From: Caballeronia concitans
GTDB lineage: Bacteria; Pseudomonadota; Gammaproteobacteria; Burkholderiales; Burkholderiaceae
Length of the DNA stretch: 64,000 nt
Direction: 5' to 3'
Assembly (NCBI RefSeq): GCF_001544615.1
Contig: NZ_FCNV02000002.1
Coordinates: 620,001-684,000, forward strand
How positions within the stretch are numbered: the first letter of the stretch is position 1; the number at the start of each line of letters is the position of its first letter. A program made the translations under genes and the position numbers. The notes under the pieces are model-generated. The model had not been told where the DNA came from, did no database searches, and saw only the letters and a list, made by a program, of their open reading frames with translations. This document shows positions 1 through 64,000 of the stretch, piece by piece.

Positions 1-1990
1 GCGTTTCCGGCGACTCTGCTGAATCTCGCGACGCGGGCATCGCCTTGACGGCGCGCGTCGTGTCGAGCCACACGAAGGCGTCGAACTGGGCGGACAGTTC
101 GGCCTGCGCGTAGTGGCTGTACAGCTCCGTGTCCGGCCGATAGATCACGCCGATGAAGCGCTCGAGCCGCTCTTCGGCGAGCGCGTGGCGCAATGCATCG
201 TCGACGCCGGGACGCAGATCGACCATGCACCGGTTCACGCCCGCGAGATGGAACTGCTGCTCGTAGCTGTCCGCGCGCGATGGCCGCACGTTCATCACCT
301 GCATCGGCGCGTCCCAGTCGCTGGCCGCCGCGACCGTGCCCGTGTGCGTGCCGAAGCCGATCAGCGCGGCGTCGTCGCCGAAGCGTTCGCGGCAGAGCTG
401 GCCGACGTTCAGCTCGTCGCGCACGCGGCCCATTTCCGTCGCGGAGGCATCGCCGAGATGCGAGTTGTGCGCCCACACGACGGCGCGCGCATCCGGTCCC
501 CAGGCATCGAGCAGGCTCGTGAGCGTGTCGAACATATGCGTGTCGCGCAGATTCCAGCTTTCCGCCGAGCCGCCATACATCGCGCGATAGTACTGCTCCG
601 CCGAGGCCACGAGCCGCGCGTTGTGCGTCGCGTCGAAGAGGCCGGGATCGGCGGCGGGCGAGGCGAGGCGCTTGTCGAGCAGATCGCGCAACTGAGCGAT
701 CACGGCCTTCTCGCACTTGCCGAAGCCTGCCTGCCACGCGGCGCGACCGTACACCGCCGGGTTCTTTTGCCACGGCGTGAGACAGCCGTATCGCTCGCGG
801 GCGATGCGCGCGGCGTCCGGGTCCTGCTCGTCCAGATACGCGAGCACGGCGGCGATGGATTCCGACAGGCTGTAGAGATCGAGGCCGTAAAACGCGGCGC
901 GGCGTTCGTCGGGCAGCGCGGCGTTGTGTGCGCGCATCCACGCGACGAACGCGCCGAATTCGGCATTGCGCCACATCCATTGCGGAAAACGCTGAAACGG
1001 CCGCGCATCGGGGCGGGCGCGGGGCCGGTGCCGTACGTGTTCGTCGATGATCGCGGCGTCCGGCCAGTCCGCTTCCACCGCGACGAAGCGGAACCCGTGT
1101 TCCTCGATGAGCCGCCGCGTGATGGCCGCGCGCGCCTCGTAGAACTCGGCGGTGCCGTGGCTCGCTTCGCCGAGGAGCACGACGCGCTTCTTCGCGAAGC
1201 GGTCGAATGCGTGCGCGAAATCCGGCGCGCCGGGCGCGGGCAGACGCACGGCGGACGCGCGAATCCGGTCGGGCAGGGAACGGGACGCTGCGTTCGCCTC
1301 GGCATGCGGCATCGATGGCGCGGTGGGCCGGATATCCGGTTCCTCTGCCCAGCCCGCCGCGCCGATCAACGGCACGAACATCACCGGCCCCAAGTCTTCC
1401 TGCTCGAAATCGTGTTCCCCGATGCGCACGAACTTGACGAGGCGCTGGGCTTCGCGCGCATCGCCGACGGGCATCACGAGCCGCCCGCCTATCTTCAGTT
1501 GCTCGCGCCACGCCGAAGGCACATATGGACCGCCTGCGGCGGCGAGGATCGCATCGAACGGCGCGTGCTGCGGCAGGCCCTCGGTGCCGTCCGCATGATG
1601 GACGGCGACGTTCTCGATGCCCTGCCCATCGAGCGTGGCGCGGGCGGCATCGGCCAACTCTCGGTGACGCTCCACCGATTCCACGCGCGCGCCGATGCAC
1701 GCCATCACCGCCGCTGCATAGCCCGAGCCGGTGCCGATATCCAGCACGCGGTCGCCCGGCTGCACGTCGGCGGCTTCGAGCATGAGCGCGACGATGTACG
1801 GCTGCGAGATGGTCTGATTCGCGGCGATCGGCAGCGGGTTGTCGTCGTAGGCGAATTCGGCGAGCGCGGAATCCACGAACGCATGGCGCGGCACCTTCGC
1901 CATGCAGTCGAGCACGCGGGCGTTCGTGATGCCCCGGCCTTTCAACTGGCGCTCGATCATTCTGCTGCGCGCATTCTCGAACCGGTCCAT
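1..1990 (-). CDS. Protein-L-isoaspartate O-methyltransferase fused to an erythromycin-esterase-like domain (3' end outside window)
   Basis: The frame is open from an ATG at 1990 (reverse strand) to the window edge, giving 663 residues without the C-terminus. Residues 1 to about 215 read as a PCMT: the start MDRFENARSRMIERQLKGRG, and the SAM-binding motif DIGTGSGYAAAVM near residue 85. PCMTs methylate isoaspartyl residues in damaged proteins. From about residue 245 the chain is erythromycin-esterase-like, with LLGEASHGTAEF near 268 and WAHNSHLGDA near 505; this family has catalytic His/Glu residues and many non-antibiotic members. The two domains share one uninterrupted frame, so this is a real fusion, not adjacent genes. 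Whether it hydrolyses macrolides is not shown. Divergent from the mgtC-like gene, 117 bp away. Confidence 0.88.
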   Translation of the reverse strand, partial: MDRFENARSRMIERQLKGRGITNARVLDCMAKVPRHAFVDSALAEFAYDDNPLPIAANQTISQPYIVALMLEAADVQPGDRVLDIGTGSGYAAAVMACIGARVESVERHRELADAARATLDGQGIENVAVHHADGTEGLPQHAPFDAILAAAGGPYVPSAWREQLKIGGRLVMPVGDAREAQRLVKFVRIGEHDFEQEDLGPVMFVPLIGAAGWAEEPDIRPTAPSMPHAEANAASRSLPDRIRASAVRLPAPGAPDFAHAFDRFAKKRVVLLGEASHGTAEFYEARAAITRRLIEEHGFRFVAVEADWPDAAIIDEHVRHRPRARPDARPFQRFPQWMWRNAEFGAFVAWMRAHNAALPDERRAAFYGLDLYSLSESIAAVLAYLDEQDPDAARIARERYGCLTPWQKNPAVYGRAAWQAGFGKCEKAVIAQLRDLLDKRLASPAADPGLFDATHNARLVASAEQYYRAMYGGSAESWNLRDTHMFDTLTSLLDAWGPDARAVVWAHNSHLGDASATEMGRVRDELNVGQLCRERFGDDAALIGFGTHTGTVAAASDWDAPMQVMNVRPSRADSYEQQFHLAGVNRCMVDLRPGVDDALRHALAEERLERFIGVIYRPDTELYSHYAQAELSAQFDAFVWLDTTRAVKAMPASRDSAESPET

Positions 1991-2107
1991 CGCCGCTCCT
2001 TTTGAAACTTCTGCCGTTCTCGCCGTCCTTTTCTTGGGCCAGCAAGCGACGGACCCAGGTTCGACGTTTGCTCGACATTCATCGTGTAAGCCGTGGAGAA
2101 AGCCTTT

Positions 2108-2815
2108 ATGTCGCCGATGCCGCTCATCCTCGAATGGCCGGATGTGTGCATCCGCATCGTGCTTGCCGTCGTGGCGGGCGTGCTGATCGGATTGAACCGG
2201 GGCGAGTCCGGCAAGGTCGCCGGCTTGCGGACGACGCTGCTCGTCTGCCTGGCCGCGTGCCTCGCGATGCTGCAAGTCAATGCACTTCTTGCGCAGTCGG
2301 GCAAGACCGCGCAGTCGATGATCCAGCTCGATCTCATGCGTCTGCCGCTCGGCATTCTGTCGGGCGTCGGGTTCATCGGCGCGGGCGCGATTCTGCGCAA
2401 GGACGGCCTCGTGCTCGGCGTGACGACGGCCGCGACGCTGTGGTTCGTCACGGTCGTCGGCCTGTGCTTCGGCGGCGGGCAACTGGCGCTCGGCGGCATC
2501 GGGCTCGTGCTCGGCATCGTCGTGCTGTGGTTCATGAAAGCCGTCGAAATGCGGATTCCGCGGGACAAGCAGGCCGAACTGAAGATCGTCTACGAGCGCG
2601 GGCCGTTCTCGATGGAAACGCTCGTCGAGTCGATGCGCGCGTACGGCTGCAGCCTCACGACGATCGCGGGATCGGCGGGGGCGAACGGGAATCGCGTGGA
2701 AGAGCGGTTCAAGGTGAAATGGCGCGCCGCGCCGAAATCGCTGGACGTGCCGCCTTTCGTCGAAGCGGCGTCGGCGGCGGGCGTGGAAACGGTGGAGTGG
2801 TCGATCACGCGATGA
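2108..2815 (+). CDS. MgtC/SapB family membrane protein
   Basis: The product has 235 residues. The N-terminal half holds four or five hydrophobic segments with the family pattern VVAGVLIGLNRG followed by AGLRTTLLVCLAAC, and later GVGFIGAGAILRKDG, as in MgtC/SapB proteins. The C-terminal ~85 residues form a soluble domain with an ACT-like look (VYERGPFSMETLVESMRAYG). MgtC-like proteins sit in the inner membrane and are linked to Mg-limited growth and modulation of the F-type ATPase in some pathogens; the role here is unknown. I chose ATG 2108 because GGAG (2095-2098) is nine bases upstream; a GTG at 2093 overlaps that site. No Mg riboswitch leader is evident. Confidence 0.85.
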   Translation: MSPMPLILEWPDVCIRIVLAVVAGVLIGLNRGESGKVAGLRTTLLVCLAACLAMLQVNALLAQSGKTAQSMIQLDLMRLPLGILSGVGFIGAGAILRKDGLVLGVTTAATLWFVTVVGLCFGGGQLALGGIGLVLGIVVLWFMKAVEMRIPRDKQAELKIVYERGPFSMETLVESMRAYGCSLTTIAGSAGANGNRVEERFKVKWRAAPKSLDVPPFVEAASAAGVETVEWSITR

Positions 2816-2891
2816 CGGCGCGCATCTCCATGCGATGAAATGCATTACGCTTCTAGCCGCCCGCCTTTCATCGCTTCGAAGGAGACCACGC

Positions 2892-4598
2892 ATGAAGAAG
2901 CTCATCAACACGCCCGCGCGCGTCGTGCGCGACATGCTCGAAGGCATGGCCAGGCAAGCGCCGCACGTCGCCATTCTCGGCGATGAGAACGTGCTCGTTT
3001 CGCGCCCGCAGAGCGAAGCCGCCGACCGGCCCGTCGCGATCATCTCGGGCGGCGGCAGCGGCCACGAACCGGCGCACGGCGGATATGTCGGCCCGGGCAT
3101 GCTCGCCGCGGCCGTGTGCGGCGAAGTGTTCACGTCGCCGTCGACCGATGCCGTGCTTGCCGCGATCCGCGCGACGGCCGGCCCGCGCGGGGCCGTGCTC
3201 ATCGTGAAGAACTACACGGGCGATCGCCTCAACTTCGGGCTTGCCGCCGAACTCGCGCGCGCGGAAGGCATTCCGGTGGAAGTGGTCATCGTGGCCGACG
3301 ACGTCGCGTTGCGCAAACACGCGGATCGCAGCCAGCGGCGCGGCATCGCGGGAACGGTGCTCGTGCACAAGATCACGGGCGCGGCGTCGGCGCGCGGCAT
3401 GGCGCTCGATGACGTCGCGCGCATCGCGCGGCACGCGGCGGCGAATCTCGGCACGATGGGCGTGGCGCTCGACGGCTGCACGCTGCCCGGCGCGGAGCGT
3501 TCCGGCTTCACGCTCGCCGACGATGAAATCGAGCTGGGCCTAGGCATTCACGGCGAGAAGGGCGTCGAGCGCACCGCGCCGCTCGCCGCCGATGCGCTGA
3601 CGGACGTGCTGATCGAAAACATCGTCGACGATTCCGCGCTCAAGCATGGCGAACGCGTGGCGCTGCTCGTGAACGGCCTCGGCGCGACGCCGCAGATGGA
3701 ACTCGACATCGTCATGCGCGCGGCCTTCGAGAACCTCGCGCAACGCGGCATTCGCGTGGAGCGCGCGTGGTCCGGCACGCTGCTTTCGGCGCTCGACATG
3801 CCCGGCTGTTCCATCTCGCTGTTGCGCGTGGATGACGCCACGCTCGATCTGCTCGATGCACCGACCGATGCCCGCGCGTGGCCCGGCGGCGGCGCGGTGA
3901 ACGCCGCCATCCGGATCGATGCGCCGATGCCGCAGGCGCAAGGGAGCGTGCGTGTTGAAAGCGAGTCCGCGCATGATTGGGCGCGACGGATCAGGCCCGC
4001 GCTGAACGGCGTCGCGGATGCGCTGATCGCGAGCGAATCGCAGCTTACCGATCTCGACACGCAAGCGGGCGACGGTGATCTCGGCATCAGCATGACACGC
4101 GCGGCACACGCTATCCGCGACGTGCCGGATGCCGCGCTCTCGACGCCCGCCGAAGCGCTCGCCGCGCTCGGGACCGCGTTGCGCCGGGCGATCGCGGGCA
4201 GTTCCGGGCCGTTCTATGCGACGGCGCTGATGCGCGCATCGCGTCATCTCGCGGGCATCGACCATCCTTCGGCGAAAGATTGGGCCGCCGCCTTCACGCA
4301 TGCGGTGCAGGCTATCAGTGAGTTGGGCGGCGCGAACGCCGGCGATCGCACGATGCTCGATGCGTTGCTGCCCGCCGCATCCGCGTTCGAGGAAGCGGTG
4401 AGCGGGGGCCGTTCCGTCGATGACGCCTGGAGCCTGGCCGTCGCCGCCGCGCAGGAAGGCGCGCAGGAGACGGCGAACATGACGCCGCGCGCCGGACGCG
4501 CGAGCTATCTCGGCGCGCGGGCTGTCGGCATTCCGGATGGCGGCGCGGTCGCGGTGGCGTGCTGGCTTGCTGCGCTGACACCGCATCTGCGCGGCTGA
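2892..4598 (+). CDS. ATP-dependent dihydroxyacetone kinase, single-chain DhaK-DhaL type
   Basis: The product (568 residues) phosphorylates dihydroxyacetone, and possibly glyceraldehyde, with ATP. The DhaK part spans about residues 1-335: GGGSGHEPAHGGYVGPGML is the substrate-loop signature, and LGIHGEKG near residue 219 carries the histidine that binds dihydroxyacetone covalently. The DhaL nucleotide domain starts near residue 365 and has DLDTQAGDGDLG near 388-399, the Asp triad for Mg-ATP. Carrying both domains on one chain indicates the ATP-dependent class rather than the PEP/PTS-dependent DhaKLM class, and no DhaM is nearby. ATG 2892 is preceded by AAGGAGACC; an upstream in-frame ATG at 2835 lacks a site. 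It stands alone between mgtC-like and a diguanylate cyclase. Confidence 0.92.
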   Translation: MKKLINTPARVVRDMLEGMARQAPHVAILGDENVLVSRPQSEAADRPVAIISGGGSGHEPAHGGYVGPGMLAAAVCGEVFTSPSTDAVLAAIRATAGPRGAVLIVKNYTGDRLNFGLAAELARAEGIPVEVVIVADDVALRKHADRSQRRGIAGTVLVHKITGAASARGMALDDVARIARHAAANLGTMGVALDGCTLPGAERSGFTLADDEIELGLGIHGEKGVERTAPLAADALTDVLIENIVDDSALKHGERVALLVNGLGATPQMELDIVMRAAFENLAQRGIRVERAWSGTLLSALDMPGCSISLLRVDDATLDLLDAPTDARAWPGGGAVNAAIRIDAPMPQAQGSVRVESESAHDWARRIRPALNGVADALIASESQLTDLDTQAGDGDLGISMTRAAHAIRDVPDAALSTPAEALAALGTALRRAIAGSSGPFYATALMRASRHLAGIDHPSAKDWAAAFTHAVQAISELGGANAGDRTMLDALLPAASAFEEAVSGGRSVDDAWSLAVAAAQEGAQETANMTPRAGRASYLGARAVGIPDGGAVAVACWLAALTPHLRG

Positions 4599-4617
4599 TG
4601 CGCGGCGCAGTAAAAAG

Positions 4618-4653
4618 TACGCGCCGGCGCTGGATGGCGACAGCCGGCGCGTA
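4618..4653 (+). terminator. Strong hairpin after the dihydroxyacetone kinase gene
   Basis: TACGCGCCGGC (4618-4628) pairs perfectly with GCCGGCGCGTA (4643-4653) around a 14-nt loop, 19 bp after the stop codon. There is no T run on the plus strand, but the complementary strand has CTTTTT next to the stem. It is probably a transcript-end structure or RNA stabiliser; the direction is uncertain. Confidence 0.5.
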
Positions 4654-4742
4654 TTCCCTACCGCGTTTGCCTCAAGACATGCGCGAATCCGCCGTTAACT
4701 CGCCCATGCGAAGACCTCATCGAAAATGAACAAGGCAAGCGA

Positions 4743-5951
4743 GTGCGCGTCGATCTTCTTACTCTTTATTTACTTGCGATCGGAACGCTTCTCGCCAGCT
4801 CCGGGATGACGCTTTGGGAGCATCGGTCGCATCCCGGGCGAAGCCGTCAACTAAAAATTCTGGCGGCGGGCTACGCGACGCTCGCGCTCGGCTGCGCGGC
4901 AGCGGCCATGCGCCGCGACCTGCCCGGCGCGTGGGGCTCGGCGTTGAGCAATCTCGTCATCGTCGGCGGCTATCTGCTGATGCTGCATGGCGTCGCAGCG
5001 CTGAACGGACGACAGCATCGCCGTGCGTCGATCGGCATTCTCGTGGCGCTCGCGACGACGTGGGCGCTCGGCGGCGCGCGCTGGCTCGATCTGATCTGGG
5101 CGTATGCGAGCGCGGTGCCGATAGCGATCGCGTGCGGGATGACGTCGCGCGAACTGCTGCGTAACGACGGCAGCGCGGGCCAGCAGTCGAGGCGCATTGC
5201 CGCGATCGTCTCGGGCGGTCATGCGTTGTTCTATGCGGCACGCGCGTTCGTTCTGCCGTGGATGGTCACGTGGTTCGGGCAAGGCGTGCTCATTGTCGTC
5301 GGCAAGATCACGATGTATGAGGGCGTGCTTTATTCGGTCGTCTTGCCGATGACGCTGCTTCGGCTCGTGCGCGACGAAGCGCATGGCCAGCTCGTGCGTG
5401 AATCGAATACGGATTATCTGACGGGCGTCGGCAACCGCCGATGGTTTTTCGAGGAAGGCGCGCGGATCGTTACTGAGCGGGGGGCGTCGCGGTGTGTGGC
5501 GGTGCTTGCCATCGATCTCGATCAGTTCAAGACCATCAACGACCGGTACGGGCATCAGGCCGGCGACGACGTGCTCAAGTCATTCTCCGCGATCGCGCGA
5601 AACGTGCTCGGGCCGCATGCTGTTCTTGCGCGCATCGGCGGGGAAGAGTTCGCGGCGGTGCTTGCCGATCATGACGGCATTCGCGCGCGGACGGCGGGGG
5701 AATCCATCGTTCGTCGTTTTGCCGGAGTAACCGCGCATGGCGCCGATGCGGTCGCGATTCGCGCGACGGTGAGCATCGGGCTCGCGGTGTCGGACCGCGA
5801 CGCGCCTACGCTCGCGCTACTGCTGGCATCGGCGGATGAGGCGCTGTATCGCGCGAAGTCGCTTGGCGGCAACCGGCTCGAATGTGCATCGCGTGAGCGT
5901 GGCGATTGCGTCGCGACGCATGATGCGTGTGTCGAGGAAACGCATCGCTAG
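4743..5951 (+). CDS. Membrane-anchored diguanylate cyclase (GGDEF domain)
   Basis: The 402-residue product makes c-di-GMP from two GTP. The first ~210 residues are rich in hydrophobic helices (for example LYLLAIGTLLASSG and AGYATLALGCAAAAM), suggesting about six membrane segments with no recognised sensor fold. The GGDEF domain runs from about 220 to 385: DYLTGVGNRRWF, then AIDLDQFKTINDRYGHQAGD, then the active site ARIGGEEF. The RxxD product-inhibition site expected just upstream of the signature reads GPHA, so I-site feedback is probably absent. The start is GTG 4743; a nearby ATG at 4726 is in another frame and soon stops. The 3' end overlaps the convergent DUF2934 gene by four bases. Confidence 0.88.
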   Translation: MRVDLLTLYLLAIGTLLASSGMTLWEHRSHPGRSRQLKILAAGYATLALGCAAAAMRRDLPGAWGSALSNLVIVGGYLLMLHGVAALNGRQHRRASIGILVALATTWALGGARWLDLIWAYASAVPIAIACGMTSRELLRNDGSAGQQSRRIAAIVSGGHALFYAARAFVLPWMVTWFGQGVLIVVGKITMYEGVLYSVVLPMTLLRLVRDEAHGQLVRESNTDYLTGVGNRRWFFEEGARIVTERGASRCVAVLAIDLDQFKTINDRYGHQAGDDVLKSFSAIARNVLGPHAVLARIGGEEFAAVLADHDGIRARTAGESIVRRFAGVTAHGADAVAIRATVSIGLAVSDRDAPTLALLLASADEALYRAKSLGGNRLECASRERGDCVATHDACVEETHR

Positions 5952-6199
5952 GGCGCGCGCCTTTTCTTTCGCTTCGATCCGTCCGATCGTTCGTCGAGCG
6001 CAGTGTCGGCTGAATCTGTCTGGCCATATTCGGCGAGCAATTGCTTGCGCGCGCGATGGTAATACTCGTCTGCGCGATCCGGCTGTCTGCCGTCGGCTTC
6101 CCACATGTAATACGCGAGCGTGCGAATGCGTTGCTCGAGCAGTTCGCCCTCCATCGGGACTTCCGCCGAGGTGTCGGGCTTGCTGGGGGTGTCTGGCAT
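5948..6199 (-). CDS. DUF2934 family small protein
   Basis: An 83-residue acidic-then-basic protein. The core LEQRIRTLAYYMWEADGR, followed by DRADEYYHRARKQLL, matches the short DUF2934 module, in which an aliphatic/aromatic helix is followed by a W-E-x-x-G-x-P/R-x-x-x-x-x-Y/H pattern. The tail is KRKKRRAP, which could bind nucleic acid or membrane. No function is established for this family. ATG 6199 follows AAAGGATCG on the reverse strand; the open frame continues upstream into the repeat region but without a credible start. Its last four bases overlap the end of the diguanylate cyclase gene. Confidence 0.7.
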   Translation of the reverse strand: MPDTPSKPDTSAEVPMEGELLEQRIRTLAYYMWEADGRQPDRADEYYHRARKQLLAEYGQTDSADTALDERSDGSKRKKRRAP

Positions 6200-6371
6200 T
6201 CTCGTCGATCCTTTGGGGTTCAAATGTGGCTTCTCGCCTGCGGCCACAGGTGCATTCCTCATGCCACATATTGCGCGCGCTTCGCTTGCTCTTTTTGTCC
6301 GCTCGGTTGATTCGCGGGTCTTTGTACTTTGGTAATGGCAGTGGGGTTTTTTTTGCCTTGCCGGTGGGGGT

Positions 6372-6600
6372 GTGCTTAGTTTTCGCGTCGGTCTATTTGC
6401 GTTGCCCCTCCCCGGGGCGGGGGTCACTTTCTTTGCTGCTGCAAAGAAAGTAACCAAAGAAAGCAGCTTTTTCGCCCGCACTTCGTTTTTCGACGGTGCA
6501 CTCCGTAGAACCACGTTGGCACTCAGCTTGACACAGCCCTGAATCACCTTCCGCGCCCGCTGAGCGCCACGCCATGCGAGCCCCCGGGCTCGACAACACC
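6372..6600 (+). repeat. Left arm of a long inverted repeat with internal hairpin
   Basis: This ~229-bp arm matches the reverse complement of 6809-7036 with few mismatches. It contains an internal palindrome: TCACTTTCTTTGC, loop TGCT, GCAAAGAAAGTAACC (6424-6455). Next to it is CCCCTCCCCGGGGCGGGGG. I take it for a family of dispersed Burkholderia-type repeats that are often mis-annotated as short proteins; open frames inside it are therefore not called as genes. Confidence 0.8.
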
Positions 6601-6808
6601 CTCTGTCACCACCGCTCACCTTTCAAATACACATTCACACTCGGCAACCACAAAGCCCAAACCTCAAACCTTGAATCTCAAGTAGCCAACTATGAGCCGC
6701 GAGCCGCGCGTTTGAAATTATGCTGAAGGCGAAGCTCGCGTGCGCGATGGTGTTGCCGAGTAGGTTTCGCCGTAGTCTGAGTTAAAGCGAGGTGGGTTGT
6801 GAGCTGAT

Positions 6809-7036
6809 GGTTTTGTCGAGCCCGGGGGCTCGCATGGGGTGGCGCTCGGCGGGCGCGGAAGGTGATTCAGGGCTGTGTCAAGCTGAGTGCCAGCGTGGGT
6901 CTACGGAGTGGACAGGGAGTCAGTGCTTCGGGCCAGAAAAGCTGCTTTCTTTGGTTACTTTCTTTGCAGCAGCAAAGAAAGTAACCCCCGCCCCGGGGAG
7001 GGGCAACGCAAATAGACCGACGCGAAAAATAAGCAC
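6809..7036 (-). repeat. Right arm of the long inverted repeat
   Basis: Inverted copy of 6372-6600. Its internal hairpin is perfect: GGTTACTTTCTTTGC (6953-6967), loop AGCA, GCAAAGAAAGTAACC (6972-6986). The ~208 bp between the arms (6601-6808) show no gene, no matching inner repeats and lower GC. There is no transposase. The arm ends about 95 bp before the tartrate dehydrogenase gene, so it lies in that gene's upstream region. Confidence 0.8.
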
Positions 7037-7130
7037 CGAAAGAAAGTCAGATAAAGACAGCCCAGGCCCGGCGAGGGCCAAACCAAACCTATAGAATGAC
7101 CCGCGTCCTGTCCAAAGGAGAAGTCCCCCA

Positions 7131-8195
7131 ATGACGAAACCCTACCGCATCGCGGTGATCCCAGGCGACGGCATCGGCGTAGAAGTCATGCCTGAAGGCC
7201 TGCGCGCACTCGACGCCGCCGCAAAGCGCTTCAACATCGCGCTCGAATACGACCACATCGAATGGGCAAGCTGCGACTACTATCTGGCGCACGGCCAGAT
7301 GATGCCCGACGACTGGAAAAGCCGCCTCGAACAGTGCGACGCCATTCTCTTCGGCGCAGTCGGCTGGCCCGCCAAAGTGCCCGATCACATCTCGCTCTGG
7401 GGGTCGCTGCTCAAGTTCCGCCGCGAATTCGAGCAGTACATCAACCTGCGTCCCGCGCGTCTCTTCGATGGCGTGCCTTCGCCGCTCGCGAATCGCAAGG
7501 CCGGCGACATCGACTTCATGATCGTGCGTGAAAACACCGAAGGCGAATATTCATCCGTCGGCGGCGTCATGTTCGAAGGCACCGAACGCGAATTCGTGTC
7601 GCAAACATCCATCTTCACGCGCAAGGGCGCCGAACGCGTGCTCAAGTTCGCATTCGACCTCGCGCAGCAACGCAAGAAGAAGCTCACCGTCGCGACAAAG
7701 AGCAACGGCATCTCGATCAGCATGCCCTGGTGGGACGCACGCGCCGCCGAAATGGCCGAGCAGTTCCCCGACGTCAGTTGGGACAAGCAGCACATCGACA
7801 TTTTGAGCGCGCGCTTCGTGCTGAGCCCGGACCGCTTCGATGTCGTCGTCGCGACGAACCTGTTCGGCGATATCCTCTCCGATCTCGGACCGGCATGCAC
7901 GGGCACCATCGGCATCGCGCCTTCGGCCAACATGAATCCCGAGCGCACGTTCCCGTCGCTCTTCGAACCGGTGCACGGCTCCGCGCCGGACATCGCAGGC
8001 AAAGGCATTGCAAACCCCATCGCGATGATCTGGTCCGCCGCGATGATGCTCGACTTCCTCGGCGAACGCGAAGCCCACGACGCCATGCTCGATGCGATCA
8101 CCGCCGTGCTGAAGGAAGGCCCGCATACCGGCGATCTCGGCGGCAAGGCAAGCACGGCCGAAGTGGGCGAAGCGGTGGCGGCGCGCATCGGCTGA
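7131..8195 (+). CDS. ttuC: Tartrate dehydrogenase / D-malate decarboxylating dehydrogenase family
   Basis: A 354-residue NAD-dependent beta-decarboxylating dehydrogenase. Near the N-terminus is VIPGDGIGVEVMPEGL; the substrate loop has LKFRREFEQYINLRPARLF; the Mg site and cofactor regions read ATNLFGDILSDLGP and EPVHGSAPDIAGKGIANPIA. The long YDHIEWASCDYY region and overall length fit the TtuC/DmlA subgroup (tartrate or D-malate to oxaloglycolate or pyruvate plus CO2) better than LeuB or isocitrate dehydrogenase. Tartrate versus malate cannot be decided by reading. AAAGGAG lies upstream of ATG 7131. The next gene, a crotonase-like protein, starts 32 bp downstream on the same strand and is probably cotranscribed. 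Confidence 0.85.
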   Translation: MTKPYRIAVIPGDGIGVEVMPEGLRALDAAAKRFNIALEYDHIEWASCDYYLAHGQMMPDDWKSRLEQCDAILFGAVGWPAKVPDHISLWGSLLKFRREFEQYINLRPARLFDGVPSPLANRKAGDIDFMIVRENTEGEYSSVGGVMFEGTEREFVSQTSIFTRKGAERVLKFAFDLAQQRKKKLTVATKSNGISISMPWWDARAAEMAEQFPDVSWDKQHIDILSARFVLSPDRFDVVVATNLFGDILSDLGPACTGTIGIAPSANMNPERTFPSLFEPVHGSAPDIAGKGIANPIAMIWSAAMMLDFLGEREAHDAMLDAITAVLKEGPHTGDLGGKASTAEVGEAVAARIG

Positions 8196-8227
8196 ACGGC
8201 TAATACCACATGAAGGAGACATGGCGC

Positions 8228-9022
8228 ATGAATGACGACGACAAGAACAAGCAAGGCGAAGTGCGTTTGACGATGGAAGGCGCGGCGGCGCATATCGTGT
8301 TCGATCGTGCCGACGCGCATAACGCGATGACGTGGCACATGTACGAACAGCTCGAAGCCATTTGCGAGCGGCTCGCGAACGAGCGCGACGTGCGCGTGGC
8401 GACGTTTCGCGGCGCGGGCGGCAAGGCCTTCGTCGCGGGCACGGACATTCAGCAGTTCACCGCGTTCAAGAGCGCAGAGGATGGCGTGAACTACGAGCGT
8501 CGCATCGAACGCGTGCTATCCAAAGTGGACGCCCTGCCGATGCCCACGCTCGCCATCGTCGATGGATGGTGCGTCGGCGGCGGCCTCGCGATTGCCGCGT
8601 GCTGCGATCTGCGTATCGCGACACCGCAGGCGAAGTTCGGCGTGCCGATCGCGCGCACGCTCGGCAACTGCCTCGCGATCAGCAATACGGCGCGGATCGT
8701 CGCGGAGTTCGGCATCGGCCGCGCGAAGCGCATGCTCGTGCTCGGCGACATGCTCAACGTGGACGATGCCATCGCGGCGGGCTTCGTCATCGAAAGCGTC
8801 GAGCCGGATCAGCTCGATGCACGCGCGGCCGCGCTCGTCGACCGGCTCTCGCGCAATGCGCCCATCACCATGCGCGTGAGCAAGCAGTCCATGTCGCGCA
8901 TGCTCGCCGCGCTGCCGCTCGAAGGCGATGACCTCGTGCGTCAATGCTACGGCAGCCACGACTTCCACGAAGGCGTCGCGGCCTTCACCGAGAAACGCCC
9001 GCCGGTCTGGACGGGCGCCTGA
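8228..9022 (+). CDS. Enoyl-CoA hydratase/isomerase (crotonase) family protein lacking both catalytic glutamates
   Basis: A 264-residue crotonase-fold protein. The oxyanion-hole segments are present: FRGAGGKAFVAGTDIQQF and DGWCVGGGLAIAACCDLRIA. Where classical hydratases carry their first glutamate (FGQPE) it reads FGVPIARTLGN, and where the second lies it reads AKRMLVLGD, so both general-acid/base glutamates appear replaced. A standard enoyl-CoA hydration is therefore unlikely; CoA-ester isomerisation, hydrolysis or another crotonase chemistry is possible. ATG 8228 is preceded by AAGGAGA; the in-frame ATG at 8210 overlaps that site. Its position behind the tartrate dehydrogenase-like gene suggests a shared catabolic operon. 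Confidence 0.8.
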   Translation: MNDDDKNKQGEVRLTMEGAAAHIVFDRADAHNAMTWHMYEQLEAICERLANERDVRVATFRGAGGKAFVAGTDIQQFTAFKSAEDGVNYERRIERVLSKVDALPMPTLAIVDGWCVGGGLAIAACCDLRIATPQAKFGVPIARTLGNCLAISNTARIVAEFGIGRAKRMLVLGDMLNVDDAIAAGFVIESVEPDQLDARAAALVDRLSRNAPITMRVSKQSMSRMLAALPLEGDDLVRQCYGSHDFHEGVAAFTEKRPPVWTGA

Positions 9023-9161
9023 AGCACGGCGACGCGCTCCTCCCATCGCGGGACAGCGCGTCGATCTTGTGTTCGTAAATCCCGCGTTACGTACAGTTCT
9101 GGAACGTGGCTCGCCGCGCACAATACCGGTTCGTACGCACACGTTTGATCGGAGGGATTGC

Positions 9162-9458
9162 ATGACGCACATCAGTGGAAGGCGCCCTAAACTCGTACTG
9201 TTCCCCACACGAAGCGTCCCGGCCGCGCCCGGCGCAACAGAGGACGATTTCCATATCTACGCTTCTTATCGCGGCAGCAGCGCAAGCGGCTATTACGGCA
9301 CGCTGAAGGTCGTCAGGAAAACAGATGGACGGCTTCTCTTCCCGTTCGATGGCGTCGATACGATCGGTCCTTTTCCCACCAAGGCTGCCGCAATAGAAGC
9401 GGCACAGCGGCGCGGCGACGAAGTCGTGAGAGCGGATCTCGTGCGGCCCGAGCTTTGA
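9162..9458 (+). CDS. DUF6723-like small protein
   Basis: A 98-residue protein with no signal peptide or membrane segment. The body DDFHIYASYRGSSASGYYG, followed by LKVVRKTDGRLLFPFDG and IGPFPTKAAAIEAAQ, resembles a family of short Burkholderia proteins that I recall as DUF6723; the name is from memory. Function is unknown. GGAGGGA sits directly upstream of ATG 9162. A 139-bp gap separates it from the crotonase gene, enough for its own promoter. Confidence 0.6.
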   Translation: MTHISGRRPKLVLFPTRSVPAAPGATEDDFHIYASYRGSSASGYYGTLKVVRKTDGRLLFPFDGVDTIGPFPTKAAAIEAAQRRGDEVVRADLVRPEL

Positions 9459-9858
9459 GGGTTTGCGCGCACTGCGCTTTGCGACGGTTCAGGGTTTTAC
9501 GCAACGCTCGAAGGCTGTCAGTCGACTATGCTGAGTATCAGATGGTATTCACTGCATCGTCGCGGCAGCCTTTGTTTTTCCGGTAACAGGTAAGAAATCA
9601 CTCAAGCTCACAGTGATATATCCACGTGAGCAGTCGCATTTGTCCATGAATTTCCGCATTCGGCACACCACCGTTAAAGCCGGGAGCAGTAATTGCTGAA
9701 TACAAACGAATGGCGCACTTTTAGATGAACGAACATTCGTTCTTATAAAGCGGTGAATCAGAGCGCGCAGGCAAGCCCGCATGGGCGACATATAAAACGC
9801 ACACGCGCGGTCGCGATCAGTGAATACCAATTAATGATTACATCAGGGAGGCTGTAAA
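9459..9858 (+). promoter_or_regulatory. 400-bp AT-richer leader with a dyad and a split inverted repeat
   Basis: No gene is visible here. GAACGAA-CA-TTCGTTC (9727-9742) is a perfect 16-bp dyad, followed closely by TTATAAAG, a plausible -10-like box. Separately, TGGTATTCACTG (9543-9554) and CAGTGAATACCA (9818-9829) form a perfect 12-bp inverted repeat flanking 263 bp. AGGGAGG at 9846-9852 serves the TTG start of the next gene. The base composition is clearly lower in GC than the flanks. Confidence 0.5.
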
Positions 9859-10515
9859 TTGGGCATCGTCGTGTATGTCCTCGATGAAGCCGAGGGTTTT
9901 CCCGCGCATGAGCGTGCATTATTCGATATCGACGCCGCAGGCTATCTCGTCGAGATGAGCGCGGTGTTCATCGAGCAATGCAGTTGCGCGACGCCCGTGG
10001 CCTCGCGCCCCGCGTTTCAGCGCGCCCTCAGGCGGCTGCGCGCGGGCGACACGTTCATCACGACCAAGCTCTGGGGCCTCGGCAATACCATCGGCGAAGT
10101 CATTGCCACGCTCGAACAACTCGAATCGCGCAAGGTGTCGGTCGTCTGCCTCGACTACGGCAACGAGGACATCAGCGCAGGCCAGGGACGCGCATTCTTG
10201 CGCGCGCTTCAGCTCGCACAGGACCTCGAACGCTTCACGCGTCAGATTCGCGCGCGCGAAGCGGTGAGCGCCGCGAGAGAGCGCGGCGTGCCGCAAGGAC
10301 GCCCCAGCTCGTTGTCCAGGACACAGCAGCAAGACGCGCTGAAGGCGCTGAAGGCGGGCGGATCGGTGGCGGAAGTCGCGCGCACGTTCAGCACATCGCG
10401 GCAAACCATCATGCGTCTGCGCGATGCACACCTTGCCGCCACTCCCGCCGATTCGTCGCCCGAACTCGACGAACTCGTGGCTCACTCATCGCACGACGTT
10501 ACCAGCGGGCATTGA
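9859..10515 (+). CDS. Resolvase/invertase-family protein without the catalytic serine and arginines
   Basis: The 218-residue product aligns along its length with serine recombinases such as Hin: RPAFQRALRRLRAGDTFITTKLWGLGN corresponds to the Hin segment from RPGLKRAL to KLDRLGR (given in two parts: RPAFQRALRRLRAGDT, TKLWGLGN). A C-terminal resolvase-type helix-turn-helix follows (residues ~150-195: AEVARTFSTSRQTIMRLR). The N-terminal motif Y-x-R-V-S-T is replaced by YVLDEAEG, and KLDRLGR by KLWGLGN, so the nucleophile and active-site arginines are missing. It can probably bind DNA but not recombine it. The start is TTG 9859 after AGGGAGG; an ATG upstream stops at once. The 3' end overlaps otnC by 17 bp, convergently. 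Confidence 0.75.
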   Translation: MGIVVYVLDEAEGFPAHERALFDIDAAGYLVEMSAVFIEQCSCATPVASRPAFQRALRRLRAGDTFITTKLWGLGNTIGEVIATLEQLESRKVSVVCLDYGNEDISAGQGRAFLRALQLAQDLERFTRQIRAREAVSAARERGVPQGRPSSLSRTQQQDALKALKAGGSVAEVARTFSTSRQTIMRLRDAHLAATPADSSPELDELVAHSSHDVTSGH

Positions 10516-11158
10516 AGGTCCGGCGCAATTCGTCGATGGCGGCTTCATCGAGCGGAGCGGGGCGCGGCGTCGTCATGAGCCAGAGGCGCGCGGTTTCCTC
10601 CAGTTCTTCGAGCGCATACGACGCATGCGACACGCTGCGCTCCCACACCACAGGCCCGAGCCGTTCCAGCAGCACCGCGCGCACGCGGTCCGCGAGCGTC
10701 GCGATTTCCGCGGCGACTTGCGGATCGCCCGGGCGGCGGTATTGGATGAACGGCACATGGCCGACCTTCATCACGTAGTACGGCGTGATGGGCGGCAACA
10801 CGTCGTCGTCGCGCCACACGCCCGCGAGCGTCAGCGCAACGAGCGATGTCGAATGCGTATGCACGACGCCGCGCGTTTCCACGTTCGCATCGTAAATCTG
10901 GCGATGCAGCTCCAGCGTCTTCGATGGCCGCGCGCCGGACACATGGCGTCCTTGCGCATCGACCTTCGCGATGTCGGCGGGATCGAGCCGGCCGAGACAC
11001 GCATCGGTCGGCGTGATGAGCCAGCCGTCGTCGCAGCGCGCGCTGATGTTGCCCGCCGTGCCGACCGTGTAGGCGCGCGCATAGAGGCTTGCGCCGACCG
11101 TGCAGATTTCCTCGCGCAGCTTCGCATCGCTGTTCGCGCCGATGATGTTCTCGCTCAC
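10499..11158 (-). CDS. otnC: 3-oxo-tetronate 4-phosphate decarboxylase, class II aldolase family
   Basis: A 219-residue class II aldolase/adducin fold. It shows TVGTAGNISARCDDGWLITP and the zinc-site pair HTHSTSLVALT, with a later distal histidine (KVGHVPFIQYRRPGD). In the characterised pathway OtnC decarboxylates 3-oxo-tetronate 4-phosphate to dihydroxyacetone phosphate. The assignment rests on the fold plus direct four-base overlap with otnK upstream (11155-11158). No L-threonate dehydrogenase or OtnI isomerase is in this window, so those steps must be encoded elsewhere if the route is complete. Confidence 0.85.
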   Translation of the reverse strand: MSENIIGANSDAKLREEICTVGASLYARAYTVGTAGNISARCDDGWLITPTDACLGRLDPADIAKVDAQGRHVSGARPSKTLELHRQIYDANVETRGVVHTHSTSLVALTLAGVWRDDDVLPPITPYYVMKVGHVPFIQYRRPGDPQVAAEIATLADRVRAVLLERLGPVVWERSVSHASYALEELEETARLWLMTTPRPAPLDEAAIDELRRTFNARW

Positions 11159-12456
11159 GCGCGTTCTCCCGCCGTATAACGCAGCGCCTTCGCGAAGAAG
11201 TCACGCGCGCCGAAGTTGCCCGATTTGAGCGCGAGCGCAAGCGGCGTTTCACCGATCGTCACCGTGACGGGCACGCCCGGATCGATCGGCGGACCGATTT
11301 GCAGCATGTCGACGCCAAGCGCTTGCACCACCGCGCCGGATGTCTCGCCGCCCGCCACCACGAAGCGCCGCACGCCGCGCGCCTTCGCTTCGCCCGCGAT
11401 GGCCGCGAGCGCATCTTCGACCAGCTTGCCGGCCGCCGCCACGCCGAGTTCCTGCTGCACCGCCTTCACTTCGTCGGGCGTGGCCGTCGCGTAGATCAGC
11501 ACGGGTTGCGGCGCGTGTCCGTCGATGAACGCGAGCGCGGCATCGACGACCTTCTCGCCACGCGACAGCGCGCGCGGATCGACGCGATACGCCGGCTTCG
11601 ATTCGATCCATTCGGCCACTTGCGCGTTGGTCGCCTTCGATGCGCTGCCCGCCAGCACGAGCGCCGCGCCATCGACGGCGGGGAGATCGGCGGCTTTATC
11701 GTTCGATTCGATGAGCCCCGCGCGCCGGAAATTCTCCGGCAAGCCGATCGCCACGCCGGAGCCGCCCGTGATGAGCGGCAAGTCCGCGCATGCCGCGCCG
11801 AGCGTGCGCAGGTCCGCGTCGGTGAGCGCATCCGCGATGGCGAGGCGCACGCCGTCCGCGCGAAGCTGCGCGATCGCGTTGCGCACGGCCGCTTCGCCCG
11901 CCGCGACGGTTTCGCTCGCGATCAGCCCGACCTTCGATTTCGACTGCCGCTGCAACACGCGCACGAGATTGGGATCGCGCATCGGCGTGAGCGGATGGTT
12001 CTCCATGCCCGATTCGCTCAGCAACGCGTCGCCCACGAACAGATGCCCGCGATAGATCGTGCGCTTGTTCTCGGGAAACGCGGGGCAGGCGATGGCGAAG
12101 TTCTCGGCGTCGTTCGTGGCAAGCGCATCGAGCAGCGCTTCCGCGACCGGGCCGATATTGCCGGCGTCGGTGGAATCGAAGGTCGAGCAGTATTTGAAGA
12201 AGAACTGCCGGCAGCCCTGCGCGCGCAGCCATTCGAGTGCGGCGAGCGATTGCGCGACGGCGTCGGCCGCCTCGATGGTGCGCGACTTCAGCGCGACGAC
12301 GAGCGCGTCGGCATCGATCGGCTCGGCGGATACGGGCACGCCGATAGTCTGGATCGTACGCATGCCGCCTCGCACCAGGGTGCTGGCGAGATCGGTCGCG
12401 CCGGTGAAATCGTCAGCGATGCATCCCAGAACGGGACGCTGGGTAGGTGTCTGCAT
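11155..12456 (-). CDS. otnK: 3-oxo-tetronate kinase (four-carbon acid sugar kinase, DUF1537)
   Basis: A 433-residue four-carbon acid sugar kinase. The substrate-binding N-terminal domain begins GCIADDFTGATDLASTL, the family signature. The C-terminal nucleotide domain has VVAGGETSGAVVQALG and SGNFGARDFF, typical of DUF1537 kinases. OtnK phosphorylates 3-oxo-tetronate (erythronate or threonate side). ATG 12456 has GGAGG just upstream; the open frame continues far past it through the divergent regulator but that extension is antisense to the DeoR gene and is not coding. First gene of an otnK-otnC operon, divergent from a DeoR regulator. Confidence 0.88.
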   Translation of the reverse strand: MQTPTQRPVLGCIADDFTGATDLASTLVRGGMRTIQTIGVPVSAEPIDADALVVALKSRTIEAADAVAQSLAALEWLRAQGCRQFFFKYCSTFDSTDAGNIGPVAEALLDALATNDAENFAIACPAFPENKRTIYRGHLFVGDALLSESGMENHPLTPMRDPNLVRVLQRQSKSKVGLIASETVAAGEAAVRNAIAQLRADGVRLAIADALTDADLRTLGAACADLPLITGGSGVAIGLPENFRRAGLIESNDKAADLPAVDGAALVLAGSASKATNAQVAEWIESKPAYRVDPRALSRGEKVVDAALAFIDGHAPQPVLIYATATPDEVKAVQQELGVAAAGKLVEDALAAIAGEAKARGVRRFVVAGGETSGAVVQALGVDMLQIGPPIDPGVPVTVTIGETPLALALKSGNFGARDFFAKALRYTAGERA

Positions 12457-12510
12457 GTGGGCCTCCATATTTCGATTGTACGGCGTTTGTGGTGCGGATG
12501 TTAAATCATG

Positions 12511-12524
12511 GTAAATTAATTTAC
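12511..12524. promoter_or_regulatory. Perfect 14-bp palindrome in the otnK/deoR-type divergent region
   Basis: GTAAATTAATTTAC reads the same on both strands and lies 55 bp upstream of otnK and about 185 bp upstream of the DeoR-family gene, within the most AT-rich part of the region. It is a natural candidate operator for the divergent regulator; nothing in the sequence proves binding. Confidence 0.5.
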
Positions 12525-12708
12525 GATAATGATAAATAAGGTTAAGGTCCGTGTCCGCGCAAACGACCTGCTGTCGCATCCGGGCGTTTCGCCGAACCTG
12601 ATGGTGCTCGCGACCGCATCCGGCGCCGTGGTGATCATCGACATGTGCATCGGCTAAGATACGCGTTGTTTCGCGGGCGGCGACCTCGCCCGCATCGAAG
12701 GTCTTTCC

Positions 12709-13518
12709 ATGTCGACCCCAACCAAACCCGATGCCTCCGATGTCCCGCTGATTCCCGATCAGCGGCGCGAAGCCATGTTGCGGCAATTGCGCCGCGACAA
12801 GGTGCTGTCGGTGCATCAGTTGATGGAATCGTTCAACTGTTCGCACATGACGGTGCGCCGGGACATCGCGGCGCTGGAGGAAGCGGGCCTCGTCTACACG
12901 GTGCCGGGCGGCGTGCGCATCGCGAGTCATCTGAACGCGGAGCCGAGCCATCAACTGAAGGCGGTGGTCGAACAGCCGCAGAAGCAGGCCATCGCGCGGC
13001 GGGCGGCTGAAACGCTGCGTTCGGGCATGTCCATTTATGTCGATGCCGGCACGACGATGCTTTCGTTCGTGCCGCATATCGTCGAGCTGTCCGACATGAC
13101 GGTGGTGACGAACGACTTTCAGATCGTGCGCGAGTTCGCCAGCGCGACGCATGTGAACGTGATTCACATCGGCGGGCAACTGGATCATGCGAACCTGTCG
13201 AGCGTCGGCACGCTCGCGGCCGCGACGCTGCGTCAGCTCGTGCTGGACGTGGCGTTCATATCGGCGAGTTCCTGGGATTTGAGGCGCGGCGTGACCACGC
13301 CTTCCGCGCCGAAAGTCGAAGTGAAGCTCGCCGCGATGGATGCCGCTTCGCGCACCGTGCTGACCGTCGCGAGTTCGAAGTACGGGACCGTCGGCTTGTA
13401 CAAGGTGGCGAGTCTGGAACGCTTCGATCAGGTCATCACCGACGATGCGCTCGCGCCCGCGGCGGCCACGGGCATTCGTCAATCGGGCATCGATCTGGTG
13501 CTGGCGGAAGTGCGGTAG
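12709..13518 (+). CDS. DeoR/GlpR family transcriptional regulator, probable regulator of otnKC
   Basis: A 269-residue repressor type. The DeoR helix-turn-helix is at residues ~17-75 (RREAMLRQLRRDKVLSVHQL, then CSHMTVRRDIAALEEAG). The sugar-phosphate sensor domain follows with IYVDAGTTMLSFVPH, VVTNDFQIV and HIGGQLDHANLSSVG, patterns of the DeoRC domain that binds phosphorylated sugars. It is divergent from otnK, so control of the four-carbon acid sugar genes is the obvious inference. Its 3' end faces the yghU-like gene 15 bp away. Confidence 0.88.
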   Translation: MSTPTKPDASDVPLIPDQRREAMLRQLRRDKVLSVHQLMESFNCSHMTVRRDIAALEEAGLVYTVPGGVRIASHLNAEPSHQLKAVVEQPQKQAIARRAAETLRSGMSIYVDAGTTMLSFVPHIVELSDMTVVTNDFQIVREFASATHVNVIHIGGQLDHANLSSVGTLAAATLRQLVLDVAFISASSWDLRRGVTTPSAPKVEVKLAAMDAASRTVLTVASSKYGTVGLYKVASLERFDQVITDDALAPAAATGIRQSGIDLVLAEVR

Positions 13519-13533
13519 TTCAGCGTCTGTCCT

Positions 13534-14403
13534 TCACTCGCCCACCTTGTCCTGCGTGCGCGTGTCGAAGTCCGAAGCATCGTGCCGTTCATGCAACTGG
13601 CTCGACGGTTCCCCGAAAACGCGATTCACCATGCGGCCGCGCTGCGCGGCGGGGCGCGCGCCGATCGTCTCGGCCCAGCGGCGCACGTGCGTGTATTCAT
13701 CGACGGAAAGGAACGTCGCTGCGTCGTAGAGCCAGCCGTTGACGAGGCCGCCATACCACGGCCAGATGGCGATATCCGCGATGGTGTATGCATCGCCGGC
13801 AATGTACGCGCTCTCTGCGAGACGCTTGTCGAGCACGTCGAGCTGACGCTTCACTTCCATCGCGAAACGGTCGATGGGATACTCCATCTTCGTCGGCGCA
13901 TACGCATAGAAGTGGCCGAAGCCGCCGCCCAGATACGGCGCGCTGCCCATCTGCCAGAAGAGCCATGAGAGGCATTCGGCGCGCCGGGCGGGGTCCGTCG
14001 GCAAGAACGCGCCGAACTTCTCCGCGAGATACAGCAGGATCGCGCCCGATTCGAACACGCGCACCGGCTCGGCTCCGCTGCGATCCAGCAACGCGGGAAT
14101 CTTCGAGTTCGGATTCACTTGCACGAAGCCGCTGCCGAACTGATCGCCCTCGCCGATGCGAATGAGCCATGCATCGTATTCCGCGCCCGCGTGACCAAGC
14201 GCGAGCAGTTCTTCGAGCATCACCGTGACCTTCACGCCGTTGGGCGTGGCCAGCGAATAGAGCTGCAACGGATGACGCCCGACCGGCAGCTCCTTGTCAT
14301 GCGTCGAGCCGGAAATCGGCCGATTGATATTGGCGAAGCGGCCGCCGTTTTCCTTGTTCCACGTCCAGACTTCCGGTGACACGTACTCGGACGAATCGCT
14401 CAT
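13534..14403 (-). CDS. yghU: Glutathione-dependent disulfide-bond oxidoreductase, YghU type
   Basis: A 289-residue glutathione transferase-superfamily protein. The YghU subgroup start SEYVSPEVWTWNKENGGRFA, then NRPISGSTHDKELPVG and LYSLATPNGVKVTVMLEELL, is clear. The glutathione site continues with NPNSKIPALLDRSG and VFESGAILLYLAEKFG, followed by the all-helical C-terminal domain (DAYTIADIAIWPWYGGLV). The length matches E. coli YghU. YghU-like enzymes reduce organic disulfides and hydroperoxides using two glutathiones. Single gene, convergent with the DeoR regulator; cytosolic. Confidence 0.9.
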   Translation of the reverse strand: MSDSSEYVSPEVWTWNKENGGRFANINRPISGSTHDKELPVGRHPLQLYSLATPNGVKVTVMLEELLALGHAGAEYDAWLIRIGEGDQFGSGFVQVNPNSKIPALLDRSGAEPVRVFESGAILLYLAEKFGAFLPTDPARRAECLSWLFWQMGSAPYLGGGFGHFYAYAPTKMEYPIDRFAMEVKRQLDVLDKRLAESAYIAGDAYTIADIAIWPWYGGLVNGWLYDAATFLSVDEYTHVRRWAETIGARPAAQRGRMVNRVFGEPSSQLHERHDASDFDTRTQDKVGE

Positions 14404-14669
14404 GTTCGACGCTCCTTCGCTCGTGAACTGAATTCGGTCGAGGTTAGCAGGTCCGTGCCAATCGTGCCGATACGGCTCTTCGTCGAGCCGGCGCTTTCGC
14501 GCGGCTTGCAGCGCGGCCGTGACCCGGCACGGACGCCCTTTCGCAAGCTTTCTTTGACCGTTGTCATAAAACGCGGCTTCCTCGCAAATTAGGAATCGTC
14601 TGTTTGTGACGGCTGATTACCGTGGCGAGAATCGCGCCGGTGATTTGGTCGGTCGGGAAGCCGGAAAGA

Positions 14670-17612
14670 ATGAACAAGAATTTGCACAAACTGATTTTTT
14701 GCCGCGTGCGGCGCATGGTTGTCGCGGTAGCAGAGTTCGCTACATCGCACGCAACGGAACCGGGGAGCGGCACGGGCGTTGGTTCGCTTCCGGTATTGCG
14801 CGCCGTCGCTTGTGCCGCGATGGTGTTGCTCGGCACAGCATCGACGCTGACGCTGGCGCAGATCGTGCCTTCGGCTGGCTCGGGCGCGCAGGTTTTGCAG
14901 ACGCAAAACGGCTTGCAGCAGGTCAACATCGCGAAGCCTTCTGCGGCTGGTGTGTCTCTAAATAATTTTGCACAATTCGACGTGCCCGGCAAAGGCGCGA
15001 TTCTCAATAACTCGCCGACCATCGTTCAGACGCAGCAAGCGGGTTACGTCAACGGCAATCCGAATCTCGCGCCGGGGCAGTCGGCGGGGATCATCGTCAA
15101 TCAGGTTCTCAGCAATTCGCCTTCGCAGTTGCGCGGCTATCTGGAAGTCGCCGGGCCGAAGGCCGAAGTCGTCGTGGCGAATCCGTCGGGCATCGTGGTG
15201 GATGGCGGCGGGTTCATCAATACGTCGCGCGCCATTTTGACGACCGGCACGCCGAACTTCGGCGCGAATGGAAGCCTCGCGGGGTTCAACGTTGCGGGCG
15301 GCAATATCACCGTGCAAGGCGCGGGGCTGAATGCGACCAATGTCGATCAAGTGGACTTGTTGGCACGCGCCATTCAAGTGAATGCCGCGATCTATGCCAA
15401 CAATTTAAACGTCGTAGCCGGTGCGAATCAGGTCGATCACAACACGCTGGCTGCAACGCCCATCGCGGGCAATGGCGCTGCGCCTGCCGTGTCCATCGAC
15501 GTGAGTCAGTTGGGCGGGATGTATGCGAATCGCATCTTTTTGGCATCGAATGAATACGGCGTTGGGGTCTCGAACCGAGGCGTGCTCGCGGCGCAAGCGG
15601 CCGATCTCACGCTGACATCGCAAGGCAAGCTCGTGCTCGCCGGACAGACCAACGCGAGCGGCAGCATCAGCGCGACGGCGCGCGATGGTATCGACAATAG
15701 CGGCACCACCTACGCACAGCAAGATGTCGTCGCGGCGACTTCCGGCACGCTGACCAATAGCGGTGTGCTCGCCGCGCAGCGCAATACGACGATCAACGCG
15801 GGCAGTGTCGCTTCGACGGGTACGCTCGGCGCGGGCGTCAACAGCGACGGCTCGATCAGCACGCAAGGCGATCTCAACGTGATCGCAAGCGGCGCGGTCG
15901 CGGCGACGGGCCGTAACGAAGGCGGCGGCAATACCGTCATTCAAGGTGCGTCGGTCAATCTCGCGGGCAGCAATACGTCGGCCAATGGCGTGCTTTCGCT
16001 CGCGGCCATCAGCGGCGACATGAACCTCGCCAACGCCGCGACGACCGCAGGCGGCGCGCTGAACGCCAGCGCGGCAGGCACGCTGGTGAACGATGGCGGC
16101 AAGCTGTCGAGCGGCGGCGCGATGCAGGTCGCAGCGGGCAATGTGAGCAACGCGGGCGGTCAAGTCGTGACGCAATCGACGCTCGATGTCAGCACGAGCG
16201 GCGCGATCAACAATGCGCAAGGCGCGATGCAGGCGGCGGGCCGGGAGTCGATTGGCGCGGCATCGGCCGATAACACGGCGGGGCGCATCGTTTCGCTCAA
16301 TGGCGATGGCCTGAACGTCACGACGACGGGCGCGCTGGTCAACGGCGCGGGCGGAACCATTGGGACGAACGGCGCGCTTGGCATTTCCGCTGGCACGTTG
16401 TCGAATCAAGGGCAACTCACTGCTGCCACCGACGCCACGCTCAACGCGCAAAGCATCGACAATCATGCGGGCAGTGTCGTCGCAGGCGGTGTGCTGAACG
16501 CAACGACAGCGGGTGCGTTGAGCAACGCGGGCGGCACGCTCTCGGGCGCGACGACGACCGTGTCCGCTGCATCGATCGACAACACGAGCGGCGACATCGA
16601 AGGCGATACGCTCGCCGTATCGACGCCCGGCGCGCTCGTCAATCGTGGCGGCAAGCTCACGCAATACGGCGCCGTCGATCAAAGCATCAACGCTGGCGGC
16701 GCGCTCGATAACACCGGCGGCACGATTGCATCGAACGCGACGAATCTCAGCGTCAATGCACAAGGCATCACGAACGATAGCGGCACGATCCAGCACGCGG
16801 GCACAGGCACGCTTGCCGTGACTTCGGAGGGCGCGCTCTCGAATGCAGCGGGTAACGCCCGCAGACTCCTATAGTGGCACGCTGCTCGCGATGAAGTCCG
16901 CGCAAGTGAACGCGGCATCGTGCATCGTGAATCGCAGCGGGTCGATGTACGGCGGCAATGGCCTGAGCATCGGCACGCAAGGCGACATCGACAACACATC
17001 GGGCAAGCTCACCAACGCGGGCGATGGCGCGACGAGCGTGAGCGCATCGGACGTGACGAACACGGGCGGCACGCTCGGCGGCAACGGTGAGGACGCGGGA
17101 TCGACCACGCTGACGTTGTGGACGGCGGGCTTGTCCGGCGGCGATCTCGCGACCTATCACAGCAGCACGTTCCCCGAATGGAACTGGAACAACGGCGCAA
17201 TCTCGGATCAAACGCTGCACGCGCTCGCGAATCCCGTCACCGTGACGGTGCCCAAGGACCAAGTGACGAACATCGATGCAAGCGCGCAGACGTTCTCGCT
17301 GACCGTTCCCGTGCAAGATACCAGCACGGTCCCCGTCTTCAATCCTTCAACGGGTCAGATGGAGTTTCAGCCAACCAGCCGCGTCGTCACGAACAACGCG
17401 AAGCAGTGGTACAACAGCCTGACCGATAACGGCGACGGCACGGTGTCGATCACGTTCTGGCCGGACTTCGATCCAGCGAAGAACATCCGCCCGGACCAGG
17501 CCGAGGTGCGATGGGACATCAACAACCACGACTACGTTCAGCTCGTGAGCGCGGGCAACGCGGCGACGATCCAGGCGCAAGGCGCGACGCGCATCAATGC
17601 GGATAGCCTACA
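14670..17612 (+). pseudogene. TpsA-type filamentous haemagglutinin/BcpA-like exoprotein, frameshifted and truncated
   Basis: Begins with an extended signal peptide (MNKNLHKLIFCRVRRMVVAV; then VACAAMVLLGTASTLTLAQI), followed by the TPS secretion domain (NNSPTIVQTQQAGYVNGNPN, SPSQLRGYLEVAGPKAEVVV) and beta-helical repeats. The frame stops at 16874 (NARRLL stop), but haemagglutinin-like coding resumes in another frame from about 16855 (SYSGTLLAMKSAQ, then GDIDNTSGKLTNAGD). That second frame loses family character near 17612 and runs into unrelated sequence before a convergent gene. Intact relatives are several thousand residues, so this is a remnant of well under half. No TpsB transporter is in the window. 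ATG 14670 has GGAAAG upstream; 14404-14669 upstream holds no gene. Confidence 0.85.
14860..15895 (+). repeat. Direct repeat A1 (shared with 37920-38955)
   Basis: DNA of the TPS domain and early beta-helix. It aligns without gaps to 37920-38955 at a constant offset of 23,060 bp with only scattered substitutions; divergence begins abruptly at about 15895. Both copies are in the same orientation. Confidence 0.85.
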
Positions 17613-17629
17613 GAGGACTAAACGCCCCC

Positions 17630-18739
17630 TCACCCACCCCTTCCCCACCTCTCCCCCCTGCGACGCGCCCCCACCACAATCCGATCCGACGCCAGCGCCG
17701 CGAGATTCGCAAGCCGGCGCTTCTGCGTCGCATCGATCGTGCGCGGTTGCCGGTCGATGCCGCATAACGCGCCGAGCGCATTTCCATCCGCATCGCGCAA
17801 GGGCGCACCTGCATAAAACCGGATGCGCGGCTCATCGACCACCAGCGGATTCGCACTGAAACGCGCATCGCTCGCCGCATCTTCCACCACGAATACATCG
17901 GTCTGCGTGATCGTGTAATTGCAAAACGCCCACGGCCGCGGCGTCTCGTGCGCATTGAGGCCCCAGCGCGCCTTGAACCACTGGCGATCCGGCGTCAGCA
18001 GCGTCATCAGACTGATCGGCACGCGCAATATCTCCGCCGTCAACTGCACGATCTCATCGAACTCCGGCTCGCTCACCGTATCGACGAGACCCGTGCGCGC
18101 CACCGCCTGCAAGCGCGCAGCCTCATTCGCCGCGACCGGATAGGGCGATGCGACCGTCTCCTCGGAAGCCGTAATCGCAAGACATTCGCGCAACGCGGCG
18201 GCCAATGCGGGCGTCTCGGCGGGCGCACGCACCACCGTCACACGCGACAACGCGCCCAGGTCCGCTTCGAGTTGCGCGCTGCTCAGGTCGGTCACGACAA
18301 GCATGCGCATATGCGCCAGATCGCGCGACTGAAGCAGGCGCCGCGACATCGACAGACGCTCCCAGTCGCCGCGCATCAGTTCGACGGCGACGACGGCCGG
18401 CATCGCGATGCCCGCGTCGAGCATCGCGTTGAACGGATCGCTCTGGCCGATGCCGCGCAGTCCCGCCGCGGCCAACGCATCGAGATAGGCGGGCAACGCC
18501 GCATCCGACGCGACAGCGAGCGCGAACGCGCTCTCGCTCTGCGACGAAGCCTGCCGCCGGTTGCCGAGCCGCTCGCGCAACTCCGTGACCGCAGTTTCGC
18601 GCATCCGCCGATGTCCGCCCGGCGTCTTCCACGACTCGATCAACCCCTGCTCGATCCACGTCTGCGCCGTCTTGACCGATACGCCAAGAATGGCCGCGGC
18701 ATCGCGGGTCGTGAGGATCGGATCGTCTTCGGTTGCCAT
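17630..18739 (-). CDS. Excisionase-type HTH plus GAF domain regulatory protein
   Basis: A 369-residue protein. Residues ~5-50 form a MerR/excisionase-like helix-turn-helix (TTRDAAAILGVSVKTAQTWI, then TPGGHRRM). A middle region (~85-190) contains VVTDLSSAQLEADLG and may be a degenerate sensor or receiver-like module. A GAF domain occupies ~210-360 (MTLLTPDRQWFKARWGL, then RPWAFCNYTI and LGALCGIDRQPR). GAF domains bind small molecules or nucleotides; the ligand is unknown. I chose ATG 18739 (AAGGA upstream) over an upstream TTG. It is divergent from the chemoreceptor gene, so joint regulation is possible. Confidence 0.82.
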   Translation of the reverse strand: MATEDDPILTTRDAAAILGVSVKTAQTWIEQGLIESWKTPGGHRRMRETAVTELRERLGNRRQASSQSESAFALAVASDAALPAYLDALAAAGLRGIGQSDPFNAMLDAGIAMPAVVAVELMRGDWERLSMSRRLLQSRDLAHMRMLVVTDLSSAQLEADLGALSRVTVVRAPAETPALAAALRECLAITASEETVASPYPVAANEAARLQAVARTGLVDTVSEPEFDEIVQLTAEILRVPISLMTLLTPDRQWFKARWGLNAHETPRPWAFCNYTITQTDVFVVEDAASDARFSANPLVVDEPRIRFYAGAPLRDADGNALGALCGIDRQPRTIDATQKRRLANLAALASDRIVVGARRRGERWGRGG

Positions 18740-19045
18740 GAAAGTCCTTGTTCGAGGTCGCAAACGATAGCTGGCTTCGCCCTAAAGCACAATCGCCGAA
18801 TTTGATAGAAATGGAAACAATGCGCTTGCGCAATTCTTCAGTTAAATCTACGCTTATACGGCTAACGCGCTGTTAACTGCCTTCATCGGTCGCAATTACT
18901 TTCGTGCTTCAACCGAATCGGTAATTCTAGCCACGACATCATCGACGGGCAAGCAAGCAAAAATTGGTAGAAACGGAAAAGCCCCAATAACAAGCCGGCA
19001 GTTTTGCCGGCAACGCCGCGGACCACGGCGCACACCATAACAACC
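18740..19045. promoter_or_regulatory. 306-bp divergent intergenic region with a hairpin
   Basis: No gene is visible. The region is AT-richer. It holds GCCGGCA-GTTT-TGCCGGC (18994-19011), a 7-bp stem with a 4-nt loop in the leader of the chemoreceptor gene, and two similar purine-rich boxes (GATAGAAATGGAAA and GGTAGAAACGGAAA). No T run follows the hairpin, so it does not look like a terminator. Confidence 0.4.
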
Positions 19046-20614
19046 ATGAATCTCAACACCATGTCGATGAAGGCGAAGCTCGCCTTGTCATTCAGCTTTC
19101 TCACGGGCGTCGTGCTGATCGTCTCGGCGGTAGCGATCAGCGCATTGGGCGACGCGAATCAGCGCTTCTTTCAGTTCGTCGAAGGCACCAACGCGCGCGA
19201 GACGTTGGCCGAGCAGGTTCGCCAGGCCGTGGACCGGCGCGCGATCGCCGCCCGCAACATGGCGCTCGTGACGACGCCCGCCGATTTCGCGCTCGAAAAA
19301 GAAGCCGAAGCGCGTGCCCAAGCCGACGTCACCGCGCATCTCGCGCGCCTCGACGCGACGATCGCATCGGCCACCGACACCACCGAAAAAGCGCGCGCGC
19401 TCGTCGCCGAAATCAATCGCATCGAAGCGCTCTACGCGCCGGTCGCGCAGGCCATCGTCGAACTCGCGACGCAGCATCGGCAGGAAGAAGCCGTGCGCAA
19501 GATCAACGAGGACTGCCGCCCGCTGCTCGCCGCACTGGTGAGCGCGACCGACGCCTATTCGACGTACACGCATCAGCGCGCCGAAGCGCTTGTCGCCGAA
19601 GCGCACGAACACTATGCGTCGCAGTTGCGGATTCTCGCTGCGATCTGCGCGGGCGCGGTCGCCGCCGCCGTGGCTGCGGGCGTGCTCATCACGCGCGGGC
19701 TGACGCGCGCGCTCGGCACGGAGCCGGCCGCGCTGAAGGAAATCACGCAGCGCGTGGCATCGGGCGACCTGAGTCCGGTCGCGATGACGCGCGCCGTGCC
19801 CGCAGGCAGCGTGCTTTCGTCGATGGACGCGATGCAGAAGAGCCTCGTCACGCTGATCGGCGAAGTGCGCACGGCCGCCGACAGCATCGCGACGGGTTCG
19901 ATGCAGATCGCATCGGGCAACGCGGATTTGTCGGCGCGCACGGAAGAGCAGGCATCATCGCTTCAGGAGACGGCGGCCAGCATGGAAGAACTCACGTCGA
20001 CCGTTCGCCAGAATGCCGACAACGCGCAACAGGCGAGCACGCTGTCGGCGAACGCGTCGGACGTGGCGAAGCAGGGCGATGCGGTGGTGACGCGCGTCGT
20101 CGAGACGATGACCGCCATCAGCGAAAGCTCGCTGAAGATCGCGGACATCATCGGGATCATCGAAGGCATTGCGTTCCAGACCAACATCCTCGCGTTGAAC
20201 GCGGCGGTCGAAGCGGCGCGCGCAGGCGAACAGGGACGCGGATTCGCGGTCGTCGCCTCGGAAGTGCGCTCGCTCGCGCAGCGGTCGTCGCATGCGGCGA
20301 AGGAGATCAAGGAACTGATCGGCGCATCGGTGGCGAAGGTCGAAGCGGGCTTCGCGCTCGCGCAGGACGCGGGCACGACGATGAGCGACGTGCTGCGCGC
20401 AGTGGCCCGCGTGTCCGACATCATGGACGAGATCGCGGCGGCATCCGGCGAGCAGAGCCGCGGCATCGAGCAGGTCAATCAGGCGATCGCGCAAATGGAT
20501 CGCGTGACGCAGCAGAACGCCGCGCTCGTCGAACAGGCGGCGGCCGCTTCGCAGGCGCTCGACGATCAGGGACGGCATCTCTCGCAGACCGTGTCGCAAT
20601 TCCGCATCAGTTAA
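19046..20614 (+). CDS. Methyl-accepting chemotaxis protein
   Basis: A 522-residue transmembrane chemoreceptor. TM1 lies at about residues 12-35 ([20 protein letters not shown]). The periplasmic part is a four-helix-bundle sensor rich in Glu/Arg. TM2 is [20 protein letters not shown], followed by a HAMP domain. The cytoplasmic hairpin is at about residues 370-405 ([20 protein letters not shown], then [18 protein letters not shown]), the CheA/CheW contact. No C-terminal CheR pentapeptide is present (ends QFRIS). The ligand cannot be read from sequence; the closeness to the furan locus is only suggestive. Its 3' end overlaps the aldehyde dehydrogenase gene by four bases. A downstream ATG at 19061 is an alternative start. 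Confidence 0.92.
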
Positions 20615-22050
20615 CGCAGCGGCACGATGCCTTCCGCGACGCCCGCCGGCATGCAGATGTGCTTCAGCTCGGTGAAGTCCGCGAGCGCATCGTAGCCGTG
20701 GAGGCGGCCGAGTCCGCTTTGCCGGTAGCCGCCCGTTTCGGCTTCGGCGAAGAGCTTGTTGTGGTCGTTGATCCAGACGGTTCCGTTGCGCAGCGCCCGA
20801 GCGATGCGGAACGCGCGCGGACCGTCGTTCGTCCACACGCTCGCGGAAAGGCCGAAGACCGTATCGTTGGCCTTCGCTATGGCTTCCTGTTCGGTCTCGA
20901 AAACTTCGAGCGTCACGAACGGCCCGAAGATTTCTTCCTGACAGAAGAACGCTTTCGGATCGCCATGTTCGACGAGCGTCGGCGACAGGAACGCATGCCC
21001 CGATCGTTCGCCGCGCAACAACACGCGATCCGCCATGCCGCAGGCGCGTTCGATGGTGCGATCGACGGCATCGCGCGTGTTCGAATCGATGAGCGCGCCG
21101 ATATCCGTCGCCGGATCGATGCCCGGTCCCACCTTCAGCGATGCAAGCGCCGCCACAAGATGCTCGCGCATCTGCGCCGCACGCGATGCATGCACCAGCA
21201 CGCGCCGCGCCGCCGTGCATTGCTGCCCCGAGATGATCGTCGCGGCGCGCGCGAGACGCGGGGCGATGGCGGCGATATCGGCATCGTCGAACACGACGCA
21301 GCATGATTTGCCGCCGAGTTCGAGCGAGAGCTTCTTCATGCTGTCCGCCGCCGTGGTCATGATCTTCTTGCCCGTCGCCGTCGATCCCGTGAAGCTCACC
21401 ACATCCACGTCATGCGATTCCGCGAGCCGCTGGCTCGCCGCGTGTCCCTGTTCGCTGACGAGATTCACCGCGCCCTTCGGCAACGCCGTGCGCTCGAAGC
21501 AGCGCAGCATCGCGGCCGTGACGAGCGACGTCTGCGCGGCGGGCTTCACGACGGCCGTGCAACCCGCCGCGAGCGCGGGCGCGAGCGAGCGCACGAGCAG
21601 CACCGCCGGCGCGTTCCACGGCACGATGATCGCGGCGACGCCGGCCGCTTCGCGCAGCATCGTCGATATCGTGCCGGGTTCGGCTTCGAGCACGTGTCCC
21701 GCGATGTGCCGCGCGAGTCCTGCGTAATAGCGCACTTCGGATATGGCGCCCGCGATTTCTCCGCGCGATTGCGCGATGGCCTTGCCGTTTTCGCGCGTGA
21801 GCAGCGTCGCGAGCGCGTCGCGTTCCGCTTCGAGCGCCGATGCCCAGCCGAGCAGCACGTCCTGGCGCAAGCGCGCGTCCTGCGCCCACGTCGTGCGATC
21901 GAAGACATGGCGCGCGGCGGCGATGGCGGCATCGGCTTCGGCAGCGCCGCCGTCCGCGAACTGGCCGATGGCTTCGCCCGTCGCGGGATCGATGCTGTCG
22001 GCGTTGGGCGTGCCGGTCCATTCGCCGGCAATCCAGTGTCGTGCGTTCAT
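20611..22050 (-). CDS. NAD(P)-dependent aldehyde dehydrogenase, candidate furan-aldehyde oxidiser
   Basis: A 479-residue aldehyde dehydrogenase. The fold markers are [32 protein letters not shown], the general-base segment [16 protein letters not shown], and the nucleophile in [11 protein letters not shown] (Cys near residue 278); [10 protein letters not shown] and [13 protein letters not shown] follow. The substrate is unknown. It begins within the last four bases of the LysR gene upstream (22047-22050), so the two form one unit divergent from the furan operon. This makes oxidation of furfural, hydroxymethylfurfural or formylfuroate a reasonable inference, not a demonstrated one. It is not part of the core hmf set as I know it. 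Confidence 0.88.
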
Positions 22051-22988
22051 GCTGAGCGTTCCTTGATGTTGGTAGATGGTTCGGATGGCGAACTATTTGA
22101 TGCGAGATGCAGTTCATCGCCGATGATCGCGATCAGCGCTTCGGCTGCGGCGCTCAAGGGCCGTCGCGGATGGCTGACGCAGATGACGTGCCGCACGATG
22201 CGCGGCGCGAGAATAGGGCACGCGCGCAAGGTGCCGTGACGCGCCGCACGTTCGACGACGATGCGCGGCAGGATGGTCGCAAAGCGCGTGTGCTCGACGA
22301 GCTTGAGAATGGTCGATAACACGTCGATTTCGAAGCGCGGCGCGAGCAGCACGTCCTCGTGTTGCGCGGCGCTGTCGAGCACGCCGCGCAGGCCGTGGCG
22401 CTTGGTCGGCAGCACGAGTTCCAGTTCGGGCAGTTGCGCGAGTTCGATCGCATGCGGCAGATCGGGGCCGTGCGCGGCGCTGGTGGCGAGCACCATCTCT
22501 TCATCGAGCAGCGCACGCGAATCGAGCGAGAGACGCGCGCGCGGCTTGTTGATGATCGCGGCATCGAGCTGGCCGCCCGCGACCCAGTCGATGAACGTCG
22601 CGCTATAGCCATCCGCGACGGTGACTTCGACATCGGGATAACGCGCATGAAAACGCGAGAGCGAATCCGCAAGCACGCTTTCGGTCACCGACGCGATCAG
22701 CCCGATGCCCACATGCCCCGTCACGACTTCCTCGCGCTGCACGAGTTGCTGCCGCGCGTGCGCGAGGTCGCGCATGATCGGAAGAAACAGGCGATACATG
22801 AGCCGTCCCGCCGCGGTCGGCGCCATGCCGTGCGCGCCGCGCTCGAAGAGCTGCTGATGCAGTTCGTCCTCGAGCTTCGCTATCTGCATGCTCAGCGCGG
22901 GCTGCACGATGTTCAGCCGCTTGGCCGCCCGCGTGACGGAACCGTCCTCGAACAGCGCGATGAAGTACTGGATTTGCTTGAGGTCCAT
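22047..22988 (-). CDS. LysR-family regulator at the left edge of the furan locus
   Basis: A 313-residue LysR protein. The winged HTH at residues 1-60 (MDLKQIQYFIALFEDGSVTR, then PALSMQIAKLEDELHQQLFE) is followed by a periplasmic-binding-protein-like effector domain. It is clearly paralogous to the LysR at 35303-36214, which starts MELKQVQYFIALFEEGTVTR; the two share most positions in the HTH and many in the sensor domain. It is divergent from hmfF and in an operon with the aldehyde dehydrogenase, so control of both directions is likely. GGGGA precedes ATG 22988. Confidence 0.9.
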   Translation of the reverse strand: MDLKQIQYFIALFEDGSVTRAAKRLNIVQPALSMQIAKLEDELHQQLFERGAHGMAPTAAGRLMYRLFLPIMRDLAHARQQLVQREEVVTGHVGIGLIASVTESVLADSLSRFHARYPDVEVTVADGYSATFIDWVAGGQLDAAIINKPRARLSLDSRALLDEEMVLATSAAHGPDLPHAIELAQLPELELVLPTKRHGLRGVLDSAAQHEDVLLAPRFEIDVLSTILKLVEHTRFATILPRIVVERAARHGTLRACPILAPRIVRHVICVSHPRRPLSAAAEALIAIIGDELHLASNSSPSEPSTNIKERSA

Positions 22989-23158
22989 GTTTCCCCGGGG
23001 CATCAGCAACGCTAATGGGCGGTATCACCATTATCAAGTGACTTCGTAAGATGTGCAGCGCGCTTCATGCCAGTGCGCCCAGCAATAACGCGTGAGTGAG
23101 CGATCTATTGATACGTAACTGTAAGAAGCCTGTCATCCGGGCTAACACGGATATAAGA

Positions 23159-23171
23159 GCGAATGATTCGC
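23159..23171. promoter_or_regulatory. Inverted repeat upstream of hmfF, candidate LysR operator
   Basis: GCGAAT-G-ATTCGC is a perfect 6+1+6 dyad, about 95 bp upstream of the hmfF start and 171 bp from the divergent LysR gene. The surrounding intergenic stretch (22989-23265) contains no gene. The position fits a LysR activation site; no matching copy was seen near the other LysR gene. Confidence 0.45.
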
Positions 23172-23265
23172 CGCATCAATAAACAGTATTAGATGTTATG
23201 GGGCGATCTCGCTACGCTTCATCCAATGCGCTTGCCACGGCAGGCGCGCACAGATGGAGACGCTG

Positions 23266-24759
23266 ATGAATACACGCGATGCCGCAACGAACGGCATTCC
23301 CCCATTCGCCTGGGCCCCGAAGGGCGCCGACACCGGCTCGCTTTCGCTGCGCGACTGGCTCGCGCATCTCGCGCAGACCGGCCGCGTCGCGACCATCGAC
23401 AAGCCGGTCGCGCTCGAACACGAACTCGCTGCCATCGCGAAACGCCTCGACGGCACGCAGGCCGCGTTCTTCACGCAGCCGGGCGGTCACGCAATGCCCG
23501 TCGTGAGCGGCTTCATGTCGAAGCGCGCGTGGATTGCGGAAGCAATGGGCGTCGATGAATCCGCGTTGCTCGCGCGCTTTTCCGCAGCGGCCGCCGCGCC
23601 GCTCGAATCGAAACTCGTCGGACGTGAAGACGCGCCGTGCCAGCAAGTGGTGCATACGAGCGATATCGATCTTCACGCGCTCTTGCCTATTCCAACGCAC
23701 AGCGAACACGACAACGGTCCGTACATCACCGCCGGTCTCGTGATTGCGCGCAATCCGCGCACGGGCGTGCAAAACGTGTCGATCAATCGCATTCAGGTGC
23801 ATGGCCGCGATCGCATGGCGATCCTGCTGCTGCCGCGCCATCTCTATGCATTCCAGCGCGCGGCGGAAGAAGCCGGCGATGCGCTCGACGTAGCCATCGC
23901 GATCGGCGTCGATCCGCTCACGATGCTCGCCTCGCAAGCGATCACGCCCATCGATCATGATGAACTCGAAATCGCGGGTGCGCTGCATGGCGCGCCGCTG
24001 CCTGTCGCGCAATGCGTGACGAACGGCGTGCATGTGCCCGCGTTCGCGGAGATCGTCATCGAAGGGCGCATTCTGCCGAACGTGCGCGAGCCGGAAGGCC
24101 CGTTCGGCGAATTCCCGAAGTACTACAGCGCGAAGGAAGCGCGCGAAGTCATCGAAGTGACGGCGGTCACGCATCGGCGCGACCCGGTGTTTCATACGAT
24201 CATTCCCGCTGAGATGGAGCATCTTTTGCTCGGCGGCATTCCGCGTGAAGCCACGCTGCTCGCGCATTTACAGCGCAGCCATCCGGCCGTGAAGGACGTG
24301 CATCTGTCGGTGGGCGGCGTGTGCCGCTATCACCTGTGGGTGCAGTTCGACAAGAAGCGCGAAGGCGAAGCGAAGAACGTCATCCTGTGCGCGTTCGGCG
24401 CGCATTACGACATCAAGCAGGTCGTCGTCGTCGATACGGACGTGGACGTGCACGATCCCGCCGAGATCGAATGGGCCATCGCGACGCGCTTCCAGGCGGA
24501 CCGCGATCTCGTCGTGATCGACGGCGCGCAGGGCTCGCCGCTCGATCCGTCCACGACGGTCGGCCAGCCCGACGACGCGCCCGCGCATCTGCAAGGCGTG
24601 AGCGCCAAGATGGGCCTCGATGCGACGCGCCCGGTCGTGTATCCCGCGCATGTGTTCACGCGCGTGCGCATTCCGGGCCAGGACACGGTGGATCTCGACG
24701 CGCTCGTTGCCGCCGATAACCGTGCGTTCGACGCTTACCTTTCGCGCGATCATGGCTGA
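23266..24759 (+). CDS. hmfF: UbiD-family prenyl-FMN decarboxylase, probable 2,5-furandicarboxylate decarboxylase
   Basis: A 497-residue UbiD enzyme. The prFMN/substrate region shows NVSINRIQVHGRDRMAI and the catalytic glutamate segment EPEGPFGEFPKYYS near residue 275, the family hallmark. UbiD enzymes need prenylated FMN, and the maturase (UbiX type) follows at once with an eight-base overlap. In the hydroxymethylfurfural pathway HmfF removes one carboxyl from 2,5-furandicarboxylate to give 2-furoate. Specificity is inferred from the neighbours (furoyl-CoA dehydrogenase, furoyl-CoA synthetase, GMC oxidase). ATG 23266 follows GGAGA; the in-frame ATG at 23254 overlaps that site. Confidence 0.87.
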   Translation: MNTRDAATNGIPPFAWAPKGADTGSLSLRDWLAHLAQTGRVATIDKPVALEHELAAIAKRLDGTQAAFFTQPGGHAMPVVSGFMSKRAWIAEAMGVDESALLARFSAAAAAPLESKLVGREDAPCQQVVHTSDIDLHALLPIPTHSEHDNGPYITAGLVIARNPRTGVQNVSINRIQVHGRDRMAILLLPRHLYAFQRAAEEAGDALDVAIAIGVDPLTMLASQAITPIDHDELEIAGALHGAPLPVAQCVTNGVHVPAFAEIVIEGRILPNVREPEGPFGEFPKYYSAKEAREVIEVTAVTHRRDPVFHTIIPAEMEHLLLGGIPREATLLAHLQRSHPAVKDVHLSVGGVCRYHLWVQFDKKREGEAKNVILCAFGAHYDIKQVVVVDTDVDVHDPAEIEWAIATRFQADRDLVVIDGAQGSPLDPSTTVGQPDDAPAHLQGVSAKMGLDATRPVVYPAHVFTRVRIPGQDTVDLDALVAADNRAFDAYLSRDHG

Positions 24760-25366
24760 ACGGAAGAAGCGAATCGTCGTCGGCATCTCGGGCGCGAGCG
24801 GCGCGGTCATCGGCCTGCGCCTGCTTGCCGCGTTGCGCCGTCTGGGCACGCACGAGACGCATCTGATCGTGTCGGCATCGGGCGCGGTGACGGCCGCGCA
24901 GGAACTCGGCCTCACGCGCGGCGACATCGATTCCCTCGCGGACGTCGTGCATAACGTGCGCGATATCGGCGCGGCCGTGGCGAGCGGATCGTTCCTGACC
25001 GAAGGCATGGTCATCGCGCCGTGTTCGATGAAAACGCTCGCGGGCGTGGCCAACGGCTTCGCGGACAACCTGCTCACGCGCGCCGCCGATGTCATGCTCA
25101 AGGAGCGTCGCCGCCTCGTGCTGGTCGCGCGCGAGACGCCGCTCAATCTCGCGCATCTGCGCAACATGACGCTCGCCACCGAAATGGGCGCGATCGTGAT
25201 GCCGCCGGTGCCCGCGTTCTACGCGCATCCGAAGACCATCGACGATGTGGTCGATCACACGGTGGGGCGCATTCTGGATTTGTTCGGCATCGAGCACGCT
25301 GAAATCGCGCGCCGCTGGAGCGGTCTCGCCGATGAATTCAGCGGCCGCGCCGAAGGTGAGGAGTGA
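24752..25366 (+). CDS. hmfG: UbiX-family flavin prenyltransferase
   Basis: A 204-residue flavoprotein that transfers a dimethylallyl group to FMN, making the prFMN cofactor for the UbiD partner. The FMN-binding start VVGISGASGAVIGLRLL, the central GSFLTEGMVIAPCSMKTLAG, NLLTRAADVMLKERR and the end motif PPVPAFYAHPKTIDD match UbiX/Pad1. ATG 24752 lies inside the last codons of hmfF (overlap 24752-24759), which suggests translational coupling. The gene for the molybdenum subunit follows after four bases. Confidence 0.9.
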   Translation: MAERKKRIVVGISGASGAVIGLRLLAALRRLGTHETHLIVSASGAVTAAQELGLTRGDIDSLADVVHNVRDIGAAVASGSFLTEGMVIAPCSMKTLAGVANGFADNLLTRAADVMLKERRRLVLVARETPLNLAHLRNMTLATEMGAIVMPPVPAFYAHPKTIDDVVDHTVGRILDLFGIEHAEIARRWSGLADEFSGRAEGEE

Positions 25367-25370
25367 CGCG

Positions 25371-28300
25371 ATGAACCAGCGCGAAACCGCATTTGCTGAA
25401 ATCGACGCGCCGCAGCGTCACGTCGGCCGTTCGATGCAGCGCCTCGAAGACCCGGCGATCCTGACGGGCCGTGGCCGCTATGGCGACGACATCGCCGTGA
25501 AGCCGGGCACGCTGCACGCCGCGATTCTGCGCTCGCCGCATGCGCACGCGGATATCGTGTCGATCGATACCGAAGCCGCGTCGAAGCTCGCGGGCGTGCG
25601 CGCCGTGCTCACGCGCGACGACTTGCGTCCGTGGTCGCGTCCGTTCGTCGTCGGCGTGAAGTCGCCGATGGAACAGTGGGCGCTCGCGATGGATCGCGTG
25701 CGTTACGTCGGCGAGCCGGTTGCGGTCGTGATGGCCGAATCGCGTGCGCTCGCGGAAGACGCGCTCGATCTCATCAAGGTCGAATACACGATGCGCGATC
25801 CGGTGACGTCCATCGAGCAATCCGTGATGGACGATGCGCCCGTGCTGCACGAGCGCGTCGGCACCAACGTCATCAGCGACCGGCATTTCCGCTACGGCGA
25901 GCCGGAAGCCGCGTTCGAAAGCGCGCCGCATCGCGTCAAGCTGGTCGCGCATTATCCGCGCAACACGTGCGCGCCGATCGAATGCGGCGTGGTCATCGCC
26001 GAATACTTGTCGGGCGACGAAGGCTACGACGTCACGTCCAATTTCATGGGGCCGTTCTCGCTGCACGCCGTCATGGCGATGGCGCTCAACGTGCCCGCGA
26101 ACCGCCTGCGTCACAAGGCGCCGCGCGATTCCGGCGGCAGCTTCGGCGTGAAGCAGGCGGTGTTTCCGTATGTCGTGCTCATGTGCCTCGCATCGCGCAA
26201 GGCAGGTGCGCCGGTGAAGTGGGTCGAGGACCGGCTCGAGCATTTGAGCGCGGCGACATCGGCGACGGCGCGCGTATCGACGATAGAAGCCGCCGTCGAA
26301 AACGATGGCCGTATCGTCGCGCTCTCGTACGATCAGATGGAAGACGTCGGCGGTTACGTGCGCGCGCCCGAACCCGCGACGTTCTACCGGATGCACGGCT
26401 GCCTGACGGGCGCGTATGCGATCCCGAATCTCGTCGTGCGCAATCGCGTGGTGCTGACGAACAAGACGCCGACCGGCCTCGTGCGCGGCTTCGGCGGGCC
26501 GCAAGTGTACTTCGCGCTGGAGCGGCTGATTCAGCGCATCGCCATCGAACTGAAGCTCGATGTGCCCGATGTCTATCGCCGCAACTTCGTTCCCGCCGAT
26601 GCGTTCCCGTATCGCGCGGCAGCGGGCGCGCTGCTCGATTCGGGCAACTATCAGGAAGCGCTGCGCCGCTCGATCGACGAGGGCGGATATCGCGAACTCG
26701 CCGCGCGCCGCGATGCCGCGCGCAAGGAAGGGCGGCTCTATGGCATCGGCTTCGCGGCGATCGTGGAGCCGTCGGTATCGAACATGGGCTACATCACGAC
26801 CGTGATGCCCGCCGACGCGCGCCGAAAAGCCGGCCCGAAGAACGGCGCGATTGCGAGCGCAACCGTGAGCGTCGATCTGTTGGGCGGCGTGGTCGTGACC
26901 ATCGCATCGACGCCGGCGGGACAGGGCCACATGACGGTGTGCGCGCAAGTCGTCGCGGACGTACTCGGGCTCGATCCGAAAGATATCGTCGTCAACGTCG
27001 AATTCGATACGCACAAGGACGCGTGGTCCGTCGCGGCGGGCAATTATTCGAGCCGATTCGCGGGCGCGGTGGCCGGCACCGTGCATCTCGCCGCCACGCG
27101 CGTGCGCGACAAGCTCGCGCGCGTGCTCGCGAAGCAGTTCGGCTGCGCGCCCGGTGACGTGCGATTCGAAGGCGCGCGCATCTTTCCGAACGATGCCGAA
27201 GATCGCGCGCTGCCGTTCGCGCGTGCCGCGAGCAATGCGCCGCACTGGGCGCCCGCGTTGTTGCCCGATGGCGACGAGCCGGGCCTGCGCGAGACCGTGT
27301 TCTGGTCGCCGCCGCACATGGATGCGCCTGACGAGCAGGACCGCATCAATACGTCGGCGGCGTATGGCTTCGCGTTCGACATGTGCGGCGTCGAAGTGGA
27401 TCGCGAGACGGGGCGCGTGCGCATCGACCGATACGTGACCGTCCACGATGCCGGCACGATCCTCAATCCCGCGCTCGCCGATGGCCAGATTCGCGGCGCG
27501 TTCGCGCAGGGCGTGGGCGCGGCGCTGATGGAAGAGTTTCGCTACGGCGCGGACGGCAGCTTCCAGTCCGGCACGCTCGCCGACTATCTGATGCCGACGA
27601 CCTGCGAAGTGCCCGATCCCGTGATCGTGCATATGGAAACGCCGTCGCCTTTCACGCCGCTCGGCGCGAAGGGACTCGGCGAAGGCAACAACATGAGCAC
27701 GCCGCCGTGCATCGCGAATGCAGTGGCGGATGCGCTCGGTGTCGAGGACATTCGCTTGCCGCTCACGCCGCCCAAGGTGATGGCGATGATCGGCATCGAC
27801 GATCCCGAGCCTTCGCGGCCCGAGTATCGCGAAGCATCGCCGACGAAAGCCGCAACGCCGGGCGGCGGACGCGCGCTCACGGCGCAAGGCGCGGTCGATC
27901 TGCCCGCGACGCCCGAAGCCGTGTTCGCCGTGCTCCTCGATCCGAAGGCGCTCGCGAACGTGATACCCGGCTGTCATGCGCTCGACGAAACCGCGCCGAA
28001 CCAGTATCGCGCGGACGTGACGGTGGGCGTCGGCATGATCAAGGCGCGTTTCGAGGCGCGCATCGGCTTGTCGGAAATCGATGCGCCGCGTCGCCTGCGT
28101 CTCGCGGGCGCGGGCATCTCGCCGCTCGGCAGCGCGCGCGGCAGCGGCATCGTCGAACTGACGCCGCAAGGCAGCGGCACGCGCCTCACGTACGACTACG
28201 AAGCGCAGGTGTCGGGCAAGGTCGCGGCGGTCGGCGGCCGCATGCTCGAAGGCGCGGCGAAGGTCGTGCTGAAGCAACTGTTCGAATCGCTCGGAAGGCA

Positions 28301-28376
28301 GGCGGCGGGCAAGCCGGTGCAAGCGCATGGATCGTGGATAGCGAGACTCCTCGCCCGTTTTGGGAGACGAGCATGA
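25371..28376 (+). CDS. hmfA: Furoyl-CoA dehydrogenase, molybdopterin-binding large subunit with C-terminal CoxG-like domain
   Basis: A 1001-residue xanthine-oxidase-family large subunit. Start RHVGRSMQRLEDPAILTGRG is typical of the CoxL-type group. Molybdopterin contacts include PRDSGGSFGVKQAVFPYVVL and TGLVRGFGGPQVYFALERL; the putative active-site glutamate is in GAKGLGEGNNMSTPP near residue 768. After about residue 830 an extra domain begins (ALTAQGAVDLPATPEAVFAV, then IPGCHALDETAPNQYRADV), which reads as an SRPBCC/CoxG domain, normally a separate protein. The enzyme should hydroxylate 2-furoyl-CoA at C5 with HmfB and HmfC. The stop overlaps hmfB (ATGA). GAGGAG lies upstream of ATG 25371. 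Confidence 0.87.
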   Translation: MNQRETAFAEIDAPQRHVGRSMQRLEDPAILTGRGRYGDDIAVKPGTLHAAILRSPHAHADIVSIDTEAASKLAGVRAVLTRDDLRPWSRPFVVGVKSPMEQWALAMDRVRYVGEPVAVVMAESRALAEDALDLIKVEYTMRDPVTSIEQSVMDDAPVLHERVGTNVISDRHFRYGEPEAAFESAPHRVKLVAHYPRNTCAPIECGVVIAEYLSGDEGYDVTSNFMGPFSLHAVMAMALNVPANRLRHKAPRDSGGSFGVKQAVFPYVVLMCLASRKAGAPVKWVEDRLEHLSAATSATARVSTIEAAVENDGRIVALSYDQMEDVGGYVRAPEPATFYRMHGCLTGAYAIPNLVVRNRVVLTNKTPTGLVRGFGGPQVYFALERLIQRIAIELKLDVPDVYRRNFVPADAFPYRAAAGALLDSGNYQEALRRSIDEGGYRELAARRDAARKEGRLYGIGFAAIVEPSVSNMGYITTVMPADARRKAGPKNGAIASATVSVDLLGGVVVTIASTPAGQGHMTVCAQVVADVLGLDPKDIVVNVEFDTHKDAWSVAAGNYSSRFAGAVAGTVHLAATRVRDKLARVLAKQFGCAPGDVRFEGARIFPNDAEDRALPFARAASNAPHWAPALLPDGDEPGLRETVFWSPPHMDAPDEQDRINTSAAYGFAFDMCGVEVDRETGRVRIDRYVTVHDAGTILNPALADGQIRGAFAQGVGAALMEEFRYGADGSFQSGTLADYLMPTTCEVPDPVIVHMETPSPFTPLGAKGLGEGNNMSTPPCIANAVADALGVEDIRLPLTPPKVMAMIGIDDPEPSRPEYREASPTKAATPGGGRALTAQGAVDLPATPEAVFAVLLDPKALANVIPGCHALDETAPNQYRADVTVGVGMIKARFEARIGLSEIDAPRRLRLAGAGISPLGSARGSGIVELTPQGSGTRLTYDYEAQVSGKVAAVGGRMLEGAAKVVLKQLFESLGRQAAGKPVQAHGSWIARLLARFGRRA

Positions 28377-29194
28377 AGCCCGCACCGTTCGACTACTTGC
28401 GCGCGATGACCACGCAAGACGCGCTCGATGCGCTCGCGCAATACGGCGAAGACGCGCGCGTGCTGGCGGGCGGCCAGTCGCTGATGGCCGTGCTCAACAT
28501 GCGGCTCGCGCAGCCGAAGGTGCTCGTCGATATTTCGCGCACCGCCGAGCTGAATGCCGTGCGCGTGGACGAGCGTGCGGGGCATCTCGTCGTGAACGCG
28601 GCGGCGACGCAAGGCAGCGTCGAATGGCGCGCCACGCTCGCCGACGAAACGCCGCTGCTCGCGATGGCCTTCCCGCATATCTCGCACTTTCAGATTCGCA
28701 ATCGCGGGACCGTATGCGGGTCCGTCGCGCACGCGGACCCGAGCGCGGAGTTGCCGCTCGTGCTGTCCGCGCTCGGCGGCGACGTGATGCTGCGCTCGAA
28801 GAAGAAGCGCCGCACGCTCGCGGCGGAAGACTTCTTTCAGGGCATGTTGATGACCGCGCGCGAGCCGGACGAACTCGTCGAAGCGGTGCGCTTCCCGCTG
28901 CGCAAGCCGGGCGAGCGCTACGCGTTCACGGAATTCTCCGCGCGCCACGGCGACTTTGCGATCGTCGCGTGCGCGGCGGTCGTTACCGACGATTCGATTC
29001 GCATCGCGGTGGGCGGCGTCGCGGACCGGCCGGTGACGGAGCGCTGGCCGCGTTTGCAAGGCGACGACCTGCGCGGCGCGCTGAACGATTTGAGCTGGAA
29101 ACTGAACGCGCAGGACGACGCGCACATCAGCGCGAAATATCGCCGGAATCTGGTCCGGCAACTCGGATGGCGCGCGATAGAGGAGGCGAAGTGA
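28373..29194 (+). CDS. hmfB: Furoyl-CoA dehydrogenase, FAD-binding medium subunit
   Basis: A 273-residue subunit of the molybdenum hydroxylase. The FAD-binding type-5 motifs are present: VLAGGQSLMAVLNMRLAQP (residues ~30-50) and IRNRGTVCGSVAHADPSAEL (~105-125), followed by the CO-dehydrogenase-flavoprotein C-terminal domain (FTEFSARHGDFAIVACAAVV). It passes electrons from the Fe-S subunit to the external acceptor. Four-base overlaps with hmfA and hmfC show tight coupling of the three subunits. Confidence 0.9.
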   Translation: MKPAPFDYLRAMTTQDALDALAQYGEDARVLAGGQSLMAVLNMRLAQPKVLVDISRTAELNAVRVDERAGHLVVNAAATQGSVEWRATLADETPLLAMAFPHISHFQIRNRGTVCGSVAHADPSAELPLVLSALGGDVMLRSKKKRRTLAAEDFFQGMLMTAREPDELVEAVRFPLRKPGERYAFTEFSARHGDFAIVACAAVVTDDSIRIAVGGVADRPVTERWPRLQGDDLRGALNDLSWKLNAQDDAHISAKYRRNLVRQLGWRAIEEAK

Positions 29195-29727
29195 GCAAGA
29201 TGTCGGACACCCTCATGCGGCACGGCGAAGCGCGGCGCATCACGCTGACGCTCAACGGCCGCGAACGAAGCGGCCATTGCGAGCCGCGCGAACTGCTGTC
29301 GGACTTCATCCGGCACGAACTCGGCGCGACAGGCACGCACGTCGGCTGCGAGCACGGCGTATGCGGCGCATGCACCGTGCATGTCGATGGCGTCGCCGCG
29401 CGCTCGTGCCTGATGCTCGCGGTGCAGGCCGACGGACGGCGTATCGATACGGTCGAAGGCCTCGCGCCCGACCAGACGCTCGGCGACTTGCAGCAGGCGT
29501 TCCAGCGGCATCACGCATTGCAGTGCGGCTTCTGCACGGCGGGCATCCTGATGTCGTGCGCGGATTATCTGGAGCGCGTGCCTAATCCGACCGAAGCGCA
29601 AGTGCGCGAGATGCTGTCCGGGCATATCTGCCGCTGCACGGGCTATACGCCGATCGTCGCCGCCGTGCTGGACGTGGCGGCGCGTCGGCGAACGAATGCA
29701 GACGTTAAGGAGACCGAACATGCTTGA
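29191..29727 (+). CDS. hmfC: Furoyl-CoA dehydrogenase, [2Fe-2S] small subunit
   Basis: A 178-residue iron-sulfur subunit. The plant-ferredoxin-type cluster ligands are in GCEHGVCGACTVHVDG plus SCL (near residues 53, 58, 61, 73). The second cluster uses CGFCTAGI and ICRCTGY (near 112-115 and 148-150), as in all xanthine-oxidase-type small subunits. I chose GTG 29191 (GTGA overlap with hmfB, AGGAGG upstream) though ATG 29200 is possible. The final stop overlaps the hmfD start. Confidence 0.9.
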   Translation: MSKMSDTLMRHGEARRITLTLNGRERSGHCEPRELLSDFIRHELGATGTHVGCEHGVCGACTVHVDGVAARSCLMLAVQADGRRIDTVEGLAPDQTLGDLQQAFQRHHALQCGFCTAGILMSCADYLERVPNPTEAQVREMLSGHICRCTGYTPIVAAVLDVAARRRTNADVKETEHA

Positions 29728-31285
29728 TCTCGGACGCACCTTCCTGCAAAGCGTGGAACGCAGCCCGAACGCGCTCGCGCTCGTCGATGGCGACGTGCAA
29801 CTGACTTACACGCAGTGGCATCGCATGATCCTGAATGTGGCCGATGGCTTGCGCGAGCTTGGGATAGAGCGCGGCGACCGGCTGCTCGTCGTGCTGCAAA
29901 ACCGCTGGGAAATGGCGACGCTGCACTGGGCCGGGCAATTCGCAGGCATCGTGATCGTGCCGCTCAACTGGCGCGCGAAGCCTGAGGAACTCGACTACTG
30001 CGTGACGGACGCGGGCGTGAAGGCGATCGTCTACGAACCCGTTTCCGCCGATGCCGTCGTGCAAAGCCCCGCCGCGCAAAACGTGCCGCGTATCGCGCTC
30101 GACGATGCGCCCGGCGGCACGATGAACTTCGATGCGCTCATCGTCGAAAAAGAGAGCGCCGAAGAAACGACGCATGCCACCGCCGACGACATCTCGCTGA
30201 TCCTCTACACGTCCGGCACCACGGGCAAGGGCAAGGGCGTGCCGCGCAGGCATCGGCATGAACGCGCGGGCGCGCTCGCACACGTCGCGCAGAACCTGTA
30301 TAAGCGCGGCGAACGCACGCTCGGCGTGATGCCGCTCTATCACACGATGGGCGTGCGCTCGCTGCTTGCGATGGCCCTCGTCGATGGCCTCTTCGTCTGC
30401 GTGCGTCGCTGGAATGCGAAGCTCGCGCTCGAATGCATCTCGAAGCACGCGCTCACGTGCCTCTATCTCGTGCCGACGCTTTATCACGACCTGCTCGCGG
30501 ACAGCGCGTTTGCCGACACGGATACATCGTCGGTAAGAAAGCTCGGCTTCGCGGGCGCGCCGATGAACGATGGCCTGCTCAAGCGCCTCTCGGCGGCGTT
30601 CGAGCCGGAACTGTTCGTCAATCACTACGGCTCGTCCGAGGTCTACACGTTCAGCATCGATCAGGACGCGACGAAGAAGCCCGGCAGCGCGGGCCGCGCG
30701 GGCATCAACACGCGGCTGCGCGTCGTGAAGCTCGATGCGCTTTCGCCCGACGAGATCGCGGAAGCCGGCGAGGAAGGGCAGATCATCGTGGACCTGCTCG
30801 GCGACGAAGCGTTCGAAGGCTACTGGAATCGGCCGGACGCGAACGCGAAGTCGCTACGCGGCGGCTGGTACTTCACCGGCGACACCGGCTATCTCGACCG
30901 CGACGGCGATCTCTACGTGACCGGCCGCGTCGATGACATGATCATCAGCGGCGGAGAGAACATCTCGCCGGTGGATATCGAATCGGTGCTGTCGCTGCAC
31001 CCGGCGGTGGATGAAGTCGCGGTCGCGGGCGTCAAGGACGAACGCTGGGGCCAGCGCGTGGTCGCGTTCATCAAGCGCCGCGAGTATGTCGATTCCGACG
31101 CGCTCGACGCGTGGTGCCGCCAGTCCGATCTCGTCAACTTCAAGCGTCCGCGCGACTACGTGTTCGTCGACGACATTCCGAAATCGCCGGTCGGCAAGAT
31201 CCTGCGCCGCAAGCTCCAGGCGGGCGAATACGCGCCCGACGCCAATGCACCGACCGCACAACCTACAGAGACTACGAAGGAGTAA
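29720..31285 (+). CDS. hmfD: AMP-forming acyl-CoA synthetase, probable 2-furoyl-CoA synthetase
   Basis: A 521-residue ANL-superfamily ligase. The P-loop reads ILYTSGTTGKGKGVPRRH (near residue 160-178), the aromatic site NHYGSSEVYTFSID, the hinge region YFTGDTGYLDRDGDLYVTGR followed by DDMIISGGENI, and the catalytic lysine segment KSPVGKILRRKL. It activates a carboxylate to a CoA thioester with ATP; furoate is the inferred substrate from the pathway context. It overlaps hmfC by eight bases and is followed by hmfE after six. Confidence 0.87.
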   Translation: MLDLGRTFLQSVERSPNALALVDGDVQLTYTQWHRMILNVADGLRELGIERGDRLLVVLQNRWEMATLHWAGQFAGIVIVPLNWRAKPEELDYCVTDAGVKAIVYEPVSADAVVQSPAAQNVPRIALDDAPGGTMNFDALIVEKESAEETTHATADDISLILYTSGTTGKGKGVPRRHRHERAGALAHVAQNLYKRGERTLGVMPLYHTMGVRSLLAMALVDGLFVCVRRWNAKLALECISKHALTCLYLVPTLYHDLLADSAFADTDTSSVRKLGFAGAPMNDGLLKRLSAAFEPELFVNHYGSSEVYTFSIDQDATKKPGSAGRAGINTRLRVVKLDALSPDEIAEAGEEGQIIVDLLGDEAFEGYWNRPDANAKSLRGGWYFTGDTGYLDRDGDLYVTGRVDDMIISGGENISPVDIESVLSLHPAVDEVAVAGVKDERWGQRVVAFIKRREYVDSDALDAWCRQSDLVNFKRPRDYVFVDDIPKSPVGKILRRKLQAGEYAPDANAPTAQPTETTKE

Positions 31286-31291
31286 CACGCC

Positions 31292-32098
31292 ATGAGCGAT
31301 TTGAACCATCGCGGCCACGCGCTGCTGCAAGACCTCGACGGCTTTTCCGTCGAAATCGACGAAACGCGCGAGCGCGCGGATATCGTGCTGCACCGCCCGC
31401 CGTTCAATGTCATTTCGATGCACGCACGCGACCAGTTGCGCGCCGTGTTCGAAGCACTCGACGAAGACGACCGCGTGCGCGTGATCGTCGTGCGCGCGAC
31501 CGGCGAGCACTTTTCTAGCGGCGGCGACATCAAGGGCTTTCTGGAAGCATCGCCGGAACACGTATCGAAGCTCGCGTGGAATATCGCGGCGCCCGCGCGC
31601 TGCTCGAAGCCGGTGATCGCGGCCAATCGCGGCTTCTGCTTCGGCGTGGGCTTCGAGTTGTCGCTCGCGTGCGACTTCCGCATCGTCACCGACACGACCT
31701 TCTACGCGTTGCCGGAACAGAAGCTCGGCCAGATTCCCGGCTCGGGCGGATCGGCGCGCTTGCAGTCGATGGTCGGCATCGGCCGCACGAAGGACATCGT
31801 GATGCGCTCGCGCCGTATCCCCGGCAAGCAGGCATACGACTGGGGCATTGCGGTCGATTGCGTGGCCGATGCGGAACTCGAATCGGCCACGGATGCGCTC
31901 GTCGATGAGTTGCGCGCGTTTTCGCCGCTCGCGCAGCGCACCGCGAAGAAGCTGCTGAACGATACGGAAGACTCGCCGCTTTCGATCGCCATCGAACTCG
32001 AAGGGCATTGCTATAGCCGCCTGCGCGCGTCCGACGATTTCCGCGAAGGCGTCGAAGCGTTTCATGGCAAGCGCAAACCGGCGTTTCGCGGTAGCTGA
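31292..32098 (+). CDS. hmfE: Crotonase-family enzyme, probable 2-oxoglutaroyl-CoA hydrolase
   Basis: A 268-residue crotonase. The oxyanion-hole segment is ATGEHFSSGGDIKGFLE and the second NRGFCFGVGFELSLACDFRI. At the first catalytic position a glutamate is kept (YALPEQKLGQIPGSGG), while the second reads TKDIVMRSRR (Asp instead of Glu). In the furoate route HmfE releases 2-oxoglutarate from its CoA ester after the ring has been hydroxylated and opened. Assignment depends on its place in the operon; AAGGAG lies upstream of the ATG. Confidence 0.85.
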   Translation: MSDLNHRGHALLQDLDGFSVEIDETRERADIVLHRPPFNVISMHARDQLRAVFEALDEDDRVRVIVVRATGEHFSSGGDIKGFLEASPEHVSKLAWNIAAPARCSKPVIAANRGFCFGVGFELSLACDFRIVTDTTFYALPEQKLGQIPGSGGSARLQSMVGIGRTKDIVMRSRRIPGKQAYDWGIAVDCVADAELESATDALVDELRAFSPLAQRTAKKLLNDTEDSPLSIAIELEGHCYSRLRASDDFREGVEAFHGKRKPAFRGS

Positions 32099-32118
32099 AC
32101 CAAACCAGGAGACAGGCG

Positions 32119-33840
32119 ATGGATCGCTTCGATTACGTGATCGTGGGCGGCGGCTCAGCGGGATGCGTGCTCGCGCATCGGCTGTCGGCGGCGCCGTCGG
32201 TGCGCGTCGCGCTGATCGAAGCGGGCGCGGATACGCCGCCGGGCGCGGTGCCCGCCGCCATTCTCGACAGCTATCCGATGCCGGTCTTCTGCGGCGACAC
32301 CTATATCTGGCCGGACCTCAAGGCGAAGGCCACGAAGCACGCCGCGCCGCGCGTCTACGAGCAGGGCCGCGTGATGGGCGGCGGATCGAGCATCAACGTG
32401 CAGTCGGCCAATCGCGGCCTGCCGCGCGATTACGACGACTGGGCCGCGAACGGCGCCGATGGCTGGTCGTGGCGCGACGTGCTGCCGTACTTTCGCAAGC
32501 TCGAACGCGACGTGAACTTCCCCGGCGGCGAACTGCATGGCAGCGATGGTCCGGTGCCCATTCGACGCATCATGCCGAAGGACTGGCCCGCGTTCTGCCA
32601 CGCGTTCGCGAAGGGCATGCGCGCGAACGGCCTCGCGGAATTACAGGACCAGAACGGCGAGTTCGGCGACGGCTTCTTTCCCGGCGCGTTTTCCAATATC
32701 GACGATGCGCGCGTCTCCACGGCCATCGCCTATCTCGACGAAGCCACGCGCAAGCGCCCGAATCTCAGCGTGCATGCGAATCTGCGCGTCGAGCGCATCG
32801 TGATGGAAGGCGCGGCTGCGCGCGGTGTCGTCGCGATTGCGGGCAACGGCGAGCGCGTGCATTTCGAGGCGAACGAAGTCGTGCTCTGCGCGGGCGCGTT
32901 GCAGTCGCCCGCGATGCTGCTGCGCGCCGGTATCGGCGATGCGCGCGAACTCGCGGCGCAGGGCATTGCATGTACGGTGGATGTGCCGGGCGTCGGACGC
33001 AATCTGCAGGATCATCCGTCGCTCACGTTCTGTCATTTTCTCGAGCCGCGCTTTCGCATGCCGCTCGCACGACGCCGCGCGAGCATGACGGCGGCGCGCA
33101 TGAGCTCGGGCGTCGCGGGCTGCGATGATTCGGACCTCTATCTATCGAGCGCGACGCGCGCCGCGTGGCACGCGCTCGGCAACCGGCTCGGCCTCTTCTT
33201 CCTGTGGTGCAACCGGCCGTATTCGCGTGGCCGCGTGCAGCTCGCATCGCCCGATGCGGCCGCTGCGCCGCGCGTCGATCTGAACCTGCTCGACGACGAA
33301 CGCGACCTGCAACGGCTCGCCGTGGGCGTGCGCATGCTCGCGCGCATTGTCGATGCATCGGGTCTCGGCCGCGATCCGCGCGACTTCTTTCCGGCCGCGT
33401 TCTCGCCGCGCGTAAAGGCGTTGAGCCGCGTCGGCGACGGCAATGCGCTGCTGACGTCGATGCTCGGCGTGCTGCTCGATACGCCCGCGCCGCTCAGGCG
33501 CCTGCTGATCGAACGCTTCTTCACGCGCGGCCTGAAGATGTCCGCCCTGATAAACGACGACCGCGCGCTCGACGATTTCATCCGCGCGAACGTGTTCGGC
33601 GTGTGGCACGCGAGCGGCACGTGCCGCATGGGCGGTCCGCAAGACCGCGACGCCGTGACGGACACCGAAGGCCGCGTGCGAGGCACACAAGGGCTGCGCG
33701 TGGTGGATGCATCGCTGATGCCGCGCCTGCCATCGGCCAATACGAACATACCGACCATCATGATCGCCGAGAAGATCGCCGATGCGATGGTCGCCGGGCG
33801 AAGAGCGGGCGCCGAATCGCGCATCGCCGCCGCGCACTGA
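32119..33840 (+). CDS. hmfH: FAD-dependent GMC oxidoreductase, probable hydroxymethylfurfural oxidase
   Basis: A 573-residue glucose-methanol-choline oxidoreductase. The ADP-binding Rossmann start is DYVIVGGGSAGCVLAHRL; GMC signature 1 is RVMGGGSSINVQSANRG; the C-terminal catalytic pair is HASGTCRMG (His near residue 497) and SANTNIPTIMIAEKIAD (Asn near 540). HmfH-type enzymes oxidise hydroxymethylfurfural stepwise to 2,5-furandicarboxylate, which feeds HmfF. Choline or other alcohol oxidation cannot be excluded by sequence alone, but the locus supports the furan role. Preceded by AGGAGA and 20 bp after hmfE. Confidence 0.85.
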   Translation: MDRFDYVIVGGGSAGCVLAHRLSAAPSVRVALIEAGADTPPGAVPAAILDSYPMPVFCGDTYIWPDLKAKATKHAAPRVYEQGRVMGGGSSINVQSANRGLPRDYDDWAANGADGWSWRDVLPYFRKLERDVNFPGGELHGSDGPVPIRRIMPKDWPAFCHAFAKGMRANGLAELQDQNGEFGDGFFPGAFSNIDDARVSTAIAYLDEATRKRPNLSVHANLRVERIVMEGAAARGVVAIAGNGERVHFEANEVVLCAGALQSPAMLLRAGIGDARELAAQGIACTVDVPGVGRNLQDHPSLTFCHFLEPRFRMPLARRRASMTAARMSSGVAGCDDSDLYLSSATRAAWHALGNRLGLFFLWCNRPYSRGRVQLASPDAAAAPRVDLNLLDDERDLQRLAVGVRMLARIVDASGLGRDPRDFFPAAFSPRVKALSRVGDGNALLTSMLGVLLDTPAPLRRLLIERFFTRGLKMSALINDDRALDDFIRANVFGVWHASGTCRMGGPQDRDAVTDTEGRVRGTQGLRVVDASLMPRLPSANTNIPTIMIAEKIADAMVAGRRAGAESRIAAAH

Positions 33841-33919
33841 AGGACCGGCACAACGATTCCTTAACCTCGACAAGAGCACGCATCGAAAAAGCGTGCCGAT
33901 GACACACATGGAGATGCAT

Positions 33920-35296
33920 ATGTCCGTAGCAGCGCAAGACGGGGCCGCCGTGCTTCCGGCCAATCAGCGGCAAATCATGGGCGCAGTCATGGCATCGTGC
34001 CTCGGCTGGGCCCTCGATCTGTTCGACCTGTTCGTGTTGTTGTACGTGGCGCCCGTCGTCGGGCGTCTATTCTTCCCATCCGAACACGCGATGCTTTCGC
34101 TCGCGGCGGTCTATGCGTCGTTCGCGGTGACGCTTCTGATGCGCCCGCTCGGCTCCGCGCTATTCGGCTCCTACGCGGACCGTCACGGCCGCAAGGGCGC
34201 GATGATCTTCGCGGTCGTCGGCGTGGGCGTGTCGACGGCGGCCTTCGGCCTGCTGCCGACGGTCGCGCAGGCCGGTCTCCTCGCGCCGATTCTCTTCCTG
34301 CTGCTGCGTCTCGTGCAGGGCGTGTTCGTCGGCGGCGTGGTGGCGTCGACGCATACCATCGGCACCGAATCCGTCGCGCCGAAGTATCGCGGCGCGGTGT
34401 CCGGACTGATCGGCGGGGGCGGCGCGGGACTCGGCGCGCTGCTCGCATCGCTCACGTTTCTGGCGATGTCCGCCATCTTTCCCGGCGATGCATTCGATAC
34501 GTGGGGCTGGCGTTGCATGTTCTTCACCGGCATTCTGAGTTCGGTGCTCGGCCTCTTCGTGTTCAATAGCCTCGAAGAATCGCCGCTATGGAAGAAGCTC
34601 GCCGCCGAGAAGGCCGCGAAAGCCGCCGCGCAGACGAAGAGCGCGAAGGCCGAAGTGGTGCGCTCGCCCATTCGCACGCTGTTTTCGCGGGAATATCGCG
34701 GCGTGCTGTTCGTGAACCTGCTGCTGACCATCGGCGGCGGCAGCGGCTACTACCTGACGTCGGGCTATCTGCCGACGTTCCTCAAGGTCGTGAGTCATGC
34801 GCCGAACGGCGCGGCAGCCGCGATCCTGATGATCTGCAGCGTGGCCGTGGTGGTCGCATCGGTGGCGGCGGGGCATATCAGCACGTTCATCGGGCGCAAG
34901 GGCGCGTTCATCTGGATCGGCCTGATCCGGCTCGTCGCGCTGCCCGGCCTCTTCCTGCTGTTGCCGACGGCGCAAAGCATCACGATGATCGGCGTCTACG
35001 CGGTGCTGCTCTCCGCGCTCGGCAGCGCGGGTTATGCGCCGGTGCTGATCTTTCTGAACGAGCGCTTCCCGACCGCCATCCGCGCGACGGGCACGGGCCT
35101 TTCGTGGAATATCGGCTTCGCGATCGGCGGGATGATGCCGACGTTCGTCTCGCTCGTCGCGAAGGACGCGAGCCAGTTGCCCTCGACGCTCGCGATCTTC
35201 GCCGGCGCGATCAGCGTGATCTTCATCGTGGGCGCGTTCGTGGTGCCGGAGACGCTCGGCAAGCTCGACAACGGCGCGGCGCGCAATCCTTCGTGA
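33920..35296 (+). CDS. MFS transporter, aromatic-acid:H+ symporter type, probable furan-acid uptake
   Basis: A 458-residue major facilitator with 12 hydrophobic segments. It starts AVMASCLGWALDLFDLFVLL and has the loop 2-3 motif GSYADRHGRKGAMI. The sequence FVGGVVASTHTIGTESVAPK marks the sugar/acid symporter group that includes aromatic acid transporters. As last gene of the hmf operon it probably imports furoate or furandicarboxylate (HmfT role). Four in-frame ATGs exist (33899, 33908, 33914, 33920); GGAG at 33910-33913 favours 33920. Confidence 0.82.
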   Translation: MSVAAQDGAAVLPANQRQIMGAVMASCLGWALDLFDLFVLLYVAPVVGRLFFPSEHAMLSLAAVYASFAVTLLMRPLGSALFGSYADRHGRKGAMIFAVVGVGVSTAAFGLLPTVAQAGLLAPILFLLLRLVQGVFVGGVVASTHTIGTESVAPKYRGAVSGLIGGGGAGLGALLASLTFLAMSAIFPGDAFDTWGWRCMFFTGILSSVLGLFVFNSLEESPLWKKLAAEKAAKAAAQTKSAKAEVVRSPIRTLFSREYRGVLFVNLLLTIGGGSGYYLTSGYLPTFLKVVSHAPNGAAAAILMICSVAVVVASVAAGHISTFIGRKGAFIWIGLIRLVALPGLFLLLPTAQSITMIGVYAVLLSALGSAGYAPVLIFLNERFPTAIRATGTGLSWNIGFAIGGMMPTFVSLVAKDASQLPSTLAIFAGAISVIFIVGAFVVPETLGKLDNGAARNPS

Positions 35297-35302
35297 GCGG
35301 CC

Positions 35303-36214
35303 TCATTCGGCCGGTGCGCCCGTGGTCACGCGCCGGATTTCCTCGGTGATGATCGCGATCAACGCCGAAGCGGCCGGCCCGATCGGCCGCTTCGGATGCG
35401 TGACCTGAATGATGTGGCGCACGATCGGCGGGACCGCGATCGTGCGCGCGCGCAGCAGGCCTTGATCGACCTTCGCCTGCACGACGACGCGCGGCAGGAT
35501 CGTCGCGATGCTGCTCTGCTCGACGAACTGCACGATCGTGCTGAGCAGATCGATCTCGAACTTCGGCTGAATGACGACGTCGGCGGCCATGAGCGCGGCA
35601 TCGAGCGCGCCGCGCAGGCCGTTGCGGCGCGTGGGCAACACGAACTCGATGCCGGACGGCGCCGTGAGATCGATGGCGTCGGGCAGGTCCGGACCGTGCG
35701 CCGCGCTCGTCACCAGCACCATTTCCTCGACGAGCAACGGTTCGACATCGAGCGTGAGCCGCCCGCGCGGCTTGTTGATGATGGCGGCATCCAGCCGGCC
35801 AGATTCGACGGCGTCGATGAGCTGCGCGCTGAAGCCATCGGCGACGGAGACTTCCACTTGAGGAAACAGCGCATCGAAACGCGCCAGCGATTCGGGCAAC
35901 ACGCTCTGCGCTTCCGACGACACCATGCCCAGCGACACGCGTCCCGTCACGATGACATCGCGCCGGCTCAGATGCTCACGCGCGTGATCGATGTCGCGCA
36001 TGATCGGCGTGTAAAGGCGGTACATGAGCCGCGCGGCTTCGGTGGGCGCCATGCCGTGCGGACCGCGCTCGAAGAGCTTCTGCCGGATCTCGGTTTCGAG
36101 CTTGGCGATCTGCATGCTGAGCGCGGGCTGCGCGATATTCAGCCTTTTCGCGGCGCGCGTGACGGTGCCCTCTTCGAACAGGGCGATGAAGTACTGAACC
36201 TGCTTCAATTCCAT
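35303..36214 (-). CDS. LysR-family regulator at the right edge of the furan locus
   Basis: A 303-residue LysR protein, close paralogue of the one at 22047-22988 (HTH start MELKQVQYFIALFEEGTVTR; shared AAKRLN, PALSMQIAKLE and LFERG-HGMAPT patterns; shared AAHGPDLP in the effector domain). It faces the transporter gene six bases away and is transcribed toward it. Two such regulators bounding one operon suggests duplicated control, one perhaps answering to hydroxymethylfurfural or dicarboxylate and the other to furoate; that split is inference. Confidence 0.9.
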   Translation of the reverse strand: MELKQVQYFIALFEEGTVTRAAKRLNIAQPALSMQIAKLETEIRQKLFERGPHGMAPTEAARLMYRLYTPIMRDIDHAREHLSRRDVIVTGRVSLGMVSSEAQSVLPESLARFDALFPQVEVSVADGFSAQLIDAVESGRLDAAIINKPRGRLTLDVEPLLVEEMVLVTSAAHGPDLPDAIDLTAPSGIEFVLPTRRNGLRGALDAALMAADVVIQPKFEIDLLSTIVQFVEQSSIATILPRVVVQAKVDQGLLRARTIAVPPIVRHIIQVTHPKRPIGPAASALIAIITEEIRRVTTGAPAE

Positions 36215-36333
36215 GCGTGACCGTTTTCCGAGGGTGCGGCTAGAGCATGCAAGTGTAGTCTGCGCAGCGCGACCTGACACGCGGCACGCGTATTGCGCAC
36301 GATTTCCGCATCAGTGCATACAAGGAGCCGCAA

Positions 36334-36675
36334 TTGGAAACGACGATCGCACGAGTGTTTCAATCGCAAGAGGAAGCGGAAAAGGCGCGCGATGCGCTCG
36401 TGACTTCGGGCGTGCCACGCGAAGCCGTGGAACTGACCTTTCAGGCCGACGAAGCCGGCCCCGTGCGCGGCAACTTTCTGACGGGCGATAGCACGGGTTC
36501 TATCGGCTGGAAAGAGGAATACGATGCGCGGTTCAGGCATCAGGGCGAAGTGTCGCGATTCATTCTGACCGTGCAAGTAGACGAGGCGCGGGCCAGCGAC
36601 GTCGAAGCGCTGCTGCAGCACGCGGGCGGAAGGACGATCGATGCGGTAGGGAGCGGGCCGAGCACCGGCGATTGA
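36334..36675 (+). CDS. Small protein resembling general-stress (GSP17M-like) domain proteins
   Basis: A 113-residue protein starting at TTG 36334 with AGGAG at 36324-36328. The N-terminal RVFQSQEEAEKARDALVTSG is the kind of ferredoxin-fold strand-helix found in short stress-related proteins; the middle has GNFLTGDSTGSIGWKEEYD and the end FILTVQVDEARASDVEALL. No membrane segment. It is divergent from the right-hand LysR gene (119 bp apart). Function is unknown and the family call is weak. Confidence 0.55.
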   Translation: METTIARVFQSQEEAEKARDALVTSGVPREAVELTFQADEAGPVRGNFLTGDSTGSIGWKEEYDARFRHQGEVSRFILTVQVDEARASDVEALLQHAGGRTIDAVGSGPSTGD

Positions 36676-37127
36676 TGCGTTGGCGGTATGCGTCAGAACC
36701 TTCGGCAGCGCAGCGGACACCACCGCACGCCGGACAGTTCTGCGGGCGCGCGCATCGAACGATGATGCCGCCTCGATCTGCCCGGCGGCCGTGCCCTGAG
36801 CGCCCTTGACGCCGGTGCGCGCGTCCGTCGCGATCGGCGCGAAGCCGGCGAACCACACGACGACGCTCTGGGCGGTCTCATCGATACCTCATGGAGTAGT
36901 TGAATACCAGTGTCGACGCCAATGGGCTGCATGTGCCAAAAAGCGAAACAATCGCTTAGCTATCCGATGTAATTCAATTTCGATAGTCAATGGTATGCGC
37001 TCGCCATCGACCGCAACAGGATGATGTGTTCGTTGTCGTACAGAGATGCGCGTCGACTGCAGGGGCGTTCTCTTTAATCGCTTCAATGCTGCGAGGCGCT
37101 TTCCTTCAGGCAGCGCCTCGCAACTTT
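36676..37127. other. Gene-poor 450-bp stretch, possible decayed coding remnant
   Basis: No convincing gene. On the reverse strand between about 36680 and 36880 a frame reads TAQSVVVWFAGFAPIATDA and continues antisense into the small gene at 36334-36675; its start is missing. This could be a degraded gene fragment, not recognised. The rest (36900-37127) is AT-richer and without clear structure. Confidence 0.35.
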
Positions 37128-37313
37128 TCAGCTGCCGCGATAGATATTGCACGACAGGCCGGTGACGCATTGGCCGGATTGCCCGCTGTCGTAGGCGCCC
37201 GAGCGCGAGCCGCCCATGGATGATGACGAGTCTGAACCCGTGGATTGAGCGTAAGCGATGCTGCCTAGCGAGAGCAGGACGCCTCCCGTTACCGCTAGAA
37301 ATAAGGCCTTCAT
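37128..37313 (-). CDS. Small secreted protein, function unknown
   Basis: A 61-residue product with a clear Sec signal peptide, MKALFLAVTGGVLLSLGSIA, probably cut after AYA. The mature ~39 residues are Ser/Gly rich (SGSDSSSSMGG-like composition) and contain two cysteines in QCVTGLSCNIYRGS, which could form a disulfide in the periplasm. Start at ATG 37313. Not recognised as a family member. The 416 bp between it and the next gene (37314-37729) hold its promoter and the tpsA leader but no further gene that I can support. Confidence 0.55.
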   Translation of the reverse strand: MKALFLAVTGGVLLSLGSIAYAQSTGSDSSSSMGGSRSGAYDSGQSGQCVTGLSCNIYRGS

Positions 37314-37729
37314 GATCGATACTCCGTCGATGACTCGACATCGCATTCCAGGACGTGCGACATCCGAATCCGGACATGGCGTTGTCGATGTCATGGAATC
37401 GTTAGGGAAACGAACGTTTGATCGACAGCCAAGCGCCGGATGCAACGAGCCCGCAGCGCCGCGCGGGTGAGAATGCACTTCAGTCGTTGTACGGCTCAAG
37501 TCTTGTAGGTGTCGTGCGGGGTGAGCACTGGACGTGAGGATCAGCACGTCGTCACTCTGTTATAGACGACGGCGTGAAGGGAAACTGATTTTCTCTGCGC
37601 TCGCCGATCCGCTTACAACCCTGACATACGGCACGAATTGTTTTAGCCAATTCGGAATTGGCTGAGTGCCTCGGTAAAGGCCCGCCCGTGACAATTTTCG
37701 GTTGACTTACGCAGCCGAAGATTGAACGA

Positions 37730-39937
37730 ATGAACAAAGGCTTATACAAGGTAGTTTTCTGTCGCCTGCGCCGCATGCTGGTCGCGGTCGCCGACTTCGC
37801 AGTTTCCCACGCATCTGAGCCCGCAAGCGGCACGGGCGCTAGTTCGCTTCCGGTGTTGCGCCCCGTTGCTTGTGCCGCGATGGCGCTGCTCGGTACTGTA
37901 TCGACGCTGACGCTTGCGCAGATCGTGCCTTCGGCTGGATCTGGCGCGCAGGTTTTGCAGACGCAAAACGGCTTGCAGCAGGTCAACATCGCGAAGCCTT
38001 CTGCGGCTGGCGTCTCGTTGAACAACTATTCGCAGTTGGACGTGCCCGGCAAAGGCGCGCTTCTCAATAACTCGCCGACCATCGTTCAGACGCAGCAAGC
38101 CGGCTACGTCAACGGTAATCCGAACCTCGCGCCGGGGCAGTCGGCGGGGATCATCGTCAATCAGGTGCTCAGCAATTCGCCTTCGCAGTTGCGCGGCTAT
38201 CTGGAAGTCGCGGGGCCGAAGGCCGAAGTGATCGTGGCGAATCCGTCGGGCATCGTGGTGGATGGCGGCGGGTTCATCAATACGTCGCGCGCCATTTTGA
38301 CGACCGGCACGCCGAACTTCGGCGCGAACGGAAGCCTCGCGGGATTCAATGTTGCGGGCGGCAATATCACCGTGCAAGGTGCGGGGCTGAACGCGACCAA
38401 TGTCGATCAGGTGGACTTGCTGGCACGTGCCGTACAAGTGAATGCCGCGATCTATGCCAACAATCTCAACGTTGTTACCGGTGCGAATCAGGTCGATCAC
38501 ACCACGCTCGCTGCGACGCCGATTGCGGGCAATGGCGCCGCGCCTGCCGTTGCTATCGATGTCAGTCAGTTGGGCGGGATGTATGCGAGTCGCATCTTTC
38601 TCGCATCGAATGAATATGGCGTTGGGGTTTCGAACCGAGGCGTGCTCGCGGCGCAAGCGGGCGATCTGACGCTTACATCGCAAGGCAAGCTCGTGCTCGC
38701 CGGGCAGACGAATGCAAGCGGCAGCATCAGCGCGACGGCGCGCGATGGTATCGACAATAGCGGCACCACCTACGCACAGCAAGATGTCGTCGCGGCGACT
38801 TCCGGCACGCTGACCAATAGCGGTGTGCTCGCCGCGCAGCGCAATACGACGATCAACGCGGGCAGTGTCGATTCGACGGGCACGCTCGGCGCGGGCATCA
38901 ACAGCGACGGCTCGATCAGCACGCAAGGCGATCTCAACGTGATCGCAAGCGGCGCAATCTCCGCGAGCGGACGCAATGCAGCGGCCGCGAATGCCGTCGT
39001 GCAGGGCGCATCCGTGAATCTGGCGGGCAGTTCGACGACGGCGAACGGCAACCTCGCGTTGACCGCTTCGGCGGGCGACATCAACCTTTCCTCAGCGACG
39101 ACGACGGCGGGCGGCAGCATCAACGCGAATGCCACCGGCACGCTCGCCAACGACAACGGCGCATTGAAGTCCGGTGGCGCGCAATCAATCAACGCGGGCG
39201 CGTTGTCGAACGTCAACGGCCAGATCATTTCGGGTGGATGGCTTTCCGCGAACATCGTCAATGCGCTCTTGAATCAGGGCGGCACGATGCAGTCGGCAGG
39301 CGCGCTCGACGTGCGCGCAGGGAGTGTCGATAACAGCGCGGGCCACTTCACGTCGCTCAATGCGGACGGTCTCAGCGTGAGCGCATCGGGTCTGCTGAAC
39401 AACGCGCAAGGCGGTGTGATCGGCGGCAATGGCAACGTCGTCGTGCAGGCGGGGCAGCTCGTCAATGTCGGTTCGATCACGGCGGTGCAAGACCTGACCG
39501 CGACGGCCACGCGATCGCTTTCGAACGTGGGCACGCTGGCCGCGAACGGCAACGCGACCGTCACCGCTGGGTCCACGCTCACCGTTGCAGGCGGCGCGAT
39601 TTCCGCCGGCAAAGTCGTGAACGTGAGGGCCGCGACGCTCGATAACAGCAACGGCGCAATCACCGGCGACCAGGTCGCCCTTGCAGCGGACAGTCTCGTC
39701 AATCACGCGGGCAGCATCACGCAAACGGGCAAGGGCGCGACCACGCTCGCCGTCGTCGGCACGCTCGACAACGCCAACGGTTCCATTCAAACGAACGCGG
39801 CGGATTTATCGCTTGCGCCTGCCGCGCTCATCAACGACAACGGCAAGATCACGACATCGGGCGCGGGCACGTTGTCGATCTACAGCGGATCGCTCTCGAA
39901 CAACGGCGGCACGATCGCGACGAGCGGATCTTTATAA
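37730..39937 (+). pseudogene. Second TpsA/BcpA-like exoprotein, truncated after ~735 residues
   Basis: Starts with the extended signal peptide MNKGLYKVVFCRLRRMLVAV and hydrophobic VACAAMALLGTVSTLTLAQI, then the TPS secretion domain and beta-helical haemagglutinin repeats, ending SNNGGTIATSGSL at a TAA (39935-39937). Residues ~65-410 are almost identical to the copy at 14670. Intact proteins of this type run to thousands of residues and end in a toxin domain. Here a toxin-side module begins immediately downstream but in a different frame, so an internal deletion probably joined the two. No transporter gene (TpsB) is present. It might still be secreted as a short adhesin. Confidence 0.82.
37920..38955 (+). 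repeat. Direct repeat A2 (shared with 14860-15895)
   Basis: Near-identical, ungapped partner of the repeat in the first TpsA remnant, same orientation, offset 23,060 bp. Homology stops abruptly where the repeats diverge (GAVAATGRN in the first copy, GAISASGRN here). Confidence 0.85.
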
Positions 39938-39953
39938 CCGGCAGTTGCATCCG
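39930..39953 (+). repeat. Toxin-module boundary repeat, copy 1
   Basis: The sequence CTTTATAACCGGCAGTTGCA followed by TCCG encodes LYNRQLHP, the conserved lead-in to TpsA C-terminal modules. A near copy lies at 41158-41181 with two base differences. These are likely recombination points for module exchange. Confidence 0.7.
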
Positions 39954-40685
39954 GATGAGAGGAAAGCCATACATGACTTGGCCAACGGCGACTCGGATAA
40001 GGAACACCGACTGGAAGCAGCGGGATGTGCGCTGGTTCACTGCGCGGCTGAATATGCACCGGGCACGGCGGACTACACTAAATACTCAGCGTTAGAAAAG
40101 GAAGGCGCGGGTTATACAGCTGAGCAAACGCAATTGCAGAACTACAACGGGACGTTGTTCTCGACGGCTGGCGCGGGCGGTATGGTGCGGCAAACGTCGG
40201 GCGGGCAGTTTAAATACAGCGACGCGGATTCACAGGCCGATCGCAATGCATTTATCTCTAACGTGTTGGCTCAACAACCCGGCAAGCTTGATTACGTCAC
40301 TATCGGAGGTGCAGCTTTGGGTGGATCAGCGAGCGTTGCTATTAACTTGCATAACGGCAACGTCTACATAGGCGGTGGCGGTGCAGTTCCCGTCAAACCC
40401 GGAGCGTCTGTTACCTTCGGCGTTATTCCTTCCGCAATCAACCAAGCACCGACTATTCAGGCGGATAGAACAGATAACTTCCTCGGTGGTGGATCATTTG
40501 GCGGAAATGCCTGCGCATACGGAGGATGCATCGGAGCTAATCATGCAGTCGGTGGTGATACGTCCGTAGAAGTTGGCGTTGGTTTTGGCGGGCTCACACG
40601 TTCAGCCAACATTGGAGTCGGTGGTTCGACCGGGTTCAGTCTTCCGATCTATACGATTCCCGGAATGCAACCGAAGCGACAATAA
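39930..40685 (+). pseudogene. Displaced CdiA/TpsA C-terminal module 1 (pre-toxin plus Gly-rich putative toxin domain)
   Basis: About 251 residues in a frame different from the TpsA gene that it abuts. It begins LYNRQLHPDERKAIHDLANG and continues with a Cys-containing pre-toxin segment (AAGCALVHCAAEYAPGTADY). The C-terminal ~130 residues are glycine-rich and beta-like (DYVTIGGAALGGSASVAINL, then NLHNGNVYIGGGG, NFLGGG and AVGGDTSVEVGVGFGG). That domain resembles what I recall as polymorphic toxin type 22, uncertain. There is no own ribosome site at the start, so it is probably an orphan module unless read by frameshift. GC falls toward the 3' end. A putative immunity gene follows after seven bases. 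Confidence 0.65.
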
Positions 40686-40692
40686 ACCTGTC

Positions 40693-41130
40693 ATGGTCAA
40701 GATGAAGACATTAGAGAAGCGAGCTGGCATCGGAATTGCGATCGTCGCGATTGTTTTTATGTTTCTGGCAATCAAGAATAATCCGACTGACACTGCACAG
40801 AAATTTGAGATTATGCGTCACGATATGACCTCGATTCTGAAGTCCGGCGGGGTTATTTCAAGTGAATCTCATGGTAGCAAATATGGGTCCGCGTACTTAT
40901 ACACTGGAATCGATGCGAAGACATGGACATCTGATCTAGCCAATAAGTACGAGCGCGGGTTGCGAGCACTTGGCTGGCGTGACATTAGTTACCAGGGAGA
41001 GGTTTTGCTTTGCAAGCAGGGAATTCGTGCCGACGTGCAAAGAAACGTCGAATACGGAGAGGGAAAAGCTCTCTATGGTATCAACATGACCTATAACGCT
41101 TTAACTATCCGACGGTGTGGCGCACGGTAG
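40693..41130 (+). CDS. Putative membrane-anchored immunity protein for module 1
   Basis: A 145-residue protein with a single N-terminal membrane segment (IGIAIVAIVFMFLAI, residues ~14-28) and a soluble, presumably periplasmic domain with two cysteines (LLCKQG and RRCGAR). It is markedly lower in GC than surrounding genes, as usual for cdiI-type genes. The position directly behind a toxin module and the small size support an immunity role; the sequence itself is not recognised. ATG 40693 or 40702 are both possible, with only weak ribosome sites. Confidence 0.55.
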   Translation: MVKMKTLEKRAGIGIAIVAIVFMFLAIKNNPTDTAQKFEIMRHDMTSILKSGGVISSESHGSKYGSAYLYTGIDAKTWTSDLANKYERGLRALGWRDISYQGEVLLCKQGIRADVQRNVEYGEGKALYGINMTYNALTIRRCGAR

Positions 41131-41139
41131 GTTTAATGA

Positions 41140-42018
41140 TCCGCCAATGTAGCGGTTCTTTACAACCGGCAATTGCATCCGCAAGAAAAGACTAAGGCGC
41201 AGCAGATCGTGAATCAGGCGAAGGCGCAAGGGCTGACGAATGCTGACGGTTCACCGATCAGCGCAGCGCAGATCGAAAATGCCATGCGCGCAGCGAACAA
41301 TAGCCAGTACGGGGAATATGCCTCGACAGGCGTGGTTGTGCCGTTGAATGCGGATACACCGAACAATGCAGTCTATGACACGACAGGCATGAAGTTGGTG
41401 ACGGATAGTACGGGAAATTACCTTGTGCAAGATCCTTCGATGCTGGCTACGCCATCGACGGCGTTGCAAGACCTGATTACGCAAAGCACGGGCGGCGCAA
41501 GTTCGCCATACAGTTGGGGTATGTCGAGCGCTCAGGCAGCAACACCGAGAGTTGATCCGTATGGGCCGTTCTCGCCGGGGTACAACACGGGGGATTACTC
41601 GGCGGGTTTCGGAGAGCATGGGCGGGGACTTGCGCCGGACTATGCGACCACAAGCGTCAGCGTTCTCTCAGGAAGCGGTACGGCAGCCGTGAGTCTTTAC
41701 GATGGCTCGACTTACCTATCGGGTGGGGTTTCGATGACCAACCCGTCTGCTGTTTCTTACCAACCTGGTTTTAGTAGCTCAGTCGGCTACATCTACGGGG
41801 CAAGCAATGCTGAAGATGCGCGCAACTTCTTGGCGGGGGACGGGAACCAAGCATTCGTATCTATACCAACACCTTTCGGTGTCAATGTGTTTGGTGCAGT
41901 AACTCATGCTTATGGAGGTTCGACGGCATTGGAAGTTGGCATTGGCACGCCAGGAGCATTGAGCTTTGGGGTGCTGCCTTGGGGCCATTCAACTCAAACG
42001 ACTGAAAAGACTAATTAA
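41140..42018 (+). pseudogene. Displaced C-terminal module 2 (same toxin-domain class as module 1)
   Basis: Open from just after a stop at 41137 to 42018 (~292 residues) with no good start: SANVAVLYNRQLHPQEK marks the module boundary. The pre-toxin part includes VNQAKAQGLTNADGSPISAA. The C-terminal half (DYATTSVSVLSGSGTAAVSL, then DGSTYLSGGVSM, NFLAGDGNQAF, THAYGGSTALEVGIGTPG) aligns in pattern with module 1, so both are variants of one domain. It looks like a second alternative tip that can be recombined onto the TpsA gene. It is followed by a 38-residue gene. Confidence 0.65.
41158..41181 (+). repeat. Toxin-module boundary repeat, copy 2
   Basis: CTTTACAACCGGCAATTGCA followed by TCCG, encoding LYNRQLHP in frame with module 2. 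Partner of 39930-39953. Confidence 0.7.
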
Positions 42019-42028
42019 GGAGAATCAA

Positions 42029-42145
42029 ATGGCTGCAGGTGGTGGTCCAACCCCTGAGCAATGGGCCAAGATGACGCGCGGAGAAAAGCGAGCTTACTGG
42101 GTTTGTGTCGGATCCGCATTCGCCTTCATCTGTGATTGCTTATAA
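42029..42145 (+). CDS. 38-residue putative immunity peptide or small membrane protein
   Basis: Starts at ATG 42029 with a strong AAGGAG at 42017-42022. The product begins MAAGGGPTPEQWAKMTRGEK and ends with a short hydrophobic, cysteine-containing tail (AYWVCVGSAFAFICDCL). Its place 10 bp behind toxin module 2 matches that of an immunity gene, but it is far shorter than usual. It may be a genuine small inner-membrane immunity protein or the intact head of a truncated one. Too short for most gene callers. Confidence 0.5.
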   Translation: MAAGGGPTPEQWAKMTRGEKRAYWVCVGSAFAFICDCL

Positions 42146-42151
42146 AAAAAT

Positions 42152-42226
42152 TCTTCTTTAGTTAAAACGACAAAACCCGGCTTTGAGTTGGGTTCCTCGT
42201 CTAAGGCATGGCAGGCAAGGGCGTAA
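42152..42226 (+). pseudogene. C-terminal remnant of a third toxin module
   Basis: A short frame that ends KPGFELGSSSKAWQARA with two stops in a row (TAA TGA). It has no start and is blocked by a stop upstream. Its place 34 bp before an immunity-like pseudogene mirrors modules 1 and 2, so I read it as the surviving tail of another toxin. The family is not recognised. Confidence 0.35.
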
Positions 42227-42260
42227 TGACCAACTGGCCGTGCTGCATAAGCACGTAGAC

Positions 42261-42756
42261 ATGAAAAACACGAACCCACAAGGCGTCTCAATTACCACAG
42301 TCAAAGGGGCAACAAAACGACGAGTACGACGCTCGCTCACGGAGATGAGCTTTGCCGCGTTATTGAGCAAGCCGCAAATGTGGAATGGAGAAAATTTCAG
42401 GCGCGAAAAGTTGAAATTGTGTTGAAGGACGGAAGTATTGTTCGTCAGGACCATTCGATGCTCCGCCGTACACTTCGATCCGATTTAGCGCGGAGCAGCC
42501 GGAATTCATTGCCAAATTGAAATCAGCAATTGATGGATACGAGGGGGCTATCGCGTGGCATATGGTCGAGCATCAACGGGTAGCCTTGCCGGGCACCAAT
42601 TGGGTCATCCAACCCGTCTTTGTCGATGAGATTCGATCTGAGATAGAAAAGGTTGATGTTAGTCGCTATATCGCGGAGCATTACCCTGGATTTGCTCCAA
42701 TTGCTTACTCTGATTTACTCGGGCTAGCGGAATATGTGCGTAATGCGCTGAGCTAG
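42261..42756 (+). pseudogene. Decayed immunity-like gene, two frameshifts
   Basis: Coding character can be followed from ATG 42261 (MKNTNPQGVSITTVKG) through a second frame (DELCRVIEQAANVEWRKF, then KVEIVLKDGSIVRQDHS) into a third (FDAPPYTSIRFSAEQPEFIA, then SAIDGYEGAIAWHMVEHQR) to the stop at 42754-42756. Joined, it would give about 165 residues, a usual immunity-protein size. Shifts lie near 42310 and 42465. Low GC matches the other module genes. The last frame is open from 42415 with only a TTG (42517) as a start. Confidence 0.45.
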
Positions 42757-43084
42757 AAAGCGCCTATTACGCTACAAACAACCAGCCATCGAGCTAGGTT
42801 GTCGTTTTGGCGGTTTTGCTTGGAAGATGGGGCTCAACGTCTGAACCGGGGCAGCAATACCGCAACCGTGCTGGCAGGCGTGGATTCGATGACGAGCCAT
42901 GACGACACGAGCCATCATCAATTCGGCGATCTCGGCGGCAACGGCACCCACACCGGCTTCAGTGTCGAGGTGGCCAACGGACAGACGACGCACGACCGCG
43001 CCGCGCAGACGCAAAGCGGCGAAGATAGAAAGCTGACCGCATCTCGAGCAGGGCATTTGGCAAAATGCCCCACCCAAAACCCCC
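42757..43084. other. 328-bp stretch without a recognisable gene
   Basis: High-GC sequence between the decayed immunity gene and the MHS transporter. Short frames exist on both strands (for example MTSHDDTSHHQFGDLGGNG on the plus strand) but none has a ribosome site or family resemblance that I can defend. It may be the far end of an older gene removed by module insertion. Confidence 0.4.
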
Positions 43085-44395
43085 TCACCCCAACTCCCGC
43101 CCCCCCGTCTCCTCGAACATCGAAACCGCGATCAGCGACACCAGCACGCACCCGATCATGTACCACGCCGGCGCCATCTTGTTCCCCGTCGCGCGAATCA
43201 GCCAACCCGCCACCAGCTGCGCCGTCCCGCCGAACGCCGACACCGCGATCGCATACGCGCTCGACATATACCCCGCCCGCAGATGCTTCGGGAAATTCTC
43301 CGGCATCAGCGCATACGCCGGGGCGGAGCCCATCGTGTAGCACAGCATCAGCACGATCAGCGCGGCCAGCACCACCGGCAGCGACGGAAAATGCGTCATC
43401 ACCCAGAACGCCGGATACAGCAGCACGATCAGCGCAATCCGCCCGATCACCGTCAGCGGCTTGCGCCGCCCCATGCGATCCGACCACGCGCCATAAACCG
43501 GGCACATCACCAGCGAAATCACGCTCGACGCGACGCCCGCCAGCATCGACATCTTCGAAGGCAAGCCGAGATACTGAATGCAGTAGGTCGGCATGTAATA
43601 CATCATCACGTACGTCGAAACTGACATCCCCATGATCGAAAAAATCGTGAGGAACCAGTTGCGCACATAAAGGCCGCGCTTCGGATCGTCGCGCGTCACG
43701 ACCGCCTTCGCGGCAGGCGCTTCCTCCTGAATATGACGGCGCAGATAAATGCCGACCGGCGCGATCAGCGTGCCCATCAGGAACGGAATGCGCCAGCCCC
43801 AGCCATGCATCGTGTCGTCCGAAAGCAGAAAGCCCAGGCTCGCCGCGAGTCCCGAGCCGAGCAGCGCCGCGGCGCCCTGGCTCGCCAACTGCCAGCTCGC
43901 GCGCAAGCCACGGCTCGCGCTGCCGCCCATTTCGAGCAAGGTCGCGGTCGCGGCGCCGAACTCGCCGCCCTGCGCGAAGCCCTGCACCAGCCGCGCGACG
44001 ACGATCAGCACCGGCGCCGCCAGCCCGATCTGCGCGTAAGTCGGCGCCAGGCCGATCGCCGCCGATCCCACCGCCATCAGCAAGATAGTGAGCGTGAGCG
44101 CGGGCTTGCGGCCGGCGCGATCCGCGTATCGTCCGAGCACGATGCCGCCGAGCGGCCGCATCACGAAGCCCACGGCGAAGACCGCGAACGCCAGCAGCGA
44201 CGACGTGATGCCATCGTTCGACGGGAAAAACTGCTTGCCGATGGTCAGCGCGAAATAGCTGTAGACGGTGAAATCGAAAAATTCGAGCAGATTGCCGATG
44301 ACCGCCGCCAGCACGATCTTGCGCTGCTGCGCGGCCGACATCTGCGGCGCTTCGTGAGCGCCCGCGCGGGGAAGCGATTGCGTCGTGGCGTTCAT
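43085..44395 (-). CDS. MFS transporter, metabolite:H+ symporter (MHS/ProP-like) family
   Basis: A 436-residue transporter with 12 predicted membrane segments. It starts KIVLAAVIGNLLEFFDFTVY, the MHS signature, and has RPLGGIVLGRYADRAGRKPA at loop 2-3 and RLVQGFAQGGEFGAATATL. The family carries dicarboxylates, betaines or aromatic acids; the substrate here is unknown. Its start overlaps the end of the M20 amidohydrolase gene by four bases, so it probably imports the amide-containing substrate or a related acid. Confidence 0.85.
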   Translation of the reverse strand: MNATTQSLPRAGAHEAPQMSAAQQRKIVLAAVIGNLLEFFDFTVYSYFALTIGKQFFPSNDGITSSLLAFAVFAVGFVMRPLGGIVLGRYADRAGRKPALTLTILLMAVGSAAIGLAPTYAQIGLAAPVLIVVARLVQGFAQGGEFGAATATLLEMGGSASRGLRASWQLASQGAAALLGSGLAASLGFLLSDDTMHGWGWRIPFLMGTLIAPVGIYLRRHIQEEAPAAKAVVTRDDPKRGLYVRNWFLTIFSIMGMSVSTYVMMYYMPTYCIQYLGLPSKMSMLAGVASSVISLVMCPVYGAWSDRMGRRKPLTVIGRIALIVLLYPAFWVMTHFPSLPVVLAALIVLMLCYTMGSAPAYALMPENFPKHLRAGYMSSAYAIAVSAFGGTAQLVAGWLIRATGNKMAPAWYMIGCVLVSLIAVSMFEETGGRELG

Positions 44396-45582
44396 GCGCG
44401 GTCCCCGCTCAGGAAGCGTTCGACGAGGCGTGTCCAGAACGCCGCGCCGATCGCCAGATTGTCGTCGTTGAAGTCATAGCGCGCGTTGTGCAGCATCGGG
44501 CGGCCTTCGCCGTTGCCGAGCCGCACGAAGCAGCCCGGCACCTTCTGCAGGTAGTACGCGAAGTCCTCGCTGCCCGCTATCGGCGGAAACGGCGCAATCA
44601 CGTTCTCCTTGCCGACGAGTTCCTCGGCGACCTGTCGCGCGAACTCGGTCTCCGCTTCGCTGTTCACGAGCACCGGATAGCCGCGAATGAAGTCGATCTC
44701 GACCGTCGCGCCATACGCGTCCGCCTGCGACGCGATCAGCGCGCGAATGCGCTTCTCGAGCGTCTCGCGCACCGTCGCGGAGAACGATCGCACGCTCATT
44801 TCGAGCACCGCGTCTTCGGGAATCACGTTCGCCGCCTTCCCCGCGCGGAACGAGCCGACCGTCACCACCGCCGCCTCGTTCGGATCGATGTTGCGCGAGA
44901 CGATCGACTGCAAGCCCATCACGATGCTGCTGCCGACCACCACCGGATCCACCGCGAGATGCGGACGCGCCGCATGTCCGCCGCGCCCGACGATGCGCAC
45001 CTTGACCGTATCGCACGCGGCCATCAGCGGCCCCGCGCGAAAGCCGAACGTGCCGGTCGCCACGCCCGGATGATTGTGCAGGCCGAAAATCGCGTCGCAC
45101 GGAAAGCGCTCGAAAAGACCATCGGCGATCATGCGTTCCGCGCCGCTATCCGCGCCGGCTTCTTCCGCCGGCTGAAAAATCAGGTGGACCGTGCCGTCGA
45201 AATTGCGCGTCTTCGCGAGCTGTTGCGCCGCGCCGAGCAGCACGGTCGTGTGGCCGTCGTGGCCGCACGCGTGCATCTTGCCGTCGTGGACGCTCGCGTA
45301 AGGGAGGCCGGTCTGCTCGTGGATCGGCAGCGCGTCCATGTCGGCGCGCACGCCCACGGTCCGCTTGCCCGTGCCGTTCCTGAGCGATGCCACCACGCCA
45401 TGCCCGCCGACATCGCGCGTCACTTCATAGCCCCACGCGCGCAGCTTCTCGGCGACGAAGCGCGACGTCGCGGCTTCCTCGTACGACAGTTCCGGATGCT
45501 GGTGAATGTGGTGGCGAATCTCGTCGAGCTGCGGTTTCGCATCGGCGAGATCGGCGACTTCGCAAAAGCGGCTTTCGGGCAT
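44392..45582 (-). CDS. M20 family amidohydrolase (hippurate hydrolase/aminoacylase type)
   Basis: A 396-residue M20D peptidase-family enzyme. It has IRHHIHQHPELSYEE, the metal site region VRADMDALPIHEQTGLPYAS and HACGHDGHTTVLLGA, FQPAEEAGADSG, the dimerisation-domain segment GRGGHAARPHLAVDPV, and PPIAGSEDFAYYLQKVPG. Such enzymes remove an acyl or aroyl group from an amino acid. The substrate (N-acetyl, N-benzoyl or other) cannot be read. First gene of the unit with the transporter, divergent from a LysR gene 123 bp away. Confidence 0.9.
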   Translation of the reverse strand: MPESRFCEVADLADAKPQLDEIRHHIHQHPELSYEEAATSRFVAEKLRAWGYEVTRDVGGHGVVASLRNGTGKRTVGVRADMDALPIHEQTGLPYASVHDGKMHACGHDGHTTVLLGAAQQLAKTRNFDGTVHLIFQPAEEAGADSGAERMIADGLFERFPCDAIFGLHNHPGVATGTFGFRAGPLMAACDTVKVRIVGRGGHAARPHLAVDPVVVGSSIVMGLQSIVSRNIDPNEAAVVTVGSFRAGKAANVIPEDAVLEMSVRSFSATVRETLEKRIRALIASQADAYGATVEIDFIRGYPVLVNSEAETEFARQVAEELVGKENVIAPFPPIAGSEDFAYYLQKVPGCFVRLGNGEGRPMLHNARYDFNDDNLAIGAAFWTRLVERFLSGDRA

Positions 45583-45705
45583 GGTTGGGTGCTCCTTTGT
45601 TGCAGTGTCCGTGATTAATTCAGCGAGTATTGCACCGACGAAAAACTCGACCCATGACCGGAACGCATCCAGAATGTTGCCTTTGAGTCAACGGTACGGA
45701 CGCAC

Positions 45706-46626
45706 ATGAACGATTTGACGGACGACATCGGTGAGCGCTCGCTGCGCTATCTCGCCGAAATCGACGCGGCGGGCGGCATGCGGATGGCCGCCGAAACGCT
45801 TGGCGTGAACGCATCGGTCATCAGCCGGCAGGTCGCGGCGCTGGAGCGGCGGTTGCGCTTTCCGCTCGTCGAGCGGCGCGGGCGCAATGTCGTCGTGACG
45901 GAAATCGGCCAGGTTCTGATCGACCATTACCGCGACGGCCAGCGCCGCGCCCGCGATCTCGCCGCGCGGCTCGAGGAATACCGGCATTTGCGGCGCGGGC
46001 GCGTGGCGCTGGGCGTCGGCGAGGGATTCATCGGCAATCTGATCGCGCGGGCGCTGCAGCGCTTTTCGATGACCTATCCCGACATCCTCGTTGAAATTCG
46101 TTCGGGGCCGACGCCCGCGGTGCTCTCGCTCGTGCGCGACGACGCGGTGGATATCGGCCTGTGCGCGCGCTCCGCCGACGATCCCGCCATGCGCATCCAT
46201 CGCTTTGCCGAGCGGCCGTTGTGCGCGGTGGTCGCGCCGGCGCATCGCTTCGCGTCGATGTCGAAGGTGCCCGCCGCCGAACTCGCGCACGAGCGGCTCA
46301 TCTTCATGACGGAAGCGTTCGGCGTGCAGCAGTTCGTGCAGTCGCTGCTCGACGACGCGCGGCTCAACGTCATACCCGCGTATCGCGTCGATCTCTTCAA
46401 CACGGCGCAGACGCTCGCGGCGGCGGGGCTGGGCGTCGCGTTCATGTCGACGATCACGGCGCGGCGCGGTGTCGATCTGGGCGAACTGGTCGCGGTGCCG
46501 ATCGATCATCCGATCGCGGCAGGTTTCGGCAGCCAGATGATGACGCGCGTCGGCAGGCGGCTTTCGCCGGCGGCGGATCATCTGTGGAAGCAGCTCGCGC
46601 AGAGTTTCCTCAACGAGCGCGCGTGA
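45706..46626 (+). CDS. LysR-family regulator, divergent from the amidohydrolase-transporter unit
   Basis: A 306-residue LysR protein. The HTH reads LRYLAEIDAAGGMRMAAETL and NASVISRQVAALERRLRFPL. The effector domain has GVGEGFIGNLIARALQRF and LAAAGLGVAFMST. It belongs to a different LysR subgroup than the two furan-locus regulators. Divergent placement makes control of the amidohydrolase gene likely. Confidence 0.87.
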   Translation: MNDLTDDIGERSLRYLAEIDAAGGMRMAAETLGVNASVISRQVAALERRLRFPLVERRGRNVVVTEIGQVLIDHYRDGQRRARDLAARLEEYRHLRRGRVALGVGEGFIGNLIARALQRFSMTYPDILVEIRSGPTPAVLSLVRDDAVDIGLCARSADDPAMRIHRFAERPLCAVVAPAHRFASMSKVPAAELAHERLIFMTEAFGVQQFVQSLLDDARLNVIPAYRVDLFNTAQTLAAAGLGVAFMSTITARRGVDLGELVAVPIDHPIAAGFGSQMMTRVGRRLSPAADHLWKQLAQSFLNERA

Positions 46627-46662
46627 GCGTGCGCCGCGTCGAAAGGGCGGACGAGGCCAGTT

Positions 46663-49017
46663 TTATTCAGGCGCGGCGATGGAAAGCCCGAGCACTTTCT
46701 CCGGCGCGACGGGCTGGCTCAGCAGGAAACCCTGCACGCGATCGCATGCGGCATCGCGCAGGAATTCGAGCTGCACCGTCTGCTCGACGCCTTCCGCCGT
46801 CACGCTCACGCCGAGCGCGCGCGCCATCTGAATGATTCCGCCGACGATGCTTTGCGTCGCACGATCGTCCTGCAGCCGCGCGACGAACGAGCGGTCGATC
46901 TTGAGCGTGTCGGGCGAGAAGTCCGCGAGATAACGCAGACTCGAATAGCCGGTGCCGAAATCGTCGATGGCAATGCGCACGCCCAGCGCCTTCAGCGCGG
47001 ACAAGGTCCGCTGCGCGCGCGCGGGATTCTCCATCAGCGCGCTTTCGGTGAGTTCCACTTCCAGGCTCGATGCCGGAAGCTCATAGCGATGCAGCGCGTC
47101 GTTGACGACCTCGACGATCGCCTCGTCGCGCAACTGCCGCGACGACACGTTCACCGACACGCCGAGCGAGCGCGCGCCCGCATGACGCCAGAGCGCGAGC
47201 TGGCGCAGCGCTTCGTCCATCACCCACGCGCCGATTTCGTTGATGAAGCCGCTTTCCTCGAGAATCGGAATGAACACGCCGGGCGAAACCAGCCCGCGGG
47301 TCGGATGCTTCCAGCGGATCAGCGCTTCCACGCTGCGCACTTCGAGCGTGCGCGGCTCGTGGATCGCCTGATAGTGCAACAGGAACTGGCGATTCGCGAG
47401 CGCGGCGGGCAGATCGCGCTCCAGCTTGAAATCGACGATGCGTTCGGTCGAATTCGCGTCCGCGAACGAAAAGCCGTTGCGCCCGGCCTTCTTCGCCGCG
47501 TACATGGCGATGTCCGCGCTCGTGAGCAGCGTCTCGTGGTCCGCGCCGTTCTCCGGGAACACCGAGATGCCGATGGACGCGGTGACGAACGCATCCGCGC
47601 GCGAAGGCTCGCCCGATCTTGCGAGCGCGGCCAGAATGTCCTTCGCGATGCGGGCGAGGCGCGTCTTGTCGGCGGCGTCGTCGATCAGCACGGCGAATTC
47701 GTCGCCGCCTAGGCGCGCGAGCAGGGCGTCGGGCGGCAACGCGGCCTGGATCAGCTCGCTCAGCGACTTGAGCAGGCGGTCGGCGGCGGTGTGCCCGAGC
47801 GTGTCGTTGAGCACCTTGAAGCGGTCGAGGTCGATGAACATCAGCGCGAACGCGGCATTGCGCTGGCAACGCTCCTCGATCTTGAGCACCAGCGCGCCGC
47901 GATTCGCCAGCCCCGTCAGCGAGTCCGAGAACGCGAGGCGGTCGAGTTCGGCCAGACGTTCGTGTTCGACGGTCACGTCCTCGCTGATGCCGACCACGCG
48001 CACGACATTGCCGTTCGCGTCCAATATGGGGTAGCCCGTGCTCTGAATCCAGCGCACGCCGTTCACCGGATGTTCAATGCGATAGCGCGCGCGCCCGCCG
48101 TCCTTCGATTGCGTGATGCGCTGCATCGTCGCGAGAAGCTCCGGACGGTCGTCCGGCAGCACGAGTTCCACCCACGCCTGCGGACGTTCGCGCAGCACTT
48201 TCGCTTCGATGCCGAAGACCGACGCGCAGCCCGCGCTCACGTGGTGGAAATAGCTGTAATCCGCGCTGTACGAGTAGAAGCACAGGCCGACGTGCGCTTC
48301 CATTTCGGACATGAGCAGTTCTTTCGCGCGCAGGTCGGCGGCGAGTTCGGCTTCCTGTGTCACATCGAGCGATGCGCACAGGATGTCGCGCACGCCGCCG
48401 CGTCCGTCGTCGATCGGAATGAGGCGCGATTGCCACGTCTTCGGCACGCCGGCCGTCGTCGGGCACGCGCCCACGAACGAGGCGCGCGAGCCGCTCATCG
48501 CGGCATCGAATGCGGTGCGGGCGGCGCGGGCGTCGTCGCCGGACCAGAAGCCGAGCCAGTTCGCGCCCGCGAGTTGTTCCGGGCTGCTCGCCTGCATGAT
48601 TTCGGCGCCGTGTTCGGAGATGCGCAGCATGCGGCCATCCGGGCCGATCAGCTTCAGGCATTCGCGGTTGGCGTCGAGCAGCGCGCGGGCGAGCGCGGCG
48701 GTCGCGTTGGCGCGCGCGAGTTCGCGGCGGGCGTGGCGCAGGCCGAGCAGCAGCGTGAGCACGCATGCGCCCGCGCCGATACAGAAAGCCGCTTCCTCCG
48801 ACACCGACGACAGCGCGAACCACGCGAGCGCCCATGCGCCCGCGGCGGCGGAGAAGATCTGCGCGATGCTCGCGAGCGGCAGCGAGGCGATGCTTCGCTT
48901 GCGCGTCGCAAGGAAGAAGGCGAGGAAGCCCTGATTGCGTGCGGGAGAGCGGGGTCGCGCCGTATCGCTGGGATACGGGATGGCTCCTGGAACTCCGGGA
49001 CGAGTGGTTTGAGACAT
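46663..49017 (-). CDS. PAS-GGDEF-EAL c-di-GMP turnover protein
   Basis: A 784-residue protein. Two hydrophobic segments near residues 45-90 anchor it in the inner membrane. Two PAS-like sensor regions follow (~100-235 and ~245-375). The GGDEF domain has SDSLTGLANRGALV and the intact active site LARLGGDEFAVL near 437; the product-inhibition RxxD is missing (PPDA). The EAL domain keeps VEALIRWKHPTRG near 563, NVSSRQL, DDFGTGYSSLRYL and LKIDRSF, so phosphodiesterase activity is plausible. Which activity dominates cannot be told. It is convergent with the LysR gene. Confidence 0.9.
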   Translation of the reverse strand: MSQTTRPGVPGAIPYPSDTARPRSPARNQGFLAFFLATRKRSIASLPLASIAQIFSAAAGAWALAWFALSSVSEEAAFCIGAGACVLTLLLGLRHARRELARANATAALARALLDANRECLKLIGPDGRMLRISEHGAEIMQASSPEQLAGANWLGFWSGDDARAARTAFDAAMSGSRASFVGACPTTAGVPKTWQSRLIPIDDGRGGVRDILCASLDVTQEAELAADLRAKELLMSEMEAHVGLCFYSYSADYSYFHHVSAGCASVFGIEAKVLRERPQAWVELVLPDDRPELLATMQRITQSKDGGRARYRIEHPVNGVRWIQSTGYPILDANGNVVRVVGISEDVTVEHERLAELDRLAFSDSLTGLANRGALVLKIEERCQRNAAFALMFIDLDRFKVLNDTLGHTAADRLLKSLSELIQAALPPDALLARLGGDEFAVLIDDAADKTRLARIAKDILAALARSGEPSRADAFVTASIGISVFPENGADHETLLTSADIAMYAAKKAGRNGFSFADANSTERIVDFKLERDLPAALANRQFLLHYQAIHEPRTLEVRSVEALIRWKHPTRGLVSPGVFIPILEESGFINEIGAWVMDEALRQLALWRHAGARSLGVSVNVSSRQLRDEAIVEVVNDALHRYELPASSLEVELTESALMENPARAQRTLSALKALGVRIAIDDFGTGYSSLRYLADFSPDTLKIDRSFVARLQDDRATQSIVGGIIQMARALGVSVTAEGVEQTVQLEFLRDAACDRVQGFLLSQPVAPEKVLGLSIAAPE

Positions 49018-49220
49018 GTGCGAGACGAACCCGGCTTGCGGTGGACGAGCGGCCGCCCCGGCCTGGCGTGGCCGGGAGTGGCTATAGCTGGTTTACGTCG
49101 CGGCGGGCGGATGCTTTAGGGTGCGCGTTCGCGATCCGAAAGTTCGGTGAGCCGAGCGATGCGCTTCTACCTGCGAAAAGCGGCAAAAATTGCGGCACGC
49201 GATTGCGTGATGCGGCGCTT

Positions 49221-49667
49221 TCACTGCGCGGCGTTCCACGTGTGCGCGGTGGTGCGCCACTGTCCGTCGCTGCCCTTGGTCATCACCTTGAGCAGCACGC
49301 CCTGGTATTGCGTCTTCTTGCCGTCCTTATCGACGGTGGCTGTCCAGTTCGCGGTCTCGTACATCACATTGCCCACGCGCCGCGCGTTGACGACGCTCGT
49401 CGTGTGATTGCCCGTGCCTGCCTTGAAATAGCCGTCGAAGAGCTTTTCGATGTCCGCGCGGCCCTTGATCGTCTTGCCGTTACCCGGCGATATCACCGCG
49501 TTCTCGTCGTAGAGCGCGGCGAGCTTTTTAGCATCGCCGGTGTTGAACGTCTGGTCCCACGCTGCGTTCACTTTTTGGACCGTGGCGTCTTCCGCAGCGT
49601 GAACCGCATACGGCGCGGCCACGATGAAAACGGCGCATGCGCTCATCCATCCGATTGTCTTCTTCAT
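49221..49667 (-). CDS. Exported SnoaL-like / DUF4440 (SgcJ-EcaC type) protein
   Basis: A 148-residue protein with signal peptide MKKTIGWMSACAVFIVAAP, probably cut after VHA. The mature domain is a cystatin/NTF2-like fold (QKVNAAWDQTFNTGDAKKLA, then ALYDENAVISPGNGKTIKGR). Such proteins are often periplasmic and of unknown catalytic role. ATG 49667 follows GGAGAC; the open frame extends 12 codons upstream without a site. Single gene. Confidence 0.75.
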   Translation of the reverse strand: MKKTIGWMSACAVFIVAAPYAVHAAEDATVQKVNAAWDQTFNTGDAKKLAALYDENAVISPGNGKTIKGRADIEKLFDGYFKAGTGNHTTSVVNARRVGNVMYETANWTATVDKDGKKTQYQGVLLKVMTKGSDGQWRTTAHTWNAAQ

Positions 49668-49820
49668 CGCTTGTCTCCATGATCGTTTCGTCGTCCTCGT
49701 CAATTCGGGCGACGGCGCACGAAGTATAGGAAGCGCGCTGCGGCGTAAGCAATTAACGCGCTGCGCGCCAAGTGAACGAAAGACGAAGGCATGAACGTTC
49801 GACCGTGTTTCGCCGATACG

Positions 49821-50543
49821 CTATTCCTGATACACCGCCGACAGCACGTTCTCCGCATCGGCCTGCGCGTTGTCGAGCTGCACGAGACTCGCATGACGCG
49901 CGCCGAGCGGATCGCGGTTGATGATGGCCGTGAGAATCGCCTTGTGGCGCGGCAACGAAAGCGCGTGCGTATCCGGATGACGGCTCGTCAGCTTGATCGA
50001 TTCCGACAGCGCCAGCGACAACATATGCCCGATATACATGAGCATGTCGTTGTGCGTGGCCGACATGATCGCGCGATGAAAGTCGAGATCGGGCGCGAGC
50101 AACGCATCGGGCGTGTCGGCATGCGACATGCGCTCGAATGCATCGCGAATGCGCGCGAGATCGTCGTCCGTCGCATTCGATGCCGCCAGCGCCGCCGCCG
50201 CCGGCTCGATGATCCGCCGCACCACGAGCAGCGATCGAAAGAACTCGCCTTCGTTCACGCTGTTGATGGTCCAGAAGAGCACATCGGGATCGAGCATGTG
50301 CCATTCGTCGCGCGGGCGCACGACGCTGCCCAAGCGCGGCTTCGACAGCACGAGCCCCTTCGCGACCAGCACGCGCGTCGCTTCGCGCAGCACGGGCCGG
50401 CTCACGCCATATGATTCGCACAGCCTGGCTTCTGCGGGCAGGCGTTCGCCGGGCGCAAGCCGGCCGCTTACGATCTCGATGCCAAGCTCCTGCACGATGC
50501 GCGCGTGCATGCTTTTGCGGACCGGAGGATGACGATAGTCCAT
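49821..50543 (-). CDS. GntR-family (FadR/FCD type) regulator of the sugar ABC operon
   Basis: A 240-residue regulator. The winged HTH is at residues ~10-75 (RLPAEARLCESYGVSRPVLR). An FCD ligand domain follows, with the metal-binding pattern DLDFHRAIMSATHND and SLPRHKAILTAI. It lies seven bases after the last transporter gene in the same direction, so it is probably the operon's own regulator; the ligand may be a sugar acid. Confidence 0.85.
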   Translation of the reverse strand: MDYRHPPVRKSMHARIVQELGIEIVSGRLAPGERLPAEARLCESYGVSRPVLREATRVLVAKGLVLSKPRLGSVVRPRDEWHMLDPDVLFWTINSVNEGEFFRSLLVVRRIIEPAAAALAASNATDDDLARIRDAFERMSHADTPDALLAPDLDFHRAIMSATHNDMLMYIGHMLSLALSESIKLTSRHPDTHALSLPRHKAILTAIINRDPLGARHASLVQLDNAQADAENVLSAVYQE

Positions 50544-50550
50544 GCTTTCC

Positions 50551-51585
50551 TTAGCGCCTCGCCGCGCGGTAACCGAAGGCCCGCTGCGACAGGCAGAACA
50601 CGAGCAAGAGCGCGCCGACCGCGATCTTCGTCCACCACGAACTGAGCGAGCCGTCGAACGAGATCAGCGTCTGAATGATGCCGAGCAGGAGCACGCCGAA
50701 GAGCGTGCCGATCACATAGCCGACGCCGCCCGTCAACAGCGTGCCGCCGATGACGACCGAGGCGATGGCATCGAGTTCGAGTCCCATTGCATGCAGGCCA
50801 TAGCCCGACAGCATGTAGAACGTGAACAGCACGCCGCCGAGCGCCGAACAGAAGCCTGAAAGCGCATACGCGCCGATGGTCGCGCCGTGCACCGGCAGGC
50901 CCATCAGCAACGCCGAATGCGGATTGCCGCCGACCGCGTAGATGGAGCGGCCGAACGGCGTGTAATGCGCGACGAACACCGCAACGGCAAGCACGACGAG
51001 CGCGATGACCGCGCCGATGGAAAGCGATGCATCGCTTGCAAGCGGAATGCGAATCTGCGAGACGGCCGCATACCACGGATGCGTGATGCTGATGGAATCG
51101 ATGCTGATGAGATAGCACAGCCCGCGCGCGAGGAACATGCCCGCGAGCGTCACGATGAACGGCTGAAGCCTGAAGCGCGCGATCAGCCATCCGATGAACG
51201 TGCCGAAGGCCGTGCCCATGACGAGCACCAGCGGAATGACCACGAGCGGATGCCAGCCCGCTTTCTCGACGAGCGCGGCGGAGACCATCGTCGTCAACGC
51301 GATCACCGATCCCACGGAAAGATCGATGCCGCCCGAGAGAATCACGAAGGTCTGCCCCACGGCGACGACGATCAGGAACGCGTTGTCGATCAGCAGATTG
51401 AGGAACACTTGCGGCGAGAGAAAGCCGGTGTACATCGTCGATCCGATCACGGATACGGCGATGAACAGCGCGATGGTCGCCGCGAGCGGCACATAGCGGC
51501 TCTGCGCGATCGAGCGTCGCGGGGCGCGGCCGCCGTGCTCGGGCGTGAGCGGCACGCTCGGCGGTTTGGGCAGGCGCGAGTTCAT
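50551..51585 (-). CDS. yjfF: Sugar ABC transporter permease, YjfF-like
   Basis: A 344-residue inner-membrane permease of the ribose/galactofuranose (BPD_transp_2) family. It shows GQTFVILSGGIDLSVGSVIA, the standard permease signature, plus GSTMYTGFLSPQVFLNLL and IGGTLLTGGVGYVIGTLFG. It is the second of two different permeases in the operon, as in E. coli ytfQRT-yjfF. Four-base overlap with the YtfT-like gene. Confidence 0.85.
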   Translation of the reverse strand: MNSRLPKPPSVPLTPEHGGRAPRRSIAQSRYVPLAATIALFIAVSVIGSTMYTGFLSPQVFLNLLIDNAFLIVVAVGQTFVILSGGIDLSVGSVIALTTMVSAALVEKAGWHPLVVIPLVLVMGTAFGTFIGWLIARFRLQPFIVTLAGMFLARGLCYLISIDSISITHPWYAAVSQIRIPLASDASLSIGAVIALVVLAVAVFVAHYTPFGRSIYAVGGNPHSALLMGLPVHGATIGAYALSGFCSALGGVLFTFYMLSGYGLHAMGLELDAIASVVIGGTLLTGGVGYVIGTLFGVLLLGIIQTLISFDGSLSSWWTKIAVGALLLVFCLSQRAFGYRAARR

Positions 51586-52652
51586 CGGCGCACCTCGCGG
51601 TCGGAGAGAGCAGGGCGGCGCGCGAACTTCGCAACGGTGGCGCGGAACTCGCCGGACTGCAGCATCATCACCGCGAACACGACGATGGCCTTCACCACCA
51701 GATTCACTTCAGGCGGCACGCCGAGCGAATAGATCAGATACGTGAGCGTCTGAATGATGAGCGCGCCGATCACGCTGCCCGCGAGCGTGAAGCGTCCGCC
51801 CGTGAGCGCGGTGCCGCCGAGCGTGACGGCGAGGATCGCATCGAGTTCGAGCAGGAGGCCCGCGTTGTTGCCATCCGCGCTCTTCACGTTCGAACTGATG
51901 AGAATGCCCGCGACGCCCGCGCACAAGCCGCTGAACGCGTATGCGCCGAGCGTCAGCCGCCGCGCCTGCACGCCCGCGACGCGCGCCGCTGTCGGATTGA
52001 TGCCGACGGCCTGAAGAAAGAGCCCGAGCGCCGTGCGCGTGATCGCGAGATACAGCAATGCAAAGACGAGCGCGACGATCAGAATGGACACCGGCAAGCC
52101 GAGCAAATAGCCGCCGCCGAAGAAGAAGTACGGCGAATAGTAGATGGTGATGATCTGCCCGCTCGTGATGAGCTGCGCGATGCCGCGCCCGGCGACCATG
52201 AGAATCAGTGTCGCGATGATCGGCTGCATGCCCGCGCGCGCCACGAGCAGTCCGTTCCACACGCCGCACAGCAACGCGACGCAGAGCGCCGCCAGCAACA
52301 CGAAGGGCAGCGGAAAACGCGTGACGTTCCCCGCCACCGATCCGCCGATGGCCCACGCGGCGACCGCGCCCGCAATGGCGACGATCGCGCCCACGGAGAT
52401 GTCGATGCCGCGCGTGGCGATCACGATGGTCATGCCGAGCGACACCACCGCGAGCGGCGCCGCGCGATTCAGAATATCGATAAGGCTGCCGTACAGATGG
52501 CCATCGCGCCATTCGACATGCAGGAAGCCCGCGTTGAACGCGGCGTTCAGCGCGAGCAGGAGCGCGAGCGTGACGAGCGGCCAGCCGAGCCGGTGCTCGA
52601 GCGCGGCGCGAAGCGCGCTCGCCGGCGTTCTGCGCGGTGCGGCGTCATCCAT
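51582..52652 (-). CDS. ytfT: Sugar ABC transporter permease, YtfT-like
   Basis: A 356-residue permease of the same family as the next gene but clearly distinct. It has GMTIVIATRGIDISVGAIVA, TRTALGLFLQAVGINPTAAR and GGTALTGGRFTLAGSVIGAL. About eight to ten hydrophobic segments. Together with YjfF it should form a heterodimeric channel for a hexose, galactofuranose in E. coli. It overlaps the ATPase gene by eight bases. Confidence 0.85.
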   Translation of the reverse strand: MDDAAPRRTPASALRAALEHRLGWPLVTLALLLALNAAFNAGFLHVEWRDGHLYGSLIDILNRAAPLAVVSLGMTIVIATRGIDISVGAIVAIAGAVAAWAIGGSVAGNVTRFPLPFVLLAALCVALLCGVWNGLLVARAGMQPIIATLILMVAGRGIAQLITSGQIITIYYSPYFFFGGGYLLGLPVSILIVALVFALLYLAITRTALGLFLQAVGINPTAARVAGVQARRLTLGAYAFSGLCAGVAGILISSNVKSADGNNAGLLLELDAILAVTLGGTALTGGRFTLAGSVIGALIIQTLTYLIYSLGVPPEVNLVVKAIVVFAVMMLQSGEFRATVAKFARRPALSDREVRR

Positions 52653-54186
52653 GTTCGGCTCCGATCATTTCGCATACGGTGTCTTCGCTCGTGCCCGCGG
52701 GCAACTCGCCGACCTTGCGGCGATCGCGCAACACGACGATACGATTCGCAATCCGAACTATTTCCGATATCTCCGACGAGATGAAGAGCACGGCCATGCC
52801 CGTCGATGCGAGCCGCAGGATCTCGTCCATGATCTCCTGTTTCGCGGCGACGTCGATGCCGCGCGTAGGTTCGTCGAGAATCAGGAGGCGCGGTTCCGTG
52901 GCAAGCCATCTCGCGATGAGCGCCTTCTGCTGATTGCCTCCGGAAAGCAGGCCGATGGGCATGTCGAGCGTCGCGGCCTTGATGCCGAGCGCGCGCACGA
53001 ACCGTTCGGCGAGCGCGTTCTGTTCCGCTCGCGAGAGGCATCGCCGCGCGCCGAGCCGCGCCTGTAACGCGAGCGCGATGTTCTCGCGCAACGACAGCTC
53101 CGCGACGATGCCGTCCGCCTTGCGCTCTTCGGGACAGAACGCGAGACCGTGACGGATAGCGTGCGCGGGCGTCGTGAATTTCACCGGAACGCCGTCGATG
53201 CGCAGTTCGCCTTCATCGGGCTTCTCGAGTCCGAACAAGAGCCGCGCGAGTTCCGTGCGCCCCGACCCGAGCAGGCCCGCGACGCCCACGACTTCGCCCG
53301 CGCGCACGCGCAGATCGAGCGGTTGCAATTGCCCCGTTTGACCGAGCCGTGACGCGTCGAGAAGCATGTCGTCGGTGGCGGCCGTATCGGTTTCTTCGGG
53401 CGGCGTCTGACGCGCTTGAGCGGCGGCCAGTTCGCGCCCGAGCATCGCGGCAATCAGCGCCTGCGTGTTCAGTTCGTCCGCACGCCACACGCCGACACGC
53501 CGGCTATTGCGCAACACGGTGATGCGGTCCGAGATCGCATAGACCTGGTTGAGAAAGTGCGTGACGAAGAGAATGGCGAGACCTTGCGCGCGCAAACGGC
53601 GCAGCACGTCGAAGAGCAGACGCACTTCCTCTTCGTCGAGCGAGGAAGTGGGTTCATCGAGAATCAGCACTTTCGACGAGAGCTTCAACGCGCGCGCAAT
53701 CGCAACCATCTGCTGCACCGCGACGGAATAACTCGTGAGCAGGCGCGTGACATCGATATCGAGTCCGATGCGCGCAAGCAGTTCGCGCGCTTGCCGATTC
53801 GTCGCTTCCCAGTCGATGCGAAACGCATGCAGCGCACCGCGACGCGGAAACGATCCCGCGAAGATGTTCTCCGCGACGGACAGGTTAGGACAGAGATTGA
53901 CTTCCTGATACACGGTGCTGATGCCGAGCTGCTGCGCTTCTTGAGGCGAGCCGGGGCGAATGGCGCGGCCATCGAGCAGGATCTCGCCGGCGTCGAGACT
54001 GACGACGCCGGTGAGCACCTTGATGAGCGTGGACTTGCCCGCGCCGTTCTGGCCCATCAACGCGTGAACCTCGCCCGGATAAAGGGTGAGGTTCACGTCG
54101 GCCAGAGCGTGCACACCGGCAAAACGCTTGTCGATGCCGCGCAGCTCGAGCACGGGCGCGGCGTCCGTCGGGCTTGGCGATGTCAT
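52645..54186 (-). CDS. ytfR: Sugar ABC transporter ATP-binding protein, YtfR-like
   Basis: A 513-residue double ATPase. The first half has Walker A GQNGAGKSTLIKVLTG and Walker B VLILDEPTSSLDEEE, with a degenerate signature (YSVAVQQMVAIARAL). The second half has a weak Walker A (GLLGSGRTELARLLFG) but an intact LSGGNQQKALIARWL and LLILDEPTRGIDVAAK, the asymmetric arrangement usual for sugar importers. It energises the YtfT/YjfF channel. Confidence 0.9.
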   Translation of the reverse strand: MTSPSPTDAAPVLELRGIDKRFAGVHALADVNLTLYPGEVHALMGQNGAGKSTLIKVLTGVVSLDAGEILLDGRAIRPGSPQEAQQLGISTVYQEVNLCPNLSVAENIFAGSFPRRGALHAFRIDWEATNRQARELLARIGLDIDVTRLLTSYSVAVQQMVAIARALKLSSKVLILDEPTSSLDEEEVRLLFDVLRRLRAQGLAILFVTHFLNQVYAISDRITVLRNSRRVGVWRADELNTQALIAAMLGRELAAAQARQTPPEETDTAATDDMLLDASRLGQTGQLQPLDLRVRAGEVVGVAGLLGSGRTELARLLFGLEKPDEGELRIDGVPVKFTTPAHAIRHGLAFCPEERKADGIVAELSLRENIALALQARLGARRCLSRAEQNALAERFVRALGIKAATLDMPIGLLSGGNQQKALIARWLATEPRLLILDEPTRGIDVAAKQEIMDEILRLASTGMAVLFISSEISEIVRIANRIVVLRDRRKVGELPAGTSEDTVCEMIGAEHG

Positions 54187-54192
54187 CGTCGC

Positions 54193-55152
54193 TCAGTACT
54201 TGCGGTTGGGAAATTCCTTCGCCGCGACTTCCATCGGGAAGATGCTTTCCTGCGTGACGATGCGCTTCTGCACCGGCTTGCCCGCCTTGATGTCCTTCAC
54301 GACCGACATCAGTTGCGGCCCGAGCAGCGGACTGCATTCCACCGATACGTTGAGCTTGCCGGCCATCATCGCTTCGAACGCGCCCTTCACGCCATCCACG
54401 GAAATGATGACGATGTCCTTACCCGGCTTCATGCCCGCTTCTTCGATAGCCTGGATCGCGCCGATAGCCATGTCGTCGTTGTGCGCGTAGAGCACGTTGA
54501 TCTTCTTGCCGTCGGCCTTGAGGAACGCCTCCATCACTTCCTTGCCTTTCGCGCGCGTGAAGTCGCCGGTCTGCGAGCGAATGATCTTGTACTTCGGATC
54601 GGACTTGATGATTTCCTCGAAGCCCTTCTTGCGGTCGATGGCGGGTGCGGAGCCGACCGTGCCCTGCAATTCGACGATATTCACAGGGCCGGGATTGTCC
54701 TTCATCTTCTCGACGAGCCAGCGGCCCGCCTTGCGGCCTTCCTCGGTGAAGTCCGAGCCGATGAACGTGACATAGAGCGATTCGTCCTTGCTGCTGATCG
54801 CGCGATCGGTCAGCACGACGGGGATTTTCGCGTTCTTCGCTTCGATGAGCACCGTGTCCCAGCCCGTTTCGACGACAGGCGAGAACGCGATCACGTCCAC
54901 GCGTTGCGCGATGTACGAGCGGATTGCCTTGATCTGGTTTTCCTGCTTTTGCTGGGCGTCCGAAAACTTGAGGTCGATGCCCGCATCCTTCGCGCTCGAC
55001 TTGATGGACTCGGTATTCGCGGTGCGCCATTCGCTCTCGGCGCCGACTTGCGCGAAGCCGAGCACGATGGGCTTCTGCGCAAAACTCAACTCCGGAATCA
55101 TTCCACTCAATGATGCGGCGGCCATCGCGGCCAATACGGTACGGCGTCTCAT
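54193..55152 (-). CDS. ytfQ: Sugar ABC transporter periplasmic binding protein, YtfQ-like
   Basis: A 319-residue protein with a signal peptide (MRRRTVLAAMAAASLSGMIP, cut after SFA). The mature part is a type I periplasmic sugar-binding fold: VLGFAQVGAESEWRTANTES, then IAFSPVVETGWDTVLIEAKN and VLYAHNDDMAIGAIQAIEEA, very close in pattern to galactofuranose-binding YtfQ. ATG 55152 follows GGAGGGA. First gene of the operon; the leader upstream has overlapping hairpins. Confidence 0.87.
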   Translation of the reverse strand: MRRRTVLAAMAAASLSGMIPELSFAQKPIVLGFAQVGAESEWRTANTESIKSSAKDAGIDLKFSDAQQKQENQIKAIRSYIAQRVDVIAFSPVVETGWDTVLIEAKNAKIPVVLTDRAISSKDESLYVTFIGSDFTEEGRKAGRWLVEKMKDNPGPVNIVELQGTVGSAPAIDRKKGFEEIIKSDPKYKIIRSQTGDFTRAKGKEVMEAFLKADGKKINVLYAHNDDMAIGAIQAIEEAGMKPGKDIVIISVDGVKGAFEAMMAGKLNVSVECSPLLGPQLMSVVKDIKAGKPVQKRIVTQESIFPMEVAAKEFPNRKY

Positions 55153-55342
55153 CGGTGTTCCCTCCATTCGTTCGCTGTCGATTTATAGGTCTTCGAATGC
55201 TTGTGGAATGCACGTCTGAATCGGTGATTCGGCCTGGGTCCTGCTTATCCCTTAACCGCTTAACGGCGAACTCTCTCGCTATTTGGGTTTGACGTGTGCG
55301 ATGAGGCGGCGCTGAGATAGGTAGACTATATGAAGGAGTTTC

Positions 55343-55379
55343 GCGGGTTTTTATCCATGTAAACCCGCTTTTCAGCGGG
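55343..55379 (-). promoter_or_regulatory. Two mutually exclusive hairpins in the ytfQ leader
   Basis: GCGGGTTT (55343-55350) pairs with AAACCCGC (55361-55368). Overlapping it, CCCGCT (55364-55369) pairs with AGCGGG (55374-55379) around a four-base loop; on the transcribed strand that loop is GAAA and is followed by GTTTA. Only one can form at a time. The surrounding 55153-55474 has no gene. This could be an attenuator, a weak terminator or an operator. Confidence 0.4.
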
Positions 55380-55474
55380 AAACAGTCATACCATCTTGTG
55401 GGTTTTGAAGCAATGGGCTGGGTGCCGACGGCTCGGCGCGAAACGGTACTTAGATATCCATAATAAATGGGGCT

Positions 55475-55507
55475 AAAAAAAGACCCGCCAGACATCGGCG
55501 GGTCTTT
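55475..55507 (-). terminator. Rho-independent terminator of the tyrosinase gene
   Basis: On the reverse strand GACCCGCC, a seven-base loop and GGCGGGTC form a perfect 8-bp stem (55482-55504), directly followed by a run of seven Ts. It lies about 40 bp after the tyrosinase stop. A textbook intrinsic terminator. Confidence 0.9.
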
Positions 55508-55546
55508 CGAACGAAGCATCCGGCGGCGAGGCCGGACGTTCGAGCC

Positions 55547-57046
55547 TTAGTAAGCGCCGGCCGGGGCGCGTGTGCTCGTGGAGATGATGTACGGCGCTTC
55601 CGTGGAGAATTCCACGCGGACTTCGCCGACGGAGATCGCATCGCCCTTGGCCGATGCACCGCCGTCCACGCGCACGAACGAAACCGCATATTCGCGCCCG
55701 TTGCCCGAGCCCATCTTCAGCAGCGCGGCAGTCGCCGGGAAGTCGAGCGACACTTCACCGTGATGCGCGGCGCCCGAAATTTCGAACGCGCCGACCGTGC
55801 CCAGGAAATGCTTCGAGCGCACTTCGTCGATATCCACGCCTTCGGGCAGATTCAGATACACGTTGTAGAAGTAACCGCCCGCTGCGCCCGCCGTGGTCAA
55901 CGTGACGTTATCGAGCACGATCTTCACGGACTTGTACTGGCTGCTCTTGCCCGCCGCGAGCGCTGCGGCGTTCGGTGCGCCGCGCGATGCCGCATCGAAG
56001 CTGTCGGCCGTCGCGGAGAGCAGATCCTGCAGCTGCTTCGTGGAAGCCGCTTCGCCGATCACGCGTGCGCTGATCGATTGCTTGCCGAGCACGACGTTCT
56101 TGACACCGCCAATCGAGCGGCGTCCGTTTCCGACCGTGCGGGCTGCCGTTGCCGGGAACGAAGCGACTGGCGGACGCGCGTGAATCTGCGGCACTTGCGC
56201 CTGCACGCGGATAATGCGGCCCTCGTGCGCCTGCGGCGGCATCGTGGTGGGCCGTGACGTATTCGCATAGTCGTAGCCGAGGCGCGTGCGGTTCGAGTAC
56301 GTCTGCTCCTTGTTGATCGTGAGGCCCGGCGCATACGTGAACGTGCCTGCCCAGTACGGATCCGTCGGCGGCGGCATGGTGCGTCCGTCCGGCAGCGCCC
56401 ATGCATGCCAGAGGCGGTCCACGTTCGCGTGATGCAGATAGAAGATCGGATCGCGCGGCGATTGCATCGTCGCCATCGTGTTGCCGATGATGTTATGCAC
56501 CGGGTTATGCGGTGCGGTCTCGAACTTCTCTTCGAACGAATTCGCGGTGCCTCGCTGGAAGTTCACGACCGAATACGAGAACGGCGAAAGATCGAGTGCG
56601 TTATAGACGTTCGTGTTCAGACGCGGGCAGTACAGCGGATTGCCGCTCGCGTTGTCGGTGAACTCACTCGGCACATGCGGGTTGCTGAACCAGTCCCAAT
56701 AAGGCAGCGTGAAATAGGCGTCACCGGTGATGCGCTTCATCTGCTGCTCGAGATAGTAGAGATAACCGCGATGCCATGCGAGGAAGTACGGCGTGCGGTG
56801 CGGGCAGTAGTTCGCGTGAACGTTGCTCCAGTACTGCCAGGAATTGGGATCGTTGGCGTTGGTGTTCGCCATCATCGAACGCACGGCGTTCAGGAACGAC
56901 GCATATTGCGGGGTCTGTTTGTACTGCTGCCATTCCACGCGGATGACGTTGGTCGCGGCCGCCGCCATGTAGGGGAAAGCAGCCCATGAGAGGGTGGATG
57001 CAGCGCCGCCGAGAAAGGCTCGTCGGGTAATTTTGAGGCGGCTCAA
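55547..57046 (-). CDS. Tat-exported tyrosinase / polyphenol oxidase
   Basis: A 499-residue type-3 copper oxidase. The Tat signal is KITRRAFLGGAAS with a hydrophobic stretch ending AAAA. Copper A ligands lie in VHANYCPHRTPYFLAWHRGY (near residues 77, 82-83, 92), with a Cys that may form the thioether bridge. Copper B ligands are in HNPVHNIIG (near 180-184) and DPIFYLHHANVDRLWHAW (near 205). The last ~130 residues (NVTLTTAGAAGGYFYNVYLN) form a beta-rich domain reminiscent of the C-terminal shielding domain of plant polyphenol oxidases. It oxidises phenols to quinones, probably in the periplasm. The start is TTG 57046 with GGAG six bases upstream. Followed by a clear terminator. Confidence 0.9.
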   Translation of the reverse strand: MSRLKITRRAFLGGAASTLSWAAFPYMAAAATNVIRVEWQQYKQTPQYASFLNAVRSMMANTNANDPNSWQYWSNVHANYCPHRTPYFLAWHRGYLYYLEQQMKRITGDAYFTLPYWDWFSNPHVPSEFTDNASGNPLYCPRLNTNVYNALDLSPFSYSVVNFQRGTANSFEEKFETAPHNPVHNIIGNTMATMQSPRDPIFYLHHANVDRLWHAWALPDGRTMPPPTDPYWAGTFTYAPGLTINKEQTYSNRTRLGYDYANTSRPTTMPPQAHEGRIIRVQAQVPQIHARPPVASFPATAARTVGNGRRSIGGVKNVVLGKQSISARVIGEAASTKQLQDLLSATADSFDAASRGAPNAAALAAGKSSQYKSVKIVLDNVTLTTAGAAGGYFYNVYLNLPEGVDIDEVRSKHFLGTVGAFEISGAAHHGEVSLDFPATAALLKMGSGNGREYAVSFVRVDGGASAKGDAISVGEVRVEFSTEAPYIISTSTRAPAGAY

Positions 57047-57510
57047 GATGTTCTCCGGTACATAGTACGTCTAATTAGATGGTGCGCGATCAGGCCGGCC
57101 CAGATAGCGACCGGCGTGTCAAGCGGTCTTTTCTTTGGCTCTTGCCTGAATGGCGAGCGGAAAAACTGGGCGACTAATCTAACGTTTGCGCTTGCGTTCG
57201 GCAATCGGCGTCCGAACGCGAGCCTTGCAAGTGTTTTGCGCCGTGAGTTGTCAGAAAGGAATGTACGCCGATCAGGCGTGCTTTAATCGTGCGTTTCCGC
57301 ACGTAAATATCCGACTAATGTCGTTTATACATGTGTTGTCGCACTGTGGCGACAGTCGCGCGGCGGTCTGCCATGTTCTCATGGACTCTGCAAACGTCTG
57401 ACGCGCTTGCTCGGTCATTCGCTAGAAAGCGACCGTTTCATGGTCTATCATCGACGGGCTCATCGTGCCGTGGACTTGCACGCAGAACGGCGCAACACAG
57501 GAGAACGATG
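57047..57510. promoter_or_regulatory. 464-bp divergent region between tyrosinase and TupA-like genes
   Basis: No supported gene. AT-richer in 57050-57320. TGTCGC-ACTGTG-GCGACA (57337-57354 approximately) forms a 6-bp stem. It must hold the promoters of both flanking genes. Confidence 0.4.
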
Positions 57511-58404
57511 ATGTCGATCGGCAAGGCACTTGGCAAAGCCGTACTGGACTGCATGCCAGACCGCGTGTTCTTGAGCATCGCGCACCGGCGCAAGGTTGGA
57601 AGGTTCCCGAATATCACGCATCCGAGAACATTCAACGAAAAGATTCTGCATCGCTGTCTTTATCCCGATGCGCGTTTTGTCGATTTGACCGACAAATTAA
57701 CCGTGCGCGACTATGTGCGCCGCAAGGTCGGCGAACAATATCTGATACCGCTCATTGCCACGCCGCCGGCGTTCACGCGCGACGTGTTCGATGCGTTGCC
57801 CTCGAAGTTCGTGATGAAGGCGAATCACGGCAGCGGCTTTGTCGAAGTCGTGCGCGACAAGTCGAAGACATCGTTCGAGGCATTGCAGCGTCTCGCGCAG
57901 CGCTGGCTTGCGACCGACTTCTATCGCGTGGCGCGCGAACGTCACTATCGCACCATCAAGCCGCGCATTTACTTCGAACACCTGCTCCTCGAGTCGAACG
58001 AGGAGGTTCCCGCGGACATCAAGATTCACTGCTTCTTCAGCGAAGGGCAGACCAAGCCGACTATCTACATCGCGGTGATTTCGGACCGTTTCGGCGAGCA
58101 TCCGCGTGGCGATACGTACGACGCAAACTGGAACCGTCTCGATCTCGCGATCGGGCATTATCTGCGTAGCATGCAAGCCGCGCCGCGCCCGGCAAACCTG
58201 GCCGCGTTGCTGGCGGTGGCGACGTCGCTTGCGGAAGGCTTCGAGTATGTTCGCGTCGATCTTTATGCGCCGGGCGACAAGATTTATTTCGGCGAGTTGA
58301 CTTTCACGCCGGGCGCGGGCGTGTTTCCGATGGTCCCCGAAGATCTCGACTACGAATGGGGCCGTCTCATGAACCGGCCATTCATGCAAGGCGCACGGGC
58401 CTAG
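57511..58404 (+). CDS. TupA-like ATP-grasp family protein
   Basis: A 297-residue protein. The markers ITHPRTFNEKILHRCLYPDA, DKLTVRDYVRRKVGEQYLIP, LPSKFVMKANHGSG, IYFEHLLLE, IKIHCFFSEGQ and ELTFTPGAGVFPM follow the TupA-type ATP-grasp pattern found in teichuronopeptide and capsule/exopolysaccharide loci. Family members are thought to ligate amino acids or related groups to polysaccharide. AGGAG is at 57499-57503; ATG 57511 gives better spacing than ATG 57508. Its 3' end overlaps the BY-kinase gene by four bases, convergently. Confidence 0.82.
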   Translation: MSIGKALGKAVLDCMPDRVFLSIAHRRKVGRFPNITHPRTFNEKILHRCLYPDARFVDLTDKLTVRDYVRRKVGEQYLIPLIATPPAFTRDVFDALPSKFVMKANHGSGFVEVVRDKSKTSFEALQRLAQRWLATDFYRVARERHYRTIKPRIYFEHLLLESNEEVPADIKIHCFFSEGQTKPTIYIAVISDRFGEHPRGDTYDANWNRLDLAIGHYLRSMQAAPRPANLAALLAVATSLAEGFEYVRVDLYAPGDKIYFGELTFTPGAGVFPMVPEDLDYEWGRLMNRPFMQGARA

Positions 58405-59171
58405 AAAGCGCCAGGGCTGCGTCGGCGCCGTGCTGCATATCCCGTTGGGTAAGCGCGCCTGCGATCGTCGCCTGCGCGGCGCGGTGGCGCGTTATAGATC
58501 ACGCCGGCGACATTCGCGCCCGTGCGCTGAAGCACGTTCACTGCGTCTTCGAGCTCGTCGTCGCTTTGCGGTCCGGGCGGCGCGATCAGAATCGTCGATC
58601 CGCCGAGCGCGGCCACGGTGATCGCATCGGCGAAAGCGAGTATCGCGGGGGTATCGATAAAAATGACGTCGTAATGCGGCATGAGTTGCCGCAGCATTTC
58701 AGACAGGCGTCCGTTCGAAAGCAGCTCGGACGGGTCCGCAAGCTCACCGCCGGCTGTCATCACATGCAGGCCGCGCACGTCCACCGAGCGAAGCGCGGCC
58801 TTGATGTCCGTCCTTCCGCTGAGCACATGCGCGAGTCCCGCGCCGGGCGAAAGGCCGAACAAGGACGCCACGCGTCCGTGGCGCAGATCGGCGTCGATGA
58901 GCAACACGCGCTTGCCTGCGCGCGCATTGAGGCCCGCAAGATTGGCGGCCACGTATGTCTTTCCGACGCCGACCGTCGCCCCGGTGACGACCATCACGTT
59001 TGATCGGCGGCGTGTTGCAGCCAGCGCCGACCGTTGTCCGCGTCCAAAACGAAACTCTTCGAGCGGCATGAGCACGATGCGCGCCTCCGTTGATGACCCG
59101 GCGTGGAGCTTTGGGAACCGCGGACTGCGGCGAGTGGGTTTAAAACGAACGTGCTTGACTGACTCGCGCAT
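58401..59171 (-). CDS. Stand-alone BY-kinase (CpsD/Wzc-type) ATPase domain
   Basis: A 256-residue protein. The core has Walker A TGATVGVGKTYVAANLAG, Walker A' RVLLIDADLRHGRVASLFG and Walker B YDVIFIDTPAILAF, the triad of bacterial tyrosine kinases controlling polysaccharide export. The Wzz-type membrane part is missing and no such partner is adjacent. The C-terminal tail has few tyrosines (YPTGYAARRRR), fewer than usual clusters. The N-terminal ~35 residues from ATG 59171 are basic and unlike the family; ATG 59069 (MPLEEFRFGRGQ) is an alternative start. It could be a remnant of a larger Wzc-like gene. Confidence 0.75.
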   Translation of the reverse strand: MRESVKHVRFKPTRRSPRFPKLHAGSSTEARIVLMPLEEFRFGRGQRSALAATRRRSNVMVVTGATVGVGKTYVAANLAGLNARAGKRVLLIDADLRHGRVASLFGLSPGAGLAHVLSGRTDIKAALRSVDVRGLHVMTAGGELADPSELLSNGRLSEMLRQLMPHYDVIFIDTPAILAFADAITVAALGGSTILIAPPGPQSDDELEDAVNVLQRTGANVAGVIYNAPPRRAGDDRRRAYPTGYAARRRRSPGAF

Positions 59172-59385
59172 TCATCGGATGAATGGATATGCCTGTCACC
59201 GAGACAGCGTAGTACAGCTCTTTTAGTATGGACAACTAGGAATAAATGAGTGCGGCTTTCCATCCGCGCGCATAACGCCTAAAACAGAAATCGGGCGGAC
59301 GTCGCTCGAGACAAGACAATGCACAATCGAACACACGTGTGTTAACGACGGCCCGATCGTTCGACATCAACGGATGAGGGCAGAA

Positions 59386-59988
59386 ATGAGCTATCGACTG
59401 GAAGGCAGCATTCTTGAAGTATGCGAGTGCAAGGTGCTATGTCCGTGCTGGATCGGCGAAGATCCGGACAACGGGACGTGCCGCAGCGCAATGGCGTATC
59501 ACTATGAAAAAGGCGTGATCGATGGCGTGGACGTGTCGGGTATCACCGTCGCGTTCGCCGCGTTCATTCCGGGCAATGTGTTAAAGGGCGATTGGCGCGT
59601 TGCGATGTATGTGGATAACAACGCCACCGATGCGCAATTCGATGCGCTGCTGAGCGTGCATCGCGGAGAGCGCGGCGGCCCGCTCGCGGAACTCGTGAAG
59701 CTGATCGGCGAAGTGGTATCGGTTGAGCGCGCGCCGATCGAATACACGGTGCGCGACGGCAAAGGCAGACTCACCGTGGGCCAGACGGTCGACGCCGAAC
59801 TCGAACCGTATCGCGGTCCCACTGGCGAGCCGACAACGCTTGTCGAAAGCATCTTCTCGACGATACCCGGCTCACCTGCATACGTCGGCAAAGCGAATAA
59901 GTTTCGCCTGAAGAACGATAAGCTGGGCATCGATTTCACGTTGAGCGGGCATAACGCGATTCAAGGCTCGTTCAGCTTCGCGTCCTGA
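59386..59988 (+). CDS. DUF1326 domain protein
   Basis: A 200-residue soluble protein. It starts with a cysteine-rich segment (LEVCECKVLCPCWIGED followed by NGTC) that looks metal-binding, then a beta-rich domain (GITVAFAAFIPGNVLKGDW). DUF1326 genes are commonly paired with a DUF2182 membrane protein, as here 16 bp downstream. Function is not established. I chose ATG 59386 (GAGGG upstream) over ATG 59374. Confidence 0.85.
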   Translation: MSYRLEGSILEVCECKVLCPCWIGEDPDNGTCRSAMAYHYEKGVIDGVDVSGITVAFAAFIPGNVLKGDWRVAMYVDNNATDAQFDALLSVHRGERGGPLAELVKLIGEVVSVERAPIEYTVRDGKGRLTVGQTVDAELEPYRGPTGEPTTLVESIFSTIPGSPAYVGKANKFRLKNDKLGIDFTLSGHNAIQGSFSFAS

Positions 59989-60004
59989 CGAAGCGGGCGT
60001 CGAC

Positions 60005-60796
60005 ATGCGCAACGCCGAACGTGCGCGGCTCTTCGCACCCCTCTTCGCGGCATTGGTGGCGAGCGCCTGGATCGTGTTGTGGGCGTGGGGCGCGGGGCCA
60101 TACGCGCGCTACGTGCATCACGCGAGCTGGATCGACTTGCCGGGCGTGGCCGCGCTTTGCGAATCCGTTCCCGGCGGCAGCGTGATGCTCGACGCGTTGC
60201 TGCATAGCGCGGCGTGGCTGCTGATGATCGCAGCCATGATGTTGCCGACCGTGTTCCCATTGCTCGCGAACTTCAGACGCCTGACCGCCACGCGCGCGGA
60301 CAGGCGCGTGCTGCTTGCATTGCTCGTCTCGGGCTATGCCGCTGCATGGGCGATGTTCGGCGCAGTCGCGCATGGCGTCGATGCCGTACTGCATCAGCTC
60401 GCTCAACGCACGCCGACGATCTCGCTGTATGCGTGGCTGTTGGGCGCGGGCGTGGTCGGGCTGGCGGGCGTCTATCAGTTCAGCCGCATCAAGTACCGGT
60501 GCCTCGACAAGTGCCGCTCGCCGCTCATGTTCGTCATGGAGCACTGGAGCGGCCGGAGCGCGCGACGCGACAGCTTTCTGATGGGCGTGAATCACGGCGC
60601 GTTTTGCGTCGGCTGCTGCTGGACGCTCATGCTGCTCATGTTTGCAGTAGGAACGGGAAGCGTCGGGTGGATGCTCGCACTCGGTGCAGTCATGGCGGCG
60701 GAAAAGAATCTGCCTTCGGGACGATACATCGGCAAGGCGCTCGGAGTTGGGCTGATCGCCTGGTCCGGATGGATTGTGTTGCCGCACATCGTCTAG
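60005..60796 (+). CDS. DUF2182 polytopic membrane protein
   Basis: A 263-residue inner-membrane protein with about six membrane segments (LFAALVASAWIVLWAWGAG, HSAAWLLMIAAMMLPTVFPL and others). It has the cysteine pairs KYRCLDKCRSP and GAFCVGCCWTLML, typical of DUF2182 proteins, sometimes described as putative metal-binding. Operon with the DUF1326 gene; the two may act together in metal handling, which is inference. Confidence 0.85.
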   Translation: MRNAERARLFAPLFAALVASAWIVLWAWGAGPYARYVHHASWIDLPGVAALCESVPGGSVMLDALLHSAAWLLMIAAMMLPTVFPLLANFRRLTATRADRRVLLALLVSGYAAAWAMFGAVAHGVDAVLHQLAQRTPTISLYAWLLGAGVVGLAGVYQFSRIKYRCLDKCRSPLMFVMEHWSGRSARRDSFLMGVNHGAFCVGCCWTLMLLMFAVGTGSVGWMLALGAVMAAEKNLPSGRYIGKALGVGLIAWSGWIVLPHIV

Positions 60797-60876
60797 GTCC
60801 GTCGCAATAGATCTGGCGCTAAAAAAGTCACTGAAGATCGCTTTAATTTTCTTTAGACAATTATGAACTTTTCATG

Positions 60877-60889
60877 CGAAAGTCTTTCG
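60877..60889. promoter_or_regulatory. Dyad upstream of the carbonic anhydrase gene
   Basis: CGAAAG-T-CTTTCG is a perfect 6+1+6 inverted repeat in an AT-rich stretch, about 59 bp before the carbonic anhydrase start. Candidate operator or short hairpin. Confidence 0.35.
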
Positions 60890-60947
60890 TAAGAATCGGT
60901 GTGCCGACACGCAAGGCGCGGCTGCCACTCTTTTGGAGAAAGAACGC

Positions 60948-61610
60948 ATGAATCGACCCAAACGAATGCTCGTTGAAAACATTGCGTGGGCTCGCGAGAT
61001 CGCCCATGCGGACCCGCAATTTTTTCCTCGCCTGGCGCAAGGCCAAAGCCCCAAGGTGCTGTGGATCGGCTGTTCGGATAGCCGCGTGCCGGCCGAATCC
61101 ATCACGAACGCAAACCCCGGTGACTTATTCGTTCATCGCAATATCGCCAACCTGTTTTGTCCGTCCGACGACAACACCATGAGCGTGCTCGAGTACGCCG
61201 TGCGCGTGCTCGAAGTCGATCACGTCATTGTGTGCGGACATTACGGATGCGGCGGCGTGCGCGCCTCGCTGCTGCCGCTATCGAATGACTTGCCGCACGT
61301 GAACCGGCGCATTGCACCGCTTTGCGCGCTAGGCGAGCGGCATCGAAAAGAACTCGACACATTCACTGAACTCGATGCGCGCGCCAACCGTCTCGCGGAA
61401 CTCAACGTGCTCGAGCAAGTGCGTCTCTTGCGGCAGGCGCCCGTCATAGCGGATCGCGCTGCGGCGCCGCTCGTACATGGCTGGATATTCGGCTTGCATG
61501 ACGGACTCATCAAGGTACTGGCGTCCGGCTATGACCAAGGATGCGCGCGTGAAGCCTTGCCTTCAGCCAACGCCGATACGCGAGAAACGGTGGAATCCGC
61601 CGGATTCTGA
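60948..61610 (+). CDS. Beta-class carbonic anhydrase
   Basis: A 220-residue enzyme interconverting CO2 and bicarbonate. The zinc ligands are in WIGCSDSRVPAESI (Cys near 43, Asp/Arg dyad) and VCGHYGCGGVRASL (His and Cys near 97-100). The remainder (HGWIFGLHDGLIKVL) matches the family. GGAGAAAG lies upstream of ATG 60948. It precedes a SulP-family transporter by 81 bp on the same strand, a pairing consistent with bicarbonate supply. Confidence 0.93.
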   Translation: MNRPKRMLVENIAWAREIAHADPQFFPRLAQGQSPKVLWIGCSDSRVPAESITNANPGDLFVHRNIANLFCPSDDNTMSVLEYAVRVLEVDHVIVCGHYGCGGVRASLLPLSNDLPHVNRRIAPLCALGERHRKELDTFTELDARANRLAELNVLEQVRLLRQAPVIADRAAAPLVHGWIFGLHDGLIKVLASGYDQGCAREALPSANADTRETVESAGF

Positions 61611-61691
61611 TTAGTTGATTTCCTTTAGCGTTTCTCCCGGATGCGACGTTTGCTCAAAGACGTTGCAGGCCCAAACTCGCTTGAAAAAACC

Positions 61692-63251
61692 ATGAACTCC
61701 AACAATCGCTTGAGCCAATTTCCGCGCGATATTTTCGCGGGCACGGTCGTCTTTCTCGTCGCCATGCCACTCTGTCTCGGCATAGCCAACGCATCGGGCG
61801 TCGATGCCTTCGCCGGGCTCTTGTCCGGCATCATCGGTGGCCTCGTCGTCGCGTTGCTGAGTGGATCGCACCTGAGCGTCAGTGGTCCCGCAGCCGGTCT
61901 CATCGTTATCGTCGTCGATGGCATCGCCGGACTCGGCAGCTTCTCTTCGTTCCTGCTCGCGGTGCTGCTTTCCGGCGCTATTCAGTTCGGCTTCGGCATG
62001 CTCAAGGCGGGGCGCTTCGCGGCCTATGTGCCTTCGTCGGTCATCAAGGGAATGCTTGCGGCCATTGGCCTCTTGCTCGTCATCAAGCAGATACCGCTCG
62101 CGGCGGGACTCGCCAATGACGGCGCGCAAGCCGCGAGCGGCGCAGGCATGGCCGATACCCCGTTCGGCGCAATGTCCGTGGCGGCATGCGCGGTCGCACT
62201 CGTCTCGCTAGCGATGCTGGCCGGATGGGAAACGCGCGCGTTGCGGCGCTTTGCCTTCGTGCGCGTGGTGCCCGCGCCGCTTGCCGTGGTCGCGTTCGGC
62301 ATTGGCGTGACGCTCTTGCTCGACATGATCGCGCCGGGGTTCGCGCCGCCGGCGCAGCACCGCGTTTCGTTGCCGTCGATGCAAACGTTTGCGGCATTCA
62401 CTCACGCGCTCGCATGGCCCGATGTCTCGCAGTTCGCGAAGCCCGATGTATGGCGTCTCGCGCTGACGCTCGCCATCGTCGCGAGTCTGGAAACGCTGCT
62501 GTGTCTCGAAGCGGTCGAACAGATCGACCCGAGGAAGCGTGCCGCGCAGCCCGATCGTGAATTGAAGGCGCAAGGCATCGGCAACATGATGGCCGGGGCA
62601 ATGGGCGCGCTGCCGATCACATCGGTGATCGTGCGCAGTTCCGCGAACGTGCATGCGGGCGCGCAAAGCCGCTGGTCGTCGTTCATTCACGGCGTGCTGC
62701 TGCTTGCAAGCGTGTTCGCGCTGACGAGCATCATCAATCTCATTCCGCTCGCGTGCCTCGCCGCGATCCTTATTTTCACGGGCTTGAAGCTCGCCAAGCC
62801 TTCGCTGTTCGCGGCGGTGGCGAAGCAAGGCATCGGACGTTTTGCTCCGTTCATGGTAACGATTGCCGGCGTATTGCTGACCGATCTCTTGATGGGCATT
62901 CTGCTCGGCATCGCGTGTAGTCTCGCGCTCGCGGTGCATGCGAATCTCAGGCGGCCCATCACGGTCGCGCAGCACGACGACCACTATCTGCTCTCGTTCC
63001 GAAAGGACGTTTCGTTTCTCGGCAAGGTATCGCTCAGGCATCATCTGCGTGCGATACCCGATGGCGCCACCGTCATTCTCGATGCCTCGCGCGCCGACTA
63101 CATCGACCCCGACGTGCGCGAACTCATCGATGACTTCGTGGCCGATGCGCCCGCGCGACGCATGCATGTCGAATGCCGTCAGTTTCCGCGTTCGAATGCG
63201 CAGTCTGCCGGAAGCGGCTGGATGGGACTGATGCGGCAACGAGAGAACTAA
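61692..63251 (+). CDS. SulP-family inorganic anion transporter with STAS domain
   Basis: A 519-residue permease with 10-12 membrane segments (FPRDIFAGTVVFLVAMPLCL, then GLLSGIIGGLVVALLSGS and LSVSGPAAGLIVIVVDGI, the substrate-site region). The last ~80 residues (LLSFRKDVSFLGKVSLRHHL, then TVILDASRADYIDPDVRELI) form a STAS-like cytosolic domain. SulP proteins carry sulfate, bicarbonate or dicarboxylates; directly behind a carbonic anhydrase gene bicarbonate is the likely substrate. ATG 61692 chosen as the start of the family-like region. Confidence 0.88.
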   Translation: MNSNNRLSQFPRDIFAGTVVFLVAMPLCLGIANASGVDAFAGLLSGIIGGLVVALLSGSHLSVSGPAAGLIVIVVDGIAGLGSFSSFLLAVLLSGAIQFGFGMLKAGRFAAYVPSSVIKGMLAAIGLLLVIKQIPLAAGLANDGAQAASGAGMADTPFGAMSVAACAVALVSLAMLAGWETRALRRFAFVRVVPAPLAVVAFGIGVTLLLDMIAPGFAPPAQHRVSLPSMQTFAAFTHALAWPDVSQFAKPDVWRLALTLAIVASLETLLCLEAVEQIDPRKRAAQPDRELKAQGIGNMMAGAMGALPITSVIVRSSANVHAGAQSRWSSFIHGVLLLASVFALTSIINLIPLACLAAILIFTGLKLAKPSLFAAVAKQGIGRFAPFMVTIAGVLLTDLLMGILLGIACSLALAVHANLRRPITVAQHDDHYLLSFRKDVSFLGKVSLRHHLRAIPDGATVILDASRADYIDPDVRELIDDFVADAPARRMHVECRQFPRSNAQSAGSGWMGLMRQREN

Positions 63252-63262
63252 ATGCCGCCGTT

Positions 63263-63766
63263 CTACGGAATGCGATAGCTGCCCGTCTTCTTGCCGATGT
63301 AGTTGTACGTACCTTTATCCGAGGGCAGGGCGACCACTTGCTGCCAGTCGAACTGTCCCTGGATGCCCTTATATTTCCCGGTGCCCGAACTGAGCGTGCC
63401 TTTGCCTGTCGTCGATCCGCCCTGATACGTGTACGCCTCAACGAACTTGTCGCCGTCCTTGTCCGAATAGACGCAGTATCCCGTTGCGCTGCCGGCGCTG
63501 AATCCCGCTTCGACGCAGCGCGCGGTCACGTTCTGCATCAGCGGCGTCTTGCTGTTGTTGGTCATCAGGAGCGTCGATTCGAAGAGAAAAACGGCGTCGT
63601 CGCCGCTGACGGTGACGTTTCGGACATCGGCTCCGGATGCGGTGTAAGTCGCTTCGATCGTGCCTTGCTTCGGGAGCGTCTGTGAATGACCGATCGATGC
63701 CCCGCATGCCGCTATGACGCCGACCAAGGCGTGAATCAGAAACCTGCCTGAAGCACTATTGCTCAT
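63263..63766 (-). CDS. Exported protein of unknown function
   Basis: A 167-residue product with a signal peptide (FLIHALVGVIAACGASIGHS). The mature protein is beta-rich: GTIEATYTASGADVRNVTVS, two cysteines in NVTARCVEAGF and GYCVYSDKDGD, then GKGTLSSGTGKYKGIQGQFD. The pattern Y-Q-G-G-x-x-x-G-K-G-T-L-x-x-G-T-G-K-Y-x-G-I is seen in small exported bacterial proteins of lipocalin/allene-oxide-cyclase-like type, unproven here. ATG 63766 follows a strong GGAGGT. It is convergent with the SulP gene; 63767-64000 holds only its promoter region. Confidence 0.7.
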   Translation of the reverse strand: MSNSASGRFLIHALVGVIAACGASIGHSQTLPKQGTIEATYTASGADVRNVTVSGDDAVFLFESTLLMTNNSKTPLMQNVTARCVEAGFSAGSATGYCVYSDKDGDKFVEAYTYQGGSTTGKGTLSSGTGKYKGIQGQFDWQQVVALPSDKGTYNYIGKKTGSYRIP

Positions 63767-64000
63767 GATGATCAACCTCCACGTTCTTGTTTCCAACTTG
63801 CGGTGATTCGAATAGGTGCGCGGCAGCAAAGGGAACACTCGGACACGATCGAGCACAGGCGCGTCGAATGAGTTCGAGCGCGCCGTATGAAATTCGACGT
63901 GTGATTCAGATGGCTTTCCTGCGCGATGCCGCACACTCACGTTTTATAGAAGTTAGAAATCGAAAGGTCCAGTGCATATTCTCGTAAGTCAGTAGGTGCC

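Follow-up and report, generated by a model that had tools for sequence, protein, structure and literature searches.

A probable furan-catabolic hmf gene block in Caballeronia concitans, its candidate operator and the CoxG domain fused to HmfA

Does a single run of genes in Caballeronia concitans encode the route from hydroxymethylfurfural (HMF) to 2-oxoglutarate, and does its arrangement set it apart from other hmf loci? The pathway is useful for lignocellulose detoxification and FDCA chemistry, and its hmf genes in Cupriavidus basilensis HMF14 were reportedly described by Koopman in 2010. In the window, i.e. the whole stretch of 64,000 nucleotides analysed here, positions 22047-36214 hold nine plus-strand genes, hmfF-ubiX-hmfABCDE-hmfH-MFS, with a minus-strand LysR gene on either side (Table 1), and all frames in this interval are intact. 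The gene types named in a preliminary description of this DNA (LysR, UbiD, UbiX, Mo large, FAD and 2Fe-2S subunits, AMP-ligase, crotonase, GMC and MFS) were borne out by Pfam and NCBIfam, as were the one plus run, its two LysR flanks, and the outer bounds at the LysR1 stop (22047) and the LysR2 start (36214). Whereas the contiguity of the run between the LysR genes also stood, the statement that nearly all starts overlap did not: with the starts as chosen, overlaps occur at four of the eight junctions (hmfF/ubiX, -8; hmfA/hmfB, -4; hmfB/hmfC, -4; hmfC/hmfD, -8), and the remaining four are gaps of 4, 6, 20 and about 79 bases. LysR1 was, moreover, too narrow a left bound, as the aldehyde dehydrogenase gene beyond it also belongs to the locus.

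Table 1. Features of the hmf locus, in coordinates of the window
Feature	Assignment	Coordinates	Strand	Families and scores	Remarks
aldehyde dehydrogenase	aldehyde dehydrogenase	20611..22050	-	PF00171, 476 bits	4-base overlap with LysR1
LysR1	regulator	22047..22988	-	PF00126, PF03466	divergent from hmfF; start 22988 picked from the MDLKQIQYF reading
operator	conserved operator, predicted LysR site	23164..23199	+		TGAT-N7-ATCA-N3-AACA-N-TATTAG, then TTAT
hmfF	UbiD-type FDCA decarboxylase	23254..24759	+	PF01977/20696/20695	ATG 23254 or later in-frame ATG
ubiX	flavin prenyltransferase (hmfG in Cupriavidus)	24752..25366	+	NF004685, 278.6 bits (cut-off 188)	
hmfA	Mo subunit of furoyl-CoA dehydrogenase	25371..28376	+	PF01315/02738/20256, PF06240	
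hmfB	FAD subunit	28373..29194	+	PF00941, PF03450	
hmfC	2Fe-2S subunit	29191..29727	+	PF01799, PF00111	GTG 29191 or ATG 29200
hmfD	furoyl-CoA synthetase	29720..31285	+	PF00501, PF13193	ATG 29720 preferred, 29696 possible
hmfE	crotonase-fold 2-oxoglutaroyl-CoA hydrolase	31292..32098	+	PF00378	
hmfH	GMC HMF/HMFCA oxidase	32119..33840	+	PF00732/05199	
MFS	MFS transporter	33920..35296	+	PF00083/07690	ATG 33920 or 33908
LysR2	regulator	35303..36214	-	PF00126, PF03466	paralogue of LysR1

What, then, do these genes act on? The furan substrate proposed at the outset is well supported by the nearest solved relatives of HmfF and HmfH, each far ahead of the next enzyme. HmfF matched 6h6v best (458 bits; next enzyme, 213) and is also close to 6h6x, both of which we take to be the FDCA decarboxylase PtHmfF; its H323 and R331, presumably functional residues of that decarboxylase, correspond in the alignment to residues 296 and 304 of the solved chain. 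HmfH matched the HMF oxidase 4udp best (439 bits; next enzyme, 229), and its N93, W363, W496, H497 and N541 correspond to N102, W369, W466, H467 and N511 of HMFO, so that all five fully conserved active-site residues of the latter are present (PMC7414962). Because of these matches and residues, the conservation of the block, and the occurrence of its operator at the relic of another hmf locus (see below), it is very probable that the block is an hmf gene set for aerobic growth on furans.

Could it instead degrade some other heteroaromatic or aromatic acid via a CoA thioester? In the PDB the HmfA core is nearest to CO dehydrogenase and quinoline 2-oxidoreductase, and HmfD to 4-chlorobenzoate-CoA ligase; among the matches listed for HmfA, HmfD and HmfE, none of the solved entries carries the name of a furoyl-CoA enzyme. 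HmfA, in addition, falls below every curated cut-off, including those for CO dehydrogenase, 4-hydroxybenzoyl-CoA reductase and xanthine dehydrogenase: it scored 447 bits (cut-off 950) and 406 (cut-off 991) against the curated CoxL models for aerobic CO dehydrogenase, and the scores for 4-hydroxybenzoyl-CoA reductase alpha and beta were 355 (cut-off 995) and 39 (cut-off 405). Closer similarity of the UbiD protein, Mo subunit or ligase to another pathway had been named in advance as grounds for giving up the furan reading; the UbiD protein is by far nearest to its solved furan relatives, the Mo subunit behaves as just described, and the ligase matches at family level. With the UbiD and GMC matches both pointing to furans, degradation of a different acid seems to us highly improbable. 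HmfD and HmfE match at superfamily or family level only, and their roles were placed by their conserved gene neighbourhood, all five genes of hmfABCDE being present within the stretch fetched for 82 of 85 loci; the best HmfE matches are at least 72% identical in the loci where they were found.

If flux follows these assignments, HMF would be converted via HMFCA and FFCA to FDCA by HmfH and one or more aldehyde dehydrogenases, probably the neighbouring one; HmfF, using prenylated flavin from UbiX, would turn FDCA into 2-furoate; HmfD would make furoyl-CoA and the molybdenum enzyme HmfABC would hydroxylate it; and, after conversion of the hydroxylated product to 2-oxoglutaryl-CoA, a step with no assigned gene, HmfE would free 2-oxoglutarate. 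The MFS protein (TIGR00883, 235.7 bits, below the cut-off of 443) would import the acids, and probably serves furoate and HMFCA uptake. The earlier wording that all steps from HMF to 2-oxoglutarate are present is thus too strong: the lactone-opening step is without a gene, no domain of the run suggests one, and no lactonase domain is among those found in the block. For C. basilensis, too, the excerpted account assigns no gene to this step (PMC6678421). Nor was an XdhC-type maturation gene found in the block; one is present elsewhere in the genome, on contig C18.

Where does the first oxidation take place? A preference of HmfH for HMFCA has been reported (PMC12064950), so this oxidation may lie outside the plus run. 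The neighbouring aldehyde dehydrogenase, which is under the cut-off of all NCBIfam models listed (the best 25 of 43), would be a candidate for both HMF to HMFCA and FFCA to FDCA; it adjoins LysR1 in 13 of 22 loci of the same gene order and was not found there in nine. These nine loci, the 42 of 82 hmfABCDE loci whose fetched stretch lacks UbiD, and the current view that HmfH acts mainly on HMFCA (PMC12064950) would all suit a block that mainly serves FDCA and 2-furoate (or furfuryl) uptake, HMF being converted to HMFCA elsewhere, e.g. by another aldehyde oxidoreductase. HmfH and HmfF would, however, be useless in a furoate-only pathway, and we regard this alternative as rather unlikely. The nearest solved relatives of these two proteins, an HMF oxidase and presumably an FDCA decarboxylase, likewise speak against it.

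The preliminary description had set the single block against two clusters in Cupriavidus basilensis. That contrast holds for two Cupriavidus loci with two transcription units each (L005 and L033), but the single block as an unusual feature had to be rejected. Of the 85 loci with HmfA that were examined, 22, from Caballeronia, Paraburkholderia and near kin, share the gene order, all nine genes lie on one strand in 29 of the 85, and other one-strand orders are found in Bordetella genomosp. 4 and at three Bradyrhizobium loci; the order ABCDE itself is common to Cupriavidus L005, L006 and L033, at 74-87% identity. The locus is a further instance of a known pathway, which it confirms and extends, in an arrangement usual for its bacterial group.

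How might such a run be controlled? The two LysR genes, described beforehand as paralogous, are indeed so (62% identity over 303 amino acids, 49 of 60 residues in the DNA-binding part, and 69% at the DNA level over 535 bases), and LysR2 groups in a tree with the LysR that precedes hmfABCDE in Cupriavidus (support 84/88). LysR regulators are presumably also found at the C. basilensis hmf clusters. The operator pattern has one match in the window at up to three mismatches, where 0.01 would be expected; TGAT-N7-ATCA and TATTAG stand in register ahead of UbiD in 28 of 29 relatives, and at two split Cupriavidus loci the operator precedes both transcription units, i.e. it is found before hmfA as well. 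It is thus probably the LysR site of the hmf promoter, and as the single operator ahead of hmfF, read by LysR1 and/or LysR2, it would drive the entire plus run. Defined in this way, it offers a testable mark of hmf promoters in Burkholderiaceae.

Elsewhere in the genome the operator has only one copy, at a decayed second hmf locus on contig C35 that retains an intact fatty-acid-hydroxylase-family gene. Did this locus type replace the block in the window by horizontal transfer? Over hmfH-MFS the block is nearest (87-89%) to the very genomes whose gyrB is 93% identical to that of the present genome (G108, G215, G191, G116, G637 and G185). For the C35 stub, identities of 94-95% are reached with six other genomes (G132, G100, G618, G146, G619 and G139), whose gyrB is at 91-92%. 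These patterns suggest that hmfH-MFS goes with the species, the stub being the newcomer. Against this, HmfA is 96% identical to its counterparts in G132 and G232 and 92% to those in G191 and G081, so that the block in the window may be a mosaic. In a limited literature search, papers that mention sterol desaturase, furfural and hmf had no word on hmf gene clusters in their titles and abstract openings. A testable association remains: a fatty-acid-hydroxylase-family gene has stayed beside the operator where the second hmf locus has otherwise decayed.

HmfA raises a question of its own, namely why a furoyl-CoA dehydrogenase should carry a CoxG domain. The protein consists of a Mo part (residues ~15-810), a linker (810-832), CoxG (~834-978; PF06240, 76.9 bits against a cut-off of 22.2) and a basic C-terminal tail. 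In its predicted structure (pLDDT 79, pTM 0.75) residues 985-993 have pLDDT below 50, and the matches listed from two fold searches with the whole model (the best 50 of 1349, and 50 entries) fall on the Mo-hydroxylase core, spanning residues 10-828 in the second search. No CoxG chain is among them, which has no bearing on the fold of that domain. The fusion is not peculiar to the present genome, an idea that we rejected, but general for the HmfA proteins seen: all 89 loci in which HmfA was found have it, 80 of them having been ranked by their match to the entire HmfA query with its CoxG domain. For five neighbourhoods outside the genus the choice rested on HmfE; four show the fusion within the fetched stretch, and in the fifth HmfA lies outside it and was matched over residues 13-983.

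This constancy suggests that the fused CoxG couples furoyl-CoA dehydrogenase to membrane quinones. We tentatively propose a respiratory enzyme that carries its own quinone shuttle, in which CoxG, on its flexible linker and with the basic tail, would dock at the membrane, take up ubiquinone and present it to the FAD of HmfB, such that electrons from furan ring hydroxylation would pass directly to the respiratory chain. Alternatively, CoxG might be a membrane anchor only, with no part in electron transfer, much as CoxG-like proteins anchor the G3PDH of S. acidocaldarius, which reduces quinone without them (PMC11962113). The tail, with a net charge of at least +2 in 87 of 87 loci, would fit such an anchor, an account that we find conceivable yet somewhat doubtful, given that the domain is homologous to the solved CoxG 8uds (E 1e-13) and that in a 2026 paper CoxG is modelled close to the FAD region in a CO dehydrogenase, with the proposal that electrons reach quinone through it (PMC13077300, citing Kropp 2025 for this transfer). 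An amphipathic helix in the tail was considered and rejected; the charge fits, but in its hydrophobic moment the tail does not clearly exceed shuffled tails, 0.14 of shuffles being as high for the median tail, and the predicted structure is of low confidence there. A limited literature search found no paper dealing with both furoyl-CoA dehydrogenase and CoxG. Should the quinone shuttle hold true, furan catabolism would run on the CO-dehydrogenase/CoxG mechanism, the partner here being joined to the large subunit. The fused domain makes the electron acceptor of furoyl-CoA dehydrogenase testable.

How does the locus compare with known systems? Like C. basilensis HMF14, it has hmfF, hmfG/ubiX, hmfH, hmfABCDE and a transporter (HmfT1 in that strain), a likeness by description, the sequences compared being those of other Cupriavidus loci (PMC6678421, PMC12064950, PMC6604932). 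Unlike that strain, where furfural hmfABCDE and HMF hmfFGH form two clusters (PMC6604932), it has a single run in which hmfABCDE follows ubiX and precedes hmfH. On the plasmid of Caballeronia sp. M1242 (NZ_CP071131) the aldehyde dehydrogenase, LysR, hmfF-MFS and LysR follow one another as they do here, strands included, at 87-97% protein identity, but MFS and LysR2 are separated by a gene of the sterol-desaturase family (fatty acid hydroxylase), which the block in the window lacks. Pseudomonas umsongensis GO16 shares hmfABCDE, hmfF, a UbiX homologue and LysR, whereas in the excerpted account it is without hmfH and has the dehydrogenases PsfG and PsfA instead (PMC12064950). The enzyme set of the block in the window has also been inferred for Burkholderia mutualists (PMC4101177). 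CO dehydrogenase, finally, offers the parallel for HmfA, its CoxL (8uem) and separate CoxG (8uds) being homologous to the core and the C-terminal domain, respectively. HmfA does not reach the CO dehydrogenase cut-offs, the copper-cysteine motif that we take to be a feature of CoxL was not seen in its sequence, and, unlike the CoxL/CoxG pair, it carries CoxG fused to the large subunit.

Both the gene-block observation and its furan-pathway interpretation, as put forward in the preliminary description, are upheld. The best solved matches of two enzymes are 6h6v/6h6x for HmfF (458 bits; next enzyme, AnInD, 213) and the 5-hydroxymethylfurfural oxidase (HMFO) structures 4udp/6f97 for HmfH (439 bits; next enzyme 229). 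The former, whose structure record itself says only decarboxylase, we take to be Pelotomaculum HmfF, and H323 and R331 of HmfF align with its chain residues 296 and 304, which are presumably substrate-binding. By alignment, N93, W363, W496, H497 and N541 of HmfH are the counterparts of Asn102, Trp369, Trp466, His467 and Asn511, given in a passage of PMC7414962 as fully conserved across HMFOs; positions 103 and 367, described there as frequently substituted or an engineering site, are V and F in HmfH, as judged by eye. HmfA reached none of the cut-offs of the 14 curated models that it matched, including those for CO dehydrogenase, 4-hydroxybenzoyl-CoA reductase and xanthine dehydrogenase. HmfD and HmfE, taken singly, match only at family level, and are assigned to the pathway because of their gene company: of the 85 HmfA-bearing loci examined (80 named genome contigs and five plasmid loci), 82 show the complete hmfA-hmfE set within the stretch fetched.

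The block, part of contig C12 of a 6.17-Mb genome assembled in 47 contigs, consists of unbroken reading frames: hmfF (UbiD), ubiX, hmfA, hmfB, hmfC, hmfD, hmfE, hmfH (GMC) and an MFS transporter gene in a single plus-strand run, flanked by two minus-strand LysR genes. Given the chosen starts, four of the eight junctions overlap and the others leave gaps of 4, 6, 20 and about 79 bases. An aldehyde dehydrogenase (ALDH) gene overlaps LysR1 by 4 bases, and the two are probably co-transcribed. The neighbourhood also holds a chemotaxis protein gene, possibly for a furan chemoreceptor, a putative regulator and a large protein gene (see table).

Is the pathway complete, as had been claimed? This could not be sustained, as the block offers no gene candidate for the lactone step and the aldehyde steps may depend on the adjacent ALDH. 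In C. basilensis, the conversion of hydroxylated furoyl-CoA to 2-oxoglutaryl-CoA is described in part of PMC6678421 as having no assigned gene and being possibly spontaneous; a putative Pseudomonas ‘hyd’ is mentioned in connection with this step (table in PMC12064950). The possible need for ALDH follows from a statement in the same source that HmfH acts chiefly on HMFCA; an adh gene close to hmf clusters was previously remarked in a review (excerpt of PMC6604932).

Features of the block, its surroundings and related loci
Feature	Location	Strand	Remarks
Putative regulator	window 17630-18763	-	MerR-like helix-turn-helix and GAF domain
Methyl-accepting chemotaxis protein	window 19004-20614	+	convergent with ALDH gene
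ALDH gene	window 20611-22050	-	
Predicted operator	window 23164-23192		sole window match at <=3 mismatches; expected 0.01
Large protein, right of block	window 37730-39937	+	TPS two-partner secretion domain, extended signal peptide
Decayed second hmf locus	L096 9019-10271 (G000:C35, ~61.0-62.3 kb)		operator, ubiX/MFS/LysR2 scraps, intact hydroxylase gene
Fatty acid hydroxylase family gene	L096 9230-9931	-	intact, 233 codons; PF04116 32.1 bits, cut-off 31
Second operator	C35:62209-62237 (L096 10210-10238)	-	<=2 mismatches
G215 stub	L107 (G215:C4, ~237.0-238.1 kb)		operator-like site (1 mismatch), full-length hydroxylase match, partly different hmf scraps

The single-block arrangement had been suggested to be unusual, which is not borne out: identical hmfF-to-MFS order and strand recur in 22 of the 85 loci, from Caballeronia, Paraburkholderia, Ralstonia soli and Burkholderia sp. 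WSM2230. A LysR gene lies upstream of hmfF in all 22, another downstream of the MFS gene, inside the fetched stretch, in 17, and ALDH is present in 13. All nine genes share one strand in 29 loci, seven of them with another order (Cupriavidus L005, L033 and L035, with two units each; Bordetella genomosp. 4 L042; Bradyrhizobium L070, L072 and L077). A close HmfA occurs in 40 of the 249 genomes of the family sample, the source genome counted. With the order so shared, and the same enzymes already inferred in Burkholderia mutualists by the B. phenoliruptrix genome paper (PMC4101177), the arrangement is an ordinary one in Caballeronia, Paraburkholderia and near kin. A second cluster type, with hmfE preceding hmfA, was seen in Caballeronia (L027, L029, L030, L032, L048), and both types occur on contigs of C. 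arvi (L009 and L048).

An alignment of the spacers between LysR and hmfF, from the window and 29 relatives, revealed one strongly conserved stretch, TGAT-N7-ATCA-N3-AACA-N-TATTAG, followed by TTAT in most, and this defines the predicted operator. All relatives but one, the Sphingomonas locus L088, keep TGAT-N7-ATCA and TATTAG in register (28 of 29), with different bases between these elements in L021 and L039. The motif precedes both hmfF and hmfA in the split Cupriavidus loci L005 and L033, and hmfA in L034, L035, L036 and L041. LysR1 and LysR2 have 49 of 60 residues in common in the DNA-binding part (62% overall), and given this likeness both may read the operator. In a 64-row tree, LysR2 groups with the Cupriavidus LysR preceding hmfABCDE (modest support, 84/88), a placement that fits, without proving, the joining of two divergently transcribed units with both regulators retained.

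Genome-wide, exactly two operator sites were found at <=2 mismatches, and none with the reversed motif. The second marks the decayed locus on contig C35, with a weak ubiX-like scrap (36 bases, E 6e-4), 77 bases resembling the MFS gene end and 191 bases of the LysR2 end. The hydroxylase gene, absent from the window block, occurs in 15 of the 22 loci that share the block's gene order (fragmented in one, L014) and in L005, L033, L034, L035, L038 and L054. Compared with its counterpart in the Caballeronia sp. M1242 plasmid block (L004), it has 25, 16 and 87 differences at codon positions 1, 2 and 3, and 202 of 232 residues are identical. With differences mainly at third positions and the gene intact at a relic, it has been retained, apparently under hmf control, where the remaining locus decayed. 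No solved relative was found by sequence and no NCBIfam model matched; membrane adjustment or methylfuran hydroxylation are guesses at its role. In the related genome G215, the main block and a similar stub lie on different contigs; in G108, whose block also has no hydroxylase gene, no such separate match was found.

The locus thus adds another example of an already known hmf kind, of which the CoxG fusion (at the HmfA C-terminus), the operator and the relic locus are worth follow-up. It differs from the Cupriavidus plasmids in its uptake system, for these carry a tripartite-tricarboxylate-transporter binding protein gene after ubiX (L005 16126-17088, L006 14193-15167), whereas the window has an MFS gene.
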